This document shows positions 1 to 64,000 of a stretch of 64,000 nucleotides of DNA, in pieces. The notes under the pieces were generated by a model. That model was not told the DNA's origin, did not search any database, and was given only the letters and a program-made list of their open reading frames with translations. The number at the start of each line of letters is the position of its first letter. Position 1 is the first letter of the stretch. Source of the stretch: Prostheceraeus crozeri (taxonomy: Eukaryota > Platyhelminthes > Polycladida > Euryleptidae); the NCBI GenBank assembly GCA_907163375.1, contig CAJQUW010007252.1, positions 124,001 to 188,000 of the forward strand, read 5' to 3'. The position numbers and the translations under genes were made by a program.

Positions 1-965
1 ACCATGAAAGGAAAGAAGGAAGAGATGACAGAGAGATATTTGATTGAAGCCATTACGAGAAGTAGTGGACTAACTTTTCTGGAATTTTAGCCGTGCAGTC
101 AGCATGCTTGTAGATAGTCAGTAACTCACATGCAGATAAATCTTCATCCGAACTACAGACATCTACAATTGATGAAATGCATGTAGTTTGAAATCTCATT
201 GTCTAGAGCTCGCTCTCAAAAATTCATGTTTGTAAACAGGAATGCAAATAGCACAAAGGTGAGCTGCCCAATTTCCAAGCACATCCAGGTACTGATGGTT
301 TGCGCGGTGAGTTACTGATTCCTTACAATAGGGTACATTGCAACGATGACGGCTAAGAAGCCAAAAACGTTTGCAGTTCCGACTGAAAAGTGCTTTAGGT
401 CCGGCAATGATTTAAATCAAGCCTTCCTCTCATCTCTTGTATTTCAAACATAAGAAATGAAAAAACAATGACATATCTAAAAAAATAAACAAACTTGTGA
501 CAGCTACTTTATCAAACAAAGCTCAGAGGCCATGCACAAGTAAACATAGCATCAATACGAAAGGAAATGTTGATCACTTAAGCAGTTGCTTGCAAGATTT
601 CAATTTTCATTGGTGTCTTATCCGAAATTTAACCACTTTTGCAACAGGTAATCGCATATTCATTCGTCAACCCCTTGTATTCCCGAAACATTTGGTAGAT
701 CTCTCATACTTTTATTTTTCTAGCACGCCTCTTGAAAGGCGCATTTTGTAGGGAATCAAAGCAATCAAAACTCCATACGAACGGAGTACAAATTTTTCGT
801 CAAGCATTCCCACCTAAAATTATTTCTTATTTAGGAATCTTGATTACTTGCGTTGAGTCCTGTTTCTTCATGATTGACGAAGGAATCAGTGACTTGCAAT
901 TGTAGAAGATCTTCTGATCAAGTGTCACGCGGATTTTTCGAAAGTACCTGCTTTGAAATTCATGA
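1..965. other. no gene recognised
   Basis: AT-rich sequence with no ORF, splice pattern or repeat that I can assign. The short open frame at 497-751 has no recognisable motif and looks like chance. Confidence 0.5.
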
Positions 966-974
966 TTGTTTAAA

Positions 975-1205
975 ATTGAAGGGCCCCTTCACGAGCTGAA
1001 TAGGCTCATTCACAATCTAAAAGGGTCCCCACACAATATCAAGAGGGCCCATCACGTTGTCAAAAGGTCACCTTCACAATCTAAAAGAAACACTGACGAT
1101 CTCAAGAGCGCCCCTCTCGCTCTCAAAAGGGACCTTCACAATCTGAAAGGGCCCCTTCACAATCTAAAAGGACTTCATAGCGATCTCAAGAAGGCCCCTA
1201 CAATA
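975..1205 (+). repeat. 21-bp minisatellite, open as a 7-residue repeat
   Basis: About eleven imperfect 21-bp units, consensus close to CTTCACAATCTAAAAGGGCCC, run head to tail. Because 21 is a multiple of three the array stays open (966-1256, 96 codons) and reads as a degenerate heptapeptide repeat close to HNLKGPL. There is no signal peptide, no clear flanking exon and no good start context, so a non-coding minisatellite is the simpler reading. Confidence 0.65.
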
Positions 1206-1245
1206 CTGCTCTATGCAAATTTCTGTTCCTTGGTAGAACATTTTC

Positions 1246-1308
1246 CCACTACTTAGTTAAGTTTAAAAAGCCGGAATTCCGGTTAAAACCGGAAGAGTGG
1301 CAGCCCTG
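1246..1308 (-). mobile_element. orphan hAT-type terminus
   Basis: Read on the minus strand from 1308, the sequence starts CAGGGCTGCCA and continues into CCGGTTTTAACCGG, a layout typical of hAT terminal inverted repeats and their subterminal region. I find no partner end or transposase within 1-1300, so this is either the right end of an element starting outside the window or a solitary fragment. Confidence 0.35.
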
Positions 1309-1760
1309 GGCGAATCAAAGGGACCTTCTACCGCTGCAGCTCTGGTGTTGGCAGTCTGATAACTTTTTTCTCATTGCCCTTCATCGGTGGCTATATAAGC
1401 TGATATTGCGGGGGATCCTGACAACCGAATCTCATGTTGGGATATGCATCAAAGCTTTCAGAGCTTCATCCCCTGTGGCATATTATGACTTCTCCCTTTC
1501 CAAAGTCCCCTCAGCGATGGCCGCCGCCCCTCTTCGACGGTGAGGTTGGGGCGGACCATCGGGGATGCTAACTACCCCGGTCAATGCTGTTCACCCTTAG
1601 CATGGCAGCACTCCGGTGGTATCGGATGGTGCCCATATCCTCACCAGCAGTGGGCATATATTTGCTTACTAGGTCTGTCGCTTTGTATTGTCTTGATACG
1701 AAGCCTCCTATCCACTGGACGGAGCCGGGTAAAACAACAACAATCGTAAACGTCAGAAGT
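1309..1760 (+). promoter_or_regulatory. GC-richer block with a TATA box
   Basis: This 450-bp block is clearly richer in G+C than its surroundings. It contains a strong TATA motif (TATATAAG, 1392-1399) and ends in a short AAC run near 1735-1743. It could be an LTR or SINE fragment, or a first exon with its promoter. I do not recognise an RNA gene or coding exon in it; the overlapping ORFs at 1540-1868 show no domain. Confidence 0.3.
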
Positions 1761-4700
1761 ACTCCAACTTATCATCTTTTTTGTATCAGTTTGCGCAGAA
1801 ACAAAGGACACATGGTAACCGTCTGTCATAAAATTTGTGTCTGTTGTTTCCAGCAAAGTCAGATATAATGCTGGAGAATCTTTCTTGATTCAAATGATAG
1901 CGATGGCGGTTCAAATAGACAATAGGTAAAAATTGCATGGAAAAAATATAAAAGTAAAATTCATCAGTTGATGAAAATGAATTGCTTTTTGATCATTAGC
2001 GAGTACAAAAAATTAATCATTCTATCACTGTAATACAGATCTCATAAGTAGTTCATGGCTACAAGCCACTGAATAAGGACCTGATTAACTGTGCTTGTTT
2101 CAAAAAATAGCTAAGCAGCTAAATGCGCGATTAAATGTGTAGGCCTACTTCAGTTTAATCAAAGAACTTTTATGGCTCTGATTACTTTCAAAACAATAGG
2201 CATAGTACCGGTAATGTCATCAAATTTTTAATAGGCCTTCAGCTAATTCAGTATTCTTGAAAGATTTTATTTGACCGTCGATTAGAATTTCGGTGTACTT
2301 TGTTAAGAAACACATGTGTGCGTATATCGCCGTTAAACACATGTATCCAGGTATTTAATGGTTGGGCCTTTTTGATGCATATGGTATGAGCTAGCAAAAT
2401 GTGCTTGATTAGTTACTTAGAACGGTATCTATTGATATATTTCCCGCGTTTCTGGTATTGTCGGGACCGCATTAGAGAGCAAAATCTTTACCGCTGGAAG
2501 AAGCTCTGGATGGTTCCATAAACTAGCGACCCCGACATTTGGAAGCGGTGGTCTATACATAAGCCCCATTGATTAGGTGGCCTTCTTGTCATGATTAACT
2601 ATATGGCTTCGAACTCATGACATAGCTTAGTCACTGACTTTCATTCGAAATTCCAACGAAAACTCTGATGCACTTTAATTTTATAGAAATAGTGGGCTGA
2701 AAAACAGCCATATTAAAAACTGTTGAAATCCAAGAAATTCTGCTCATTGAACTTAGTGGTAAGTAGTCACAAAATGGAATTGCCGGGCTATTTAAGAGCC
2801 ACCTAATTGACTAAAATTTTCACTAAAAGTTTGGGTCGATTCCCGGGACGCAACAAAATTTCCGCACTCGGCCGCCACCCTCGGTACAGTTATCTTACTA
2901 GAGTAAGAGCTGCTACTTAGGCCTACTCATATGGCAGGCATCTGAGATGTCTTAATGCAGTGAAATAGCAATTGATAAGATAATCAGTTCTAAATAATCT
3001 GGGAGTACATCATGCAAATATATTACCAACTGGGCAATTTTAGTAGGCTATCTCATCCCCCTCAAACATGGACGAATGACAGGGTGGCTTCACTTATTTT
3101 CCGTCCAAGATTGCATCAAATTTGTAAAAATTTACCTTCTAATTGTTAATAAACAAGCAGCTTCATGCACTTATCACCACAACTACCGTAGAGGTGGTGT
3201 CTAGAATTACAGTTAAGTGATTTTCGACTGATTTTCATCGGTTATCGTAACTTTCGAGAATTTACCATCGAAAAATATATAGGTGAGTGAAATTTTTCCA
3301 TGAATCCTAGAATTCGGCTAAACTAATGTAGTGTTGGCATGAGTGCGGGTACAAGAAGTTTTGGCATCGAGGCCTGAATGCAGATCCAAAAACCTGAAAT
3401 TGAATTTCTCGGTTGACTAGTGAAATGCATTCGAGAGGAGCGAAGGTAATACGTCGGAGGGTGTACACAGTCAACACGAAATTGTACAAGAAACGAACAG
3501 TAGGAGAGATGAGAAGAATACCGGAATCCTGACTTGTAGAAAATCGTGCTCAGTAGATCTATGTTCTCTACGTTTGACAAATTTCTGAAGAATTTGGAAT
3601 GAAATTAAAATGATAAAAAAAGATCAATTGCAGTATTTTACGAGTGAGTAAATGCTCGATAGGATTTCAAGAACCAACTGTGTGCTTAGAAATAGCATAG
3701 AAACATGTGAACTGAGGATGCAAATCATGTCTGTTAGGCGGTTGACTGGGCTATATAGACGTCTAAATTCACTTTTCGGAAGACAAGTGGGCTACATCAA
3801 GAAGAACTATCACCATCTACAGGATCCGTAATATGCTCAACTTGTATGTAGCCTGTCGATACTGCCTCTCAAGTATTTACTTGAACGATTATTTGTTGAA
3901 ATAGAACATAATCTGCTAAAACACTAAACACAAAAATTAAGGCCCACTTATAATTTGAATCACGTCAAGAAATGAAAGGCAGTGATGGCTGCTACAACGG
4001 CTGAGTCGGTCCAATTTCGTTCTCGTGTATATCACAGCGACTGAGGTGGTATTGATCGCATCACCAGTGAAAAGTAGAAAACATCTACACCAAATTGTCC
4101 ACAAAAATATCAACCACAGAACAAGATTCTAGAAAAAATAAGAATTGATCACAAACAGGGTCTCTTTTAGTGTTTTGGAGTAGTTCAAAACTATAGGAAA
4201 TATGCTTCCCACGGGTCACAATATTTCTCTAAGGCTGAAGCGAGACAAGATAGAATCAGGACAAATGACTGTACATATTTCTTGCTACATTGAGTCACTT
4301 GGAGTCTTTAACAGCTGGGAAACACGAAGTGGGAAAACAGACATGGTGTAGTGTTGTAAAAGCTCAGCCGGTGCAATAGCCAAAACCAAAGTATCGGCCC
4401 AGCCGGTAATAGCCGCTGCCTCAAACTTACTACATCATCTAATCACCAACCTTTACTTAAATTTTCAGCAATTACCCTATGACATTACCCATGGTAGCAA
4501 AGCACGTGGCTTTATTAAACAACTAAATCATAACTCCTAGAAAACCTGGTGTCAAAAATATCTCTCGCACGAAACCAACACAAGCAAAAACCGCCACAAA
4601 CGTTCCAAATGATAACTAGGTTGATAATTCAAATGCCTGAACCAAAAAGAAATCGTGCCCTCGCAAAACAATGGAGATAACTGCAAAAATGCAATTATAC

Positions 4701-5264
4701 CCTGTTTTAACTCAAAACTTGTTAACGATTTTTATAGTTCTGACTTGAACGGTAACTAATCATTTATGCACCACATTATTTCTCGCGTTATTTGTGAAAA
4801 GAAAAACTGCGAGATTGTGATTCGCGTGAAACCCATTCAGAGCAGTTTGCAAAGAAGCAGTATTGTTCCTATACTCGTAATGCTTTTTTGCCAGTCTAAT
4901 TAGGCAACGAGAGAGGTGCCACGATAATTGAATTATGTCCAATCTAGCTCCATATAAACAAGTAGTGTTAAATATCTTTGCATGTGGGATAGCCACGCTC
5001 CAAGGCACATGTGATGTTCTGTTACTTCTTGATCAAATAACTGGTCATAAACGTTCACATTACTTGTTTATATGGCATTTACTTCTAAATGAATGACTTC
5101 TGCCTGACATTATAAAAAAATAGTACTTTGGAAATTTCGTCCAGATCCATACCACCTGCTAATACAGTAAAACAATCTGATTTCTATGATTTCAAACATC
5201 TAGTGCAAATTGTTTATTGTTTGTTTGAACCAAATGGTTGTCATAGTTAAGAATAATAGTCCGT
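1761..5264. other. 3.5 kb without a recognisable gene
   Basis: AT-rich sequence. The short ORFs on the minus strand (3307-3580, 4760-5008) have no motif and no splice context. I see no tandem repeat or transposon end. Confidence 0.5.
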
Positions 5265-5714
5265 TTGAAAAACCTGACACCTGATATTATAGCAGCAACC
5301 TTCGCAATGTCACTTCTGAATCAAGGTAGAAATGAAATAAGAATTCCGAACTCCGATTCAAAGTGTCTAATTGAAAATTGGGTTGAAGAGGTTAGTACCA
5401 AGATGAAAGCTTGTTGCTATCAGATGTATTATACTAAGTGTCCATTGTCATCACTAAGTGGTGACAATAAGACGTGCACAGGCTACTGTAGCTACTTAAA
5501 AAATTTCAAAATGTGCACTGTCGCAGAGATTTTGATTTCTGAGTCTGAGATGTTGAATCTTAGTGCACTGTTCACACAACAAGCACCGAAATCGAAAGCA
5601 CTTGGAAATTTTGGCTTTAAAGCATTTAAATTGACAGGAGGGAGCCTTCTGTTATTTTCGTCGCTCCTTCTACTTTTGCTATTTTTGTTCTCACTTGAAC
5701 AGAAAGCAACTTAG
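5265..5714 (+). CDS. hypothetical protein or exon, C-terminal hydrophobic segment
   Basis: An open frame of 149 codons. The first ~110 residues are mixed, with several cysteines (around residues 45-90). The last 25 residues before a short charged tail are strongly hydrophobic, with a long run of Leu/Phe/Ser, which could be a tail-anchor membrane segment. There is no signal peptide at the start, no polyadenylation signal right after the stop, and no family I recognise. It may be a chance ORF. Confidence 0.2.
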   Translation: MKNLTPDIIAATFAMSLLNQGRNEIRIPNSDSKCLIENWVEEVSTKMKACCYQMYYTKCPLSSLSGDNKTCTGYCSYLKNFKMCTVAEILISESEMLNLSALFTQQAPKSKALGNFGFKAFKLTGGSLLLFSSLLLLLLFLFSLEQKAT

Positions 5715-5899
5715 AAATCTGCATTTTATATTGTTTGTAGTCCAAAGTGTTACTTATCGATTGGTTGTTGTGTAGCGTGCCGAGTTGGTAGATATAAATT
5801 AGTTGGGTAGGTATGATGCGCGTACTGCAAGTGTTACGTTATAAACCTACCGATTGCTGCCGGTGTTGTCCTTTGAATCATCAGCAGTCTCCGAATCCT

Positions 5900-6764
5900 T
5901 TGTCTCTTGTCGTAGAAGCAGCAGGAGCAGCAGCAGTTCACTACTAAGATTATTTATTATTATTTTGAGAACAGTACCCAAACCAGAAGGCCTATAGGTA
6001 TTATTCACGGCACTAATTTTAACCAACCCAAGGGGACATGAGTAGGACAATATTGAATTACCAGACCAACCGTATCAAAAGCTATAAGCTAGTTATTATC
6101 AACACGTGAATGACTTTTAGTCTAACCCGACTCCGAAGAGCTATAGGTCTATTATTATTATTATTATTGTCTGCGACACCGTAAACCCAACTCAGAGAGC
6201 TTTAGGTTTCTTATTATTATTATATGTTTGTGAAATAGCAAACCCAACTCGGAGAGCTACAGGTTTGTTGTTATTATATTTAATTTATGTGGCAGAGCAA
6301 ACCCAACTCGTGAAGTTATAAGTTTACTCAGCCACTACACTTACTATACAATTTATTTAATAAAAAAATGTGTCACTATTCTCTATACATAAACATATAA
6401 CACAATCACACCGGACAAGTCACATACCACTGCCGTATACTATGCTAATGATTGTTCCGTTCTAGTCGTGAACAGACTTCACCAAATTTATTAAATCGAC
6501 TTATAAAGCATATTTAAACGACAGCGTCGTACATTTTGTTATCGGTAATTATTTGGATATTGCATGCCTTCTATTATTCGGCACCTATATATATCATGAT
6601 TATATATAATCCGCTGTTTCCCAGTACCATCAACAAGCATAATAAGCATAAATAATACATTTAAATGTACACATTTTCATGCCATTAAAAACCGAAACTA
6701 ACATTTATAGTTTCATTGAAGTGTCATGTAATCAATGATGTCATGGTAAAACAATAGTACTACA
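5900..6764 (-). repeat. probable 3' LTR of the gypsy element
   Basis: On the minus strand a purine tract is followed at 6764 by TGTAGTACTATTG, the expected TG start of an LTR. Downstream in the same direction come a TATATATAGG motif (near 6590) and AATAAA (near 6492), as expected for U3 and a poly(A) signal. The far end (CA) cannot be fixed because I find no second LTR to compare with, so the low boundary is approximate. Confidence 0.5.
5965..6335 (-). repeat. ~58-60-bp tandem repeats with small inverted repeats
   Basis: Clear units start near 6123, 6180, 6239 and 6298, each close to AAACCCAACTCGGAGAGCT followed by AGGTTT and a (TTA)n run. Two weaker units lie near 5980 and 6060. In each unit AAACC and GGTTT can pair around the GAGAGCT core, so each is a potential small hairpin. 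They lie downstream of the gypsy polypurine tract and are probably inside its 3' LTR. Confidence 0.6.
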
Positions 6765-6779
6765 CTTCCCCCCCTACTA
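6765..6779 (-). promoter_or_regulatory. polypurine tract of the gypsy element
   Basis: Minus strand AGTAGGGGGGGAAG lies directly before the TG of the LTR and about 25 bases after the last codon of the TatD-like frame. It is the expected plus-strand primer for reverse transcription, and it shows that the TatD-like sequence is inside the retroelement. Confidence 0.65.
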
Positions 6780-6803
6780 AAAAAATCGTCCCGATTATGG
6801 AAT

Positions 6804-7557
6804 TCATAGGCGGAAGACACGCTTGAAATTGTCGTGAACAATATTGCGTAAGTTTTCTTCCGTGAGGTCGCGGCATTTAGCTACACAGGAGAGAACATAA
6901 TCCGTTCGCGTTGGATATCTGGCAAGATGAGGCGCATCCGTCTTTACCAGTAGGCGTTCGATCGGGATGGCCCGTATGGCCTGAATCCTAGGATCGTTGC
7001 GGACGAGGATGGGCGCAACGCTGAAAAACATGTTGCGGAAGAGATAGGCAAAAGAACGAATTATCTCCCGAGAGACGTAAGTACAATGCAAAACCAGTCG
7101 ATTGGCCGGATTTATGTGGTTGAGCAAAGTCTCTGCCAGGGTTTCGTGGGCCTCTGTATCTCCCCACTCCTTCTCTCTACAGTGTAGGATCAATGGGAGG
7201 GAAAGTTCAGCAGCCAACAAAGCCTGGTCACAGAATGCTCGACACTGGCAGTCCCAATCAATGGTCCATTTCTGCGATGGCCCCTATGTTGTTGTTGTGG
7301 CGTACATGGCGGCGAAGTTGTGCTTCAACCGAAGGAGACCAAATGTCAGCATGACGGGGGTGCAGACCCATAGCTAAAATTATCTTGACATGGGGAAGTC
7401 TCCTTGGAGGTCGCTGTGTCCCCAACTGTCGACTTTGTCCCGAATGTCCACTACTGCGCTCATCTCTGCGATATCAGCCTCCATCTCATCGATATGGCCA
7501 GCATCGCCCGCGCGAACGCAAACGTCGTAGAGGTGGATGTAGGCATCACCTCGCCAA
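6804..7557 (-). pseudogene. TatD-type metal-dependent nuclease domain (frameshifted)
   Basis: TatD proteins are TIM-barrel DNases with metal ligands in HxH, Glu, His, His and Asp motifs. The longest frame (6804-7220) shows LPLILHCREKE, LVLHCTYVSRE and LLVKTDAPHL, matching the second His, third His and Asp motifs. A second frame (about 7260-7395) carries MGLHPRHA and GAIAEMD, matching the 'GxHPHHA' and 'GEIGLD' motifs. A third (near 7524-7550) has GDAYIHLYD where the first HxH would be, apparently YxH. At least two frameshifts separate these parts. The frame ends about 25 bases before the polypurine tract, so the domain is retroelement cargo and not a neighbouring host gene. Confidence 0.75.
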
Positions 7558-7676
7558 ACGGACTGAGGGGTTGGAACTGGAGGTTCATCATCTCCGTCTG
7601 CAGCCTCCGGTGCGGGGCGTTGGATCTCGCCCTCGGGACCCTCACGTAGGTCTTCAACGGGCGCCGAAGATGCACC

Positions 7677-8573
7677 CTATGTGGCTATAGGCGGACTGGC
7701 GGCCGCAGATAGAATCGGCTCCAGTAAGCCAGATGGCCCAACCACAAAGGTAGCTTCGGCGCTGACGTCTGCGAAATTGTCAAGGCTGGATGTCGAGTCA
7801 TAAGGATTGTCGGTCATGGAGGCTGTAAGAGCCGAAGGGTTCCCAACTACCACTGCCCGACTATCGCTAATTACCTCGAAATCGATGACTCCTCGAGTGT
7901 CCTCGGACGTAACGAGCAGAACGTCGGTCTCTTGTACATTTTGGCGAGTCTCTTTCAGCGTCTGTTGTTGGTTTCGCATTTTCCGTTGATGACGCTGCTG
8001 TTTATCGCTGATGTTCTCGCGATTTAAGTTAATAAGTTGGCGAGACGGAACTCTCCATAGGTCTGCCAAATGAATAGTGCGGCCGTGTACGAAGGTTTGG
8101 GCGTCTCTGGATGTGGCCAGAAGCGTAGCTTCAATGACGCCCCGGCTGAAACATCGGTCTTTGGTCTTCCTATTCCAACCTGGAGGACAGCCCCGAACCA
8201 ATCCCTCACCCAATAAATATTTTTGCAGTTCTAATTTAACTGACTTCGCTTCTGCTTGTGGTATGCAGGATCCACCCGTTGCCATTTTCTGGAAGGAAAG
8301 ACAGTGAATATCGGCCTGATGTTCTACGATAACGGGTTCTATTTCTATCTCGGATATGTCAGAGTGGGTTACGTCTGACATAGCTATGGTACTGTGAATT
8401 TCATTCATTGGGGCAATGGACTCTGTTGTGTCACTGTCACAATCTTCTGCAATCATAGGTAAGTTGGAGTCGGTTGCATCACTCCCCGCTAGATCATCTA
8501 CTCTGATGTCGGATTCATCCCGCTCGTCTTCGATGCAGTCTTCAGCATCGTTCCTGACGCAAGGCAATTTTTT
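7677..8573 (-). pseudogene. pol C-terminal extension (ORF3) leading into the TatD-like domain
   Basis: An open frame of 296 codons. The first ~90 residues are very acidic (many Asp, Glu and Ser); the middle holds a conserved-looking stretch around CIPQAEAKSVKLELQKYL and CPPGWNRKTKDRC; a basic Gln-rich stretch (QRHQRKMRNQQQ) and a Ser/Ala-rich tail follow. The frame stops at TAG (7674-7676) but stays open beyond it towards the TatD-like motifs, so the ancestor probably joined them. It is entered from the integrase by a -1 shift at 8567-8573. I do not recognise the central domain. Confidence 0.55.
8567..8573 (-). promoter_or_regulatory. possible -1 frameshift heptamer, pol to ORF3
   Basis: In the integrase frame the minus strand reads A AAA AAT immediately before the frames diverge. 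A -1 slip here enters the downstream acidic ORF exactly. A one-base deletion in an ancestral A7 run would give the same picture, so this is only a candidate. Confidence 0.35.
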
Positions 8574-9437
8574 AACCGATCAGCGTGTGAGACAAACGAC
8601 TTTCTCCCGCACTTGGTGTCGCGAATGAGATATGTGTTGTCAGAAAATCTCTGCTCTATGACCCAAGGTCCGTCCTATGGGCGATAAAATTTACGTTGTT
8701 CCCCTTTAGGAGCAATGGTGTGGTAGTACATCACAAGATCCCCTACTTGATAGGTGACATCTCTCACCACCCGCGCGTCATATCCTCGTTTCTGATGAGT
8801 CCGCTGAGTGCGAGATATGGTTTTTACGATATTCCAGGTCTTCATCAGTTTTTCATGGATTTCATAAATATGTTCCGACGTTTCTCGTTCTTGTACAGTT
8901 TCCAAATCCAGCTCAAAATCAACCGGAAGTCGCATTTCGCGACCGTATGTGACGGCGGTGGGAGAGAAACCTGTTGTACTGTGGGTGCCGGAGCGGTGTG
9001 CCCATAGGCAGTATGATATTGTTTGATCCCAGTTATCACGATCGCACTTCTCATGAGCGATGACTATCTGTTTCAAGGTGCGATTGAAGCGCTCGACGCC
9101 GCCATTACCCTGCGGCCGATAAGATGTCGCACGCGATTTCATGATGCCAAGTAAATTACAGAGCTCCCTGAACACCTTGGATTCGAACTCAGCACCTTTG
9201 TCAGAGTGAATCCTATCTGGGACCCCATGGCGACAGATCCATTCCCTTAATACGGCCCCGGCCACAGTAGATGTCTCTTTATTGGGTAGTGGAGTGGCCT
9301 CAGCCCACTTGGAAAAGAGATCAACCATTGTGAGGATATAGCGGTTACCTCGCTTGGTTTTACGCAAAGGTCCCACCAGATCGACCTCGATGCATTCCAT
9401 CGGCCTGCCGGTGATAATGGAAGTCATCGGAGTTCGT
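8574..9437 (-). pseudogene. gypsy integrase catalytic core and GPY/F-like module
   Basis: The frame 8675-9427 carries the DDE integrase core: ECIEVDLVGP (first Asp), RIHSDKGAEFESK (second Asp) and RPQGNGGVERFNRTL (Glu region). After a stop codon replacing an aromatic residue (8675-8677, in KFYRP*DGPW), the same frame continues through the short C-terminal module to HADRLK near 8580. The N-terminal zinc-binding part lies on the far side of the hAT insertion (12723-12880). Without the hAT element and one copy of its 8-bp duplication, the reading frame runs straight through the junction. Confidence 0.85.
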
Positions 9438-9445
9438 ATTTTTGG
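9438..9445 (+). repeat. left target-site duplication of the hAT element
   Basis: ATTTTTGG, identical to 12715-12722 on the other side of the element. Confidence 0.93.
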
Positions 9446-12400
9446 CAGGGGTGGGCAATCGGATAATCGGACTAAAAATTTCGATTATCCGAACATTCGG
9501 AACTTCATTTTCGAATCGGATAATCGAATCGGAAGTTGGTCGAAAAATCGGTTCGGATAATCGAATCGGACTGATTTTATTTTAAAGCGATTCGCGATTC
9601 GGCTGGTTGAAATCGTGCTGTAAATGAATTGTCTCCTTCAACCTCGAGCGCAGACACCAGGTAGAGATATCTATGAAGTTACTTTTGTTCCTCTTGCAAC
9701 ACTTGGGGAGCGGTATGCTGCTGAAGCTGTGCTCAACTATGACAAGGATTGTCCATTCCTCTCCCGCTCTCGTCCTTGCTCTCACCCACCGACCGATCGA
9801 ATGGCGCCTTGAAGACGCGTATGTCTGCATAGTGTAGCCATCAAAACAATAGGATTGTTTTCACCAGTTACCCAAACTTCGCTGCGCTCAGCCAGACTCC
9901 AGGCGCCTGACAATCCTACTTTGTGAATGCGTTGTAGAAATACAGGTCATTGATCAAGGAAGATCATTTCATTTCATTTTTGTGCTGGAGGCGGTCGGCC
10001 ACAAAAAAGACACGATAGAAAATGAAGAAATATTTTACGAGCACGAAGCGCATGTGTGCAGGCCAGACTTCAGAACAAGAAGCACTAATTTCAACGACAT
10101 CCACAAATGATAGTGACGACCAGGTGGATACAAAAACAAGATTTTTGAGTAATCCGAGATCGATTGAACTTTTTTCAAAGTCAGCGAGGACTGCGCCTGT
10201 TGCACGAAATGCTCGACTGTGCTGAAAGTTCAGCAAGGAACTTCGTCAAATTTAAAGGTAAGCTCTACTTTACAATGATGTCAATATAGCTCGAAATCCA
10301 AACGATTGACTGACACATAGTAATTTATTCAACATATACTTCTTTCAATTCAATTGGTAAACTTGTCTAATAGATGCAATTATCTTTTTTTTCTTGCAAG
10401 TAGGCCCTACTGCATGTTCTGCGCTTTTCCTCATGAAAATTTAGTCGTTTCCTTGAACATGCAATCCGTCCGAAGATTTTCATCAAAAGACATCATCCAC
10501 CAAACTGTTATGGCAATAAATGCAAAACGTCTTGAGTGATCTCAACATACCGATAGGCATATTTCTGATTGCTGATTTGTAAATAGTCTACCGCATAACC
10601 GCCAAATATGTGCATCTTGTGGCAACGGCATTCAATGTTGTTTACTTTGACACCTATGAGTTGCTCCTGCCACAACTATAAGCCGATGATAATCAAACTA
10701 TGTGCCCAAAACTGCCGGTGCTGTCGTACAGTTGAGCCTATAATTTGTTCATCGAGGCACTCGTGAATGTCAGAGATATGGGAAAATGGCCGAGATTTTC
10801 GGACCAGTTTTGTCCGGCAGCTTGCAAGGGGTCGGCCCGGAATCAATCCAACTGTTGACCAGGTTTCACGCCAGTAGCAACTCACTGGCATGCTGATGAG
10901 CAGAGGTGTTGCCACAACAAATTTAGCATACATCCAGCCCAATCACGCAACCCGCAACATTTTCCAGTGAACAAAGCTAAAATTTAGAAAATGTCCACAG
11001 TTGATTTGCGAGTTAATTAAGAGCATAACATCATTTTTTCAGTGAGAGAGTTATACTGTCTCATTTGTCTGACTGAATTGAGTGAGGGTACATATATGCG
11101 TAAACTTGATCATGCATCACAGATTACGATGACACCATGATTCAGGGGCCACTCAAGTAGCAATCATAATAATTCAATTTTCTATAGCAATTCCATTCTG
11201 GCATGCAGGAGTGGGATTGTTTAAAAATTATTTTGAGATGCAAAGCTTTGTTTCTCTGAAAAGAAATGACTTATAGGATGATTTTACACAATTAACCTAA
11301 GTATATAATACATGAAGGCTAGCTGCTTATTGCTTTATCAACTGCTTTGTGAGACTTTCAGAAATAGTGGGTTTTGTTTTTGAAGCAACAATTAGTTGTT
11401 TTTTTCGATAGCAATTAAAGTTTTCTTGGACTGCTCTTTTCTTCTATTAAAGCATAAGTTATTAGCAAAGGTTGCCAATAATTAGGACAATTCCCTCTTT
11501 GCCTCAAGCGTCACATTGTTAGTTGTACTATTTAGACAAGCAGTATGCTCGCATGTGCTTTGTATCTACATTCGAATAGGCCATAAATATCTTGCATCTT
11601 TTGTAAATAGCAACTTTATTAGAGACAGCTCAATAAGTCACGTAGGCCCACAGACGTGTCGGCATTGGTGCATCCATTGTAGGCTAGATATCGGCTAGGC
11701 TTTGTCTATCCGTAAAAGCTACGGCAATGCATCCTCATCACAAGATCGTGACAGTCAAAGCCATATGTCGGAGGCAATCAAGCGAAGACAACGGAGAAGC
11801 ATTGTGGAGCAGTGTCAGAGAGACCCTCATCCAAGAGCTAGCGGCCTACACTCAACCTGCAGATGGGAGTCACGTGTCCTCTGATCTACAAGAGGATCTT
11901 GAATCAGCACCCACCAGCACTGACTTTCTGCTATCGGCTGAAAATGAGGGGGAAGCAGAAAATGAAGAAGTGGTGATGGCCATGGAGTTTGACTGTTGGT
12001 CGAAGGAGGCTGTAAGAGGGAATCCACAACTTTCGGGATATCACTTCCCACATAAGTTTCGGGACTCTTGGAAGAGAATATTTTTAAAATATAACACATC
12101 CCTTCCGAGCTCAGCCTCTATTGAGCGCATTTTCAGCTTTGGCTCGGATATTTTGAGGCCAAAAAGGGCGGCACTCACTGCCGCAAACTTTTAGGCCTTA
12201 GTGTTTATGAAGGGCAACCTCCATTTGTTAAGAGATGTGGCCTTTGATGAGTCTTGTGTCGTCTTGGATTTGGAGGACTAAGAATCACTCGGTTCATGTA
12301 TTGGGTGCATGCATGCACATGAAATTGTTACTGTAAACCTGGAGATATTCAATAGAATTTGGGTGCTTTGTATTTGTCTAATTGTGGCAGCGTACATGTA

Positions 12401-12714
12401 CACTGAATGTTAGCTAGCATGTAAGGCAATTAGACAGGAAATTTTGTCCTCTAGGCAAATGCAACATTTGATAATTTTTTGCAATATTTTTATGTCATCT
12501 CTAGTTCAAGGTTGTGTATTGATAGCATAAATTTCCATTAGGAGTGCAAAGATATGAATTGAAACCCATTTAATCTCATAATCGAATTCGGATAATCGCG
12601 AATCGGAACTTCATTTTCAAAATTTGAATCGGATAATCGGATTCGGAACTCCGATCTGGCTAATCGGATAATCGCTATTCGGAACTTCATTTTCCCGAAT
12701 CGCGCCCACCTCTG
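9446..12714. mobile_element. hAT DNA transposon inserted in the gypsy integrase
   Basis: Terminal inverted repeats start CAGGGGTGGGC at 9446 and, on the other strand, CAGAGGTGGGC at 12714. The 8-bp sequence ATTTTTGG stands immediately outside both ends (9438-9445 and 12715-12722), the target duplication size of hAT elements. Both subterminal regions are crowded with CGGATAATCG words. Inside, only the C-terminal part of a hAT transposase is recognisable (11727-12194), so the copy is probably non-autonomous. The rest (about 9600-11700) shows no coding frame I can assign. Confidence 0.92.
11727..12281 (+). pseudogene. hAT transposase C-terminal dimerisation region
   Basis: The frame 11727-12194 ends with LPSSASIERIFSFGSDIL and RPKRAALTAANF, the hallmark of the hAT dimerisation domain. 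A TAG (12192-12194) stands where the family has Glu, and the same frame continues as ALVFMKGNLHLL to a stop near 12279-12281. The upstream part is acidic and contains a Trp-containing DCWSKEA stretch. The DDE catalytic core is missing, so this remnant cannot be a working transposase. Confidence 0.8.
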
Positions 12715-12722
12715 ATTTTTGG
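12715..12722 (+). repeat. right target-site duplication of the hAT element
   Basis: ATTTTTGG, identical to 9438-9445. Confidence 0.93.
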
Positions 12723-13700
12723 TATAGGACCTTTGAACGTGACACATACTCCGCAACCATTTAAATATTTGGTAGTGTCCTCTCTTATACATGGCTACCA
12801 GAAACGAGCTCTCAGTTTCTGATATGTCTTATCCCGACCTAAATGGGATGACCCGACGCCTGCATGACATTGTCGAATGAACGACATTCTTTCTGTAGCA
12901 GGTGGAATAAATTTCTTGACATCTCCCATCACCCGGAACAGTAGCCCATCTTCTACAATCACAGTCTCCCAGAATTTAACAATATGTTTGATTTCTTCTG
13001 AACAAGTCTGCAATCGTGTGGAAGTGGGTTTGTCCGAGTGATGTCTGTGGGTCTTCCAAGACAGGACCTGAGCCAAATCGGGATCCTGAAGGGTTTCTCG
13101 TTTCATGTCATCGACTCTGGCACCAGGAGACCATAAATTGAAGATAACTACGGAGTCATCTTCTAGGCGATCCGACGACTGTACCGGCGTATCGTCACAA
13201 TGAATAGTACTGGGCAACCTGGAAAGAGCATCAGCATTGCTATGTGCTGACCCGGGACGGTAGACGCAGTCAAATTCAAATTCTTCGAGAATTTGGAGCC
13301 ATGGGGCTAGCATTCCGCGCGGTTCTTTGAAACTTCGCAACCATTCTAAGGACTTGTGGTCCACTCTGGCAAGGAATTTTTTTCTTGTAAGATATGGACA
13401 AAAGTGTTCCATAAAAAAAACAAGAGCAAACAATTCCCTTTTTGTTGGTGCGTAATTGGACTGGGCTGTGTTCAGTGACTTACTGGCATACGCAATTACC
13501 TTCTCAGAACCGCCCGATTGTATTTGGGAGAGAACAGCTCCGATAGCATATCCAGATGCATCTGTATCGAGGATGAAACACCCAGATTCTGCCCGAAAGT
13601 CTGGCATGGTTAGTATCGGTGCTGATGTGATACAGTTCTTGAGGGTAGTGAAAGCGGTTTGACAGCTACCTGTTCAAGTGAAGGAATGATCCTTCCGAAT
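12723..13700 (-). pseudogene. gypsy RNase H and integrase zinc-binding region
   Basis: The frame 12795-13607 opens with the RNase H motif FILDTDASGYAIGAVLSQ, then RELFALVFFMEHF and VDHKSLEWL (HKSLEW motif), as in gypsy RNase H. It continues into integrase with CHAGVGSSHLGRDKTY (His pair). A stop replaces the second Trp of the RFWWPG motif at 12795-12797; beyond it the frame still reads the CGVC cysteine pair up to the hAT insertion. Upstream (13607-13700) the frame links to the RT thumb region but contains another stop near 13675. Confidence 0.85.
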
Positions 13701-13704
13701 CAAA

Positions 13705-14865
13705 TCATGCAGAGGCTTGGCGATCCGCGCAAAGTCTTTGACAAATCGTCGGTAACATGACGCCAGTCCTAAGAATTCCTTCACCTGTTTGGCCGTTGTG
13801 GTTGTAGGCCACTTTATTACTTTGTTCGTCTTCTCTGGATCGGCATGGATGGCGATCTGGCGTCACCATATGTTCGAGATATCGAACAGACTGTAAGGCC
13901 CATTGGCATTTCTTAGTGTTAAGTTGTAGATGTGCATCCCTCAACATTGATAAAACCAATTCTATGTCCTGCAGATGGTCAGTCCAATTTCGACTGAAGA
14001 TGATTATATCATCTAAGTACACCAAACAATTGACACCCACGAGGCCCCGCAATTTATCATCCATCATTCGTTGGAATGTGGCGGGGGCCGAAGCAAGTCC
14101 AAATGGCATCACATTGAACTCGTATGGGCCCAAAGGGCATATGAAAGCAGATTTTTGTTTATCAGAATGTTGAAGCGGAATCTGCCAGTAACCGGATTTG
14201 AGGTCTAGCACCGAAAAGTACGAAGCGCCGTGCATGGCGTCCAAAGCGACGGATACAGTTGGCAGGGTGTAGGCGTCGAACTGGTATGCTTGGTTCAACT
14301 TACGGTAATCAACGCAAAAACAAAGGCTACCGTCTCGCTTCTGCACTAATACAATCGGACTAGCCCATGGACTATTGCTGTACGAGATAATGCCTTGATC
14401 AAGCATTTCCTGAATCTGCTTCGTAACTTCTGCTTTCAAGTGTGGTGGGACTCGCCTGCAAGCCTGACGAATAGGTGCGTGGGCACCCGTATTTATACGA
14501 AGTTCTACCCCGGAAGCTCGACCCAATGGCCGGTGGTCAGACATGAAAACATCGTCATATTGTTTTAATAACGTTTGCAATTGTGAACTTTGGAAAGCTG
14601 TGAGGGTTGTGTCTTGCGCATTTATCTGATTTATATCGGGGCCTTTATGCATTACTTGACATATTCTGTTAGAGGATTCCTCTAAGTTTTCGCCCTCATC
14701 CTGGACAAATGAGATATTGTTGACCTCATAGCTAACTACAAAAGGTTCAAATTTGCCGATGACTTCATTTTTGATCATGACCGAATCATCATTGTTATTG
14801 ACAATAGGAATTATTATATTTTTATTACTCACAGTGATGATAGAGGGCAAAAAGGTCAGCCCCAA
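13705..14865 (-). pseudogene. gypsy reverse transcriptase
   Basis: 386 codons. The N-terminal part is a protease-RT spacer. The RT domain runs from about residue 120: VPPHLKAEVTKQI, GSLCFCVDYRKLN, SYFSVLDLKSGYWQI, MPFGLASAPATFQ and the catalytic YLDDIIIFS are all intact. After VRYLEHMV (near 13860) the frame is lost by an indel; the adjacent frame carries the expected connection towards KPLHDL near 13710. RT chemistry residues are present, but the copy cannot make a full polyprotein. Confidence 0.87.
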
Positions 14866-15017
14866 ACGAACAGTTTCTGAGCTGTCAGCAACAATGCCAG
14901 TATAGGTGCTCCCAAAGTCCCTTTAAATCGAAGGCGAGCCCGAACTAACTTAATAGATTTGGGAGGAATTTCTATTTTGTCATTAACCCTTATTTTCATA
15001 GCGGTGTTGCGACCTGT

Positions 15018-15435
15018 TCATATTGGCAATATAACCCCAGGTCTTTTCAGCCACACCTGACTACAGTCTAGATCAATGACTGACCGTTCCGGTAATAGGA
15101 AGTCCATTCCTAAAATCAAATCAACATACAAATCACTGGAGACTACTAATGATCGAGTAGGACAATATTTACCAAACGCCATTTTGGTATCAGCTATACC
15201 GACAATTTGTAGTTCTTCGTCTTTAGGGCCTCGAACATCTAGTTGACTGTTTGCGGGCAAGGGCTCATAAGTGGAGACAATCCTATTGCTACATACCGAG
15301 CAATCAGCTCCGGTATCTATCAGTGCTATGACTTCTCGTCCCTCTACCATAACAGAAACATTTGCCCTAATGTGTTCCCTTTTAGTAGTAACAGCGGCAG
15401 AACGGGACGCATCTACCGCTTTTGAGCGTTTCCCG
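15018..15435 (-). pseudogene. gypsy aspartic protease
   Basis: Frame 15018-15473. The active-site motif VIALIDTGADCSVCS is intact, followed by a flap-like region and SLVVSSDLYVDLILGMDFL, the second conserved protease motif. The first ~13 codons of the open frame overlap the gag zinc knuckle in another frame, so the true entry is probably by -1 frameshifting at 15428-15434 and not at the ATG at 15473. A stop at 15018 and a degenerate stretch separate it from the RT frame. Confidence 0.8.
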
Positions 15436-15726
15436 CTGTACAGAATCGAGCGATGTGTCCTTTGCCTGAACATTTAAAGCACACTATTTCTTGATTTCGT
15501 TCCGGATCTAACGAATTCGATGCTGCTGGTGATGATGTTGCAGGGTGTGGTGGAGCAGAAATTGTAGGCACGTCAACATGGGGTTGTGCTGTAGTTGGAA
15601 GGTCGCTCGTAAAGCGTAATAAGCGATTTTCACAGTATATCCAACAATACTGAATTGTTCAAATGAGTATTCACTTCCAGTTTTGCTTATGCTCCTAAAA
15701 ATACAGGCTAAATAGGCAGCTGTCAA
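15413..15726 (-). pseudogene. gag C-terminal region with CCHC zinc knuckle
   Basis: A retroviral-type zinc knuckle (Cys-X2-Cys-X4-His-X4-Cys; CFKCSGKGHIARFC) lies at 15481-15440 and would bind RNA. Upstream of it in the same frame is a Pro/Thr/Ser-rich linker back to about 15660, ending at a stop near 15663. A different frame (to 15726) may carry the preceding capsid sequence, so gag is frameshifted. Most of gag is unrecognisable or missing. Confidence 0.65.
15428..15434 (-). promoter_or_regulatory. candidate gag-pol -1 frameshift heptamer
   Basis: In the gag zinc-knuckle frame the minus strand reads G GGA AAC, a classical X XXY YYZ slippery heptamer also used by some retroviruses. The zero frame ends at TAG (15415-15413), four codons later. 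The -1 frame continues directly into the protease. Confidence 0.65.
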
Positions 15727-15749
15727 GTCTACTGACTCGAGCTATAAGA

Positions 15750-16407
15750 ATTTGTTCTGTTCAAAATCTATGCCAATCTGCTACTGAAGAGATCACTAAA
15801 GTTGTCATTGCAGCTTGATTTAACTGTATCGTACTATTTAACTCGTGTGTGTACTGCGAATCTCTGTCTGATGTTGAGAACCATTCAGTTTTACCCGATC
15901 CGACACTGTCCACATTTGCATTTCACTGTTCATGTACTGCATTGATAAGAATGAACGAATGCCTCGACAACTCGTGCTTTTTTCATTCACAAAACAAGTA
16001 AAGGGTCAGGATTTTTCAAAAGAAAAACATGTCTTCTGTATATAAATTTATGTAGTTAGAAAAACATGCTTCTTTCACGAAAGTATTTTTGTCACAATAC
16101 AGCATCGATATTCTTTTAATGGACCCTAGCATGTAATAATGTAAGCAGGTATTTATGGCAGGTTTCGGCCTCTGTTTTTACAGCGACCAATTAGAATTGT
16201 GAGTTAAGAGGCATGCTCATCATGTGTTGTCTTACTAAGGGAATAATTTATTTACTTTAATGAAATTAAATTTGTAACAATCTACAGCAACCATGCTCAT
16301 GTTCATCATGGGTTCTCTTCTTCTTTCACACGCGAAACCAGCTCTCCAGCTCGGATGATTTGGGACATTACAGGATCTAATTTTCCTTTCTTTGGAAACT
16401 TTTTCTT
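15750..16407. other. no gene recognised between gypsy and inverted repeat
   Basis: AT-rich. A minus-strand frame (16306-16512) has a lysine-rich stretch ending in a stop, but half of it lies in the inverted repeat that starts at 16408. I do not see splice signals that would make it an exon. A weak open frame on the minus strand near 15755-15900 could be residual gag. Confidence 0.4.
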
Positions 16408-16882
16408 GTCATTGTGAAGATCATCTTGGGAGATTAAAATGGTTCCATTTTGTAGCCTACTTATTCTGCGCAACGAAGTAAGCAGAGCCATCCGACGCAA
16501 ACAAAGTCTCAATCTGAAAGACGCACTAATCGGACGGCTAAACGATTTGTAGGGGTTATCAATGTCAAAATTCGTTGGTCAACCATGACGAGATCATTTA
16601 CTGATCTGAATTTGACAAAATAATTTGTCATATTGCGATTCGATATCACTCGCGTTTCGCTCATAAAATCCTATAATCAGAAAGATCTTGGCTATTAGTC
16701 ATAATTTTCTTTTCTTTGGAAAGAGCCAAATTCTAGTGATGGAATGAATTTTATTTTCTTGTGGACAATTGATTTCAGCTATTATCAAGAGTCATCCTCA
16801 GGAAATGAATTCATGAAATTACAGAATAAGATTTAAAAATTCACATCTGGATACAAGTGATACAAAATTACAAATGATGCAA
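16408..16882 (+). repeat. left arm of ~480-bp inverted repeat
   Basis: From TGTCATTGTGAAG onward this matches the reverse complement of 22003-22500 with few differences and ends near CAAATGATGCA. It bounds the Penelope-containing nest. On the minus strand it carries CTGAGGA followed about 20 bases later by CTGAAA, reminiscent of the hammerhead-like motifs in Penelope terminal repeats. Confidence 0.85.
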
Positions 16883-17149
16883 GCTATGTAAAAAGTGTGT
16901 GAAAAAACTATGTGTTTAGGTCCGGTATGGAAGAGTGGCAGGTAGTAAAGTGTTTCATAGTACCATTAGCATTTTGTTAAATGACCTAGCATAGAAGATG
17001 GAGAAATGTGATGTGAATTACGAAATCTGATTCCCATAGAAGGCATGTGAAATGCATCTGAGTCAACGAAACAGGAAATCGTTATAATTGCCTAACTCGT
17101 GCTTGGTAGTCTATTAATATAGACGATTTCAGTTTACTTACATAAAATA

Positions 17150-18356
17150 CAGGGTGTTTCATATCTACCTGCCTAATATCGGTGTAAGAGGAATTTCCAA
17201 CTTATGACGCTGTTATTTGTTTCACTGAATGCAGTGATTGATGATATGAAATAGAACCGTCAGTTGGTGAGAGATGTAATGACTAATGACAAATCATTGT
17301 TTCCATGAGCGATCGATTATTTGACTTGTAATCAACACTTACAATTCATGTTAATATCATTTGTGGTTCACTGTTGTTGCATCAGAAATGTTTGACCGAT
17401 CGCGAAGAGATCATCGCTTGAGCATAAATGAACGCATCATTGTTGTTCAGCTCTACTATGCAGCAGGTGGTAACATCAGTAAAACTCAATGAGACTTCAG
17501 TGAATCTTTGCAACAAGGCCCAATCATTCTCGCACAAAATCCATCAGCGCGAAATTCGAAGCTACCGAATCCGTTGGACATGCTGGTGCGGGAAGACCTG
17601 TGTCAGTGTCGACAAAGGAGAACCAAGCAAGATCTCCTTGCAACTGCAAGTACTGCAAGTCCAAGCAGGTCACTTCGTAGAATGAGCGCTGAATTAATGA
17701 AAGATGATATGGATCGAAGACTGCAGTTTTGTGAACTTTTCAATAGCCAGTGTCGTGATGATCCCAACTTTCTGGATTCCATAACTTGGACAGAAGGAGC
17801 AAATGGTAAGATCAACAGACACAACTGCCACTATTGGCACATGAAAAATCAGCATCACATGTATGAACATGAAATGACGGCTCAAGGAGTCATGGTGTGG
17901 GCAGGAATCTGTTCGAACGTTGTTATTGGCCCTTTATTTTTCCCTGAAGGGGACTGTCACCGGACAGTCATACCTGACACTTACAAGATGTTCTACCATT
18001 GTTGCCGCGAATCTTAACACTGGCTTATGGCAGCAAGATGGTGCTCCCGTTCATTGTCAGCGGGATGTCATGAGCCTTCTGGACAACTGCTATCCAAAGA
18101 GATGGTTTGATCGTCCTGGTCAATTGATTGGCCACCTCGATCTCCCGCCTTAAACGCGGTGGATTTCTTCCTCTGAGGTTACCGTAGAGAAAAGGTCTAT
18201 GGCACTAGACTGTCCACGATAACTGCTTTGCGAGATAACACAATTGAGGAAGCAAGTAGCATACCAAATGCACTAGCAAGAAAAGTTTTCAATTCAATTA
18301 GTGATCGCTTTCAGAAATGTGTAAATGCTGACGGTTGTTATTTTGAGCATATGTAA
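17150..18356 (+). pseudogene. Tc1/mariner-superfamily transposase (decayed)
   Basis: A terminus-like CAGGGTGTTTCAT follows TA at 17148-17149. An ATG at 17388 opens a helix-turn-helix-like start (INERIIVVQLYYAAGGNISKT) that soon hits a stop. Later parts in shifted frames match the DDE half: RRLQFCELFNSQCRDDPNFL, VMVWAGICSNVVIGPLFF, WQQDGAPVHCQRDVM and LDLPP, ending with CVNADGCYFEHM at 18354-18356. In the first catalytic region the usual (S/T)DE is TEG. Several frameshifts and stops make it non-functional. I could not find the right terminal repeat. Confidence 0.75.
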
Positions 18357-18473
18357 ATATATGTTTTGCTATAGAATGTGTTGTTTTATCATTAACTACT
18401 GAGCTTAAGCGTTATATTACTTCGATTTTAAAGGTAAATTTGCTCACGTAATCGGAGATTGGTGGTATCTTTA

Positions 18474-18722
18474 TCACCAATCTATTGTTATTGATAGATA
18501 TGTTATGGATAGAATCGTTATTGTTATTGTTTGAAAGGATTCATTACAACTTGTCATGTGTCTATAGACCGATGAGTTGTTGTTAGTCAGATGTTCTCGA
18601 CAGCGTATGTGTAAACATCTCACTGTGCTGCCGATGTAGCTGCATTTGCACTTTTCGCATGAAATTTGATACACGACGCATTTTCGGAAACACAGACTGT
18701 TGTTTTTATGGGACAGTTTCAA
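18474..18722 (-). pseudogene. GIY-YIG endonuclease domain of the Penelope element
   Basis: The frame shows CVVYQISCEKCKCSYIGST (the GIY...YIG core appears as VYQI...SYIGST), the Cys-X2-Cys between the two half-motifs typical of Penelope endonucleases, then RIRCREHL and a HMTSCN stretch. Upstream linker 18748-18942 is basic (KKTNSNRSKRSKANF) and contains the FPYVSED region seen before the domain in this class. Confidence 0.75.
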
Positions 18723-19142
18723 GTGTGTAATTTTGTTCAGTTATCTTTCAATGCAGTAGGTTGTTTATTTTCAATGCACTGCGCAGAGTTTTGTTTTTTC
18801 TTGTGATTCTGACCTTTTCACGATGAAATACTTTCTTGATCTGATTGTCGACATCTTCAGAAACATACGGAAATGGAAAATGAATACCATCAAAATTTGC
18901 TTTACTTCGTTTACTACGATTACTGTTGGTCTTTTTTATCATTGCCTCAGGATAGCCATTGAGTTGGAGAGTTTTATTGAAATTATTCTCATGCTGTTCA
19001 TGTATTTCCGCGTTTGAGCAACGTTCTGATATTCTCTGTCCTTCATTTCTTGTAATTTAGTTTCGCAGTTTGATGAAGATGTGAATGACAATGTATGAAA
19101 AGATTTTTCTTCGCTGGTTTGCGGTAAAAGTCAAAGATAGGT

Positions 19143-19497
19143 TCAATAGAAGCATAACTCGTAACTCGTGACACAAAAGCCAAGTAGACTTAAACTTAAA
19201 CGATTGTCGTTTTCACTTGGTAGCTCGATTTCGAATTTTATATTTTCATTCTGTGAGTTCAGATGTTGAAGAAGTATCATAGCTTGATCTTTGTTCTGTA
19301 CGAAAGCAAAGCAGTCAGCGACATAGCGCATGAAATGTGGTACATCATACATCACTCGCATTCTTCATAGAGCAGTGGTTTCAATGCTGTCCATAAAAAT
19401 GATGGCAAGGATATCGGATAAGGATGGTCCCATTGGTAAGCCTCTTATTTGAAGAAAAATATTGGTTTTGAATTGGAAATACGTATTTCTGAGGATA
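19143..19497 (-). pseudogene. Penelope RT core with altered catalytic motif
   Basis: Reads YFQFKTNIFLQIRGLPMG, then PSLSDILAIIFMDSIE, then a stop. It continues as HFMRYVADCFAFVQNKDQA and FEIELPSENDNRLSL. The catalytic box is YVAD where the family has YVDD, so one of the two essential aspartates is replaced by alanine. With the stop before RMRVMYD this RT is inactive. Confidence 0.75.
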
Positions 19498-19499
19498 AC

Positions 19500-20880
19500 T
19501 TGAAGGCAACCGTTCAACCTACAAAACCGTTCCTGTCATCATGGTGTACTACATCCCCAGGCCACCACTTCCCACGACGGACCTGGGTGCAGCCAAACTG
19601 GTTGCGCACCGCAGTAGGTTGCAGTAGCCACCATGTGTGCCTGGGGTCTACAAGCACCCGACAAGTGTTCATGTGGTCAGATCCAGACTGCTATGTCATG
19701 ACCTGCAGTGCCGTGGGACCACCGTGTCCACTCACTGACTTTGACAACCCCTCCTTCTGTCCTACCTATCACGCAGTGACTTCTAACATGATGTTCATTC
19801 CACCCTAGTTTGTATCATAAGCTATAATAATAAAGCTTGAAGGAGGTGCTGAATTTGTGCAATTGTGAGTCCATTAATCAGCTTCATGCTGCAGTCATCT
19901 TATTTGGTAGTTAGGGCTCTAGTGGCACAGGAAGTTGGAATTGAAGTATACATGCTGAAGACATCGAAACTGCAAGGATACATTTCGTTGGTTTGATTAG
20001 TCGATTTTATCTTATCCATAGTAAGTATATATAGGTAGAGTGTCGACTCAAAAAAGCATCTGTATACAGAGAAAATTTCTACATCAAAAGATTCAGTTTT
20101 TTGCGGAGATTACGTTCCTGCTGTCCAAAAAATTATTTGAGCAGTTTTTAAAAAGTTAATTTTTTCACATTATTCCTTTATTTATATACTACCGAGATGA
20201 CGTCCTCTTTATAAGTAGTGAAACAAGGTGGATATCAAAGGAATGAATATTTGCTAACAAGAATCGCAGTTAAGCGGAAATTAAGCTGATTATAAGGAAA
20301 GTTCATGAGATGCATTATAATGGAAGTCTTCATGTAAAAGTCGAGATATGATTTTGATTTCTCTGCTGAAATTTCAACTTTTTAATTCAATTGTCACCGG
20401 CATGATTTCATGATTCACTAAATTCGATTTTTCATTTCTTGAATCTGAATAGTGCTGTGGATCCATTTACATCCTTTAAAGTTAACTGAAATCATTGTCT
20501 TTGATTATGTGATTTTGCTCTACAAGTGGCAGGTTGCCTGACATGATCACGCTTTAGAAAATACTCTCGAGGTTGAGCATGAAAGAAGCTATCGAATTGC
20601 TAATTTAACGAACATTAAATCTCCAAGGCTGTCATGACACTGAGAATCTGTGATTTACCATCATTCCTTCTGCATTACTATCCTGATCATTCAATTCCGT
20701 GGTAATTTCTTCAAAACTGCAAAAATTTGCATATCTCACATTTGGTAACAAAAACCAATTGTATTCACCTCGAGTTCATTTAACAAAAGCGAAGGTGTAT
20801 ACACATTGGGGATTTAATAAATGCGGAGTTACTACTCTACCTAATATACTTACTCTATGATCTTGTCGATAAGTTGCTTA
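19500..20880. other. unassigned insert between the two Penelope RT parts
   Basis: The first ~330 bases (19500-19830) are GC-richer, open on the plus strand to 19808 (many Cys, Pro and Thr), and followed by AATAAAG near 19829-19835, so they resemble a 3' exon or processed piece. The remainder is AT-rich with no motif. I see no clear insertion duplications. Confidence 0.35.
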
Positions 20881-20887
20881 GTGGATT

Positions 20888-21094
20888 TCAAATTGGCTGT
20901 AACTTAGTCAAGTAATAAGAAGAGTCATACAAGTAACCATGACAATTTAGCAGGTCCTGAAGTGGTCGTATTTTCAATTCATTGCCATCATTGTGAGTTT
21001 TGATAAGATGATAGAAGCACGGTAAAGAAGAGTTGTTTGTGCAGTAACTGTTAACAATATAAGTCGGATATTTATTGTCTTTTGCTATCGGCAA
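20888..21094 (-). pseudogene. Penelope RT, N-terminal motif block
   Basis: Contains LPCFYHLIKTHNDG and LKIRPL, matching the 'FYGLPKTHKDG...RPI' block of Penelope-type RTs. The usual Leu-Pro before Lys-Thr-His is Leu-Ile here. The frame stops after KLQPI, where more RT is expected. Confidence 0.7.
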
Positions 21095-21144
21095 GAATTA
21101 ATGCGCTTCTCTATCGTTTTGCTGTCATATGAGGTATAAGACTA

Positions 21145-21812
21145 AGTAGCGAAGACTAAAGTAATGAGCAACAATTTTGCTTCCAAAAAGCGGGGTATCC
21201 AAAAGGACGAAGAGATCGATGAGGTACACAAGTACGCCTACTTAGGCCAAGAAGTGAGACGAAATAACAACATTACTCCAGAGATAAGTAGACGATGTCA
21301 ACAAGGATGGATAAACTTCCGAAAACATTACGAAACTTCAAAAATGACAAAATCCCGATCTGTCTTAGGAAGAAAATCTTCAACCAATGCATACTCCTAC
21401 TAATGACATACGGATGTGAAACGTGGACGCTTACTAAGAAAATGGAACAAAAGCTATTGGTGACACAAAGAGCCATGGAAAGACTGATGTTGGGAATAAC
21501 AAAAAGAGACCGAAAAACAAACGTGTACCGTACATTCGAAGTCAAACAAAAGTTCGAGACATTATATGAACAGCTAAAGAGTCGAAATGGAGATGGGCTG
21601 GTCATGTGATGAGACTCAGGGACGAAAGATGGACTAAGACGCTGACGGAATGGACACCTCGAGAAGAAGCAAGGAAAAGGGGCCGTCCATTGGCAAGGTG
21701 GAGAGACGAGTTACACGGAATCGACGACAACTGGAGGAGACTGGCACAAAATCGCATGCGATGGAGGAGGGAAGGAGAAGCTCTTGCCCACCAGTGGGAC
21801 AACATCGGCTAG

Positions 21813-21882
<70 letters not shown>
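21145..21882 (+). mobile_element. 5'-truncated RTE-like LINE with (GAT)n tail
   Basis: Three overlapping plus-strand frames (21164-21403, 21295-21609, 21606-21812) together give the C-terminal end of an RTE-type RT: YAYLGQEVRRNN, LLMTYGCETWTLTK, RWAGHV-type context, then RWTKTLTEWTPREEA and RKRGRPLARWRDEL, ending ALAHQWDNIG. At least two frameshifts are present. The stop is followed at once by (GAT)n (21813-21882); RTE-clade LINEs characteristically end in a short tandem repeat. The catalytic RT palm is absent because of 5' truncation. Confidence 0.75.
21813..21882 (+). repeat. (GAT)n microsatellite
   Basis: About 23 uninterrupted GAT units directly after the RTE-like stop codon; read as the element's 3' tail. 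Poly-Met and poly-His frames across it are artefacts. Confidence 0.95.
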
Positions 21883-21883
<1 letters not shown>

Positions 21884-22002
21884 GGGTGTAATTTCATATG
21901 TAGATTGATCACTCAGATGCTTAAGTCCAGCTTCATCGTATGCTGTATTTGATATAACACAAAACTCAGAACCTTTGTCTAAAAAAATGTTTTGCATAGT
22001 TT

Positions 22003-22500
22003 TGTATCATTTGTAATTTTGTATCACTTGTATCCAGATGTGAATTTTTAAATCTTATTCTGTAATTTCATGAATTCATTTCCTGAGGATGACTCTTGAT
22101 AATAGCTGAAATCAATTGTCCACAAGAAAATAAAATTCATTCCATCACTAGAATTTGGCTCTTTCCAAAGAAAAGAAAATTATGACTAATAGCCAAGATC
22201 TTTCTGATTATAGGATTTTATGAGCGGGAAATGTTCTTTCATTTTCCCGAAACACGAGTGATATCGAATCGCAATATGACAAAATATTTTGTCAAATTCA
22301 GATCAGTAAATGATCTCGTCATGGTTGACCAACGAATTTTGACATTGATAACCCCTACAAATCGTTTAGCCGTCCGATTAGTGCGTCTTTCAGATTGAGA
22401 CTTTGTTTGCGTCGGATGGCTCTGCTTACTTCGTTGCGCAGAATAAGTAGGCTACAAAATGGAACCACTTTAATCTCCCAAGATGATCTTCACAATGACA
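22003..22500 (+). repeat. right arm of ~480-bp inverted repeat
   Basis: Reverse complement of 16408-16882. The match is lost after CACAATGACA at 22500, mirroring the left outer edge at 16408. A small insertion is visible near 22230-22250 relative to the left arm. Confidence 0.85.
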
Positions 22501-22653
22501 TGATTTATGGACCCTCGGGAATAAGGATTGTTTCCGTAGAATTTTTGTTGACATCTTAAGAGAGTATCTTCCGTATTAGTTCCAAGAAAGTAGCGGGGAA
22601 TGCAACTTACAAATCGAATCGACGTGTTTGCCTATAAATGTTTGTTTTTTCAG

Positions 22654-22813
22654 CGAGCAACAAAAAAACTTGATGAGAAGCTTGAAGGTAGCGCAGATGC
22701 TTTTCGCAGTGCTCATCCAGGCGTTGTCACAGCTGAGGGTGTTCCATTGAGCGAAATCTCCACTTACACAGACAGTTACAAGAAACCAGTTGACCCATCT
22801 CAACCAGTTTTCG
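22654..22813 (+). CDS. host gene exon A (unidentified protein)
   Basis: A pyrimidine tract and CAG (22644-22653) precede the exon and GTAAG follows it. It encodes 53 residues plus one base: RATKKLDEKLEGSADAFRSA, then a Pro/Ser/Tyr-rich part with STYTDSYKKPVDPSQPVF. The ending phase (1) fits exon B exactly. The 5' exons lie upstream, beyond the inverted-repeat nest or outside the window. Composition and Tyr/Pro-rich short motifs are reminiscent of axonemal microtubule-associated proteins, but I do not recognise the gene. Confidence 0.75.
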
Positions 22814-22879
22814 GTAAGAATATACATACATCTGCTACTCAAATTTTAATAACGTAGTCTGCAAATCTTAATTTTCCAG

Positions 22880-22925
22880 GAGTTCGATACAAGAAGTTGG
22901 AACAGGCTTTATATGATGAAACAAG
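22880..22925 (+). CDS. host gene exon B
   Basis: A 46-base exon between TTTTCCAG and GTAAGAG encoding VRYKKLEQALYDET plus split codons at both ends. Intron A-B is 66 bp. Its ending phase (two bases, AG) is completed by the first base of exon C at 48425, making Ser. Confidence 0.75.
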
Positions 22926-23539
22926 GTAAGAGTATGAGTATCGGCATCGGTATCTAGCCTTACACGCTTTGTTGTTGAGTATAAAATCAGAGTGTCCCAG
23001 ATATATGCAGGCAGGTTTCACAGATTGATTTTTTTTGAGCACATGAGGAAGTGAATATTTATTCAGAAACATACGAAGGGAAATCAAAGAAATCAACAAA
23101 TAAATGCGTGTACACACTAATTCGATAAGTCCAGCGTTCAGGCATCACTTCTCACCTAGCAGTTCAGAATCATAGCAGATAATTGAATGCCATGGCGTAA
23201 AAATTATCAGATTCAGCTGACAATGCGCCTTTATAGCTACCAGTCACTTACACATGGTATACTTTCTTGCTATATAGGCTACACCATTCCATTGCTGAAA
23301 TAATTTTGCTTTTGGCTTTCATAGAGTTGAAAAGCATCCGAGAAAAAACTCGCATTAACTCGCGACTAGGGTGGCACGAAATATTTCGCGAAGTTTTTTT
23401 TATATCCTCCGAAGTTTATTTTTCGAGCGCGATGTCGTTTTTCTCATGCACTGATATCATATCGAAGTTCTTCTTATTAAATATATGCTTTGATTTATCA
23501 TCTAAGAATAAATTGCTGCTTTAAAGGCTGTGATAAGTA
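22926..23539. other. intron sequence of the host gene
   Basis: AT-rich, no exon-like pattern or transposon end up to the Tc1 left terminus at 23540. Confidence 0.5.
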
Positions 23540-24058
23540 CAGTACTGTGCAGAAAGATTGCCCCACCCACAAGTATTCTATGAAAACAGCTCTTTTACAT
23601 GTGTAGGTAATTATAATGATATTTGGTCAAAATCAATGGCTCTACTTATCAATTTCATCATTTCCTCATTCAGTTACAGTCCTTTGCATGCGTTGTATAT
23701 GGTCTGTGACACTAACAGTTATGAAATCTACCAAATAGAGAGGAGTAGGCCGGAAGGAAAAGACAAACATTTATTATGTTGTTCGACACGTTTAATCAGC
23801 ATAGCTGCTTTGCGATAATGCGCCATGTTTGGTTGAATCAAGTCAGCGGCCAATCATTGCGGGAATCGAGACAACAGTCGTCATCATATGAACTGCTTTG
23901 CGATAATGCGTCATGTTTGGTTGAATCAAGGCAGCAGCCAATCATTCCGGGAATCGAGACAACAGTTGTCATCAATGCTGCATTCAACACGCGTGGGTAT
24001 ACTGATTTCTATCTTGCATCGTCTTATCAATGACATTTGTTTTCACTGTGCGCTGATA

Positions 24059-24881
24059 ATGGCAACCTCCAGCGATTTTACTCGCGGTCAAATTATTGGC
24101 CATTATCAATCTGGTTCGATGTCTCATCGGGAAATTGCAGCTGCAGTGGGAAAAGATCGTCGCACTGTGGATCGTATCATTCAAAGATTTGAGGAAAGAG
24201 GTAACACGGAAGCTGTTTATCACAATAGCGGCCGGCCTATGGTTACCTCAGAGCGCGAAGACCGAACGATTGTAAAGTTATCAAAAGCCGCTCCTAGAGC
24301 ATCATCCAGAGAATTGGCTGAAGAGCTTGCGACTGATTATGGTGTGCAACTTGACTCTTCTACCGTTCGGAGAAGACTCTTAGAGGCAGGACGGCCAGCT
24401 TATCGGCCAATTAATAGTCCAGTATTAACGCCAGCAATGCGAGAAAAAAAGACTTCGATGGGCGACAGATCACAGGCATTGGGATATTGATGACTGGTCA
24501 AAAGTCATGTTTACCGATGAAACATGCATAGAGATCCAACCACTTCAGACCCGCTTCGTGAGACGCACGGTTGGTGAGATTCCAAAAGCAGATCACTTCG
24601 CTGCTCGATTTCGTCATCCTTTAAGGCTAATGGGGTTGCATGTCTATACGAGGTACCTGTACCTGTCAGGACGTTTCCATGTCGTAGATGGATCAATGAA
24701 TAAAGAGCAGTACCTCCGAGTTCTGGAAAGCAGAGTGTTACCGCAGGCGCATGATTGGTGGGAAGGTGAGGCGTGGATCCTTCAGCAAGACTTGGCACCT
24801 TGCTATACCGCCAAAGTGTGTAAGGAGTTCTTGCGTTTGAATAGAGTGCGGCTTTTGGAATGGTCGGGGAACAGCTCGGAC
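24059..24881 (+). pseudogene. Tc1 transposase, N-terminal and first catalytic part
   Basis: ATG at 24059 opens a paired-type DNA-binding region (HREIAAAVGKDRRTVDRIIQ, with SGRP as the AT-hook-like linker) and a second helix-turn-helix (ASSRELAEELATDYGVQL). Near 24444-24451 an indel in a run of A shifts the frame. The next frame (24493-24881) has DDWSKVMFTDET (first catalytic Asp) and AWILQQDLAPCYTAKVCKEF, where the second catalytic Asp is in QQD. It ends LLEWSGNSSD at the LINE insertion, just before the third acidic motif. Confidence 0.85.
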
Positions 24882-25383
24882 ACAGTGACGTGTGCTGTGC
24901 TGACGTCGCTCCGAGCTTTTGTGTTTACTTGGTGTTTTTCATGATTTGTGTCATCATTTGTGTCCTAACGTATCAAAAATTTATATGAGTACAATCCTCG
25001 TCTGTCTGTCTATCGTGTCATTGCATTCATTTTCGACCATTCTTTGTGGATATATCCTTATCGTCGTACATTTGTAATACTATCCTGGATATCTGCTTGA
25101 CTTTGGTGAGTTGTTCTCCGTGCCTCTTGTCTTCTGGTCGGCGTGGTGCGATCTCGACGTCATAAATCGGGGACATCCAATCAATCAGATGTACTGCTTT
25201 CCGGAATAAGTTAGCGATAGTGATCTGCAGTGGTCGTGCCGCGGTGGTCAAGTGGTCTGTGTCTCTACGTTTCGCTTTTAGGTTTCTGTGTTCGAGTCAG
25301 CTCTTAACTGTTCGGATTAATTTTTGCATTCAGTGTTTTCATCAACGTGTATAGATAGAGAATTATTTTCCGTTACTTCTATC

Positions 25384-26172
25384 ATGGATGCCAAGGACTC
25401 TAGTCGAACTGCATTCGAAGCTGCTCGACGCATGTCGAATTCCCAACTTAAGCAGCTAACAAAAGATCAACTTACATCTGCCTTGAGAGATGCCATTAAC
25501 AGTTTTGAAATCATTCAAGCAAATAGCATTAGTGCTTCGATGAAAGGTTCTTCTGTATCGTCAAAAGAGGAGCTAATGAATGTTTTGGACATGAAGCTTA
25601 AGGAATACTTATTTCCGATTCAAAACACCATCTCTTCATTGCTTCAAACTCAGAAGGACCTGAAAGGTGAATGTGATATGCTGAAGACTGAGATGGCATC
25701 AATGCAGCTCGAGAGGTCAAGAATGACGAATGACCTGATGATTGAAATGGAGGAACGTGTCAACAGAAGGCAAAATGTTTTCGGTGTTCAGGAGAGTATG
25801 AATGGCAGCCTTGAAGAGCGAAAGGAAAATGATAAGGACATTATAAACGCCATTCTAGATGAAATTGATGGAGACTCTGATGAGGTTAAGTCAGTCACAA
25901 GAATTGGCAAAATTAATCAATCCAGACCGCGAATCATGCGGGTTACTTTCAACAACTATGAGTCTAAACTGTCTGTCCTTAGGAATGCAAAGAAGCTCCG
26001 TGAATCGATGACTTACCGACATGTATATATCAATAATGACCTCACGAATATGCAACAAAGGGAATTTAAGATTCTGAGGGAAGAATTCAAGGCAAGGAAA
26101 AGTTCTGGAGAGGATGTAGTAATACGTGGGGGACAGGTGATGTTGAAGACAAAAGTCCCAAATTTTCATTAA
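25384..26172 (+). CDS. LINE ORF1 protein (coiled coil and RNA-binding-like)
   Basis: The ATG at 25384 opens 262 codons. Residues ~50-130 are a heptad-rich coiled coil. After NRRQNVFGV the C-terminal half has the fold-like order of LINE ORF1p: VTRIGKINQSRPRIMRVTF, LRNAKKLRES, VYINNDLTNMQQREFKILRE, ending GGQVMLKTKVP. It is intact and presumably a nucleic-acid-binding chaperone for the LINE RNA. It ends at TAA 26170-26172. Confidence 0.8.
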   Translation: MDAKDSSRTAFEAARRMSNSQLKQLTKDQLTSALRDAINSFEIIQANSISASMKGSSVSSKEELMNVLDMKLKEYLFPIQNTISSLLQTQKDLKGECDMLKTEMASMQLERSRMTNDLMIEMEERVNRRQNVFGVQESMNGSLEERKENDKDIINAILDEIDGDSDEVKSVTRIGKINQSRPRIMRVTFNNYESKLSVLRNAKKLRESMTYRHVYINNDLTNMQQREFKILREEFKARKSSGEDVVIRGGQVMLKTKVPNFH

Positions 26173-28792
26173 GTGATTTTACATTCAAACCTCCAGTTCC
26201 TCATGTTATTCTATCGAATGTTCAATCTCTTCGACCAAAACTTGATGACCTTGCAGCTATATCATCCCTACGTGCACCTCATATTATAGCTTTGTGTGAG
26301 ACATGGCTGAGTGAAAATGTGTCTGACGATGAACTTCATCTTCCTAATTATTCAATTTGTCGGAAAGACCGTTATGATGGTCGCCGTGGTGGAGGAGTTT
26401 GCACTTATATTCGGAGTGATGTCCCATATTCTATTGTAGATATTGCAAACCCTCTACAATTTTTCGAATGTCTTTGTTTGCATGTGTTGTCATTTGATAT
26501 TATGCTTTTTGTAATGTATATTCCACCTCAGCTATCTACTTTCCAACTGTCACATATAAATTCGCTTATTGTTAGTTCGTGTGATCGTTTTTCAAATGCA
26601 AATATCATGATTGTTGGTGATCTCAACCATTTTCAGACTGCTGAATTAGAAATATCCCTTGATTTGTCTCAAGTTGTAAACTGTCCTACTCGACAAGAGT
26701 CCATTTTGGATAAAATTCTTCTGAGTAGTTCGTTGTCATCTTTGTATTTCTGTGATGCTAGCAAGTGTCCTGTATCTGTGGAGGCACCTATTGGGAAATC
26801 AGATCATTGTATTGTTTGCATCAGGCCTCCTTTCTGCATGAAGGATTTTTCTGACGGGTCCTATACCGTCACTGTTTTTGATTACAGAGAGAGTAATGTC
26901 ATAGAGTTTAGAGACATTCTTCAAAAATACCCATGGCATCACTATTACAGCTTGAATGAAACAATTGAAGCTAAATGTGCTATATTTAATGACATAATTC
27001 ATAGAGCCATGTCCTGCATTCCTCACAGTACGGTGAAGATGAACGGTAATGAGAAACCATGGCTTACCCCCAAAGTGAAGCACCTGATAAATCTTCGTTT
27101 TCATGCCTATCGTCAAAGAAACTTTCCCCTGTACCATCACTATCGTGTAAAAGTTAAGTCTGAGATAGAAAATGCAAAGCAGGCATGGGTCAGAAATGTA
27201 AAGGAGAGACCTAATGGCATTTGGAATATTGTGAATAAAGTAAGAGCCAAAAACAACGAAACTCGTCCACTCAATAAAGAATTCGCAGAGGCAATCAATA
27301 ATCAATTTGCTTCAAACTTTTGTGAATCCCCTAACTGGTCCCTTTTGGCACAATTACCGGCTAGTGTTAATAAAGATTGGAACATTGAAATCAGTGTCGA
27401 CAAAACAAAGGATATGTTGAGGAACCTAAAGGCTGGGAAATCAACAGGCAGCGATGGTATTCCAACTAGATTGATAAAGGCAGCTCACTCAGAACTTGCA
27501 GGACCATTGACTCATTTAATAGCGATGTCAGTTGACAGCAAGTGTGTCCCGAACAGATGGAAATCTGCCAATGTAACTCCTGTACCGAAATGCAAATCGC
27601 CCTCTATTTGTGATTATCGGCCTATCTCAGTATTGCCCACTTTTTCCAAAGTACTTGAAGATTATGTACTCGGCAGCGTGAAAAAAGAACTCATCACGAG
27701 GTATGGTCCAAATCAATTTGGCTTTCGACCTTTCCACTCAACAACCCATGCCAACAATCGTGTTCACGACTACATTACATCTATTCTCGACGACTCTTGC
27801 TCAAAAGGTGTATTGGTAATAACTCTTGACCTATCTAAGGCATTCGACTGTTTGAGTCATGAGAGCTTGGTCAAGTCCTTAACTGATGCCTCTCTTCCGA
27901 CAAATTTCCTTCTTTGGTGTTTTAGCTATTTGAAAAACAGAGAGCAGAGGGTGCGACTAAAAAATGGATGTACCAGTTCGTTTCTCCCAGTAACATCTGG
28001 AGTCCCCCAAGGTGGAAAATTATCGCCTTTTCTGTTTTGTGTTCATATGAGTTCCCTCCAGCCAAAGTTCCCACATATATTGTATTCAAAATACGCTGAT
28101 GACAGAGCTATTGTTGTGCCTGTCTATTTGGTTTCCGACTTGAGTTGCATTGCTGAATCCGAAATTAATAGAGCTCATGACTGGTGCTCATCTAATGGGC
28201 TTCGTTTGAATAGGCAGAAAACTAAGGTGATGCTGATCAAGAAGCCAAACGTGATGGTATCCCATCCAAATGATGCATTTTTTCAAAAGCAGCTGTCCAT
28301 CCTAGGTGTCATCTACAATGAAAAACTTACTTGGGATGACTTCGTTCAGCATTTGTGCAAGAAAGCTATTCAGAAGCTGTACATCATTAAACGTGTAAAA
28401 AGGTATCTCCATGCTAGTGACTTAATCATACTCTACAACGCTCTCGTTCTGTCGACGTTGGAGTATAATGCACCTCTGATCATCGGGCTGAATCAAAAAA
28501 TTCTGAAAAGTTGGAGAAGGTGCGACGCCGTTCACATCGAGTAATCTGTGGCATGGACTGTGACTGTTCATCCTTCACTCCCCTACATGTTCGACGACGA
28601 AGCAGTGCTCTTAAGTTGTTCCACGGACTATCGAATCAGGAAAACTTGCTTAACGACCTTCTTCCTGACACTCATCCTCGTTCGCAGCGCTTGGTGATTC
28701 CTTTCTCACGAACTCTGTGTCGACAAGCCTCTTTCATACCTAAATGCACTTCATTGTGTAATCAGTTTTGTAAGCCCAGAAGCGCTAGATGA
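26150..28792 (+). pseudogene. LINE ORF2: endonuclease and reverse transcriptase, one frameshift
   Basis: The frame is open from inside the end of ORF1 (about 26150). Endonuclease motifs: ILSNVQSLRPKLDDL, CETWLSE, GVCTYI, VGDLNHF and GKSDHCIV. RT motifs: NLKAGKSTGSDGIPTRL, YRPISVLP, NQFGFRPFHSTTHA, ITLDLSKAFDCLSHE, SGVPQGGKLSPFLF and the catalytic KYADDRAIV. Near 28500-28530 an indel around an A run moves the final ~90 residues (QRR-like KVRRRSHRVICG to 28792) into another frame; otherwise the 750-codon frame is intact, indicating a fairly young insertion. Confidence 0.85.
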
Positions 28793-28913
28793 TTTACTTT
28801 TCTCACTACTTTTGACTGGACTACTTTCTGTCACTTTGAATGAAATTTGTAACTTTGTTGTGATGAATGCTTTCCATTTTGATGAAATATACGCTTTACT
28901 TATTTACTTACTT

Positions 28914-29122
28914 ACCTGAACGTTATAGAGAACTTATGGTTCATCTTGAAGCAAAAAATTAATAAACATGAAGTGAAGACGAAGCAAGACATCATCAAGC
29001 AATGCCTGGACATCTTGATGCGAACCAATGAAATGACTGATATTTGCAAAAAACTTATAGAATCGATGCCTCGAAGAGTAGCAGAATGCATTAAGGCGAA
29101 AGGTGGACCGTTGACTTACTGA
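28914..29122 (+). pseudogene. Tc1 transposase, C-terminal part
   Basis: Immediately after the LINE tail the sequence reads LNVIENLWFILKQKI, completing the Tc1 'SPDLNPIENLW' region, and ends with SMPRRVAECIKAKGGPLTY and TGA (29120-29122), the conserved Tc1 C-terminus. It is in register with the part ending at 24881. The next 240 bases up to the right inverted repeat are non-coding. Confidence 0.88.
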
Positions 29123-29392
29123 ACTTTGCTATATCTCATGTGAATTTTGTTTCTATGAATTGTTAATTGATAAATGTATACATGGTTTTGCATTTTACCA
29201 ACAGCATAAAGGAAATCAGCTAAAATATGAATTCTAATAACCATTTACAATAGTCAGTACGATAGGATGACACTAAGATAAGTTTTCGAAATAGTTATAC
29301 CAATATGTGATACCTTAATCGTTACTTAAAGTCATAATTCGCCGAATATCTCATAAAATTTAGGGTGGGGCAATCTTTTTGCACAGTACTGT

Positions 29393-29568
29393 ATGTGTTC
29401 ATCAGTAGACTAACTGATTCTTTTCACGAGCCAATCAAATCAAGACACAAGCATATCCCGGTTACCATGAATGCGATTGCAGAAATAGGACTGCTGCAAC
29501 GTTCGCCATTGTTCTATTCTTCGTTCAATGAACTTATGATTCGATGTGTAAACAATTCATCATATATG
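29393..29568. other. spacer between Tc1 and the 16.2-kb element
   Basis: Intron sequence with no recognisable feature. Confidence 0.5.
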
Positions 29569-29574
29569 ATTATT
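29569..29574 (+). repeat. left 6-bp target duplication
   Basis: ATTATT, identical to 45775-45780. The AT-rich sequence weakens it slightly as evidence, but it abuts the exact inverted-repeat ends. Confidence 0.8.
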
Positions 29575-30618
29575 AGTAGTAACCCCATCCCAGACGCAAG
29601 GACAGTGCGGTGGGGTGGAGTGGTAGAGTTGAAAAAGTCAGGTTTTGGAGGTTTTGGGATGAGAAAGGCTGGAATTCGGCATGAAGGAGGTTTCGGATTG
29701 GAAATTGGAGTTCAAATTCGGAGTCTACGTGAAATTTTGGGTTAGGAAGGATGTTTCCAGCGACATCGGAGAGAAAAAGTTTTGAAGACCTCCCCCCCCC
29801 TCCTGCCAAACTTCCAACTTCGGTTGTAGAGATCGTAGAAAGTCGTGCAATAGCTCATTTGAAAGCTGAGAATGAGAAAAATGCAGTGCAAAGCTCAGTT
29901 TGGACTAATTTTCTTGACTTGAGGGAGGAAAATGGTAGGAATACGTCACAGTTGGAAAAGTCAAGTGTGAGATGTTTTGGGATGAGAAAGTCCATTTTTC
30001 GGCATGAAGGAGGTCTCGGATGGGAGAATGGAGTGCAGATTCCGACTCTACGTGAAATTTTGGGTCTAGGAACGACTTCCCAACTCCATCGGAGAGAATA
30101 AGTTCTGACCCCCCCCCTGCCAAACTTCCAACTTTGGTTGTAGACATCGTAGAAAGTCGTGCAATAGCTCATTTCAAAGCTAAGAATGAGACAAATTCAG
30201 TGAAAGAAACGGCTTGTTCATATCTGTCTTCGTTTAGATGTGAGACGCCATTTAAGATATTGGAGATTGGCGAAAAACGACAGAGTTAGAATGTTTATGA
30301 AAATCGCTCTAGTGGGTGAAGCAAGCCTCGGACGGGAGATCAGAGACCAGATTTGGAATCAGCGTCAAATTCTGCTTCGGCATGCTAAATTTGAAAGCCA
30401 TCGTAGAGAAAAAATGTTTCATCCTTTTTCCGAAAAACGACCGAGTTACAATTTTTGCGATGGCTGTGGGCTGTAGAGCCAAAACGAAGCATCGGATGGG
30501 AAAATGGAGGGCAGATTCGGATTCAGCGTCAAATTCTACATGACAATGGTGAATTTCCAGCTCCATCGGAGCACTAGAACCGGAGAAAGACGGGTTTTTA
30601 GTGTTTGGATGATGGGTA

Positions 30619-30653
30619 TTACGTCATCAGCTGATCGCCACACACTATATAAG
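30619..30653 (+). promoter_or_regulatory. TATA box and CRE-like site in left arm
   Basis: TTACGTCA (30619-30626) and TATATAAG (30646-30653), spaced as a core promoter, pointing into the element. The same motif is present in inverted form in the right arm. Confidence 0.5.
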
Positions 30654-32744
30654 TGGAAACTCGGCTTGTGGAAATCAGTTCTCCTCCCGACTGGGTTGGG
30701 GTAGGTGAACTCTGGAGCTCCGATGATAGCATTGGAAATCTGAAAAGCCGGGTTTCTGTAAGAAACCGACTTAAAATTTCATTGCTGAAGTCAGCTAAGG
30801 CGTCAGACTTAGAGGTTCGCCAGGAGATGGCCTTCGTCTCCAGGCCATAAAAGACTCCAAAACTTTAAAGGCTTGTAACTTTGCTTCTACAAGTCCGTTT
30901 GACTTGATTCAAAAAAGGTTCGGTCGCTATTGACCTGCCCTAAGTGATTTCATAAGTAGTACTAAAAAGTTGAAAAATTTAAATTCACTAGTTTTGGAGG
31001 TTTTCTGGGGTTTTCGACCCTACTGAAGTCAACTAGAGGATTTTTAATGATGTCTGAGCCAGTCTTTTCATGTTACAAGCAGCTTTTCACTGAAAGCGAG
31101 CAAGACACGGAGAGTTTTGCTGTAATATTCCACTGACAGGGTGTTCCTTCGGGACGGCGGACGATGCCGTAGTGATAAGTGTGGCAAGGGAGTGTGTCAT
31201 AGTTTAGACCGAAACCGCTGGGGCAACTCATGTCTCATGTTGGGCATTTGACACAGTTCTCAACGTAGCACTTTGAACGCCAATCGGTTGAGTCTTAGCT
31301 ATCTTGTCATGGGTGGCCTCTAAACATCTCCATTGCAAAACGCTGGTGAATCAAGCTCTCTACGGCTTGCTATCAAGCTGATCAAAGTCTGTCAACCTCA
31401 TACCAACTCCACCGGTTTTCATGTCTGGCGATCAAGTCATGGACGGTGCAAGTCACGGAGATTTTCGGTCTGATACTTCCTGTGTGTGAGCGTTCTTTCG
31501 AGACAGCGGTGAAGTCCGTAGCGATGAGTACTGCACGGGACGTGGGCAATGGTAATCCTTGTGAAACCTCTCTGCGTCATGTTTGCAAGTGGTTGCCTTT
31601 CGTCTCAACGTTGTACTCTGACCGCCAGGGCGACATTTATCTATCTGCCACAGGTTGCCTCATAAAATCTCCATTGCACTTGTCTCCCGACAGTTGGCCA
31701 ACCATGGGAGAATGAACCATCAGTTCTTTTTGTCTCTATCACGGAGACGAAATGATGAAGGGATGAAACGGGAGGACATTCATGCGCCACACGCAACACA
31801 TCACAGACTTCTCTCTTCGCTAGTGAACAAGCTCTTGTCAGTGTCGTCAGAAACTTCATCATGTTGTACAAAAGTTTTCTTGCAACACAGGTTGATGTAT
31901 AGTTAGAAAGTTTGATCATCAACGTTTTATTCGTAAGTCTAGTCAGAAACTCTATCATGGTTTGTAAAAGCAAAGTTAGTGTAGTCAAATAATATTACCG
32001 CGACACCCGTTGAGAAAATAAAGTTTGATCATGACGTTTATTCGTGATTGTCGTCAGAAAGTGTATCATGTTTGTAAAAATTTTACTGCTACACAGGATG
32101 ATGTATAGTTAGAAAGTTTGATCATGACGTTTATTCGTTAGTGTCGTCAGAAACTTTATCATGTTGTACAAAGGTTTTACTGCAGCACAGGTTGATGTAT
32201 GGTTAGAAAAGTTTGATCATGACGTTTTATGAAGCACAAATGTCATAAAATGTAAGCGCTAGTGTAGTCAAATAATTTTACTACGACACACGTTTGTAAA
32301 AGTAAAGTTTGATCATCGACGTTTACGAAACACAAGTGTCATGAAATGCAAGCGTTAGTGTAGTCCAGTAATTTTACTACGACGCACGTTTGTGAAAGTA
32401 AAGTTTGATCACTGAAGTTGTATTCGTAAGTCTAGTCAGAAACTTTATCATGTTGTACAAAGGTTTTACTGCAACACAGGTTGATGTATAGTTAGAAAAG
32501 TCTGATCATTGAAGTTGTATTCGTAAGTCTAGTCAGAAAGTGTATCATGGTTTGCAAAGTTAGTGTAGTCAACTAGTTCTTTACCGCGACGCATTGTTTG
32601 TGAAAGTAAAGTTTGATCATTGACGTTGTATGACTGACCGAACTCATCACATCATTAGAAAGTTTTATCGAAAAGGTTTTACTGCACAGTGTAGATTGTC
32701 TTGTAACTTACTTTCACGGTGGTAGAAAGTTTTATTGGAGACAG

Positions 32745-32942
32745 TTGCCAAATGTTTCCTTATTAGAGAATTCAAACTTCATGACTGTTAGATTAGCTTC
32801 ATCAGGTTTACTAAAAGCAGTTTTCTACTGCAGTGAGACTGAGAGTTTGGAATGTTATATGAAAACAGTGTTCACCACAGCGCTAGAAAGTTTTACTGCG
32901 CTGTGTAGATTGTTTCACACAAGGTCTTATAGTCAGCGTTGA
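32745..32942 (+). CDS. small frame in left arm, duplicated at 42063-42260
   Basis: 65 codons, identical in translation to the inverted-arm copy. No domain recognised. Identity of the arms alone could explain its conservation, so coding status is unproven. Confidence 0.2.
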   Translation: MPNVSLLENSNFMTVRLASSGLLKAVFYCSETESLECYMKTVFTTALESFTALCRLFHTRSYSQR

Positions 32943-33084
32943 ATGTTTTGTAAAACCAGATGTTGTCACAAACATTGAGTGTGTGAGAGCTAGTTCCATG
33001 ACATTAAATCGCGTGGGTCGTAAAAGTCCATGATCCAAGGCTAGGCTCCTCTACGGTTGGATTTAGGGTTTTATATCACATGCG

Positions 33085-33351
33085 TTAACTGTTTGTGTAG
33101 AATACGTGAAGCACATGTTCGCTTAAATGCAAATGTTGAAATAAGTTTTGTAAGAAGTCTTTGACAGGTTGTTGTGAAACGTAGCGAACGTTGAAAAAAG
33201 TTTTATAAAATGTTTCTACAGTCGCACTCGTTAGCGTGCCAGCTTTACTAAATGTGTTGTTTGCCTTTATCAAATTGAATGCGTGTGTTTTGTAAATAAA
33301 GACAGCGTGTTTGCACTCTGCATCGACAGCATACAAGTATACACATAACAA
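33085..33351 (-). CDS. 88-codon frame in left arm
   Basis: Starts MLCVYLYAVDAECKHAVFIY and contains two Phe/His-rich stretches. The inverted-arm copy (41654-41920) differs by only two residues near VKDFLQ/VKEFLR. Read outward on the left arm. No known domain; could be a real small gene of the element or chance. Confidence 0.25.
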   Translation of the reverse strand: MLCVYLYAVDAECKHAVFIYKTHAFNLIKANNTFSKAGTLTSATVETFYKTFFNVRYVSQQPVKDFLQNLFQHLHLSEHVLHVFYTNS

Positions 33352-34464
33352 CCTGTAACGTTGTTAGTCGAATGCATATGAGATAGGAAACACTCAAAGC
33401 ATGTGTGAGATAAAAATCAACCTGCTAGATGAAGTGAAACACAAAAGTGTCACAACTAGTTTACGGGAAATAAAAGAGAACTGTGACAACGTTTACACCC
33501 ATCATAGACAGATGAACATATAGTCTAACTTTCTGACATTCAAATGAAAGTCGTAAACATGAACTGTGGTGTAAGAAACTTTATGACAACAACTTTATGT
33601 TGGTAAAACTTTCATAGATTGCAGGCGTGTTAAAGCTGATATAAAGACCTGTAGAAACGCATAAGGCTTAGTTCAACGACTCGACCCTTGAACTCACACA
33701 ATGAATACGTCTGTGTAGAAAACTCATCAGTAGGAAACAGCAAAGCATGTCATTGAATGATCAAGTCTGTGGAATTATTTCATGAGTATGAAACAGCGAA
33801 CATTAGGACTGACCATGAGCAAGAAAGGTTAGAATCAAAGTTTTCTTTTCATGTACATGACAAATGAAACCGTGTCTCATTTCTAAACGAAACGTGCATT
33901 GATCATAGAATCATCATTGAAACGTGATTTTCTGTGTGAATGCAGACGATGTAAACATGACATTTAACATGTCTTGCAATAGTCAACACGCTGCCATTCA
34001 AAATGTTTATCATAAAACCTATCAGTGAAAAAACCCCTCCTGTGCCCACAAAGAATCATAAGTGCACTCTGACGCCTGTTTGTCTCGCTAGCCCCTCAGC
34101 AGATAGAGTAGAACACAAAGATGAATGACAGCGCAGCCGGTGGGCAATCGTCTGTCGCGCTAGCCCCTCAGCAGATAGAGTAGAACACAAAGATGTACGC
34201 GCTCTCTCTGGCGCCCGTCTGTCACATGAAACAGAGATCTATCGCATCTGTCCCACGAGCAAGGATGCAGGACCGTATCGCCATCTGCGACCTCCCACCT
34301 AGCTGATTCCCACACAGCTCATTGCTATCGCACCGGAAGGGAGATTCACGCGATAAATGCATCTAAGTTTGTTGAGTGGTTGAGGATGGCAGTCAATGAA
34401 AATATGACTTCCCTTTTCGTCCACCAACTATAAGCTTAGAGCGATTTGATTGCGCGAACCAGAC

Positions 34465-34474
34465 ATTTAAAAGG
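34465..34474 (+). promoter_or_regulatory. TATA-like box upstream of the acidic ORF
   Basis: ATTTAAAAGG lies 52 bases before the ATG at 34526, with a TCATTCTCAG-type initiator about 20-30 bases downstream. Confidence 0.5.
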
Positions 34475-34525
34475 CTGTATCATTCTCAGATAAAGCAGAG
34501 TGTCTTACAGTTTACTATCATAATC

Positions 34526-35014
34526 ATGTCCGAGAAGCCGACTGCTCAAGTTACCCCATATAGGATTACTTACATGGGCGAAACTTTTCTCTCCGATGAG
34601 AGTGAGGATATAGTATTTCAGTTTATGAAATACTATTCCTTGTTCGATGAATCGAACGTCATACCTCCACCCGAATCCCCGATGATGGATCTGCAGGAAT
34701 CTCCGAGTGAGAGCGAGACGGTGGGGAGTGAGGCCGAGGCGGTCACGAGCGAGGCCGAGACGGTGGAAAGAGAGGAGATGATGTGGAGTGAGGACTCGGA
34801 AAGTGATAACATAGAAAGTGAGGAAGTGGAAGCGAGTGAAGATGTCATTGTGATATCGGATGATGAAGTAAGAGTTTTACACATGCATACGAATGACTAT
34901 CATCTCAACTCATTCATGTTTTCTTTCAATGATGGAGTGAGTGATGGGCGTTCTTTAGTTCATAAAATCATCATGCGCACATACAGCACACTGTTTCACC
35001 ACATTTCCTCGTGA
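34526..35014 (+). CDS. acidic protein with a SUMO-interaction-like motif
   Basis: 162 codons starting just inside the left arm. Residues ~45-115 are strongly acidic with Glu/Ser repeats (SETVGSEAEAV-like). At ~110-118 it reads EDVIVISDDE, a textbook hydrophobic-core-plus-acid SUMO-interacting motif. The N-terminus (ITYMGETFLSDESEDIVFQF) and C-terminus (MRTYSTLFHHISS) are less acidic. No enzymatic domain is visible. Together with the coiled-coil ORF it is the coding capacity of the central region, and may act in host-nucleus interaction or regulation. This is inference from composition only. Confidence 0.6.
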   Translation: MSEKPTAQVTPYRITYMGETFLSDESEDIVFQFMKYYSLFDESNVIPPPESPMMDLQESPSESETVGSEAEAVTSEAETVEREEMMWSEDSESDNIESEEVEASEDVIVISDDEVRVLHMHTNDYHLNSFMFSFNDGVSDGRSLVHKIIMRTYSTLFHHISS

Positions 35015-35282
35015 ATGCATCATGAGTTCTTATAAGAACTTCCTTCTAATGCAGCTAAAGCGGTCCCAAGCCCGCCACATATCTTCGGATATGGAATGCA
35101 GAGGGGAAGGATATATGATGAATGGAATGAAATGGGAGGACACTCTTGCACCACATGCAGCCACAAACACATTTCTATCTTCATTAAGATGACATTCAAT
35201 CACTTGAATTCTAATGTGACCTAATCCTTAGATCTCAGTACAGTCAACTCTAACGTGCTTGTTAAACCTAGTATCTCTAGCT

Positions 35283-35945
35283 TTACAAACACTGAAAGGA
35301 TTCTAACATGATTTCAAACTTTACAAACATCAACTTTATTTCTAACGTTACAAACAGTGAAATGCTTGTGACACTATTTTATACTTTACCTATCTTGCAA
35401 ACACTGAAATGATTCTGATATTATTCCTAACTTTACAAACAGTGACATGGTCTTGACTTTATTTTATATTTCGCCTATCTTACAAACATTGAAAGGATTC
35501 TAACATGATTTCAAACTTTACAAACATTAACTTTATTTGTAACTTTGCAAACAGTGAAGTGGATCTGACTTCATTTATATTTCACCTATCTTACAAACAG
35601 CGACATGGTTCTAACTTTATTCCTAACTTTACAAACGTCAACTATATTTCTAGCTTTACAAACAGTGAAGTGAATATGACTTCATTTATATTTCACCTAT
35701 CTTACAAGCAGCGACATGGTGATAACTTTATTTCTAACTTTACAAACAGTGAAGTGAATCTGACTTCATTTATATTTCACCTAACCTACAAACAGCAACA
35801 TGGTGATAACTTTATTTCTAACTTTACAATCATCAACTTTATTTCTAACTTTACAAGCAGTAAAATGGTTGTAACTTTATTACTAAGTCAATCCACTCTA
35901 TTGAAACGACAAGAAAACGACACAGTATGTACATGACATGTTATT
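35283..35945 (+). repeat. central tandem/direct repeat field, copy 1
   Basis: Degenerate units of AACTTTACAAACAGTGAA and TTTATATTTCACCTATCTTA alternate every ~85-110 bp. Part stays open as a 143-codon repeat frame (35505-35936) with TSFIFHLSYKQRHG recurring. The field ends with CGACACAGTATGTACATGA, as does copy 2. Confidence 0.7.
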
Positions 35946-37242
35946 GAAACCCACACAGCTTTTTTGTTTTATATCCTACCAACTCATTTCATGTGTTCTA
36001 TCCTATACACTCAAAACCTGCAACGACATTCTATTACACCTGAAATCTATTGACATGTGATACATTACATTAAATCTTCGATATCAAATACTATCATGAA
36101 ACAACTAGCAGTACCTGACTCTAAACATGCACTGATTCCCACATTTATGACATTAGTAATTTTTCTATCATGTGTGACTACATGCTCATCAATATGAAAG
36201 GCTTGCAGTGACTTAACTGTTAATGTGTCATGTCAAGCTTTTGGAAATAACTTTTTATGTACAGTTGACATACAATCAATTTCAACGGATGCTCCAGTCA
36301 TAGCATGTTCGCACTCATGGTGTCATGCTGCATCAACAAGTTGCTTCTATCTAACTTTTCAATAAATAAACCAAACGCCCTGATGCTATATGATTATGTC
36401 TCGATATGCTATTGTTGTTTCTTTTAACTATGTCACTGATTCAAACAGTTAATTACATTACCTATTCATTAAACTTTGCAATCTCAATCTTTGCTTTCAT
36501 CGAATATGAACCTCTAATTTACATACAATAACTATGATATGTGTTCTATCTTATACAATCAACCAGTAGAGACATTCATTCTGTTGCATCCATGAACATG
36601 ATGTGATAAAATTCACATCATCTCAAGACCCTTTAACAGCGCTTGTCTCCAAACATATGCTGAATCCCATACAGCTTGTTTGTTACACTACCAATTCATT
36701 TCAATGTCAGCTAATCTTGTATCACTCATTTCATGTAACACAACTTTTCACTTTAATTATTCCCAGAATGTTACTGCAGTGGTCTCAACGCAATCCCTAT
36801 CATGTATTCTAACACTCTAATCACTGTGCAATGACTGTTGTGAATTGTATCGCATTCATGTACATGACCCAGGCTTGTAAATTCCTGTTACTCAGGTGTG
36901 AGAAGGTTATGAGAACCTAAGATGCTTCAGCGGTTCATTTCAATTTACACGAGTAACATTTGATGCTTTCATGTCTAGTAACATGCATGAGTTACTTCAT
37001 CACTCTAGTTTAATGGAGACTTTGATTATTCATTCTTAGCTCGCTGAAGATGAGTGTTTTAAAATCATCACACCGTGAAGAGAGATTGCAAACTAATGAA
37101 GATAGAAATTTGATATCTGTATACGTTTGGCGTGTGAGTGGCCATCCTTTCATCCCTTTCATCAATTTTCAACCCATCCTCTGAGTTCAACGGGCTTGGA
37201 ACCGTCAGAAAGTGAAAACACTTTCTGGCCTCATGGGTAGCC

Positions 37243-38463
37243 TCATAAAGGCTGTTTGGGACATTCACTAGCCTCATGAAGGCTGTTTGTGGCGTTCTCC
37301 GACTCCTCTCTACTTTTGCTCGGAGATCTCTGTAAGAAAGAAAAAATGGTGTTAGAGTTGATTGAGAGGCAATGACGTTCGAGTAACTTACTAGGAATTT
37401 TCCTCTTCACTTTTCTCACTGAAAAATCACACAGTCGACCGTCTACCTCCATACTGATATGAATGCAGGTAACCCCACCTCCCTCGTAGCACTCCTGCGT
37501 GGTGTTTAAATCATCTGTAACAGTAGGCACGTCACATACTTGGTTTCTGTAGATTGGCAGGTGTACCTCTACGTGTCTTCTCTTCATTTCCTTGTTGATG
37601 TCTTCAGCCTGACTAAGTCTCCTCTTCAGCTCATGATTTTCTTCTCTCATCCCTTGACAGTTCCTCTCTATCACACCAAGTCTGGTAACCTCCTGCCTCT
37701 GATGATTCAACTCGGATACTACCTCCTCATAAGCCATCTGCTTCTTCCATTCCCGCCTCTCTTTCATTAATGTTTCCTCTCTCTTCTGCAGCTGTAATAC
37801 TGCCTCCTGTAAGACTTTCACCGTTCCCACTTTAATTTCTAGTTTGGCTATGTCCTGCACCATCTCTTTATTTTGTCTATTCACGGCCTCATAGCGATCT
37901 TTGAGCAGCATGTAATGGGCTTGCTGTGATGTGTTCGCCTTCAACTCATCTCTATCTAGAGCTCTTGTTTGTTCGCGTATACCACCTTTCTTTGGCGTAG
38001 AAGTGTTAAGTGGCTCCTCTACATGTTCAGATGCGCGCTCAGATACATGTTCAGATTCCTGTTTACCACTCATGAAAACAGCTCTCACCTCCTGTACTTC
38101 CCCTTCCTCCTCACTTCTGCTTGTATCGCTGAGGTAATGATCGCTCCCATCATCATCCAAGTCGACAATGTGTCTTACAGCCGCCCTCTCCTCCTGCCTT
38201 CGTCTATACAAGTCATCAAACCACTTTTTGAAGTGGCAGTTAGAAATAGACGCACTAGGACACTGGTCATGTCTTTTCCTAAATTCAACAAAGTCAGAGT
38301 CTGCTTCCACAGCATGATGAACACAGGTCTTTATTTCAAAGACCTTCTTATGCTCCCCAATGTGTTCCACCTGTCTCCAGTGCTTTTTGTATTCGGTCCC
38401 TCTGTATACTTTATTGCATGAACATCTTGTGACGCTGTAGCGTGAAGACTTTGATAAAACCAT
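37243..38463 (-). CDS. Cys/His-motif and coiled-coil protein of the 16.2-kb element
   Basis: Up to 406 codons from ATG 38463. An acceptor-like TTTTATCTTGCAG sits 8 bases before the ATG, suggesting a 5' UTR intron. The N-terminus has RCSCNKVYRGTEYKKHWRQV then EH (Cys-X-Cys...His-X5-His), a possible zinc-binding knuckle, followed by more Cys/His (CVHHA, RHDQCP, NCHFKKWF). Residues ~95-115 are acidic; ~190-310 form a long coiled coil. Near 37390 a GTAAGT donor and near 37330 a TTTTTTCTTTCTTACAG acceptor define a likely 63-bp intron; splicing would end the protein at ISEQK. No known family; a DNA-binding dimeric protein is one possibility. Confidence 0.6.
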   Translation of the reverse strand: MVLSKSSRYSVTRCSCNKVYRGTEYKKHWRQVEHIGEHKKVFEIKTCVHHAVEADSDFVEFRKRHDQCPSASISNCHFKKWFDDLYRRRQEERAAVRHIVDLDDDGSDHYLSDTSRSEEEGEVQEVRAVFMSGKQESEHVSERASEHVEEPLNTSTPKKGGIREQTRALDRDELKANTSQQAHYMLLKDRYEAVNRQNKEMVQDIAKLEIKVGTVKVLQEAVLQLQKREETLMKERREWKKQMAYEEVVSELNHQRQEVTRLGVIERNCQGMREENHELKRRLSQAEDINKEMKRRHVEVHLPIYRNQVCDVPTVTDDLNTTQECYEGGGVTCIHISMEVDGRLCDFSVRKVKRKIPSKLLERHCLSINSNTIFSFLQRSPSKSREESENATNSLHEASECPKQPL

Positions 38464-39339
38464 GTTGAAACTGCAAGATAAAAGTTAGTTATTTACTACA
38501 GTTCTCACAAGAAAGCACTGTTTATCAGAAACATGTTTGTAATAAATGGCATAGGACAGACAATGATGACCCTAACCTTAAGACCCTAGTGTTAGAAAGT
38601 GTATCAGTGATGCCTGTAAGATCTGACTTTAAATCTCTAACTTAGAACGTTTGGTAGCAAACGTCAGACGACTCACCGTTGAAAGGGGGAAACAGGAGTG
38701 ACATTGGGTAGGGAGAAGCGCCTTACATACTTCTCTCTCACAAAGACAGAATATACCAATGTCCAAATTTGGTCATGGCTCTTTCAAACAATTTCATCTC
38801 GCCATATTTGGAATCTCAGCCGCTGATTTTCCTGACTGACGCAGGGAGTCAAGATTGCCATAAATGGACATTCTCGCTTCGTTGTGACGGAAGGGGAATG
38901 AAGCTCGGCTCACGCTTTGTGACAGCGATCTCTTTATCCTGAGTGGCAAGTTTGTATGACCCTCAAGTGAACTGAATGTATACGAAGATGAAAAGATTGA
39001 ATAGTTCCTAGCGTGTGATAAAATACATGGAATGACCAACGTACAGATGCTCACAATGATACTTAGGGGCTTCACACCATTTGAATGTTTTCTTATATCA
39101 TGCTCACTTTCGAAAAGGCTTGATTCAATGGTTCATTTGAAGGATGCTTGTAAAGTTCAATACTGCATTCCCATGACATTTCAATTTTATGTGTTTATAC
39201 AAGTGTATAAGCTTTCACTGGACTCGCATCGTCTTATAAAGTGTTCGTTTACCAGCGCATGAAGTTATATCTCTCAATGACGTTGATTTCAATCTCTCTC
39301 ACACCACACATTGTCACTTTAACCATGACTGGAATACAG
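38464..39339. other. central spacer upstream of the coiled-coil gene
   Basis: Contains its likely minus-strand promoter/5' UTR, but I see no clear TATA box. The short frames at 38794-39262 have no motif. Confidence 0.4.
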
Positions 39340-39870
39340 TCTCACACATGAACTTTATTTCTAACGTTACAAATGCTGAAAGGATTCTAACATTATTTTA
39401 TATGTCCCCTATCTTACAAATATTGAAAGGATTCTAGCATGATTTCAAACTTTACAAACATCAACTTCATTTCTAACGTTACAAACAGTGAAATGCTTGT
39501 GACACTATTTTATACTTTACCTATCTTACTAACACTGAAATGATTCTGACAAAATTCCTAACTTACAAACAGTGACATGTCCACGACTTTATTTTATGTT
39601 TCGCCTATCTTGCAAACACTGAAAGGATTCTGATATTATTCCTAGCGTTACAAACAGTAAAATGGTTGTAACTTTATTACTAAGTCAATCCACTCTTTTT
39701 GAAGCCCAACTTTATGTGAAAAGAAAACGACACAGTATGTACATGATATGTTATTGAAACCGACACAGCTTTTTGTTGCACTAACAATTCAGTTCAATGT
39801 GAGCTAGTCTTGTATCACTCATTTTATGCGACATAACTTTTCACTTTACTTATTCCTGCAATGTTACTAC
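39340..39870 (+). repeat. central direct repeat field, copy 2
   Basis: Same orientation as copy 1: the run from AAAGGATTCTAGCATGATTT through AACAGTGAAATGCTTGTGAC corresponds to 35292-35370, and the CGACACAGTATGTACATGA end is repeated. It also matches 36650-36790 (CAGCTTGTTTGTTACACTA region). The two fields flank the coiled-coil gene. Confidence 0.7.
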
Positions 39871-40668
39871 TATGTGTTCTAAACTTTATGAGTTCGCTTT
39901 CACTTCTATCTCACACTTTCTTCATCATCTAACCAAGTGAATGACATTGATGATACATTATCTGACTATACGCATTGAGTCACATTCTACACCAACAGAT
40001 ATTACTAACATCGATCATATAAAACGCCAAGTCTTGTCATAGGCTTGACTATGCTATGGTCTTAGTGATTTATCTATGTAACTTACACTTTTAAAACGCT
40101 AAATCCTTAAATCTCAACACAGGGACACCTATCCTATGGGTTTAGGAGTTTTGCTGTATAATTTAGTAAACTTATGTCTCACTCAGCATACGACTTTTAA
40201 AATACAACACTGACTGATGAATGATGTTCATATACTCCTAGCTTGCATAACAAGAAACTTTCCTGCGTTGACTATTATATATTTTCCTCATCAACTCTTT
40301 ACACACTTATGATTCCAATCACTAAGTTACATACAACGCTTCTATTGATCATGCATCAATCACCTTTCAGCTGACCACATCAAATGTAAAGTGTATAACA
40401 AATATCCACAGCGGAGCTCAAGGGTTCGGCTCATGTCAAAGAAAGCGATATCGAACGACATTGCTTCAAACGACTTGTATTTGATGAATGAGTGTGAACG
40501 TCTCCCTTATATTTCTCACACATTTTTGTAACTGGCTAGCAAGACATTGCAGAATTGAAGAAATCGGCAGTGTCCATGCTTTAACAGCAAATGGTGACGC
40601 GTGCGCGCGGAGTGTACAGTAACGAATTGTCAACGTGAGAATCCTTTCAGTCGCCCACGATAATCTCT
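39871..40668. other. central spacer before the right arm
   Basis: AT-rich with no recognisable ORF. It ends with a GC-rich stretch near 40600-40680 at the arm boundary. Confidence 0.5.
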
Positions 40669-41653
40669 CCGGCGCGATAGCAATGAGCTGTGTGGGAATC
40701 AGCTAGGTGGGAGGTCGCAGATGGCGATACGGTCCTGCATCCTTGCTCGTGGGACAGATGCGATAGATCTCTGTTTCATGTGACAGACGGGCGCCAGAGA
40801 GAGCGCGTACATCTTTGTGTTCTACTCTATCTGCTGAGGGGCTAGCGCGACAGACGATTGCCCACCGGCTGCGCTGTCATTCATCTTTGTGTTCTACTCT
40901 ATCTGCTGAGGGGCTAGCGAGACAAACAGGCGTCAGAGTGCACTTATGATTCTTTGTGGGCACAGGAGGGGTTTTTTCACTGATAGGTTTTATGATAAAC
41001 ATTTTGAATGGCAGCGTGTTGACTATTGCAAGCCATGTTAAATGTCATGTTTACATCGTCTGCATTCACACAGAAAATCACGTTTCAATGATGATTCTAT
41101 GATCAATGCACGTTTCGTTTAGAAATGAGACACGGTTTCATTTGTCATGTACATGAAAAGAAAACTTTGATTCTAACCTTTCTTGCTCATGGTCAGTCCT
41201 AATGTTCGCTGTTTCATACTCATGAAATAATTCCACAGACTTGATCATTCAATGACATGCTTTGCTGTTTCCTACTGATGAGTTTTCTACACAGACGTAT
41301 TCATTGTGTGAGTTCAAGGGTCGAGTCGTTGAACTAAGCCTTATGCGTTTCTACAGGTCTTTATATCAGCTTTAACACGCCTGCAATCTATGAAAGTTTT
41401 ACCAACATAAAGTTGTTGTCATAAAGTTTCTTACACCACAGTTCATGTTTACGACTTTCATTTGAATGTCAGAAAGTTAGACTATATGTTCATCTGTCTA
41501 TGATAAGTGTAAACGTTGTCACAGTTCTCTTTTATTTCCCGTAAACTAGTTGTGACACTTTTGTGTTTCACTTCATCTAGCAGGTTGATTTTTATCTCGC
41601 ACATGCTTTGAGTGTTTCCTATCTCATATGCATTCGACTAACAACGTTACAGG

Positions 41654-41920
41654 TTGTTATGTGTATACTTGTATGCTGTCGATGCAGAGTGCAAACACGC
41701 TGTCTTTATTTACAAAACACACGCATTCAATTTGATAAAGGCAAACAACACATTTAGTAAAGCTGGCACGCTAACGAGTGCGACTGTAGAAACATTTTAT
41801 AAAACTTTTTTCAACGTTCGCTACGTTTCACAACAACCTGTCAAAGAATTCTTACGAAACTTATTTCAACATTTGCATTTAAGCGAACATGTGCTTCACG
41901 TATTCTACACGAACAGTTAA
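41654..41920 (+). CDS. 88-codon frame in right arm, copy of 33085-33351
   Basis: Same frame as in the left arm with two substitutions. Read outward. Function unknown. Confidence 0.25.
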   Translation: MLCVYLYAVDAECKHAVFIYKTHAFNLIKANNTFSKAGTLTSATVETFYKTFFNVRYVSQQPVKEFLRNLFQHLHLSEHVLHVFYTNS

Positions 41921-42062
41921 CGCATGTGATATAAAACCCTAAATCCAACCGTAGAGGAGCCTAGCCTTGGATCATGGACTTTTACGACCCACGCGATTTA
42001 ATGTCATGGAACTAGCTCTCACACACTCAATGTTTGTGACAACATCTGGTTTTATAAAACAT

Positions 42063-42260
42063 TCAACGCTGACTATAAGACCTTGTGTGAAACAATCTAC
42101 ACAGCGCAGTAAAACTTTCTAGCGCTGTGGTGAACACTGTTTTCATATAACATTCCAAACTCTCAGTCTCACTGCAGTAGAAAACTGCTTTTAGTAAACC
42201 TGATGAAGCTAATCTAACAGTCATGAAGTTTGAATTCTCTAATAAGGAAACATTTGGCAA
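42063..42260 (-). CDS. small frame in right arm, copy of 32745-32942
   Basis: Same 65-residue translation as the left-arm copy. Coding status unproven. Confidence 0.2.
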   Translation of the reverse strand: MPNVSLLENSNFMTVRLASSGLLKAVFYCSETESLECYMKTVFTTALESFTALCRLFHTRSYSQR

Positions 42261-44058
42261 CTGTCTCCAATAAAACTTTCTACCACCGTGAAAGTAAGTT
42301 ACAAGACAATCTACACTGTGCAGTAAAACCTTTTCGATAAAACTTTCTAATGATGTGATGAGTTCGGTCAGTCATACCACGTCAATGATCAAACTTTATT
42401 TTCACAAACGTGCGTCGCGGTAAATTATTTGACTACACTAACGCTTACATTTCATGACACTTGTGTTTCATAAAACGTCATGATCGAACTTTTCTAACTA
42501 TACATCAACCTGTGCTGGAGTAAAACCTTCTAAAACTTTCTAGTGCTGTGATGAGTTCGGTCAGTCATACAACGTCAATGATCAAACTTTATTTTCACAA
42601 ACGTGCGTCGCGGTAAATTATTTGACTACACTAACTTTGCAAACCATGATACACTTTCTAACGACACTCACGAATACAACTTCGATTATCAGACTTTACT
42701 TTCTCAAACGGGTGTCACAGTAAAATTATTTGACTACACTAACTTTCTAAACGATGATACACTTTCTGACTAGACTTGCGAATGAAACGTTGATGATCAA
42801 ACTTTCTAACTATACATCAACCTGTGCTGCAGTAAAACCTTTGTACAACATGATAAAGTTTCTGACGACACTGACAAGAGCTTGTTCACTAGCGAAGAGA
42901 GAAGTCTGTGATGTGTTGCGTGTGGCGCATGAATGTCCTCCCGTTTCATCCCTTCATCATTTCGTCTCCGTGATAGAGACAAAAAGAACTGATGGTTCAT
43001 TCTCCCATGGTTGGCCAACTGTCGGGAGACAAGTGCAATGGAGATTTTATGAGGCAACCTGTGGCGGATAGATAAATGTCGCCCTGGCGGTCAGAGTACA
43101 ACGTTGAGACGAAAGGCAACCACTTGCAAACATGACGCAGAGAGGTTTCACAAGGATTACCATTGCCCACGTCCCGTGCAGTACTCATCGCTACGGACTT
43201 CACCGCTGTCTCGAAAGAACGCTCACACACAGGAAGTATCAGACTGAAAATCTCCGTGACTTGCACCGTCCATGACTTGATCGCCAGACATGAAAACCGG
43301 TGGAGTTGGTATGAGGTTGACAGACTTTGATCAGCTTGATAGCAAGCCGTAGAGAGCTTGATTCACCAGCGTTTTGCAATGGAGATGTTTAGAGGCCACC
43401 CATGACAAGATAGCTAAGACTCAACCGATTGGCGTTCAAAGTGCTACGTTGAGAACTGTGTCAAATGCCCAACATGAGACATGAGTTGCCCCAGCGGTTT
43501 CGGTCTAAACTATGACACACTCCCTTGCCACACTTATCACTACGGCATCGTCCGCCGTCCCGAAGGAACACCCTGTCAGTGGAATATTACAGCAAAACTC
43601 TCCGTGTCTTGCTCGCTTTCAGTGAAAAGCTGCTTGTAACATGAAAAGACTGGCTCAGACATCATTAAAAATCCTCTAGTTGACTTCAGTAGGGTCGAAA
43701 ACCCCAGAAAACCTCCAAAACTAGTGAATTTAAATTTTTCAACTTTTTAGTACTACTTATGAAATCACTTAGGGCAGGTCAATAGCGACCGAACCTTTTT
43801 TGAATCAAGTCAAACGGACTTGTAGAAGCAAAGTTACAAGCCTTTAAAGTTTTGGAGTCTTTTATGGCCTGGAGACGAAGGCCATCTCCTGGCGAACCTC
43901 TAAGTCTGACGCCTTAGCTGACTTCAGCAATGAAATTTTAAGTCGGTTTCTTACAGAAACCCGGCTTTTCAGATTTCCAATGCTATCATCGGAGCTCCAG
44001 AGTTCACCTACCCCAACCCAGTCGGGAGGAGAACTGATTTCCACAAGCCGAGTTTCCA

Positions 44059-44093
44059 CTTATATAGTGTGTGGCGATCAGCTGATGACGTAA
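44059..44093 (-). promoter_or_regulatory. TATA box and CRE-like site in right arm
   Basis: Mirror image of 30619-30653: TGACGTAA (44086-44093 as written on plus) and CTTATATA (44059-44066), pointing inward on the minus strand. Confidence 0.5.
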
Positions 44094-45774
44094 TACCCAT
44101 CATCCAAACACTAAAAACCCGTCTATCTCCGGTTCTAGTGCTCCGATGGAGCTGGAAATTCACCATTGTCATGTAGAATTTGACGCTGAATCCGAATCTG
44201 CCCTCCATTTTCCCATCCGATGCTTCGTTTTGGCTCTACAGCCCACAGCCATCGCAAAAATTGTAACTCGGTCGTTTTTCGGAAAAAGGATGAAACATTT
44301 TTTCTCTACGATGGCTTTCAAATTTAGCATGCCGAAGCAGAATTTGACGCTGATTCCAAATCTGGTCTCTGATCTCCCGTCCGAGGCTTGCTTCACCCAC
44401 TAGAGCGATTTTCATAAACATTCTAACTCTGTCGTTTTTCGCCAATCTCCAATATCTTAAATGGCGTCTCACATCTAAACGAAGACAGATATGAATTTGT
44501 CTCATTCGTAGCTTTCAAATGATCTATTGCACGACTTTCTACGATGTCTACAACCAAAGTTGGAAGTTTGGCAGGAGGGGGGGGGGGTCAGAATTTTTTC
44601 TCTCCGATGGAGTTGGGAAGTCGTTCCTAGACCCAAAAGTGGCCAAAACGTCCGAATCTGCACTCCATTTTCCCATCCGGGCACTCCTTCCTACCGAAAA
44701 ATGGACTTTCTCATCCCAAAACATCCAACACCTGACTTTTCCAACTCTGACGTTTTCCAACCGTTTTCCTCCCTCAAGCCAAGAAAAGTGTACCAAACTG
44801 AGCTTTCCACTGCATTTTTCTCACTTTTAGCTTTCAAATAAGCTATTGCACGACTTTCTACGATCTGTAACACCAAAGTTGGAAGTTTGCAGGAGGGGGG
44901 GGGTCAGAACTTTTTCTCTCCGAATGAGTTGGGAAGTCGTTCCTAGACCCAAAAGTGGCCAAAACGTCGGAATCTGCACTCCATTTTCCCATCCGAGCAC
45001 TCCTTCTGCCCGAAAAATGGACTTTCTCATCCCAAAACATTCAAAACCTGACTTTTCCAACTCTGACGTTTTCCTACCATTTTCCTCCCTCGAGCCAAGA
45101 AAATTAGTCCAAACTGAGCTTTGCACTGCATTTTTCTCATTCTCAGCTTTCAAATGAGCTATTGCACGACTTTCTACGATCTCTACAACCAAAGGTGGAA
45201 GTTTGGCAGGAGGGGGAGGTCTTCAAAACTTTTTCTCTCCGATGTCGCTGGAAACATCCTTCCTAACCCAAAATTTCACGTAGACTCCGAATCTGGACTC
45301 CATTTTCCCATCCGAGGTCTCCTTCTGCCCGAAAAATGGACTTTCTCATCCCAAAACCTGCCTTTTTCCAACTCTGACGTTTTCAAAGATTCCACCCCTT
45401 GCCTCACAAGAAAACTCCTCCTTCCATCCTTCCCAACCCAAAATTTCACGTAGATTCCGAATCTGAACTCCAATTTCCAATCCGAGACCTCCTTCATGCC
45501 GAATTCCAGCCTTTCTCATCCCAAAACCTCCAAAACCTGACTTTTTTAACTCTACCACTCCACCCCTTCTCCCTTCCGAGATTCCACTCCTACCTGGAAA
45601 ACTCCTGCCTTCCTTCCAGAGGGGGGGTAGGGAACAGTTTTCTCCTCACGGACCCATTCCTCCATCACATCCTTGGCCCTCTTCCTCACCTTCCTTCCAG
45701 AGGGGGGGGCTGAGTCAGCATGATGACTCATCACTGCACCGCACTGTCCTTGCGTCTGGGATGGGGTTACTACT

Positions 45775-45780
45775 ATTATT
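45775..45780 (+). repeat. right 6-bp target duplication
   Basis: ATTATT, identical to 29569-29574. Confidence 0.8.
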
Positions 45781-48424
45781 CCGCTCTTTAATGCACAGTA
45801 CATAGCCTATATAGCAGAGGACCGTTATTATTTGGTACTTAAAAAATTTCGGTAAAGAACTTATTCCTATAGTAATCTAATCTGTGTCACAATCACAACT
45901 CACAATGTGCTTCAAGCGCTTGTAATCATAGTATGTGTGTACAAAGATGTAGAACATTTGCATTCGCTGTTGTGGTGTGGCATGTGGTACTGCCGTAGCT
46001 GGTACCCTCAAAGGGGGATGGAGTGCGGCAACAGACCAGGAGGGGCAAAATTTTCAGGTTGTAACTAATGATAGGGAGGTGGAACTGAGTTTCATAAAAT
46101 TTCAATGCTCTAAATAAAAGTTAATAATCAGCCTGTTAATTACAGATAGATTATTTATTTATTGAGAACCCAGAATGCTCGTAATTCTCATCTTTAGAGT
46201 TGCTGTCAACAGATCACTATTTTGAATGATTTTTACTTAAATATATAGCGTATACTTTTTAGAATGTGTTTCAGCCATATATAGTCATAGTCTACATAGT
46301 TCAATAATTACAACGGATGCGTAGACATACATGTAAAAATGGTGTATTGTCAGGTAGCCTATCGTCTTCGTGATATAAAAATCCGGTCACCTAATCATGT
46401 TATGACTGATGAGCATAAAAGCTGTAGTCTACAATGTATGCTATGTAGAAAAAACTTTCTACTTGAATTTAATCCTTAAGTCTCTGCATTAGAATCATGC
46501 TGATGAATAAATTGATCTCATTAAATTGGATGCGATCTCATCTTATCAATGTGCATGCATGCTAAGAATTACAAAGAGCCTTTTGACTGGAGAAGTATGT
46601 CGTCTATTAATATTACATGTAATTGATTATGAGCTATTCAAACGAAGTGTGATATTTGAAAGTTTAATAAATTATGAAATTATCAAAATGTTAAGAATGC
46701 TATTGCCGGTAATCCACTAATTTTGCCAGCAATCGCAATCGTTGATTCAAAGATCAAATATGCTAGTAGAGACAACAGTAGAGAGCACGAAATCTGAAAT
46801 CTCACCTACATGTACGTGTACATGGAAGTCGAAGTAGAGTGTGGTTAATGATGCGCAAATTCATCCAGTATAATGAAGAAAATGAAGCGAGCCGACACTA
46901 CGGAAACTGTTGATATGGTGGACTTCTGCTTCGGTGGCGAGATGCGAGTGGGACCAGAATTGGTGCATTTGGGAAAGTGGTGAATATGGGGCAACGGTGG
47001 AGGGAAATCAGGAGGATGGCGATGACTTTAAAAGCGTTGATGCTTTATCGAATGCCAATTTTATTGTTGATTAACATCAATGCCGTAGTATTAACATAAT
47101 TGTCGATAAGCTCAATCGTTGCCCCGGCCATATAATCTGAACATGCTCTGTACAAACGCTGATGAATGACGATGATAAATGGTGATATAGCGTTGAAAAT
47201 GATAACTTCTAAATCTATTCAACTAAACATCTAATAAATCTAATTCAACTGTATATTAGAAAAATTATGCACAATATTGACTGTTTCTAGGTTACATGTC
47301 ATCTAGAATAACCGGCGAAATAAACTTCGAACAGTTCTTGACCATACACTTAGGAAATTCTTTTGTATTCATCCAAAAATTACAAGCTTCGCGAAGTATT
47401 TGATTATTTTATTTCCTCCGAAGCAAAAAATAAACTTCGCAATTTTGCCAACCCTACTCACAACATACAACGCTATTACGGATGTAATCAAGAGGCTCTC
47501 CGAGTAATTCTATATTTCTTCTTGGATCGTTGGATTTATACTTCCATCTCCTACTGACGCCTCTCTGCAGACCTAGATGCTTCGACAAGCAATACATCAT
47601 CACATCAGACTAACTGCAGGAATTTTTTATTGACACCCTATTGTTAATGAATGAATTTATACCAATTTGCAAAAATCTACTAAACGAGAAAATTACTGGA
47701 AATGATTAGACAATTTTTATGGATATCATATTCTAAACAACCAATTTTCATAAGGGAAGCTTGACCATTTTGATAACAACGTACTGCCATTCAAAGCTGC
47801 TCCATAAATACAAATTTCAAATATGGTGTTTGAATTTTTGATGTAGCTTTTAATATGCACGTACATTTTTATCGACATTTTGTTGAATTAACAAATACTT
47901 GAAACTTATAATGTTCAGATTACGTGTCTTTTCAGATCTAGTTAGCATTCTTGCATTCTGCATTTCTACTATCAAATGAAATTATTTTGAGTACACGAAC
48001 TAAGAAAGCCTACTAAGTTGCTGCTGTGAAAAGATTAATTGACAAAATTGAGATATACTCATAGGAAGACATTGAGCTTAAACCACTTTGAATAGTTAAA
48101 TTCACTTAAAATATTTTGAGCAATCGGAAAATGTCAGATAAATAACTTTTTTGCAGAAACTGGAAGAATGACTCACTAGGTCTTCTCGGTTGGCACATTT
48201 TTCCTGAAAAAGTCCTTTGATATTATAGTCCGTAGACCCTCCAAACTATTGGGAGCTTTTAAAGTTTTAGTGTGTATTTTTGTAGCCTACGCAGATTAGT
48301 GGGTTATTTTTCCTCCGGAGGTGCTTGTGATGCTAGTGTAAGTAAGGCTGCGATTGAACATGTTCATAATAAGCTAACATTGTCACACCTTTTACCTAAG
48401 CGTGATAAATGTGTTTCGTTTCAG
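45781..48424. other. intron sequence, no element recognised
   Basis: AT-rich, with short frames only. Words such as CTTCGCGAAGT and TCCTCCGAAG near 47370-47440 resemble 23385-23420, possibly a small shared repeat. No exon signals until 48424. Confidence 0.45.
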
Positions 48425-48539
48425 CGAAGAAATGTATAAAGTATTTAACCCTGGTGCTGAACCCACTGACTTCCGGTCTACAGCAAAAATTGATTACTTC
48501 AGTAAAGAAGTTCCTAATAACAAACCGGCGCCGACGAAG
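48425..48539 (+). CDS. host gene exon C
   Basis: A 115-base exon after TTTCAG and before GTAAGG. It encodes EEMYKVFNPGAEPTDF and FSKEVPNNKPAPTK, Pro/Lys-rich and similar in style to exon A. It joins exon B in frame across an intron of about 25.5 kb and ends in phase 0. Confidence 0.75.
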
Positions 48540-48597
48540 GTAAGGTTTGACCGATTGAAAGAAAAATGCTTTTTCTCATATCTAACTTCCTCAACAG

Positions 48598-48660
48598 CCT
48601 CACGATGTAGAATTGGAGCAACCAGTGACGTTTTGGACTGAACACAGAAATCGAATCACA
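48598..48660 (+). CDS. host gene exon D
   Basis: A 63-base exon after CTTCCTCAACAG and before GTAAGTTG, encoding PHDVELEQPVTFWTEHRNRI plus Thr. Intron C-D is only 58 bp, so the gene's own introns are short and the B-C intron has been swollen by transposons. Later exons are not recognised in the window. Confidence 0.75.
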
Positions 48661-48960
48661 GTAAGTTGATTATTCTCAAAGCCTTAAAGATGGAGAGAGA
48701 GAGAGAGAGATGTTTATTCGTTCTTTGAATGACAATCGGAATATATATATACAAGACATTCGAAATGCATTGACAATCAAGATAATAGAAGTATAAAGTT
48801 AATCACAAAAGGAAGACGATGAAATTATGCTCATTTTCGGGAAAAAGAGCTTCTTCGTGAAGATGAACGGGAGTAATAAACAGAAAGTCGACCACTGGGA
48901 CGGGTAGGTGGGAAAGGTCTTTCATGAATGTGTCGGTGAAAGGGATCTCATGCGACACCT

Positions 48961-50331
48961 TTAAAGCTGACGACACCCTTCGCATTGTAAGATCAGGTCA
49001 GTGATGCCCTTTATCCTGAGACATCTGCTTTGAACTCTTTGTAGGCGTCTTGAGTCTTCAGTGGATAAGCCAACGAAGGCGGGAGATGCATACTCAAGTA
49101 AAGTTCTGATGAGGGATTCATATATTAATCTGAAGTCCTTCATTGTTGTACATGACTTCATTCGCAGTAGTATATACATTCGTTGAGCACATAGTCTTTC
49201 AATGTAGGTGACATGAGCACCCCATCCAAAATTCCCATCCATAATGACACCAAGAAAACGGACATTCTGCTTGAAAGTTATATCAGCAAGCTCGCTTTCG
49301 AGATCGACTACTTCCTGAAAATCTCCTCGATATCTGATCAGTCCCGTAGTTTTATGTTTCAGTTGCATATCATTTCTAAATGACCAATTGCGTATGACAG
49401 TAATTTCAGATTTTATTCTCTCAATATCATAACGGACGAAGGACTTTCTAATGCCAAATGTTATTGCAAGGTCATCAACAAACTTCACCATAATAGTGTC
49501 CAAATTAGACGGTTGCAGAGATGAGACGTAGAGACTAAACAGATAAGGACCCAGCAGTGATCCCTGGGGGACACCACTTGTCACCTCACTCAATGCACTC
49601 TTGCGACCATCTAAGGGAACTCGTTGTTGGCGATCACTGAGATATTGCTTCAGCCAAATAACAAACCCTGCTGGAAAGTTCATCTGAAGGACCTTTTGAA
49701 CCAGATCGTGGTGACTTATTTTATCAAAAGCCTTTGAAAAGTCAAAGCTGAGAAATAGTGATGCACCAATTTCAGGATCGTCAGCAAAACGGGTCAACGA
49801 GTCATGCACGGCAATGATGGCATGAGTAGTTGAAGATTTCCTCCTGATCCCAAATTGATTATTGCAAAGAAAAGACGTAAATAACGGTTTCAACTCATCG
49901 AGAATAAACTTCTCAGCAACTTTTGCCGGCACCGGTAGAAGGCTTATTGGACGAAGATCATTAACCTTATGACTTGACGACTTAGGAACAGGAACAATGT
50001 CCGCAGTTTTCCATAGTCTTGGAAACCTTCGCAATCGCAGACTCTCAGTAATAAGGTGATGAATGGGTTCAGCAAGAACTACAGAACACTTTTTGTAAAT
50101 AGCTGTTGGTACATCATCACTACCTGTTGCCTTGAGAGCAAGTTGGGACAAAGCTTGCCATACATGCTCAACACCAAAAGTAGGTAGCCAGCAGTCATCA
50201 CAAATGTCGATAAATGCATGAGATGTAGTTGGGGAGTTCATCGACGCACAGAATTGTTTATTCAACCCCGTGAGAAAGTCGTTGTAGGATTGGCCATTGG
50301 TGCTTACAGTCGTTTTAGACCCATGCTCCAT
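48961..50331 (-). pseudogene. LINE reverse transcriptase
   Basis: 456 codons with the full RT palm: LKATGSDDVPTAIY, LRPISLLPVPAKVAEK, NQFGIRRKSSTTHA, LFLSFDFSKAFDKISHHDL, SGVPQGSLLGPYLFSLYVSS and KFVDDLAIT (FVDD catalytic box), then the QRMYILLRMKSC and RRLQRVQSRCLRI C-terminal motifs. The RT core is uninterrupted; decay is upstream, where the link to the endonuclease (50331-50465) is out of frame, and at the C-terminus near 48961. Confidence 0.85.
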
Positions 50332-50464
50332 CTTAACGTATGACCAAAGGCCTTTGACCGATTTGCTCTACTTACGGAAATGCCTGTATTTTGCTTTAAC
50401 GACCATCCTTTACTTTAGTCTTCAAGTGATTGTACAAAGTCCAATCATTAGCTCGAAACGCTGC

Positions 50465-51362
50465 TCAACGTCGATCAACCAGACATTTGACAAGGGGTGC
50501 AATCCATGGTGCATCAGAGTTCGAAAAATGTATTGCACTACATGGAATCGCTAGCTTGTCATCATACATACAATCGTAGAAAATTTGACACTTCCTGTCA
50601 ATATCATGTTCCGAATAAAAAGCAGAAAAATCGTTGGAAAGGAATCGTTTTTCAAACGCTTCAATATTAGACATCCGCAAGTCGTAAACTAGGCGCTGTG
50701 TGATATCGCTGGACTTCGGCAATTTGTGAAAACCAGCAAACACAATATTATGATCCGAATTTCCGATAGGCGGACCAATTTCCACTCTGTAATTTGGATA
50801 GGAATTCAATAAAACGTCATCGACAAAAATCAAGTCAATATTTGAGTTTCGACGAGTTGATCCGGTTACAATATTCAACAAAGAGTAATTGGCAGTTAGA
50901 AAAGAGCGATTGTATTGATTAAAGTCACTCGCAACTGTAAGCTTATGGTGAGGTAGCTTCTCAAAAATCATGTCTATTTGTTCAACCAGACAGTCAGAAA
51001 ATGATTTGAATTCTGCACTCGCAATGCCTGGAGGAAGATAAAGGTCAATGATCAACAGTCTTAAAGAAGGGATTTGAATGCAACAAACTTCTAGATGTTC
51101 AGAAGATGAAATTTCAATTTTCTCAGATCGAAGATATTTTCTTGACCAAATAGCCACGCCTCCTCGACGCAAATTGTTCACCCGATCTGTACGTTACAAT
51201 CGTATCCATTGATATTAACGGCTTGAGTAGGAGTATTGCAGTTAAGCCAAGTTTCTGTACAAATCCTGGGTTCAACGTAGCGGCATGAGAACGAAGCTCG
51301 TCAACTTTATTATTCAAAGAGCAAAGATTCGTCAGAAATATGCTCGGCAATCTCTCGCTCAT
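50465..51362 (-). pseudogene. LINE endonuclease (frameshifted)
   Basis: 50465-51181 carries RRGGVAIWSRKYL, LTVASDFNQYNRSF (where GDFN is usual) and GPPIGNSDHNIVFAG, the apurinic-endonuclease-type motifs. 51123-51362 carries the N-terminal LTNLCSLNNKVDELRSHAA in another frame. Confidence 0.8.
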
Positions 51363-51891
51363 TTTACAAGAAGCGGTAAAATAGCAATCTGAAAATTTTG
51401 CTCCACTAAGTCAATAACGGCACCATTATAAAGAAGTTTTTTATTTTTGACGAACACAGTTGACCCTGGGTTTTGAGTACGCAATTCATAAGCCTTTTTC
51501 CTTATTTCTGCGATTTCCCTATTCACTTCAACAGGCAAGTCTTCTTGAATGAATACCTTGTTCAAGGGAGAAACAGCTTGCTTGAATAGCCTAGACTTCG
51601 TCAGAAATTGCCTGGTGGTATTTTCGTTGGACTTAACCAACATCAATCTCGGTCTACCATCATTTCGCTCCCTCCCGATACCTCGATACCTCCTCATTTC
51701 GCTCGAATATATCCGGCTTGATTCACAATGCCCAATTCTCGCGCAATCACATCTATGGCATCTTGACAGTTGGATACTGGAGTACCACATACGTCGGTAA
51801 CTTTCTCCGGAAAATTTCTCACAATGAAGGATTCCTTTCGTTTTTCCATTTCGATTGAGAAAATATGCCTCTGAACTAGACCGGGAGCCAT
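51359..51891 (-). pseudogene. LINE ORF1 remnant
   Basis: Two frames: 51694-51891 (KESFIVRNFPEKVTDV, an RRM-like start) and 51359-~51690 (RPRLMLVKSNENTTRQFLTK, LNKVFIQEDLPVEVNREIAE). Together they resemble the C-terminal half of a CR1/L2 ORF1. They are frameshifted at ~51690. Confidence 0.65.
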
Positions 51892-52039
51892 GGGGGTCTA
51901 AGGTAGCTGGAAAGCTAACCAATTCGTCCACTGGGTACCAGATGGATGAACGAGTAATCCTTGGCCTATTCTCGAAAATGAGCTTCTGCCGGGTTTCTCC
52001 GTTGGTGGGTGGGTGGGACAAGGGGGTCAACAATTATCT

Positions 52040-53150
52040 GACCCCCCAAAATTAGCGTACCTTAGCTTGGAAACCTAACCGGATGAGACCAGTGCCAAAT
52101 TGTTCTTTTAACCCACCCAAATACTGAATGGATACTGCCAGAAACTTTCAGTGGTGGGTTGACCCCGCCAGAAGCCCCAAAGCACTCGACCCCCCCCAAA
52201 ATTAGCCTACCTTAGCTGGAAGCCTAACCGGATGGGACAAGTGCCAAATTATTCCTTTTAACCCACCAAATACTGAATGGATACTGCTAGAAACTTTCAG
52301 TGGTGGGTTGACCCCGCCAGAAGCCGCCAAAGCACTCGAGCCCCCCAAAATTAGCCTACCTCAGCTGAAAGCCTAACCAGATGAGACCAGTGCCAAATTG
52401 TTCCTTTTAACCCACCAAATACTGAATGGATACTACCAGAAACTTTCAGTGGTGGGTTGACTGCGCCAGAAGCCCCCATTGACCCCCCAATAATAGCCTA
52501 CCTTAGCTGGAAACCTAACCGGATGGGACAAGTGCCAAATTATTCCTTTTAACCCACCAAATACTGAATGGATACTGCCAGAAACTTTCAGTGGTGGGTT
52601 GACCCCGCCAGAAGCCCCAAAGCACTCGAGCCCCCCAAAATTAGCCTACCTCAGCTGGAAGCCTAACCAGATGAAACCAGTGCCAAATTGTTTTTTAACC
52701 CACCAAATACTGAATGGATACTACCAGAAACTTTCAGTGGTGGGTTGACCCCGCCAGAAGCCGCCAAAGCACTCGAGCCCTCCAAAATTAGCCTACCTCA
52801 GCTGGAAGCCTAACCAGATGAAACCAGTGCCAAATTGTTCCTTTTAACCCACCAAATACTGAATGGATACTACCAGAAACTTTCAGTGGTGGGTTGACTC
52901 CGCCAGAAGCCCCAAAGCACTCGACCCCCCCCCCCAAAATTAGCCTACCTTAGCTGGAAACCTAACCGGATGGGACAAGTGCCAAATTATTCCTTTTAAC
53001 CCACCAAATACTGAATGGATACTACCAGAAACTTTCAGTGGTGGGTTGACTCCGCCAGAAGCCGCCATTGACCCCCCAAAAATAGCCTACCTTAGCTGGA
53101 AACCTAACCGGATGGGACAAGTGCCAAATTGTTCCTTTTAACCTACCAAA
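52040..53150 (+). repeat. ~147-bp tandem repeat, left array (8 units)
   Basis: The marker TAGCCTACCTTAGCTGG (with small variants) recurs near 52050, 52202, 52350, 52493, 52640, 52787, 52940 and 53082, a mean period of about 147 bp. Units share TGCCAAATT, TTTTAACCCACC and GAAACTTTCAGTGGTGGGTT. Confidence 0.9.
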
Positions 53151-54831
53151 TGGAAGGTTCAATGATTGGATTCATGAAAGGGAAATTCTACAATCGATGT
53201 CACAGGATTCATGAACTTGTAGCAAATGTGATGGAGATGAAACTCTACGAAAGCTTCCTTAGTGAAATTAAGTCAGAAGAAGACTCCTCCTCTGAATACT
53301 TGCCTGACTTGCTACACGAATGTGATATTGAAACATTGATCAATTGCACACCGTTCGTTGATCATCTAAAAAAATACGAAAAAATATTTTCAGAGGATGT
53401 TAAATGGTGAGAAAGGACCAACAGCACAGTTTTGGACAATTTATATCTTTTACATCAATCGTGTTCACCGAGAACTAGAAAGATGCGTCAAGACAAATGA
53501 TGTCAGTGGATATATTACGGTATTTCCTGATGTAGTCAATATATTCTTTGCCCTCAATCGTCCGAACTACGCGAGGTGGGGCACATTGTTTTATCAGAAA
53601 TTGAAAAATTGAAACCCCACGCATTTTCAAATATTGAAAAACGGAGCCTTTACTGTACGACGAACACAGAAAGAGTTCAGTCGATCTGCTGTAGACTTGT
53701 CTCTGGAGCAATCAGTCAACCGCGACTCAGTTTCGCAAATGAAGGGAATTGTTGCATTCCGTAACTCAGAGAATGCTGTGCGAAGACGGTCAGTAACCAT
53801 GACGCAAAGGGCTTTGGCGGTTGGAGAATTGAGAGAATTAACTGGTCTTGAAATCGGGGAACATTCGGCTACTCAATGCCAAACATCACGGGTCAAACGA
53901 GACAACATGCAAATGAAAGCTCTAAGCGAAAAAATCGACGAATTTTGTAACCCCTTCCTGAATGACACCCATCCACATCTAATTAATATCGCTACAGGAC
54001 AAGTTGCGGTAAAAAACACGGAAAAACTACCTCCTGAATTCATTGAAACGAGGTGAAACTGCAAGAAAGCAGTTCATTGAAGAGTGGAACCACGAACACT
54101 GTCGATTCCAGAAGCCCGTGAGAAGAATCCCAATCAACAACTTTGCAGCTCAAAATCTCGCTATCAAACCTAAACAAGGAGCAAAGGCATCGAACATCAA
54201 AGCCGAGAATATTAGAGATATGTTCATTCGCATCGTCATGGTGATCGCAGAAAAAACCTCGCTTGACCTTCAAAGATTGATGACATATCCCATTACATTG
54301 TATCCCTTGTCAATATCCAACAGCGATGGAACACGAGTGAAGACGCAGAAATCCACCTTGATGGTCAAGTTGGAGGCATTGCAATCAGAAATAGAATCCG
54401 AAGAAGCATTACTTCCATCTGTCCAGATATTTGATAGAGGGCTTGTTCTTCATTCGGTAGTTTCTCAAACAAATGTAGGAACAACGTATTCCTCAATTGC
54501 AAGATCAATTCTGTCATTAATATGCGCCGGAAACTCGAGGGAAGTTCATATATGCTTCGACAAATATGGATTTAATTCTATTAAAGACGACGAACGCAGA
54601 TCTCGGCGAACAAATGACTTGTCATTCACCATAACTGGTCCAGAACAAAGCATTCGACACAGTGGTCAAAAGTTGCTGACAAATTCGTCATTCAAAACTG
54701 AACTCGCGAAATCCGGGCCGGCAGTTCCGGATTCCTTGTTCAGCGATGCTATGACGATTGAGGATGAGGAGTCGTCGTCCGATATCGATGAGGATTGGAG
54801 TGGTGATTCTGACTCCGATACTGAACTATGA
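53129..54831 (+). pseudogene. decayed gene of an unfamiliar expanded family, possible PIN/FEN-like C-terminal domain
   Basis: Four plus-strand frames in tandem: 53129-53410, 53397-53612, 53634-54056 and 54043-54831, each shift being a small indel. Block 1: helical, then GPTAQFWTIYIFYINRVHRE. Block 2: NYARWGTLFYQKL, GAFTVRRT, FSRSAVDLSLEQSVNRDS, TMTQRALAVGELREL. Block 3: VQIFDRGLVLHSVV, then VHICFDKYGFNSIKDDERRS and a long acidic tail. I have the impression that this arrangement recurs in many uncharacterised invertebrate proteins. The Asp pattern and FD...K...R block resemble a PIN/FEN-like nuclease; that is inference. Confidence 0.5.
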
Positions 54832-54847
54832 GATGATTGGAAAATCA

Positions 54848-54853
54848 AATAAA
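54848..54853 (+). terminator. polyadenylation signal
   Basis: AATAAA 17 bases after the stop codon of the 53129-54831 gene. Confidence 0.6.
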
Positions 54854-55019
54854 AGATTTTTATTCTCAAAACTGTTTTTCTGGCCACCATACGTGCATGT
54901 ACATATAAGAATAACATTCAACAAGCTTAATAAAATAAATCTTAATTTATAGAATATATAATTCAAAAGTCAAAATTAAACTACGAAACATAAGAAATAT
55001 TAGCAAACATACAAAAAAA

Positions 55020-55345
55020 ACATTACCATTCCAGCTAAGGTAGGCTATTTTTGGGGGGTCAATGGTGGCTTCTGGCGGGGTCAACCCACCACTGAAAGTT
55101 TCTGGTAGTATCCATTCAGTATTTGGGTTAAAAGGAATAATTTGGCACTGGTCCCATCCGGTTAGGTTTCCAGCTAAGGTAGGCTATTTTTGGGGGGTCA
55201 ATGGGGGCTTCTGGCGCAGTCAACCCACCACTGAAAGTTTCTGGTAGTATCCATTCAGTATTTGGTGGGTTAAAAGGAATAATTTGGCACTTGTCCCATC
55301 CGGTTAGGTTTCCAGCTATGGTAGGCTAATTTTGGGGGGTCATTA
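55020..55345 (-). repeat. ~147-bp tandem repeat, right array (inverted, 3 units)
   Basis: The same units in reverse complement (CCAGCTAAGGTAGGCTA near 55031, 55170 and 55311). The middle unit is complete. Confidence 0.9.
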
Positions 55346-55456
55346 AGTTGACCCCTTGACCCCACCCACCAACGGAGACCCGGAAGAAGCTCATTTTCGT
55401 GAATAGCAAGGATTATTCGTTCATCTGTTACTAGTGGCAATTGGTTAGCTTTCCAG

Positions 55457-56660
55457 CTACCTTAGACCCCCTGGCTCCCGCTCTAGCAGTAGTCGAGGGG
55501 GAATTTCATCCGGAGCGGCTGGCCTATCTACTTTCAGTGAATTTATTGTATCAAAGACACCACGTTCAGAAACAAAGAAGCTCCATTCATCTATAATGTC
55601 ATTGGTAAGATCGTCGTCAGTTGTGTTGTTGAAAATACTCTGGAAAACTGAAATCAACAAGTCTATTGAGTTGCAGTGACCACCGAATTCACTAATTAAA
55701 TTTTCGAATACCTCCTTCCCTTTTATGCCACGAACCTCATTCACCACAGACCAGCAGCAGTCCTTTGACGATTTGGAATGCTTTTCAGCCCATTTAATTT
55801 TCGCTTTGAAAATTTCGGCGTTTACGCGCTCTTTGTAATGTTCAAAAAGAGACCAATTTTTATCACGAAATGCGCTCCATCGTTTGTTGATCAGGGACTT
55901 TAGTAAGGGAGTAATCCAGGGTTTCTTTCTTTGTAAATGTTACAAAATCACGTCGAAAACATTTAGCTGCAGAAAATAACATTTCATGAAACATGTATAT
56001 CATATCATTTACGGAGCAGCAACTTTCTAAAGCATCAAAGTCTATTGTTGACAGAACAGAGACAAATTTCTGAATACTTGACTGTCTATAGTCCCAAACT
56101 TCGACAATGCGCTGACAATTGTGTGATTCACAGATGTCTTTTGAATTCAAAATTACAGAGTTATGATCAGACGTACTCAAAGGTGGACCGATGCACGCTG
56201 TCTGCTCATAAAGAATACTCAGCTCATCATTTATCCAAATATGATCAAGAATATTCTTTGACCTGGTGGGAAAACTGACTTTATTGACAAGATTAGGATC
56301 ATCAGAAAACACTGTTATGTCAAAATCATTAAAGTCTCCACAAATGCATCCTTATAGACCTATGTAGTGACAAGTTTTCATGGAATTGGAAAAATCCACC
56401 TTTTTGTAAAGGACATCGTTGTAATAACCATCGTGCATGATAAAATGGAACTATTAAAACATCAGAGCATCTCAACTGTGCTTCTGTCAGTTTTGGTTGA
56501 GAAAAGAAAATGTTATTCACAAGAAAATCAGGAGATGTCTTCAGGGAAGGAAAACATTGATTTGATCCCCTTATTCCTTCTATTATAAGCTGCGGATGAG
56601 ATTCCATTATGTCTTTCTCTTGCACAAACTCGATCTTATCGTTCGATTTCACAATCTTGC
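55457..56660 (-). pseudogene. LINE ORF2 fragment (endonuclease end, RT start)
   Basis: Minus-strand frames 55863-56312 (endonuclease C-terminus: FPTRSKNILDHIW, GPPLSTSDHNSVIL) and 55457-55747 (RT N-terminus: INSLKVDRPAAPDEIPPRLL), plus a weaker frame at 56329-56652. It is cut off inside the first RT motif where the satellite-ended element begins. It is a separate copy from the LINE at 48691-51890, since both contain endonuclease. Confidence 0.75.
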
Positions 56661-57360
56661 CGAACCATCTGCTTTTTGTAGAAAGAAGTTAAAGGATTTT
56701 AAAATGCATGCGAGGCTGGACTATTTTGAGATGGCCCATTTGTTAGAATGTATTGTTGGAGTTGATCCGATTGGCTAATCACTTAATAATGCCGGCGTCT
56801 TGGCGACATGCGTGGTGAGCCTCTTAGCTCCGCATCGAGACGATAGAGGTCTTGCGGATCATTGCCAAGAAATGGAGGTTGCTTTATTAACTTTGGGGCA
56901 CGATGTTCCAAGGTGCTCCACGTCGCATGGTTCATGGTGCCCCACCCGAACGTTTCTGATGACGAGGCCATGATATCCTAGACGAACTTGACATAAGAAA
57001 AATCATTGCGTCATCAAAAATGAAGCAAAAAATTAAAAAAAGTTTAGCAAAGGTTTTGCAAAAAGTTTTAGTGCAGAAATTTGCTTTCGCACCGGAAAAA
57101 TAGTTATCCTTTGAAAGCAGAAGAAAAAGATTGAAACTATAGAATTCTGTCATTTTCTAAGCTTGAAAGGGGCTCAATTAAAAGGCGGTCGTCCATCGAA
57201 GCATTTTTCAGATCAGGCCGACGCCTCACGGATCCCGAGTCTCCTTACCTTTGAAGACCGGCCATCCTGCTTGCTGATTGCTCATCATGCAGCCCCAGAC
57301 GTCACCTCGGCCTGGCCCCGGCAACAAACTTTGAAGAAAGGCCGACCTGCCTACTAACTA
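56661..57360. other. no gene recognised
   Basis: The short frames on both strands (56783-56971, 56932-57153, 57163-57357) have no motif or splice pattern. The 57160-57350 part is GC-richer. Confidence 0.45.
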
Positions 57361-57600
57361 CTCATCACGCAGCTTCCCCTACCGCTCTCCCAGCTTCTCC
57401 TGCCGCCCTCTCAGCTTCTCTTGTCTCCTCTCAGCTTCTCTTGTCTCCTCTCAGCTTCCACTGCCGTCCTCTCAGCTTCCCTTGCAGCCTTCTCACCTTC
57501 CACTGCGGACTCCCAGCTTCCCCTGCTGCCTTCTCAGTTTCTCCTGTCCCCTCTCAGCCTCCTCTGTCGACTTCTCAGCTTCTCCTGCGGTGCTTTACCT
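57361..57600 (+). repeat. pyrimidine-rich ~21-bp minisatellite
   Basis: About eleven imperfect units close to CTCTCAGCTTCTCCTGCCGC. Open frames across it are repeat artefacts. Confidence 0.8.
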
Positions 57601-57779
57601 ACAGTTGGCGCCTTTAAATGACCCACCACCGGTCACTGTTGGTTCTCTTTCCTGCAAAACCCATCGCCATTGTTCTGCGACTGCTAATTTGTTTGCACTT
57701 ATTCACACTTGTCCTTCAAGATTAGCGCCACAAGTCTAAAATGGCTTCTTTTAGATTTTCATGACAATCTTTTCCAACG

Positions 57780-60032
57780 TTAACACTAGAATGGTCATGG
57801 TATCAATTTTGACACCAACTGATTTTTATAGTCTCCTCTCCTGAGGTTTATCAATTCAAATCAATTGAAGTATATGCAACAATTATTATTTTTACAAATA
57901 CTACCTTATGACCTATACGATGTATTAAAAATATTTGAGTAGTGCTCAAACATGAGTTCTACCCCTTAAATGGTCAGTGGTATCAATTTTGATACCACGC
58001 GCTGATCACACTCATTACTGGAATAGTCTGAAGTACAATGTCTACAAAACGATTCAAAGATGAATTGAATCCCGGCTCATTCGAAATCTATGAAAAGCGT
58101 CGATATCTATGGTAGTCATTGAGTGAAACAGACATTGAAATTGCAAGCACAAGTGAGGCTATTGTGTTCGATGCTATGACGTTTTCGGACATCAATACAG
58201 ATTCATACAATGTCAGCACACAGTATATGAGTGTTCATGAGATCGTGATTGATATCATTGCGTCCGTCGACTTCAAAATGGCAAGGAAAAAGCTAACACC
58301 AGATGAAATATATCGCAGAACTGAAGAATGGTCTTCAGATGAATCAGAATCGTCTGACGTCGAGTTTCATGTTTCTTCGGACAGTGAAAGTGACAGTGAT
58401 ATATCTGACCCGGTGTCTGTGACGTCACAAGGACACATCGGATGCTTATTCGGAAAGGATGGAACAAAATGGCAGAAGCTCACGGCGAGTAAAGTTGGTA
58501 GAGTGGCTAAACAGAACGTGTTCAAAGCTAAACCAGGACCAAGATCAGCGAACGTAAGATTTGTATACGACGCATGGAAAATATTCATTGACGAGAAGAT
58601 GGTGCGTCATGTCTTGGAGTGCACAAACAGATACGCCAATGAGTCCGGCTTTAGTGATGTATTTACAATCGAAGACATAGAATCGTTCATTTCTCTACAG
58701 TACGCGCGAGGAATTTATAATAACACTCTATCAGCTGACTTTCTTTGGAATCGCAAGTATGGGCCGACGTTGTTTTCTTCAACGATGTCGAAGAAGAAAT
58801 TCAAGAAGATTCTTCGCTGCTTCCGTTTTGACTGGAAAAGACTAGAAGAAATCGTCTCAATGATGACAAATTTGCTCATGTGCGAGAGGTTTTTGAATCC
58901 TTCAGATCCAACTGTGTTTCGGCATTTACCCCGTCAATGAATCTAACCATTGATGAACAATTACTTCCAGTCAAGAGCCGATGCAAACTTATCACATTTG
59001 TGCCGAATAAGCCCGACAAATACGGCATTAAGTTTTGGCTACTTGTTGACGTTGAGTCTAAGTATGTTAGCAACATCATACCTTATCTTGGAGGTGCAGA
59101 GAAGAGTGCTCTTGGTAATCAACCATTGGCAGAGAATGTTGTTCTTCGACTTATAGAACCATTCAAGAACCGTGGATATCACGTATGTTGTGACAATTAT
59201 TTTACTTCACTCGCAGTGGCGAAGAAATTGAACTTGCTTTCAACCTCCATCCTTGGGACAATCCGGAAAAATCGTCGAGAACTGGCGCCAGATATGATAA
59301 ATGACAGGAAAGATATTTACGAATCGAGATTTTATTGGCAAGAAGATGCTAGAGTTTGTGCTGTTTCTTACGAGTGTAAGAAAAACAAATCTGTATGTCT
59401 CCTAAGTACATGTCACTCGTCTCCATCAATTTCCACCGGCAGCCATAAAAAGAAACCGGTGATGATTGAGGCATACAATGCCAACAAGGTCGGAGTTGAT
59501 GTGGTGGACCAAATGTGCCGCTTATATACTACAAAATCTGCCTCTCATCGATGGCCATTAGCTGTATGGTGCAACATGTTGGACATCGCTGCTATCAACG
59601 CTTGGATAGTGTATCAGAAAAGTACATCCCACAAAATATCTAGAAAAGACTTCATTCTGCAGCTTATTGAAGAGCTTTCTGCTTCGAATGAAAACTTACA
59701 AGAAATCTCCGTCAACACAACTACATCAAATTTGGATACAAGCATTTGCGCACTTCCGCCACTGAAGAAACGCCGAAAATGCCAACAGGAGAAATGTCGC
59801 AATTGTTCATCTTCGTATTGCAAAGACTGTAAGAAGATCACCTGTGGGGCGTGCGCTGAAGACCAAGCGAGTAAGTTGATATTCGTTCAGTGCAAGGAGT
59901 GTTTCTCACATACTATGTAGATTTGCTTCATGTTCATCAATCGTGGACACTTTATGTTTATGTTTATTAAAATTATATCAGTAATTATATCATTAAATTG
60001 TTTTGATTTATGATAGGCATATTCCGGGTTAA
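57780..60032 (+). mobile_element. piggyBac element 1
   Basis: The left end is TTAA (57780-57783) followed by CACTAGAATGGTCATGG. Palindrome-like TGGTATCAATTTTGATACCA words (57797, 57970) form subterminal repeats. A possible right end is GGCATATTCCGGGTTAA (to 60032), which on the other strand reads TTAACCCGGAATATG and resembles the left end loosely. Transposase 58278-59920. Confidence 0.7.
58278..59920 (+). pseudogene. piggyBac transposase 1 (single frameshift)
   Basis: I chose ATG 58278 (MARKKLTPDEIYRRTEEW), a typical piggyBac start; the open frame extends upstream without an ATG in good context. An acidic N-terminus (SDESESSDVEF) leads into the piggyBac core. Near 58835 a one-base indel moves the frame: the second part (to 59920) carries NLTIDEQLLPVKSRC (first Asp), VCCDNYFTSLAVAKK (second Asp), NKVGVDVVDQMCRLY (third/fourth Asp), and a C-terminal Cys-rich finger (CQQEKCRNCSSSYCKDCKK). 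All catalytic Asp are present, so it is a recent pseudogene or a sequence with one error. Confidence 0.85.
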
Positions 60033-60200
60033 TAATATTCCTTGATTGAATAATGCATAGGTCCTTTGCATATTTAGTGATAATTCATGAAATAGCGAAT
60101 AAAATACCTAAACTTATAATATCATGTGACATAGAAACACATGCAGCATAGGTAAAAAGTATACAATGAGATATCTATGTAGAATCATTAAAATACATTT
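60033..60200. other. short spacer between the two piggyBac elements
   Basis: AT-rich, nothing recognised. Confidence 0.5.
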
Positions 60201-61381
60201 TTAACCTTAAACCGCCGAGAGTACTATATATGGGACAAACTAGAATGAGGTGATAGTACAGCTTGATCATTATGCTATACCTATTTCAAGTGTTTATAGT
60301 AATCGTACACATCATGAATTGTGATTTTCTACCAATTTTTACCATCTGGAAGTGTCACATGTCATACTATGACCCCATATTACTGAGGTAGACTTCAAAT
60401 TTGTTTCAGGCGAGTTAGCAAAAATAAGATCACCCTGTAAGTGTAGAAACATATTGCAGATTTGAAAGGAAAAAATCTTGTGCGTTTGATAGATCATATT
60501 CAATTCATAAACGATGGTGGCTAGATATCTATGCTTGAAATGTTGACGATAATTGCTTTTGAGAGTTTGTACTATATTTAGGACGTCCGTCACACTTCTG
60601 TGAAATACAGCTTGGGTCTAAAACAATCAAAGTTAAGCATTAGAGAGATTTCTATGTTTTTAAATGCTGTAAGCAGCACTCGCACACTATTTGAATTTTT
60701 TCTCACTCGTCGCTGCTTGCTACAATAGTGCTTCAGAATAAAGTAACTGATTACTTCGGCGATTGACTTCACATCATTGGTGTGTCAACTGCTGGGGACA
60801 AGAAGAGAAGTCCATCAAAATGTAAGTATTTTTAATTCATTTATCTTTCTAGCAAGAACTCATTAACTTGTATTTGCGATACTTTGAAACTTAGTATCCC
60901 ACGTAAACACGAGTAGGCATGTTGAAATTAATTAAATACCGTAAGTAGATGCGACACATACGCAATTGTATTAGGAAGATATTTTCGATTTTTCTTGATA
61001 TTTGGCCGCTAAAGCTACATGAACAATGTTGAATATTAAAATTTGACAATAAGCTTAAATACAATCAATACTTGTGACCCGTAAACGACGCCCGATTTAA
61101 TGTGCAAACATAGTTTTTTGGCTAATAATGGTGTGTAGGGTACATTATGCCTAGGTCTACCTCTTATATTCATGCCTTCCCAATAAAACGATGTGTAAGT
61201 TTGATTCTTAAATAAAATAATATTTTACAAATGTATTTCATACGTAGGCCTATAATATATGTACATGTATTGCAGAAAGATCACTGTACAATTTACATGT
61301 AGGCCTACATGTAGGAATTTATGTTAGTAGCTTTGAACAATGAACATGTAGCTTTCTTTAATTCGCCATTATATTTTCAGC

Positions 61382-61556
61382 ATGTACTGTATCAACGAGG
61401 AAGTGTTGGTGTATTGGATTGATGAGAACAAAGTTGGGTATTGGTACGATGGAGTCATATGATCGGTTTTCGAAAGAAGTTGCCGTGTAATTTTTCCCAA
61501 CTATCCTGGTTGGGATTTGAATGTGAAAAACAGACACATCAGACGAAAAAAGAGAG
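61382..61556 (+). CDS. piggyBac 2 gene, Tudor/SH3-like exon (in-frame TGA)
   Basis: After TATTTTCAG, ATG 61382 opens 58 codons: EEVLVYWIDENKVGYWYDGV, a stop (TGA 61460-61462), then SCRVIFPNYPGWDLNVKNRH and a basic end RRKKR. The aromatic, strand-rich pattern (VLVYW...WYDG...V.FPNYPGWD) looks like a Tudor or SH3-like reader fold. A donor at AGAG|GTAGGC gives phase 1, matching exon 3. The reading frame beyond the TGA is clearly coding in style, so the stop is a mutation, an error or a recoding event. A possible non-coding exon 1 ends near 60821 (AAAAT|GTAAGT). Confidence 0.55.
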
Positions 61557-61618
61557 GTAGGCATATGAAAACCCGATGATCTATGAACAATGATGAATGA
61601 TGCTAATTCATTTTTCAG

Positions 61619-61918
61619 CTAAGATACTGCGGTCCATCAAAAAATCTGAGGCAGACTCCTGTGCTTCATCAGATCAGCCTGGCCAGCCTGACCCTTCTAC
61701 TTCAGAGACGGACGCTGTCCCACGAGAGATGGAGACTATTCATTCCGATGTTGATGAGAATATCGAGCCTCAAGAGATGGTGCTGCCTGACCCTTCTACT
61801 TCAGAGACGGACACCGTCCCACGAGAGATGGAGACTATTCATTCCGATGTTGATGAGAATATCGAGCCTCAAGAGATGGTGCTGCCTGACCCTTCTACTT
61901 CAGAGACGGACCCTAGTG
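61619..61918 (+). CDS. piggyBac 2 gene, linker exon with 33-residue repeats
   Basis: A 300-base exon after TTTTTCAG and before GTAAGTGC. It starts basic (KILRSIKKSEA), then repeats DPSTSETD..VPREMETIHS plus DVDENIEPQEMVLP: two complete 99-bp units (61690, 61789) and the start of a third (61888), nearly identical at DNA level. Phase 1 at both ends, so the repeats expand without breaking the frame. Probably a flexible acidic linker between the reader-like domain and the transposase. Confidence 0.65.
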
Positions 61919-62221
61919 GTAAGTGCAAATCCGGGCTAATATTTACTTGTAATTACGTTATATGTGTATTTATTATATTATTATCATAGCTAGGGTAATC
62001 AATATTACTGAATATCACTGCTGAAAGTAGAGGTGATATTGTATTTAACCTAATCAGCGAAAACAGAACGAACTAATAGCGTAACGTGAATAAACGAACT
62101 AAATAATATACAAAATGTTATTGCTTTAAGCATCTGCATACCTGTATACATACCCTAAGCTTCCGCAATGTCTATGACCCTCTCTGCATGTCCGCTAAAC
62201 ATAACATTTCTTTGTCTGCAG

Positions 62222-63963
62222 GTCAGATTCAATCGGAATCGACTACATCACTTGGATTGCACGCACCGATTTATGGATTACGACGGTCATCACGACAACA
62301 CGAAATTGAACTTGAATCTGTTTCTTCATCAAGTGATTACTCTTTTTCTGCTAGTGACGATGAAACCATAATCAGTTCTTCAGAATCAGATACATGTAGT
62401 GATGCCGACAATGACACAACATCCCAAGCTTGGCGTTGGAGGCGTAGGTCTGATGAATTTCCAGATTTCACATTCAACCCTCAAAGAGAGAAATCACGGC
62501 AAGTGAGAGATCCATTAGAGTACTTCTGCGATTATTATGATGACGATTTTCTAGAAAAAATTTGCTTTCAATCAAATTTGTATTCAAGACAAAAGGATCC
62601 TAACAGCAGATTCTGTCTCAATGCCAAAAATTTGCAAACATTCATGGGCACTTCTATTTGGACTGGGCTGTACATACTTGGTCATGTTCGAGGATACTGG
62701 TCAGATCTCACACGGCTGAATCACGTGGTTGATTTCATTTCTCGAGATGATTGGGAATCAATCAAAAGAAACCTTCACTTTGTTGACAACAGCTCTTGTG
62801 AACCAGCGAATCGCGGGAAAACCTTCAAATTTCAGCCTCTTTTGGATAACTTCAATAGGGTTGCAAAGTCCATAATTCCCGACGAATTCATCTCAGTTGA
62901 TGAGCAAGTAATGCCATACAAAGGTCGAAGGAGTGGAGGTCTGCGACAGTATAACCCTAGAAAGCCAAAGAAATGGGGTCCGAAGTTTTACATGTGCTGT
63001 GGCAGTGGTGGTCTTATTCACGGGATCGAACTATATGGAGAAGGAAATCTCAATGCCGACAATGACAAGGAGGTTGGAAAATCAGGTAGTGTTGTTCTGA
63101 GATTGGTTCAGCATCTGCAAGACAACTGCAACTACAAAGTGTTATTTGACAACTGGTTCAACTCGGCGAAATTACAAGTAGTTTTGGCCAAGAAAGAAAT
63201 GCAGGCATTGGGTACCTTGAGAACGGCCAGAGCACCAGGACTGAAACTTGACATGGATTCTGAATTGAAAAAGCGCGGAGGAGGTTCTATGATGGAGAAT
63301 CAATGCTACAAAGACGGTGTGCTGTTATCGGCAGTGAAATGGTTCGACAGTAGAGGCGTGGTGGTTTTGAGCACATATTTGGGCAAGGGCGAAACTAGTT
63401 TTGTTCAACGATATGATCAAAGTCAAAAGAAAATGATTGACGTCGAATGTCCTGCTTCCATTGTAGGCTACAATCACAAGATGGGTTTCTTTGATGAAGC
63501 CAACAAATACGTTGCACTATACCGCATCACAATCCATTGCAACACAAGATTTTACATCCGATTCTTCTTTCACATGTTGGACCTCTCTCTTGTGAACAGT
63601 TGGTTATTATACATACGGGATTGCGATGACTGTGGCGTTACAGACCAGATGAAGTTATTTGAATTCAAAGCTCAAGTTGCAATTAGTCTTTGTCTGAGAG
63701 CCAAAGAAGCAAGAAATCGAGGAAGACCGTCATTGCAGGATTGCTTGTTCATCAAGAAAAAGAAATTGGGTGGACCGAGAACAATACTGACTCCAAGCAT
63801 CATTAGAAATGATCAAATTGCACATTGGCCAGTCATGATGAATCAAGGAAGATTTAAAAATCAGACCTGCAAATCCAAGCCATCTACGGGATGTGAAAAG
63901 TGTCGTGTTCATTTGTGCATCACGAAACAGAACTGTTTTAAGGCTTTTCACGATGCCTTGTAA
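62222..63963 (+). CDS. piggyBac-type transposase 2, main exon, intact
   Basis: After TTTGTCTGCAG the exon runs 580 codons to TAA (63961-63963) with no stop. An acidic Ser-rich N-terminus precedes the piggyBac core: FTFNPQREKSRQVRDPLEYF, FMGTSIWTGLYILGHVRGYW, DEFISVDEQVMPYKGRRSGG (first Asp), YKVLFDNWFNSAKLQ (second Asp), NHKMGFFDEANKYVALY (third Asp, where most have GVD(K/R)AD). The C-terminus has a Cys/His finger (CKSKPSTGCEKCRVHLCITK then C). The intact frame suggests activity or selection for a host role; PGBD-type host genes derive from this family. Confidence 0.85.
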
Positions 63964-64000
63964 ATGCATACAATTTATGCCGGTCGCAAAATACACTCCA

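What the first reader, a model, noticed from the sequence alone, without database searches (positions are those of the whole stretch)
29575..45774. 16.2-kb element with giant inverted arms, AG...CT ends and 6-bp duplication but no Polinton genes
The sequence shows exact 20-base inverted termini, a flanking ATTATT duplication, and arms of about 4.8 and 5.1 kb that are near identical over long stretches. Polintons/Mavericks have 5'-AG ends, 6-bp duplications and this size, but carry polymerase B, integrase, ATPase, protease and capsid genes, none of which I see. The inverted arms make up about 60% of the element. This could be a parasite of Polinton machinery or a new family with its own proteins.
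Basis: partly seen in the sequence, partly recalled or inferred. Interest (0 to 1): 0.88.

Follow-up and report, generated by a model that had tools for sequence, protein, structure and literature searches.

The report
Polinton split into separate segments
This 16-kb element belongs to a large family of virus-like Polinton elements whose replication genes and capsid-plus-integration genes lie on separately inserted elements with the same ends, apparently a transposon/virus that has split its genome into segments.

Summary
In detail: element 29575-45774 has 38-bp exact inverted ends (AG...CT), a 6-bp duplication and 4.8/5.1-kb arms. In its 2.05-Gb genome the end recurs 1,022 times (control 0), often in inverted pairs 15-25 kb apart. 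Other copies with these ends carry Polinton genes, but split. Type A: polymerase and TBP. Type B: chromodomain integrase, protease, capsid protein, probable ATPase. Type C (this window): none of these, only two ORFs of unknown kind. Of 24 end-delimited copies 12 are A, 6 B, 3 C, 3 untyped; none shows A and B genes together, ten of them read nearly throughout. In capped lists (96-150 best copies per gene) same-type genes co-locate at narrow spacings; cross-type genes do not, save one case of two neighbouring elements and one unexplained. Ends of different types can be 98% identical. Best reading: a multipartite Polinton with polymerase and integrase acting in trans; the window is a third segment or a satellite whose arms arose by copying one end onto the other. 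No paper listing seen describes a segmented Polinton. Interdependence is inferred, not shown.

The parts
29569..29574 (.). left copy of the 6-bp target duplication ATTATT
45775..45780 (.). right copy of the 6-bp target duplication ATTATT
29575..29612 (+). 38-bp exact terminal inverted repeat, left (5'-AG)
   Evidence: first 27 bases recur genome-wide
45737..45774 (-). 38-bp exact terminal inverted repeat, right (CT-3')
29575..34337 (+). left giant arm; beyond about 0.8 kb its sequence is found at one side only (the side upstream of the polymerase) in four type-A copies
40668..45774 (-). right giant arm
44495..45357 (.). 316-bp tandem repeats (2.7 copies) in the right arm; related units in the left arm at about 29625-30206
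34526..35014 (+). SIM ORF, 162 aa, acidic, with a VIVISDDE stretch that resembles a SUMO-interacting motif (recalled, no call); type-C marker
   Evidence: dN/dS 0.23 and 0.30 against the two C1482 copies (each with one stop)
37243..38463 (-). CSC ORF, 406 aa: Cys/His-rich N-terminus, coiled-coil-like middle, conserved C-terminal block; second type-C marker
37068..37406 (-). reading frame that continues the CSC protein in its close homologue P0001; in the window it lies in another frame, so this copy is frame-shifted there
35283..35881 (.). 85-111-bp direct repeats of the centre, related to those at 39343-39678
39343..39678 (.). second block of the central direct repeats

Best explanation
The window element is the third kind of element (type C) of a multipartite Polinton/Maverick. 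In this genome the Polinton gene set is divided over separately inserted linear elements, mostly 15-19 kb, that share the same termini and 6-bp duplications. Type A carries the family-B (protein-primed type) polymerase, a TBP-like protein and several ORFs without a known domain. Type B carries the integrase with chromodomain, Ulp1-type protease, a double-jelly-roll-type capsid protein, a probable packaging ATPase and a RING protein. Type C carries only SIM and CSC ORFs, or SIM in both arms of a palindrome. Inferred mechanism: A's polymerase copies all types from the shared ends, B's integrase inserts all of them (AG...CT, 6-bp duplication), and B's capsid proteins may package them. The giant arms arise when one end is copied onto the other during replication of a linear genome with inverted ends. 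Shown: split among the copies read and listed, shared ends, duplications, arm asymmetry. Inferred: mutual dependence, packaging, and whether C is needed or a satellite.
For: Partition in copies read in pieces: tblastn of 24 ORFs against 10 copies gives the A set in 6, the B set in 2, neither in 2, both in 0. Of 24 end pairs in the listing, 12 are A, 6 B, 3 C, 3 untyped; no A+B seen (14 of the 24 were not read through). Genome-wide, best-listed copies: integrase(114)-capsid(96) 52 pairs, all at 1.5-1.7 kb; TBP(150)-polymerase(104) 52 TBPs with a partner within 15 kb; SIM(149)-CSC(102) 21 SIMs with CSC within 6 kb (positive controls). Integrase-polymerase, integrase-CSC, capsid-polymerase, capsid-CSC, polymerase-CSC, TBP-capsid, TBP-CSC, SIM-integrase, SIM-capsid and SIM-TBP: 0 within 15 kb. 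Termini cut across types: C7901(A)-C738(B) 97-98% identical, C2034(A)-window right end(C) 98%, while some A-A pairs are 85-87%. Genes are kept: no stop inside the match in 84 of 114 integrases, 86 of 104 polymerases and 131 of 149 SIMs (counted by eye); dN/dS mostly 0.2-0.6, SIM 0.23 and 0.30. Arm sequence lies at one side only in four A copies and at both sides in the window and C7901. Relatives look unsplit: polymerase and capsid homologues share six longest-contig lengths (21290, 20849, 19868, 19492, 15855, 14465), so splitting is probably derived (inference; contig names not given).
Against: No expression, virion or episomal evidence. Searches list only the best 96-150 copies per gene, so rare complete copies could be missed. 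Exceptions: C2610 has SIM 3.6 kb from a polymerase; C3196 has integrase 13.9 kb from TBP, where the stretch between shows two element ends 190 bp apart. Not all genes respect the split: the CC protein lies in A, B and C elements, and ORF p249 of type A has weak relatives (32-33%) in the two B copies. CSC is less well kept: no stop in only 47 of 102 listed places (by eye). Some dN/dS values are not clearly below 1: p547 2.39, one p211 comparison 1.46, CC 0.86, one TBP 0.81, one p265 0.76; PRO had no synonymous change. Nearest terminal neighbour is of the same type in 15 of 30 ends against 10.9 when shuffled (fraction reaching it 0.195), so some type structure is not excluded. The ATPase rests on a P-loop-like stretch and weak AAA hits (best E 0.0046); the capsid call on 3 of 25 relatives with a DJR hit (best E 5e-4), none for the nearest member.
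Confidence: 0.62

Rival explanations
1. A, B and C are three independent non-autonomous derivatives that each live on complete Polintons of another family in the same genome; they do not form one genome.
For: At least 88 other PolB places, many open over about 1,200 codons, lie in the genome. Joint loss of capsid, protease and ATPase genes from some Polintons is known (PMC4028283, passages).
Against: A and B together make a full set, each keeps a coherent module with mostly purifying dN/dS and the same ends; a simple deletion derivative would not be expected to keep a whole unneeded module (inference).
Confidence: 0.2
2. A and B are a true two-part Polinton, and type C, including the window, is a satellite or defective-interfering palindrome that contributes nothing.
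For: C has no enzyme; C1482 is a near-complete palindrome with arms of at least 7.8 kb; inverted SIM pairs on 32 contigs, 31 of them under 10 kb apart; CSC has no stop in only 47 of 102 listed places.
Against: SIM has no stop in 131 of 149 listed places and dN/dS 0.23 and 0.30; SIM is absent from the A and B copies read. A distant CSC relative (CC) is present in some of them.
Confidence: 0.35
3. The three kinds are old, dead fragments of one Polinton spread by segmental duplication.
For: Some copies have stops (30 of 114 integrases), and a few tandem spacings exist (C3151, C472, C1830).
Against: 6-bp duplications at different sites, mostly open frames, near-identical left and right ends in most copies.
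Confidence: 0.03
4. The inverted arms or the split are assembly artefacts.
For: None found.
Against: 1,022 ends, 24 delimited copies on 24 contigs, narrow within-type gene spacings. Reads were not available.
Confidence: 0.01

Closest known systems
Polinton/Maverick (polintovirus)
   Same: AG...CT ends and 6-bp duplications (rule recalled), long inverted repeats, 15-20 kb; rve integrase, capsid, protease, probable ATPase and PolB within the family
   Different: Described ones carry these on one element (PMC4028283, passages); here the polymerase and the integrase/capsid modules are on different elements, and the window copy has neither
Adintoviruses
   Same: rve integrase with C-terminal chromodomain; PolB and capsid genes (definition from PMC11071296, passages)
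   Different: A described example is a single 14.5-kb contig with PolB, integrase, capsid, protease and FtsK genes (PMC8363768, passages). Whether a TBP is known in such elements was not settled: one search listed 3 papers with both words, none opened
Bidnaviruses, including the multi-segment Vesanto virus
   Same: Segmented genome with a Polinton-related PolB (PMC4061559, listing; PMC8363768 and PMC11071296, passages)
   Different: Single-stranded DNA, parvovirus-like capsid and NS1; integrase not mentioned in the passages seen. Works alike, not a member
Foldback / long-TIR transposons
   Same: Giant inverted arms with internal tandem repeats (recalled)
   Different: Here the arms are an enlarged Polinton-type terminus; related copies have arms of only about 1.1 kb

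Membership tests
Polinton/Maverick | 5'-AG ... CT-3' ends and 6-bp target duplication (the rule is recalled) | tested here: met
   exact 6-bp duplication in 6 of 10 pairs, 1-2 mismatches in 4
Polinton/Maverick | size 15-20 kb, long terminal inverted repeats | tested here: met
   window 16.2 kb; 24 pairs of 15.4-25.4 kb, three over 20 kb; inverted arms from about 1.1 kb to at least 7.8 kb
Polinton/Maverick | protein-primed-type PolB in the element | tested here: not met
   absent in the window copy; present in type A: nearest homologues 62% identical, a 58% homologue has PF03175 at E 9.5e-18. The A protein itself gave no PF03175 hit at E<=0.05
Polinton/Maverick | rve integrase | tested here: not met
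   absent in the window copy; present in type B (PF00665 E 2.5e-11 plus Chromo E 1.6e-7)
Polinton/Maverick | double-jelly-roll capsid, Ulp1-type protease, FtsK-type ATPase | tested here: not met
   absent in the window copy; in type B: protease PF02902 E 5.9e-5, capsid by 3 of 25 relatives with PF21738, ATPase weak
Adintovirus | PolB, capsid and chromodomain integrase in one genome | tested here: not met
   all three present in the family but not seen together on one element (lists capped)
Bidnaviridae | segmented genome with PolB on one segment | tested here: inconclusive
   separate elements seen in integrated form only; no free segments observed
Bidnaviridae | single-stranded DNA genome, parvovirus-like capsid and NS1 | not tested
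   no parvovirus search was made; Pfam scans of the 20 ORFs examined showed none

The most novel reading that the evidence does not exclude
The first segmented (multipartite) Polinton: an integrating double-stranded DNA virus-like element whose polymerase module (A), capsid-plus-integrase module (B) and a third module (C, this window) replicate and insert as separate linear segments with common ends, hundreds of copies in all, with ends exchanged between segments.
Probability: 0.55. Interest if true: 0.92.

Novelty: new variant of a known kind. Interest (0 to 1): 0.85.

Why it matters
Segmented genomes are common in RNA viruses and rare in double-stranded DNA viruses (recalled); the segmented dsDNA cases in the listings seen are polydnaviruses of wasps, whose particles do not replicate (PMC1919376, PMC2646287, starts of abstracts in listings). 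A Polinton whose modules are split over co-inherited elements would be a DNA transposon/virus with a divided genome and would offer a model for how segmented bidnaviruses, whose PolB is Polinton-related, came about. It also offers an explanation for large 'gene-less' elements with giant inverted arms: segments or satellites. The genome keeps many copies, so order of splitting, exchange of ends and satellite emergence can be studied directly.

Tried and rejected
Pfam on the window's three central ORFs gave only hits below the curated cut-offs; six-frame Pfam scan of the element gave nothing; protein search of CSC gave one hit (P0001, 90% identity); PDB search of CSC only weak hits (best E 0.037). 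Viral-contig scans with integrase, polymerase, capsid protein and a capsid alignment found no relatives. PDB searches: polymerase none, integrase matched retroviral integrases and chromodomains, capsid profile none. NCBIfam named the integrase only as IS481/IS3-like below cut-off. Considered and rejected: a deletion derivative with an autonomous parent of the same family (no such parent seen); assembly palindrome; composite A+B element at C3196 (the stretch between shows two ends 190 bp apart). Structure prediction of the capsid protein could not be run. The host species could not be named.
Full report
What is there. The element at 29575-45774 (16,200 bp) starts AGTAGTAACCCC and ends GGGGTTACTACT, has a 38-bp exact inverted terminus and is flanked by ATTATT on both sides. 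Arms of 4.76 and 5.11 kb face each other; two blocks of about 1.75 kb are 99% complementary, the rest is blurred by tandem repeats such as a 316-bp unit. The centre holds two ORFs, SIM (34526-35014 +) and CSC (37243-38463 -), and direct repeats. No Pfam domain appears in six frames of 29575-40994.

A large family. The window lies on contig C6034 of a 2.05-Gb genome. The first 27 bases, up to 3 mismatches, occur 514 + 508 times; the reversed control pattern 0 times. Among the roughly 100 places listed there are 24 inverted end pairs, 15.4-25.4 kb apart (23 listed, plus C943). In 10 pairs read at the ends the 6-bp duplication is exact in 6 and differs by 1, 1, 1 and 2 bases in 4.

Polinton genes, split. 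Nine further copies were read in pieces. ORFs from them fall into two sets. Set A: a polymerase ORF (Endonuclease VII-like stretch E 1.5e-4; 802 homologues of its residues 560-1140, the nearest 62% identical; a 58% homologue matches DNA_pol_B_2 at E 9.5e-18), a TBP-like protein (E 8.7e-19) and several ORFs without a confident domain. Set B: integrase (rve E 2.5e-11, Chromo E 1.6e-7), protease (Peptidase_C48 E 5.9e-5), capsid protein (229 homologues; 3 of 25 relatives match DJR-like_dom), an ATPase candidate with a P-loop-like stretch and only weak AAA hits, a RING protein (E 6.3e-8) and others. Of 10 copies including the window, 6 have A, 2 have B, 2 (window, C1482) have neither, none has both. 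Not every gene keeps to one type: the CC protein occurs in A and B, and A's p249 has weak relatives in B (32-33%). With further typing the 24 pairs are 12 A, 6 B, 3 C and 3 untyped. The 11 typed outside rest on one listed marker gene or, for the five, on two 351-base stretches each, so no full gene list was read for them.

Genome-wide test. For each marker the tool lists only the best copies. Same-type genes co-locate: integrase-capsid 52 pairs, all at 1.5-1.7 kb; TBP-polymerase, 52 of 150 TBPs with a partner within 15 kb, nearly all at 2.9-4.5 kb; SIM-CSC, 21 SIMs with CSC within 6 kb. Cross-type pairs within 15 kb: 0 for ten combinations; 1 for TBP-integrase (C3196, where the sequence between shows two element ends 190 bp apart); 1 for SIM-polymerase (C2610, unexplained, perhaps a recombinant). 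The coiled-coil relative of CSC, called CC here, is near A markers in 26, near B in 23, near C in 6 and near no listed marker in 82 of 137 listed places.

Shared and exchanged ends. Over the first 420 bases, left and right ends of one copy are 97-100% identical in 7 of 9 copies with both ends (C5383 92%, window 86%). C7901 (A) and C738 (B) are 97-98% identical; C2034 (A), C943 (C) and the window's right end (C) 97-98%; yet A copies can differ from each other by 13-15% and, for C1260, by about 30%. So terminal lineages run across types, although same-type nearest neighbours (15 of 30) are somewhat more than the shuffled mean of 10.9 (fraction reaching it 0.195). This is what recombination or concerted evolution between co-replicating segments would give (inference).

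Genes are kept, C less evenly. No stop lies inside the match in 84 of 114 listed integrases, 86 of 104 polymerases, 131 of 149 SIMs, but only 47 of 102 CSCs (by eye). dN/dS between copies is 0.19-0.48 for the polymerase N part (5 comparisons), 0.35-0.56 for the C part (6, one with 3 stops), 0.50 for integrase (1), and mostly below 0.6 elsewhere; exceptions are p547 2.39, one p211 comparison 1.46, one TBP 0.81 and one p265 0.76, and PRO without a synonymous change. SIM gives 0.23 and 0.30, CC 0.86, 0.29 and 0.43. B values rest on two copies.

The giant arms. Copies differ in arm length: about 1.1 kb in C2388, about 3.9 kb in C7901, at least 7.8 kb of 15.4 kb in C1482. Sequence of the window's arm beyond about 0.8 kb lies at one side only, the side upstream of the polymerase, in the type-A copies C2034, C1409, C1473 and C1260, and at both sides in the window and in C7901; C2388 shows part of it, also on that side. 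So one arm looks copied from the other end. SIM occurs in inverted pairs on 32 contigs, all facing inward, 31 of them under 10 kb apart. Linear genomes with inverted ends that replicate by strand displacement can make such molecules (recalled for adenovirus-like replicons; inference here).

Is the split derived? Polymerase and capsid homologues in the protein database share six longest-contig lengths (21290, 20849, 19868, 19492, 15855, 14465). The simplest reading is that in those relatives both genes sit on one contig, as in described Polintons and adintoviruses; contig names were not given, so this is an inference. One capsid homologue, P0123, is 97% identical to the type-B protein and comes from public sequence sets (longest contig 8,141 bases).

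Most likely working. One polymerase and one integrase serve all types in trans through the common ends. C may be a needed third segment or a satellite. The rival that other Polintons in the genome help them stays open: 88 other PolB places exist, none within 40 kb of a listed polymerase-A, TBP, capsid, CSC or CC gene; two lie 21 and 34 kb from an integrase and one 14-20 kb from SIM genes.

Prior work. Searches for Polinton with segmented genome, Maverick/Polinton with multipartite, Polinton with bipartite, with TATA-binding protein and others, adintovirus with segment, and segmented double-stranded DNA virus listed no title or abstract start that describes a segmented Polinton; most listed papers were not opened. 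Passages of PMC11071308, PMC6431247, PMC4028283, PMC11071296 and PMC8363768 were seen; those passages describe Polintons or adintoviruses with the genes together, joint loss of capsid genes from some Polintons, and bidnaviruses with up to twelve segments. Subscription journals and most preprints were not searchable.

Noticed in passing
G000 C2610, about 859731-864479: The only listed place where a type-C gene (SIM) lies close (3.6 kb) to a type-A polymerase: possible recombinant between segments.
   Followed up: no
G000, the last 27 listed places, such as C39:6239-7093 and C1291:22092-22946: CC-protein variants (84-86% identical, many with 418-codon frames and the same score) near no listed A, B or C marker: possibly a further segment type.
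   Followed up: partly
L060 (G000 C3196:256300-257500): Two element ends 190 bp apart with divergent termini (AGTAGTAATCCCATTCC..., AGTAGTAAGCACATTGC...): older or sister subfamilies.
   Followed up: partly
G000, 88 places: Other PolB genes (PF03175), many open over about 1,200 codons: further Polinton-like families in the same genome.
   Followed up: partly
G000 C720 and C2166: CSC copies that match all 406 residues of the window's frame-shifted version at 95%, while many other copies have 473-codon frames: perhaps a sub-lineage that spread with the altered end.
   Followed up: no
window 7677-14922 (-), 25321-28544 (+), 48961-52033 (-), 58116-59920 (+), 62107-63963 (+): Gypsy-like ORFs, two LINE-like regions and two piggyBac-like transposase regions around the element, named from the look of the ORFs only.
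   Followed up: no
G000 C3151, C472, C1830: Same-strand copies of one gene 20.0, 21.0 and 15.3 kb apart: tandem elements or duplications.
   Followed up: no
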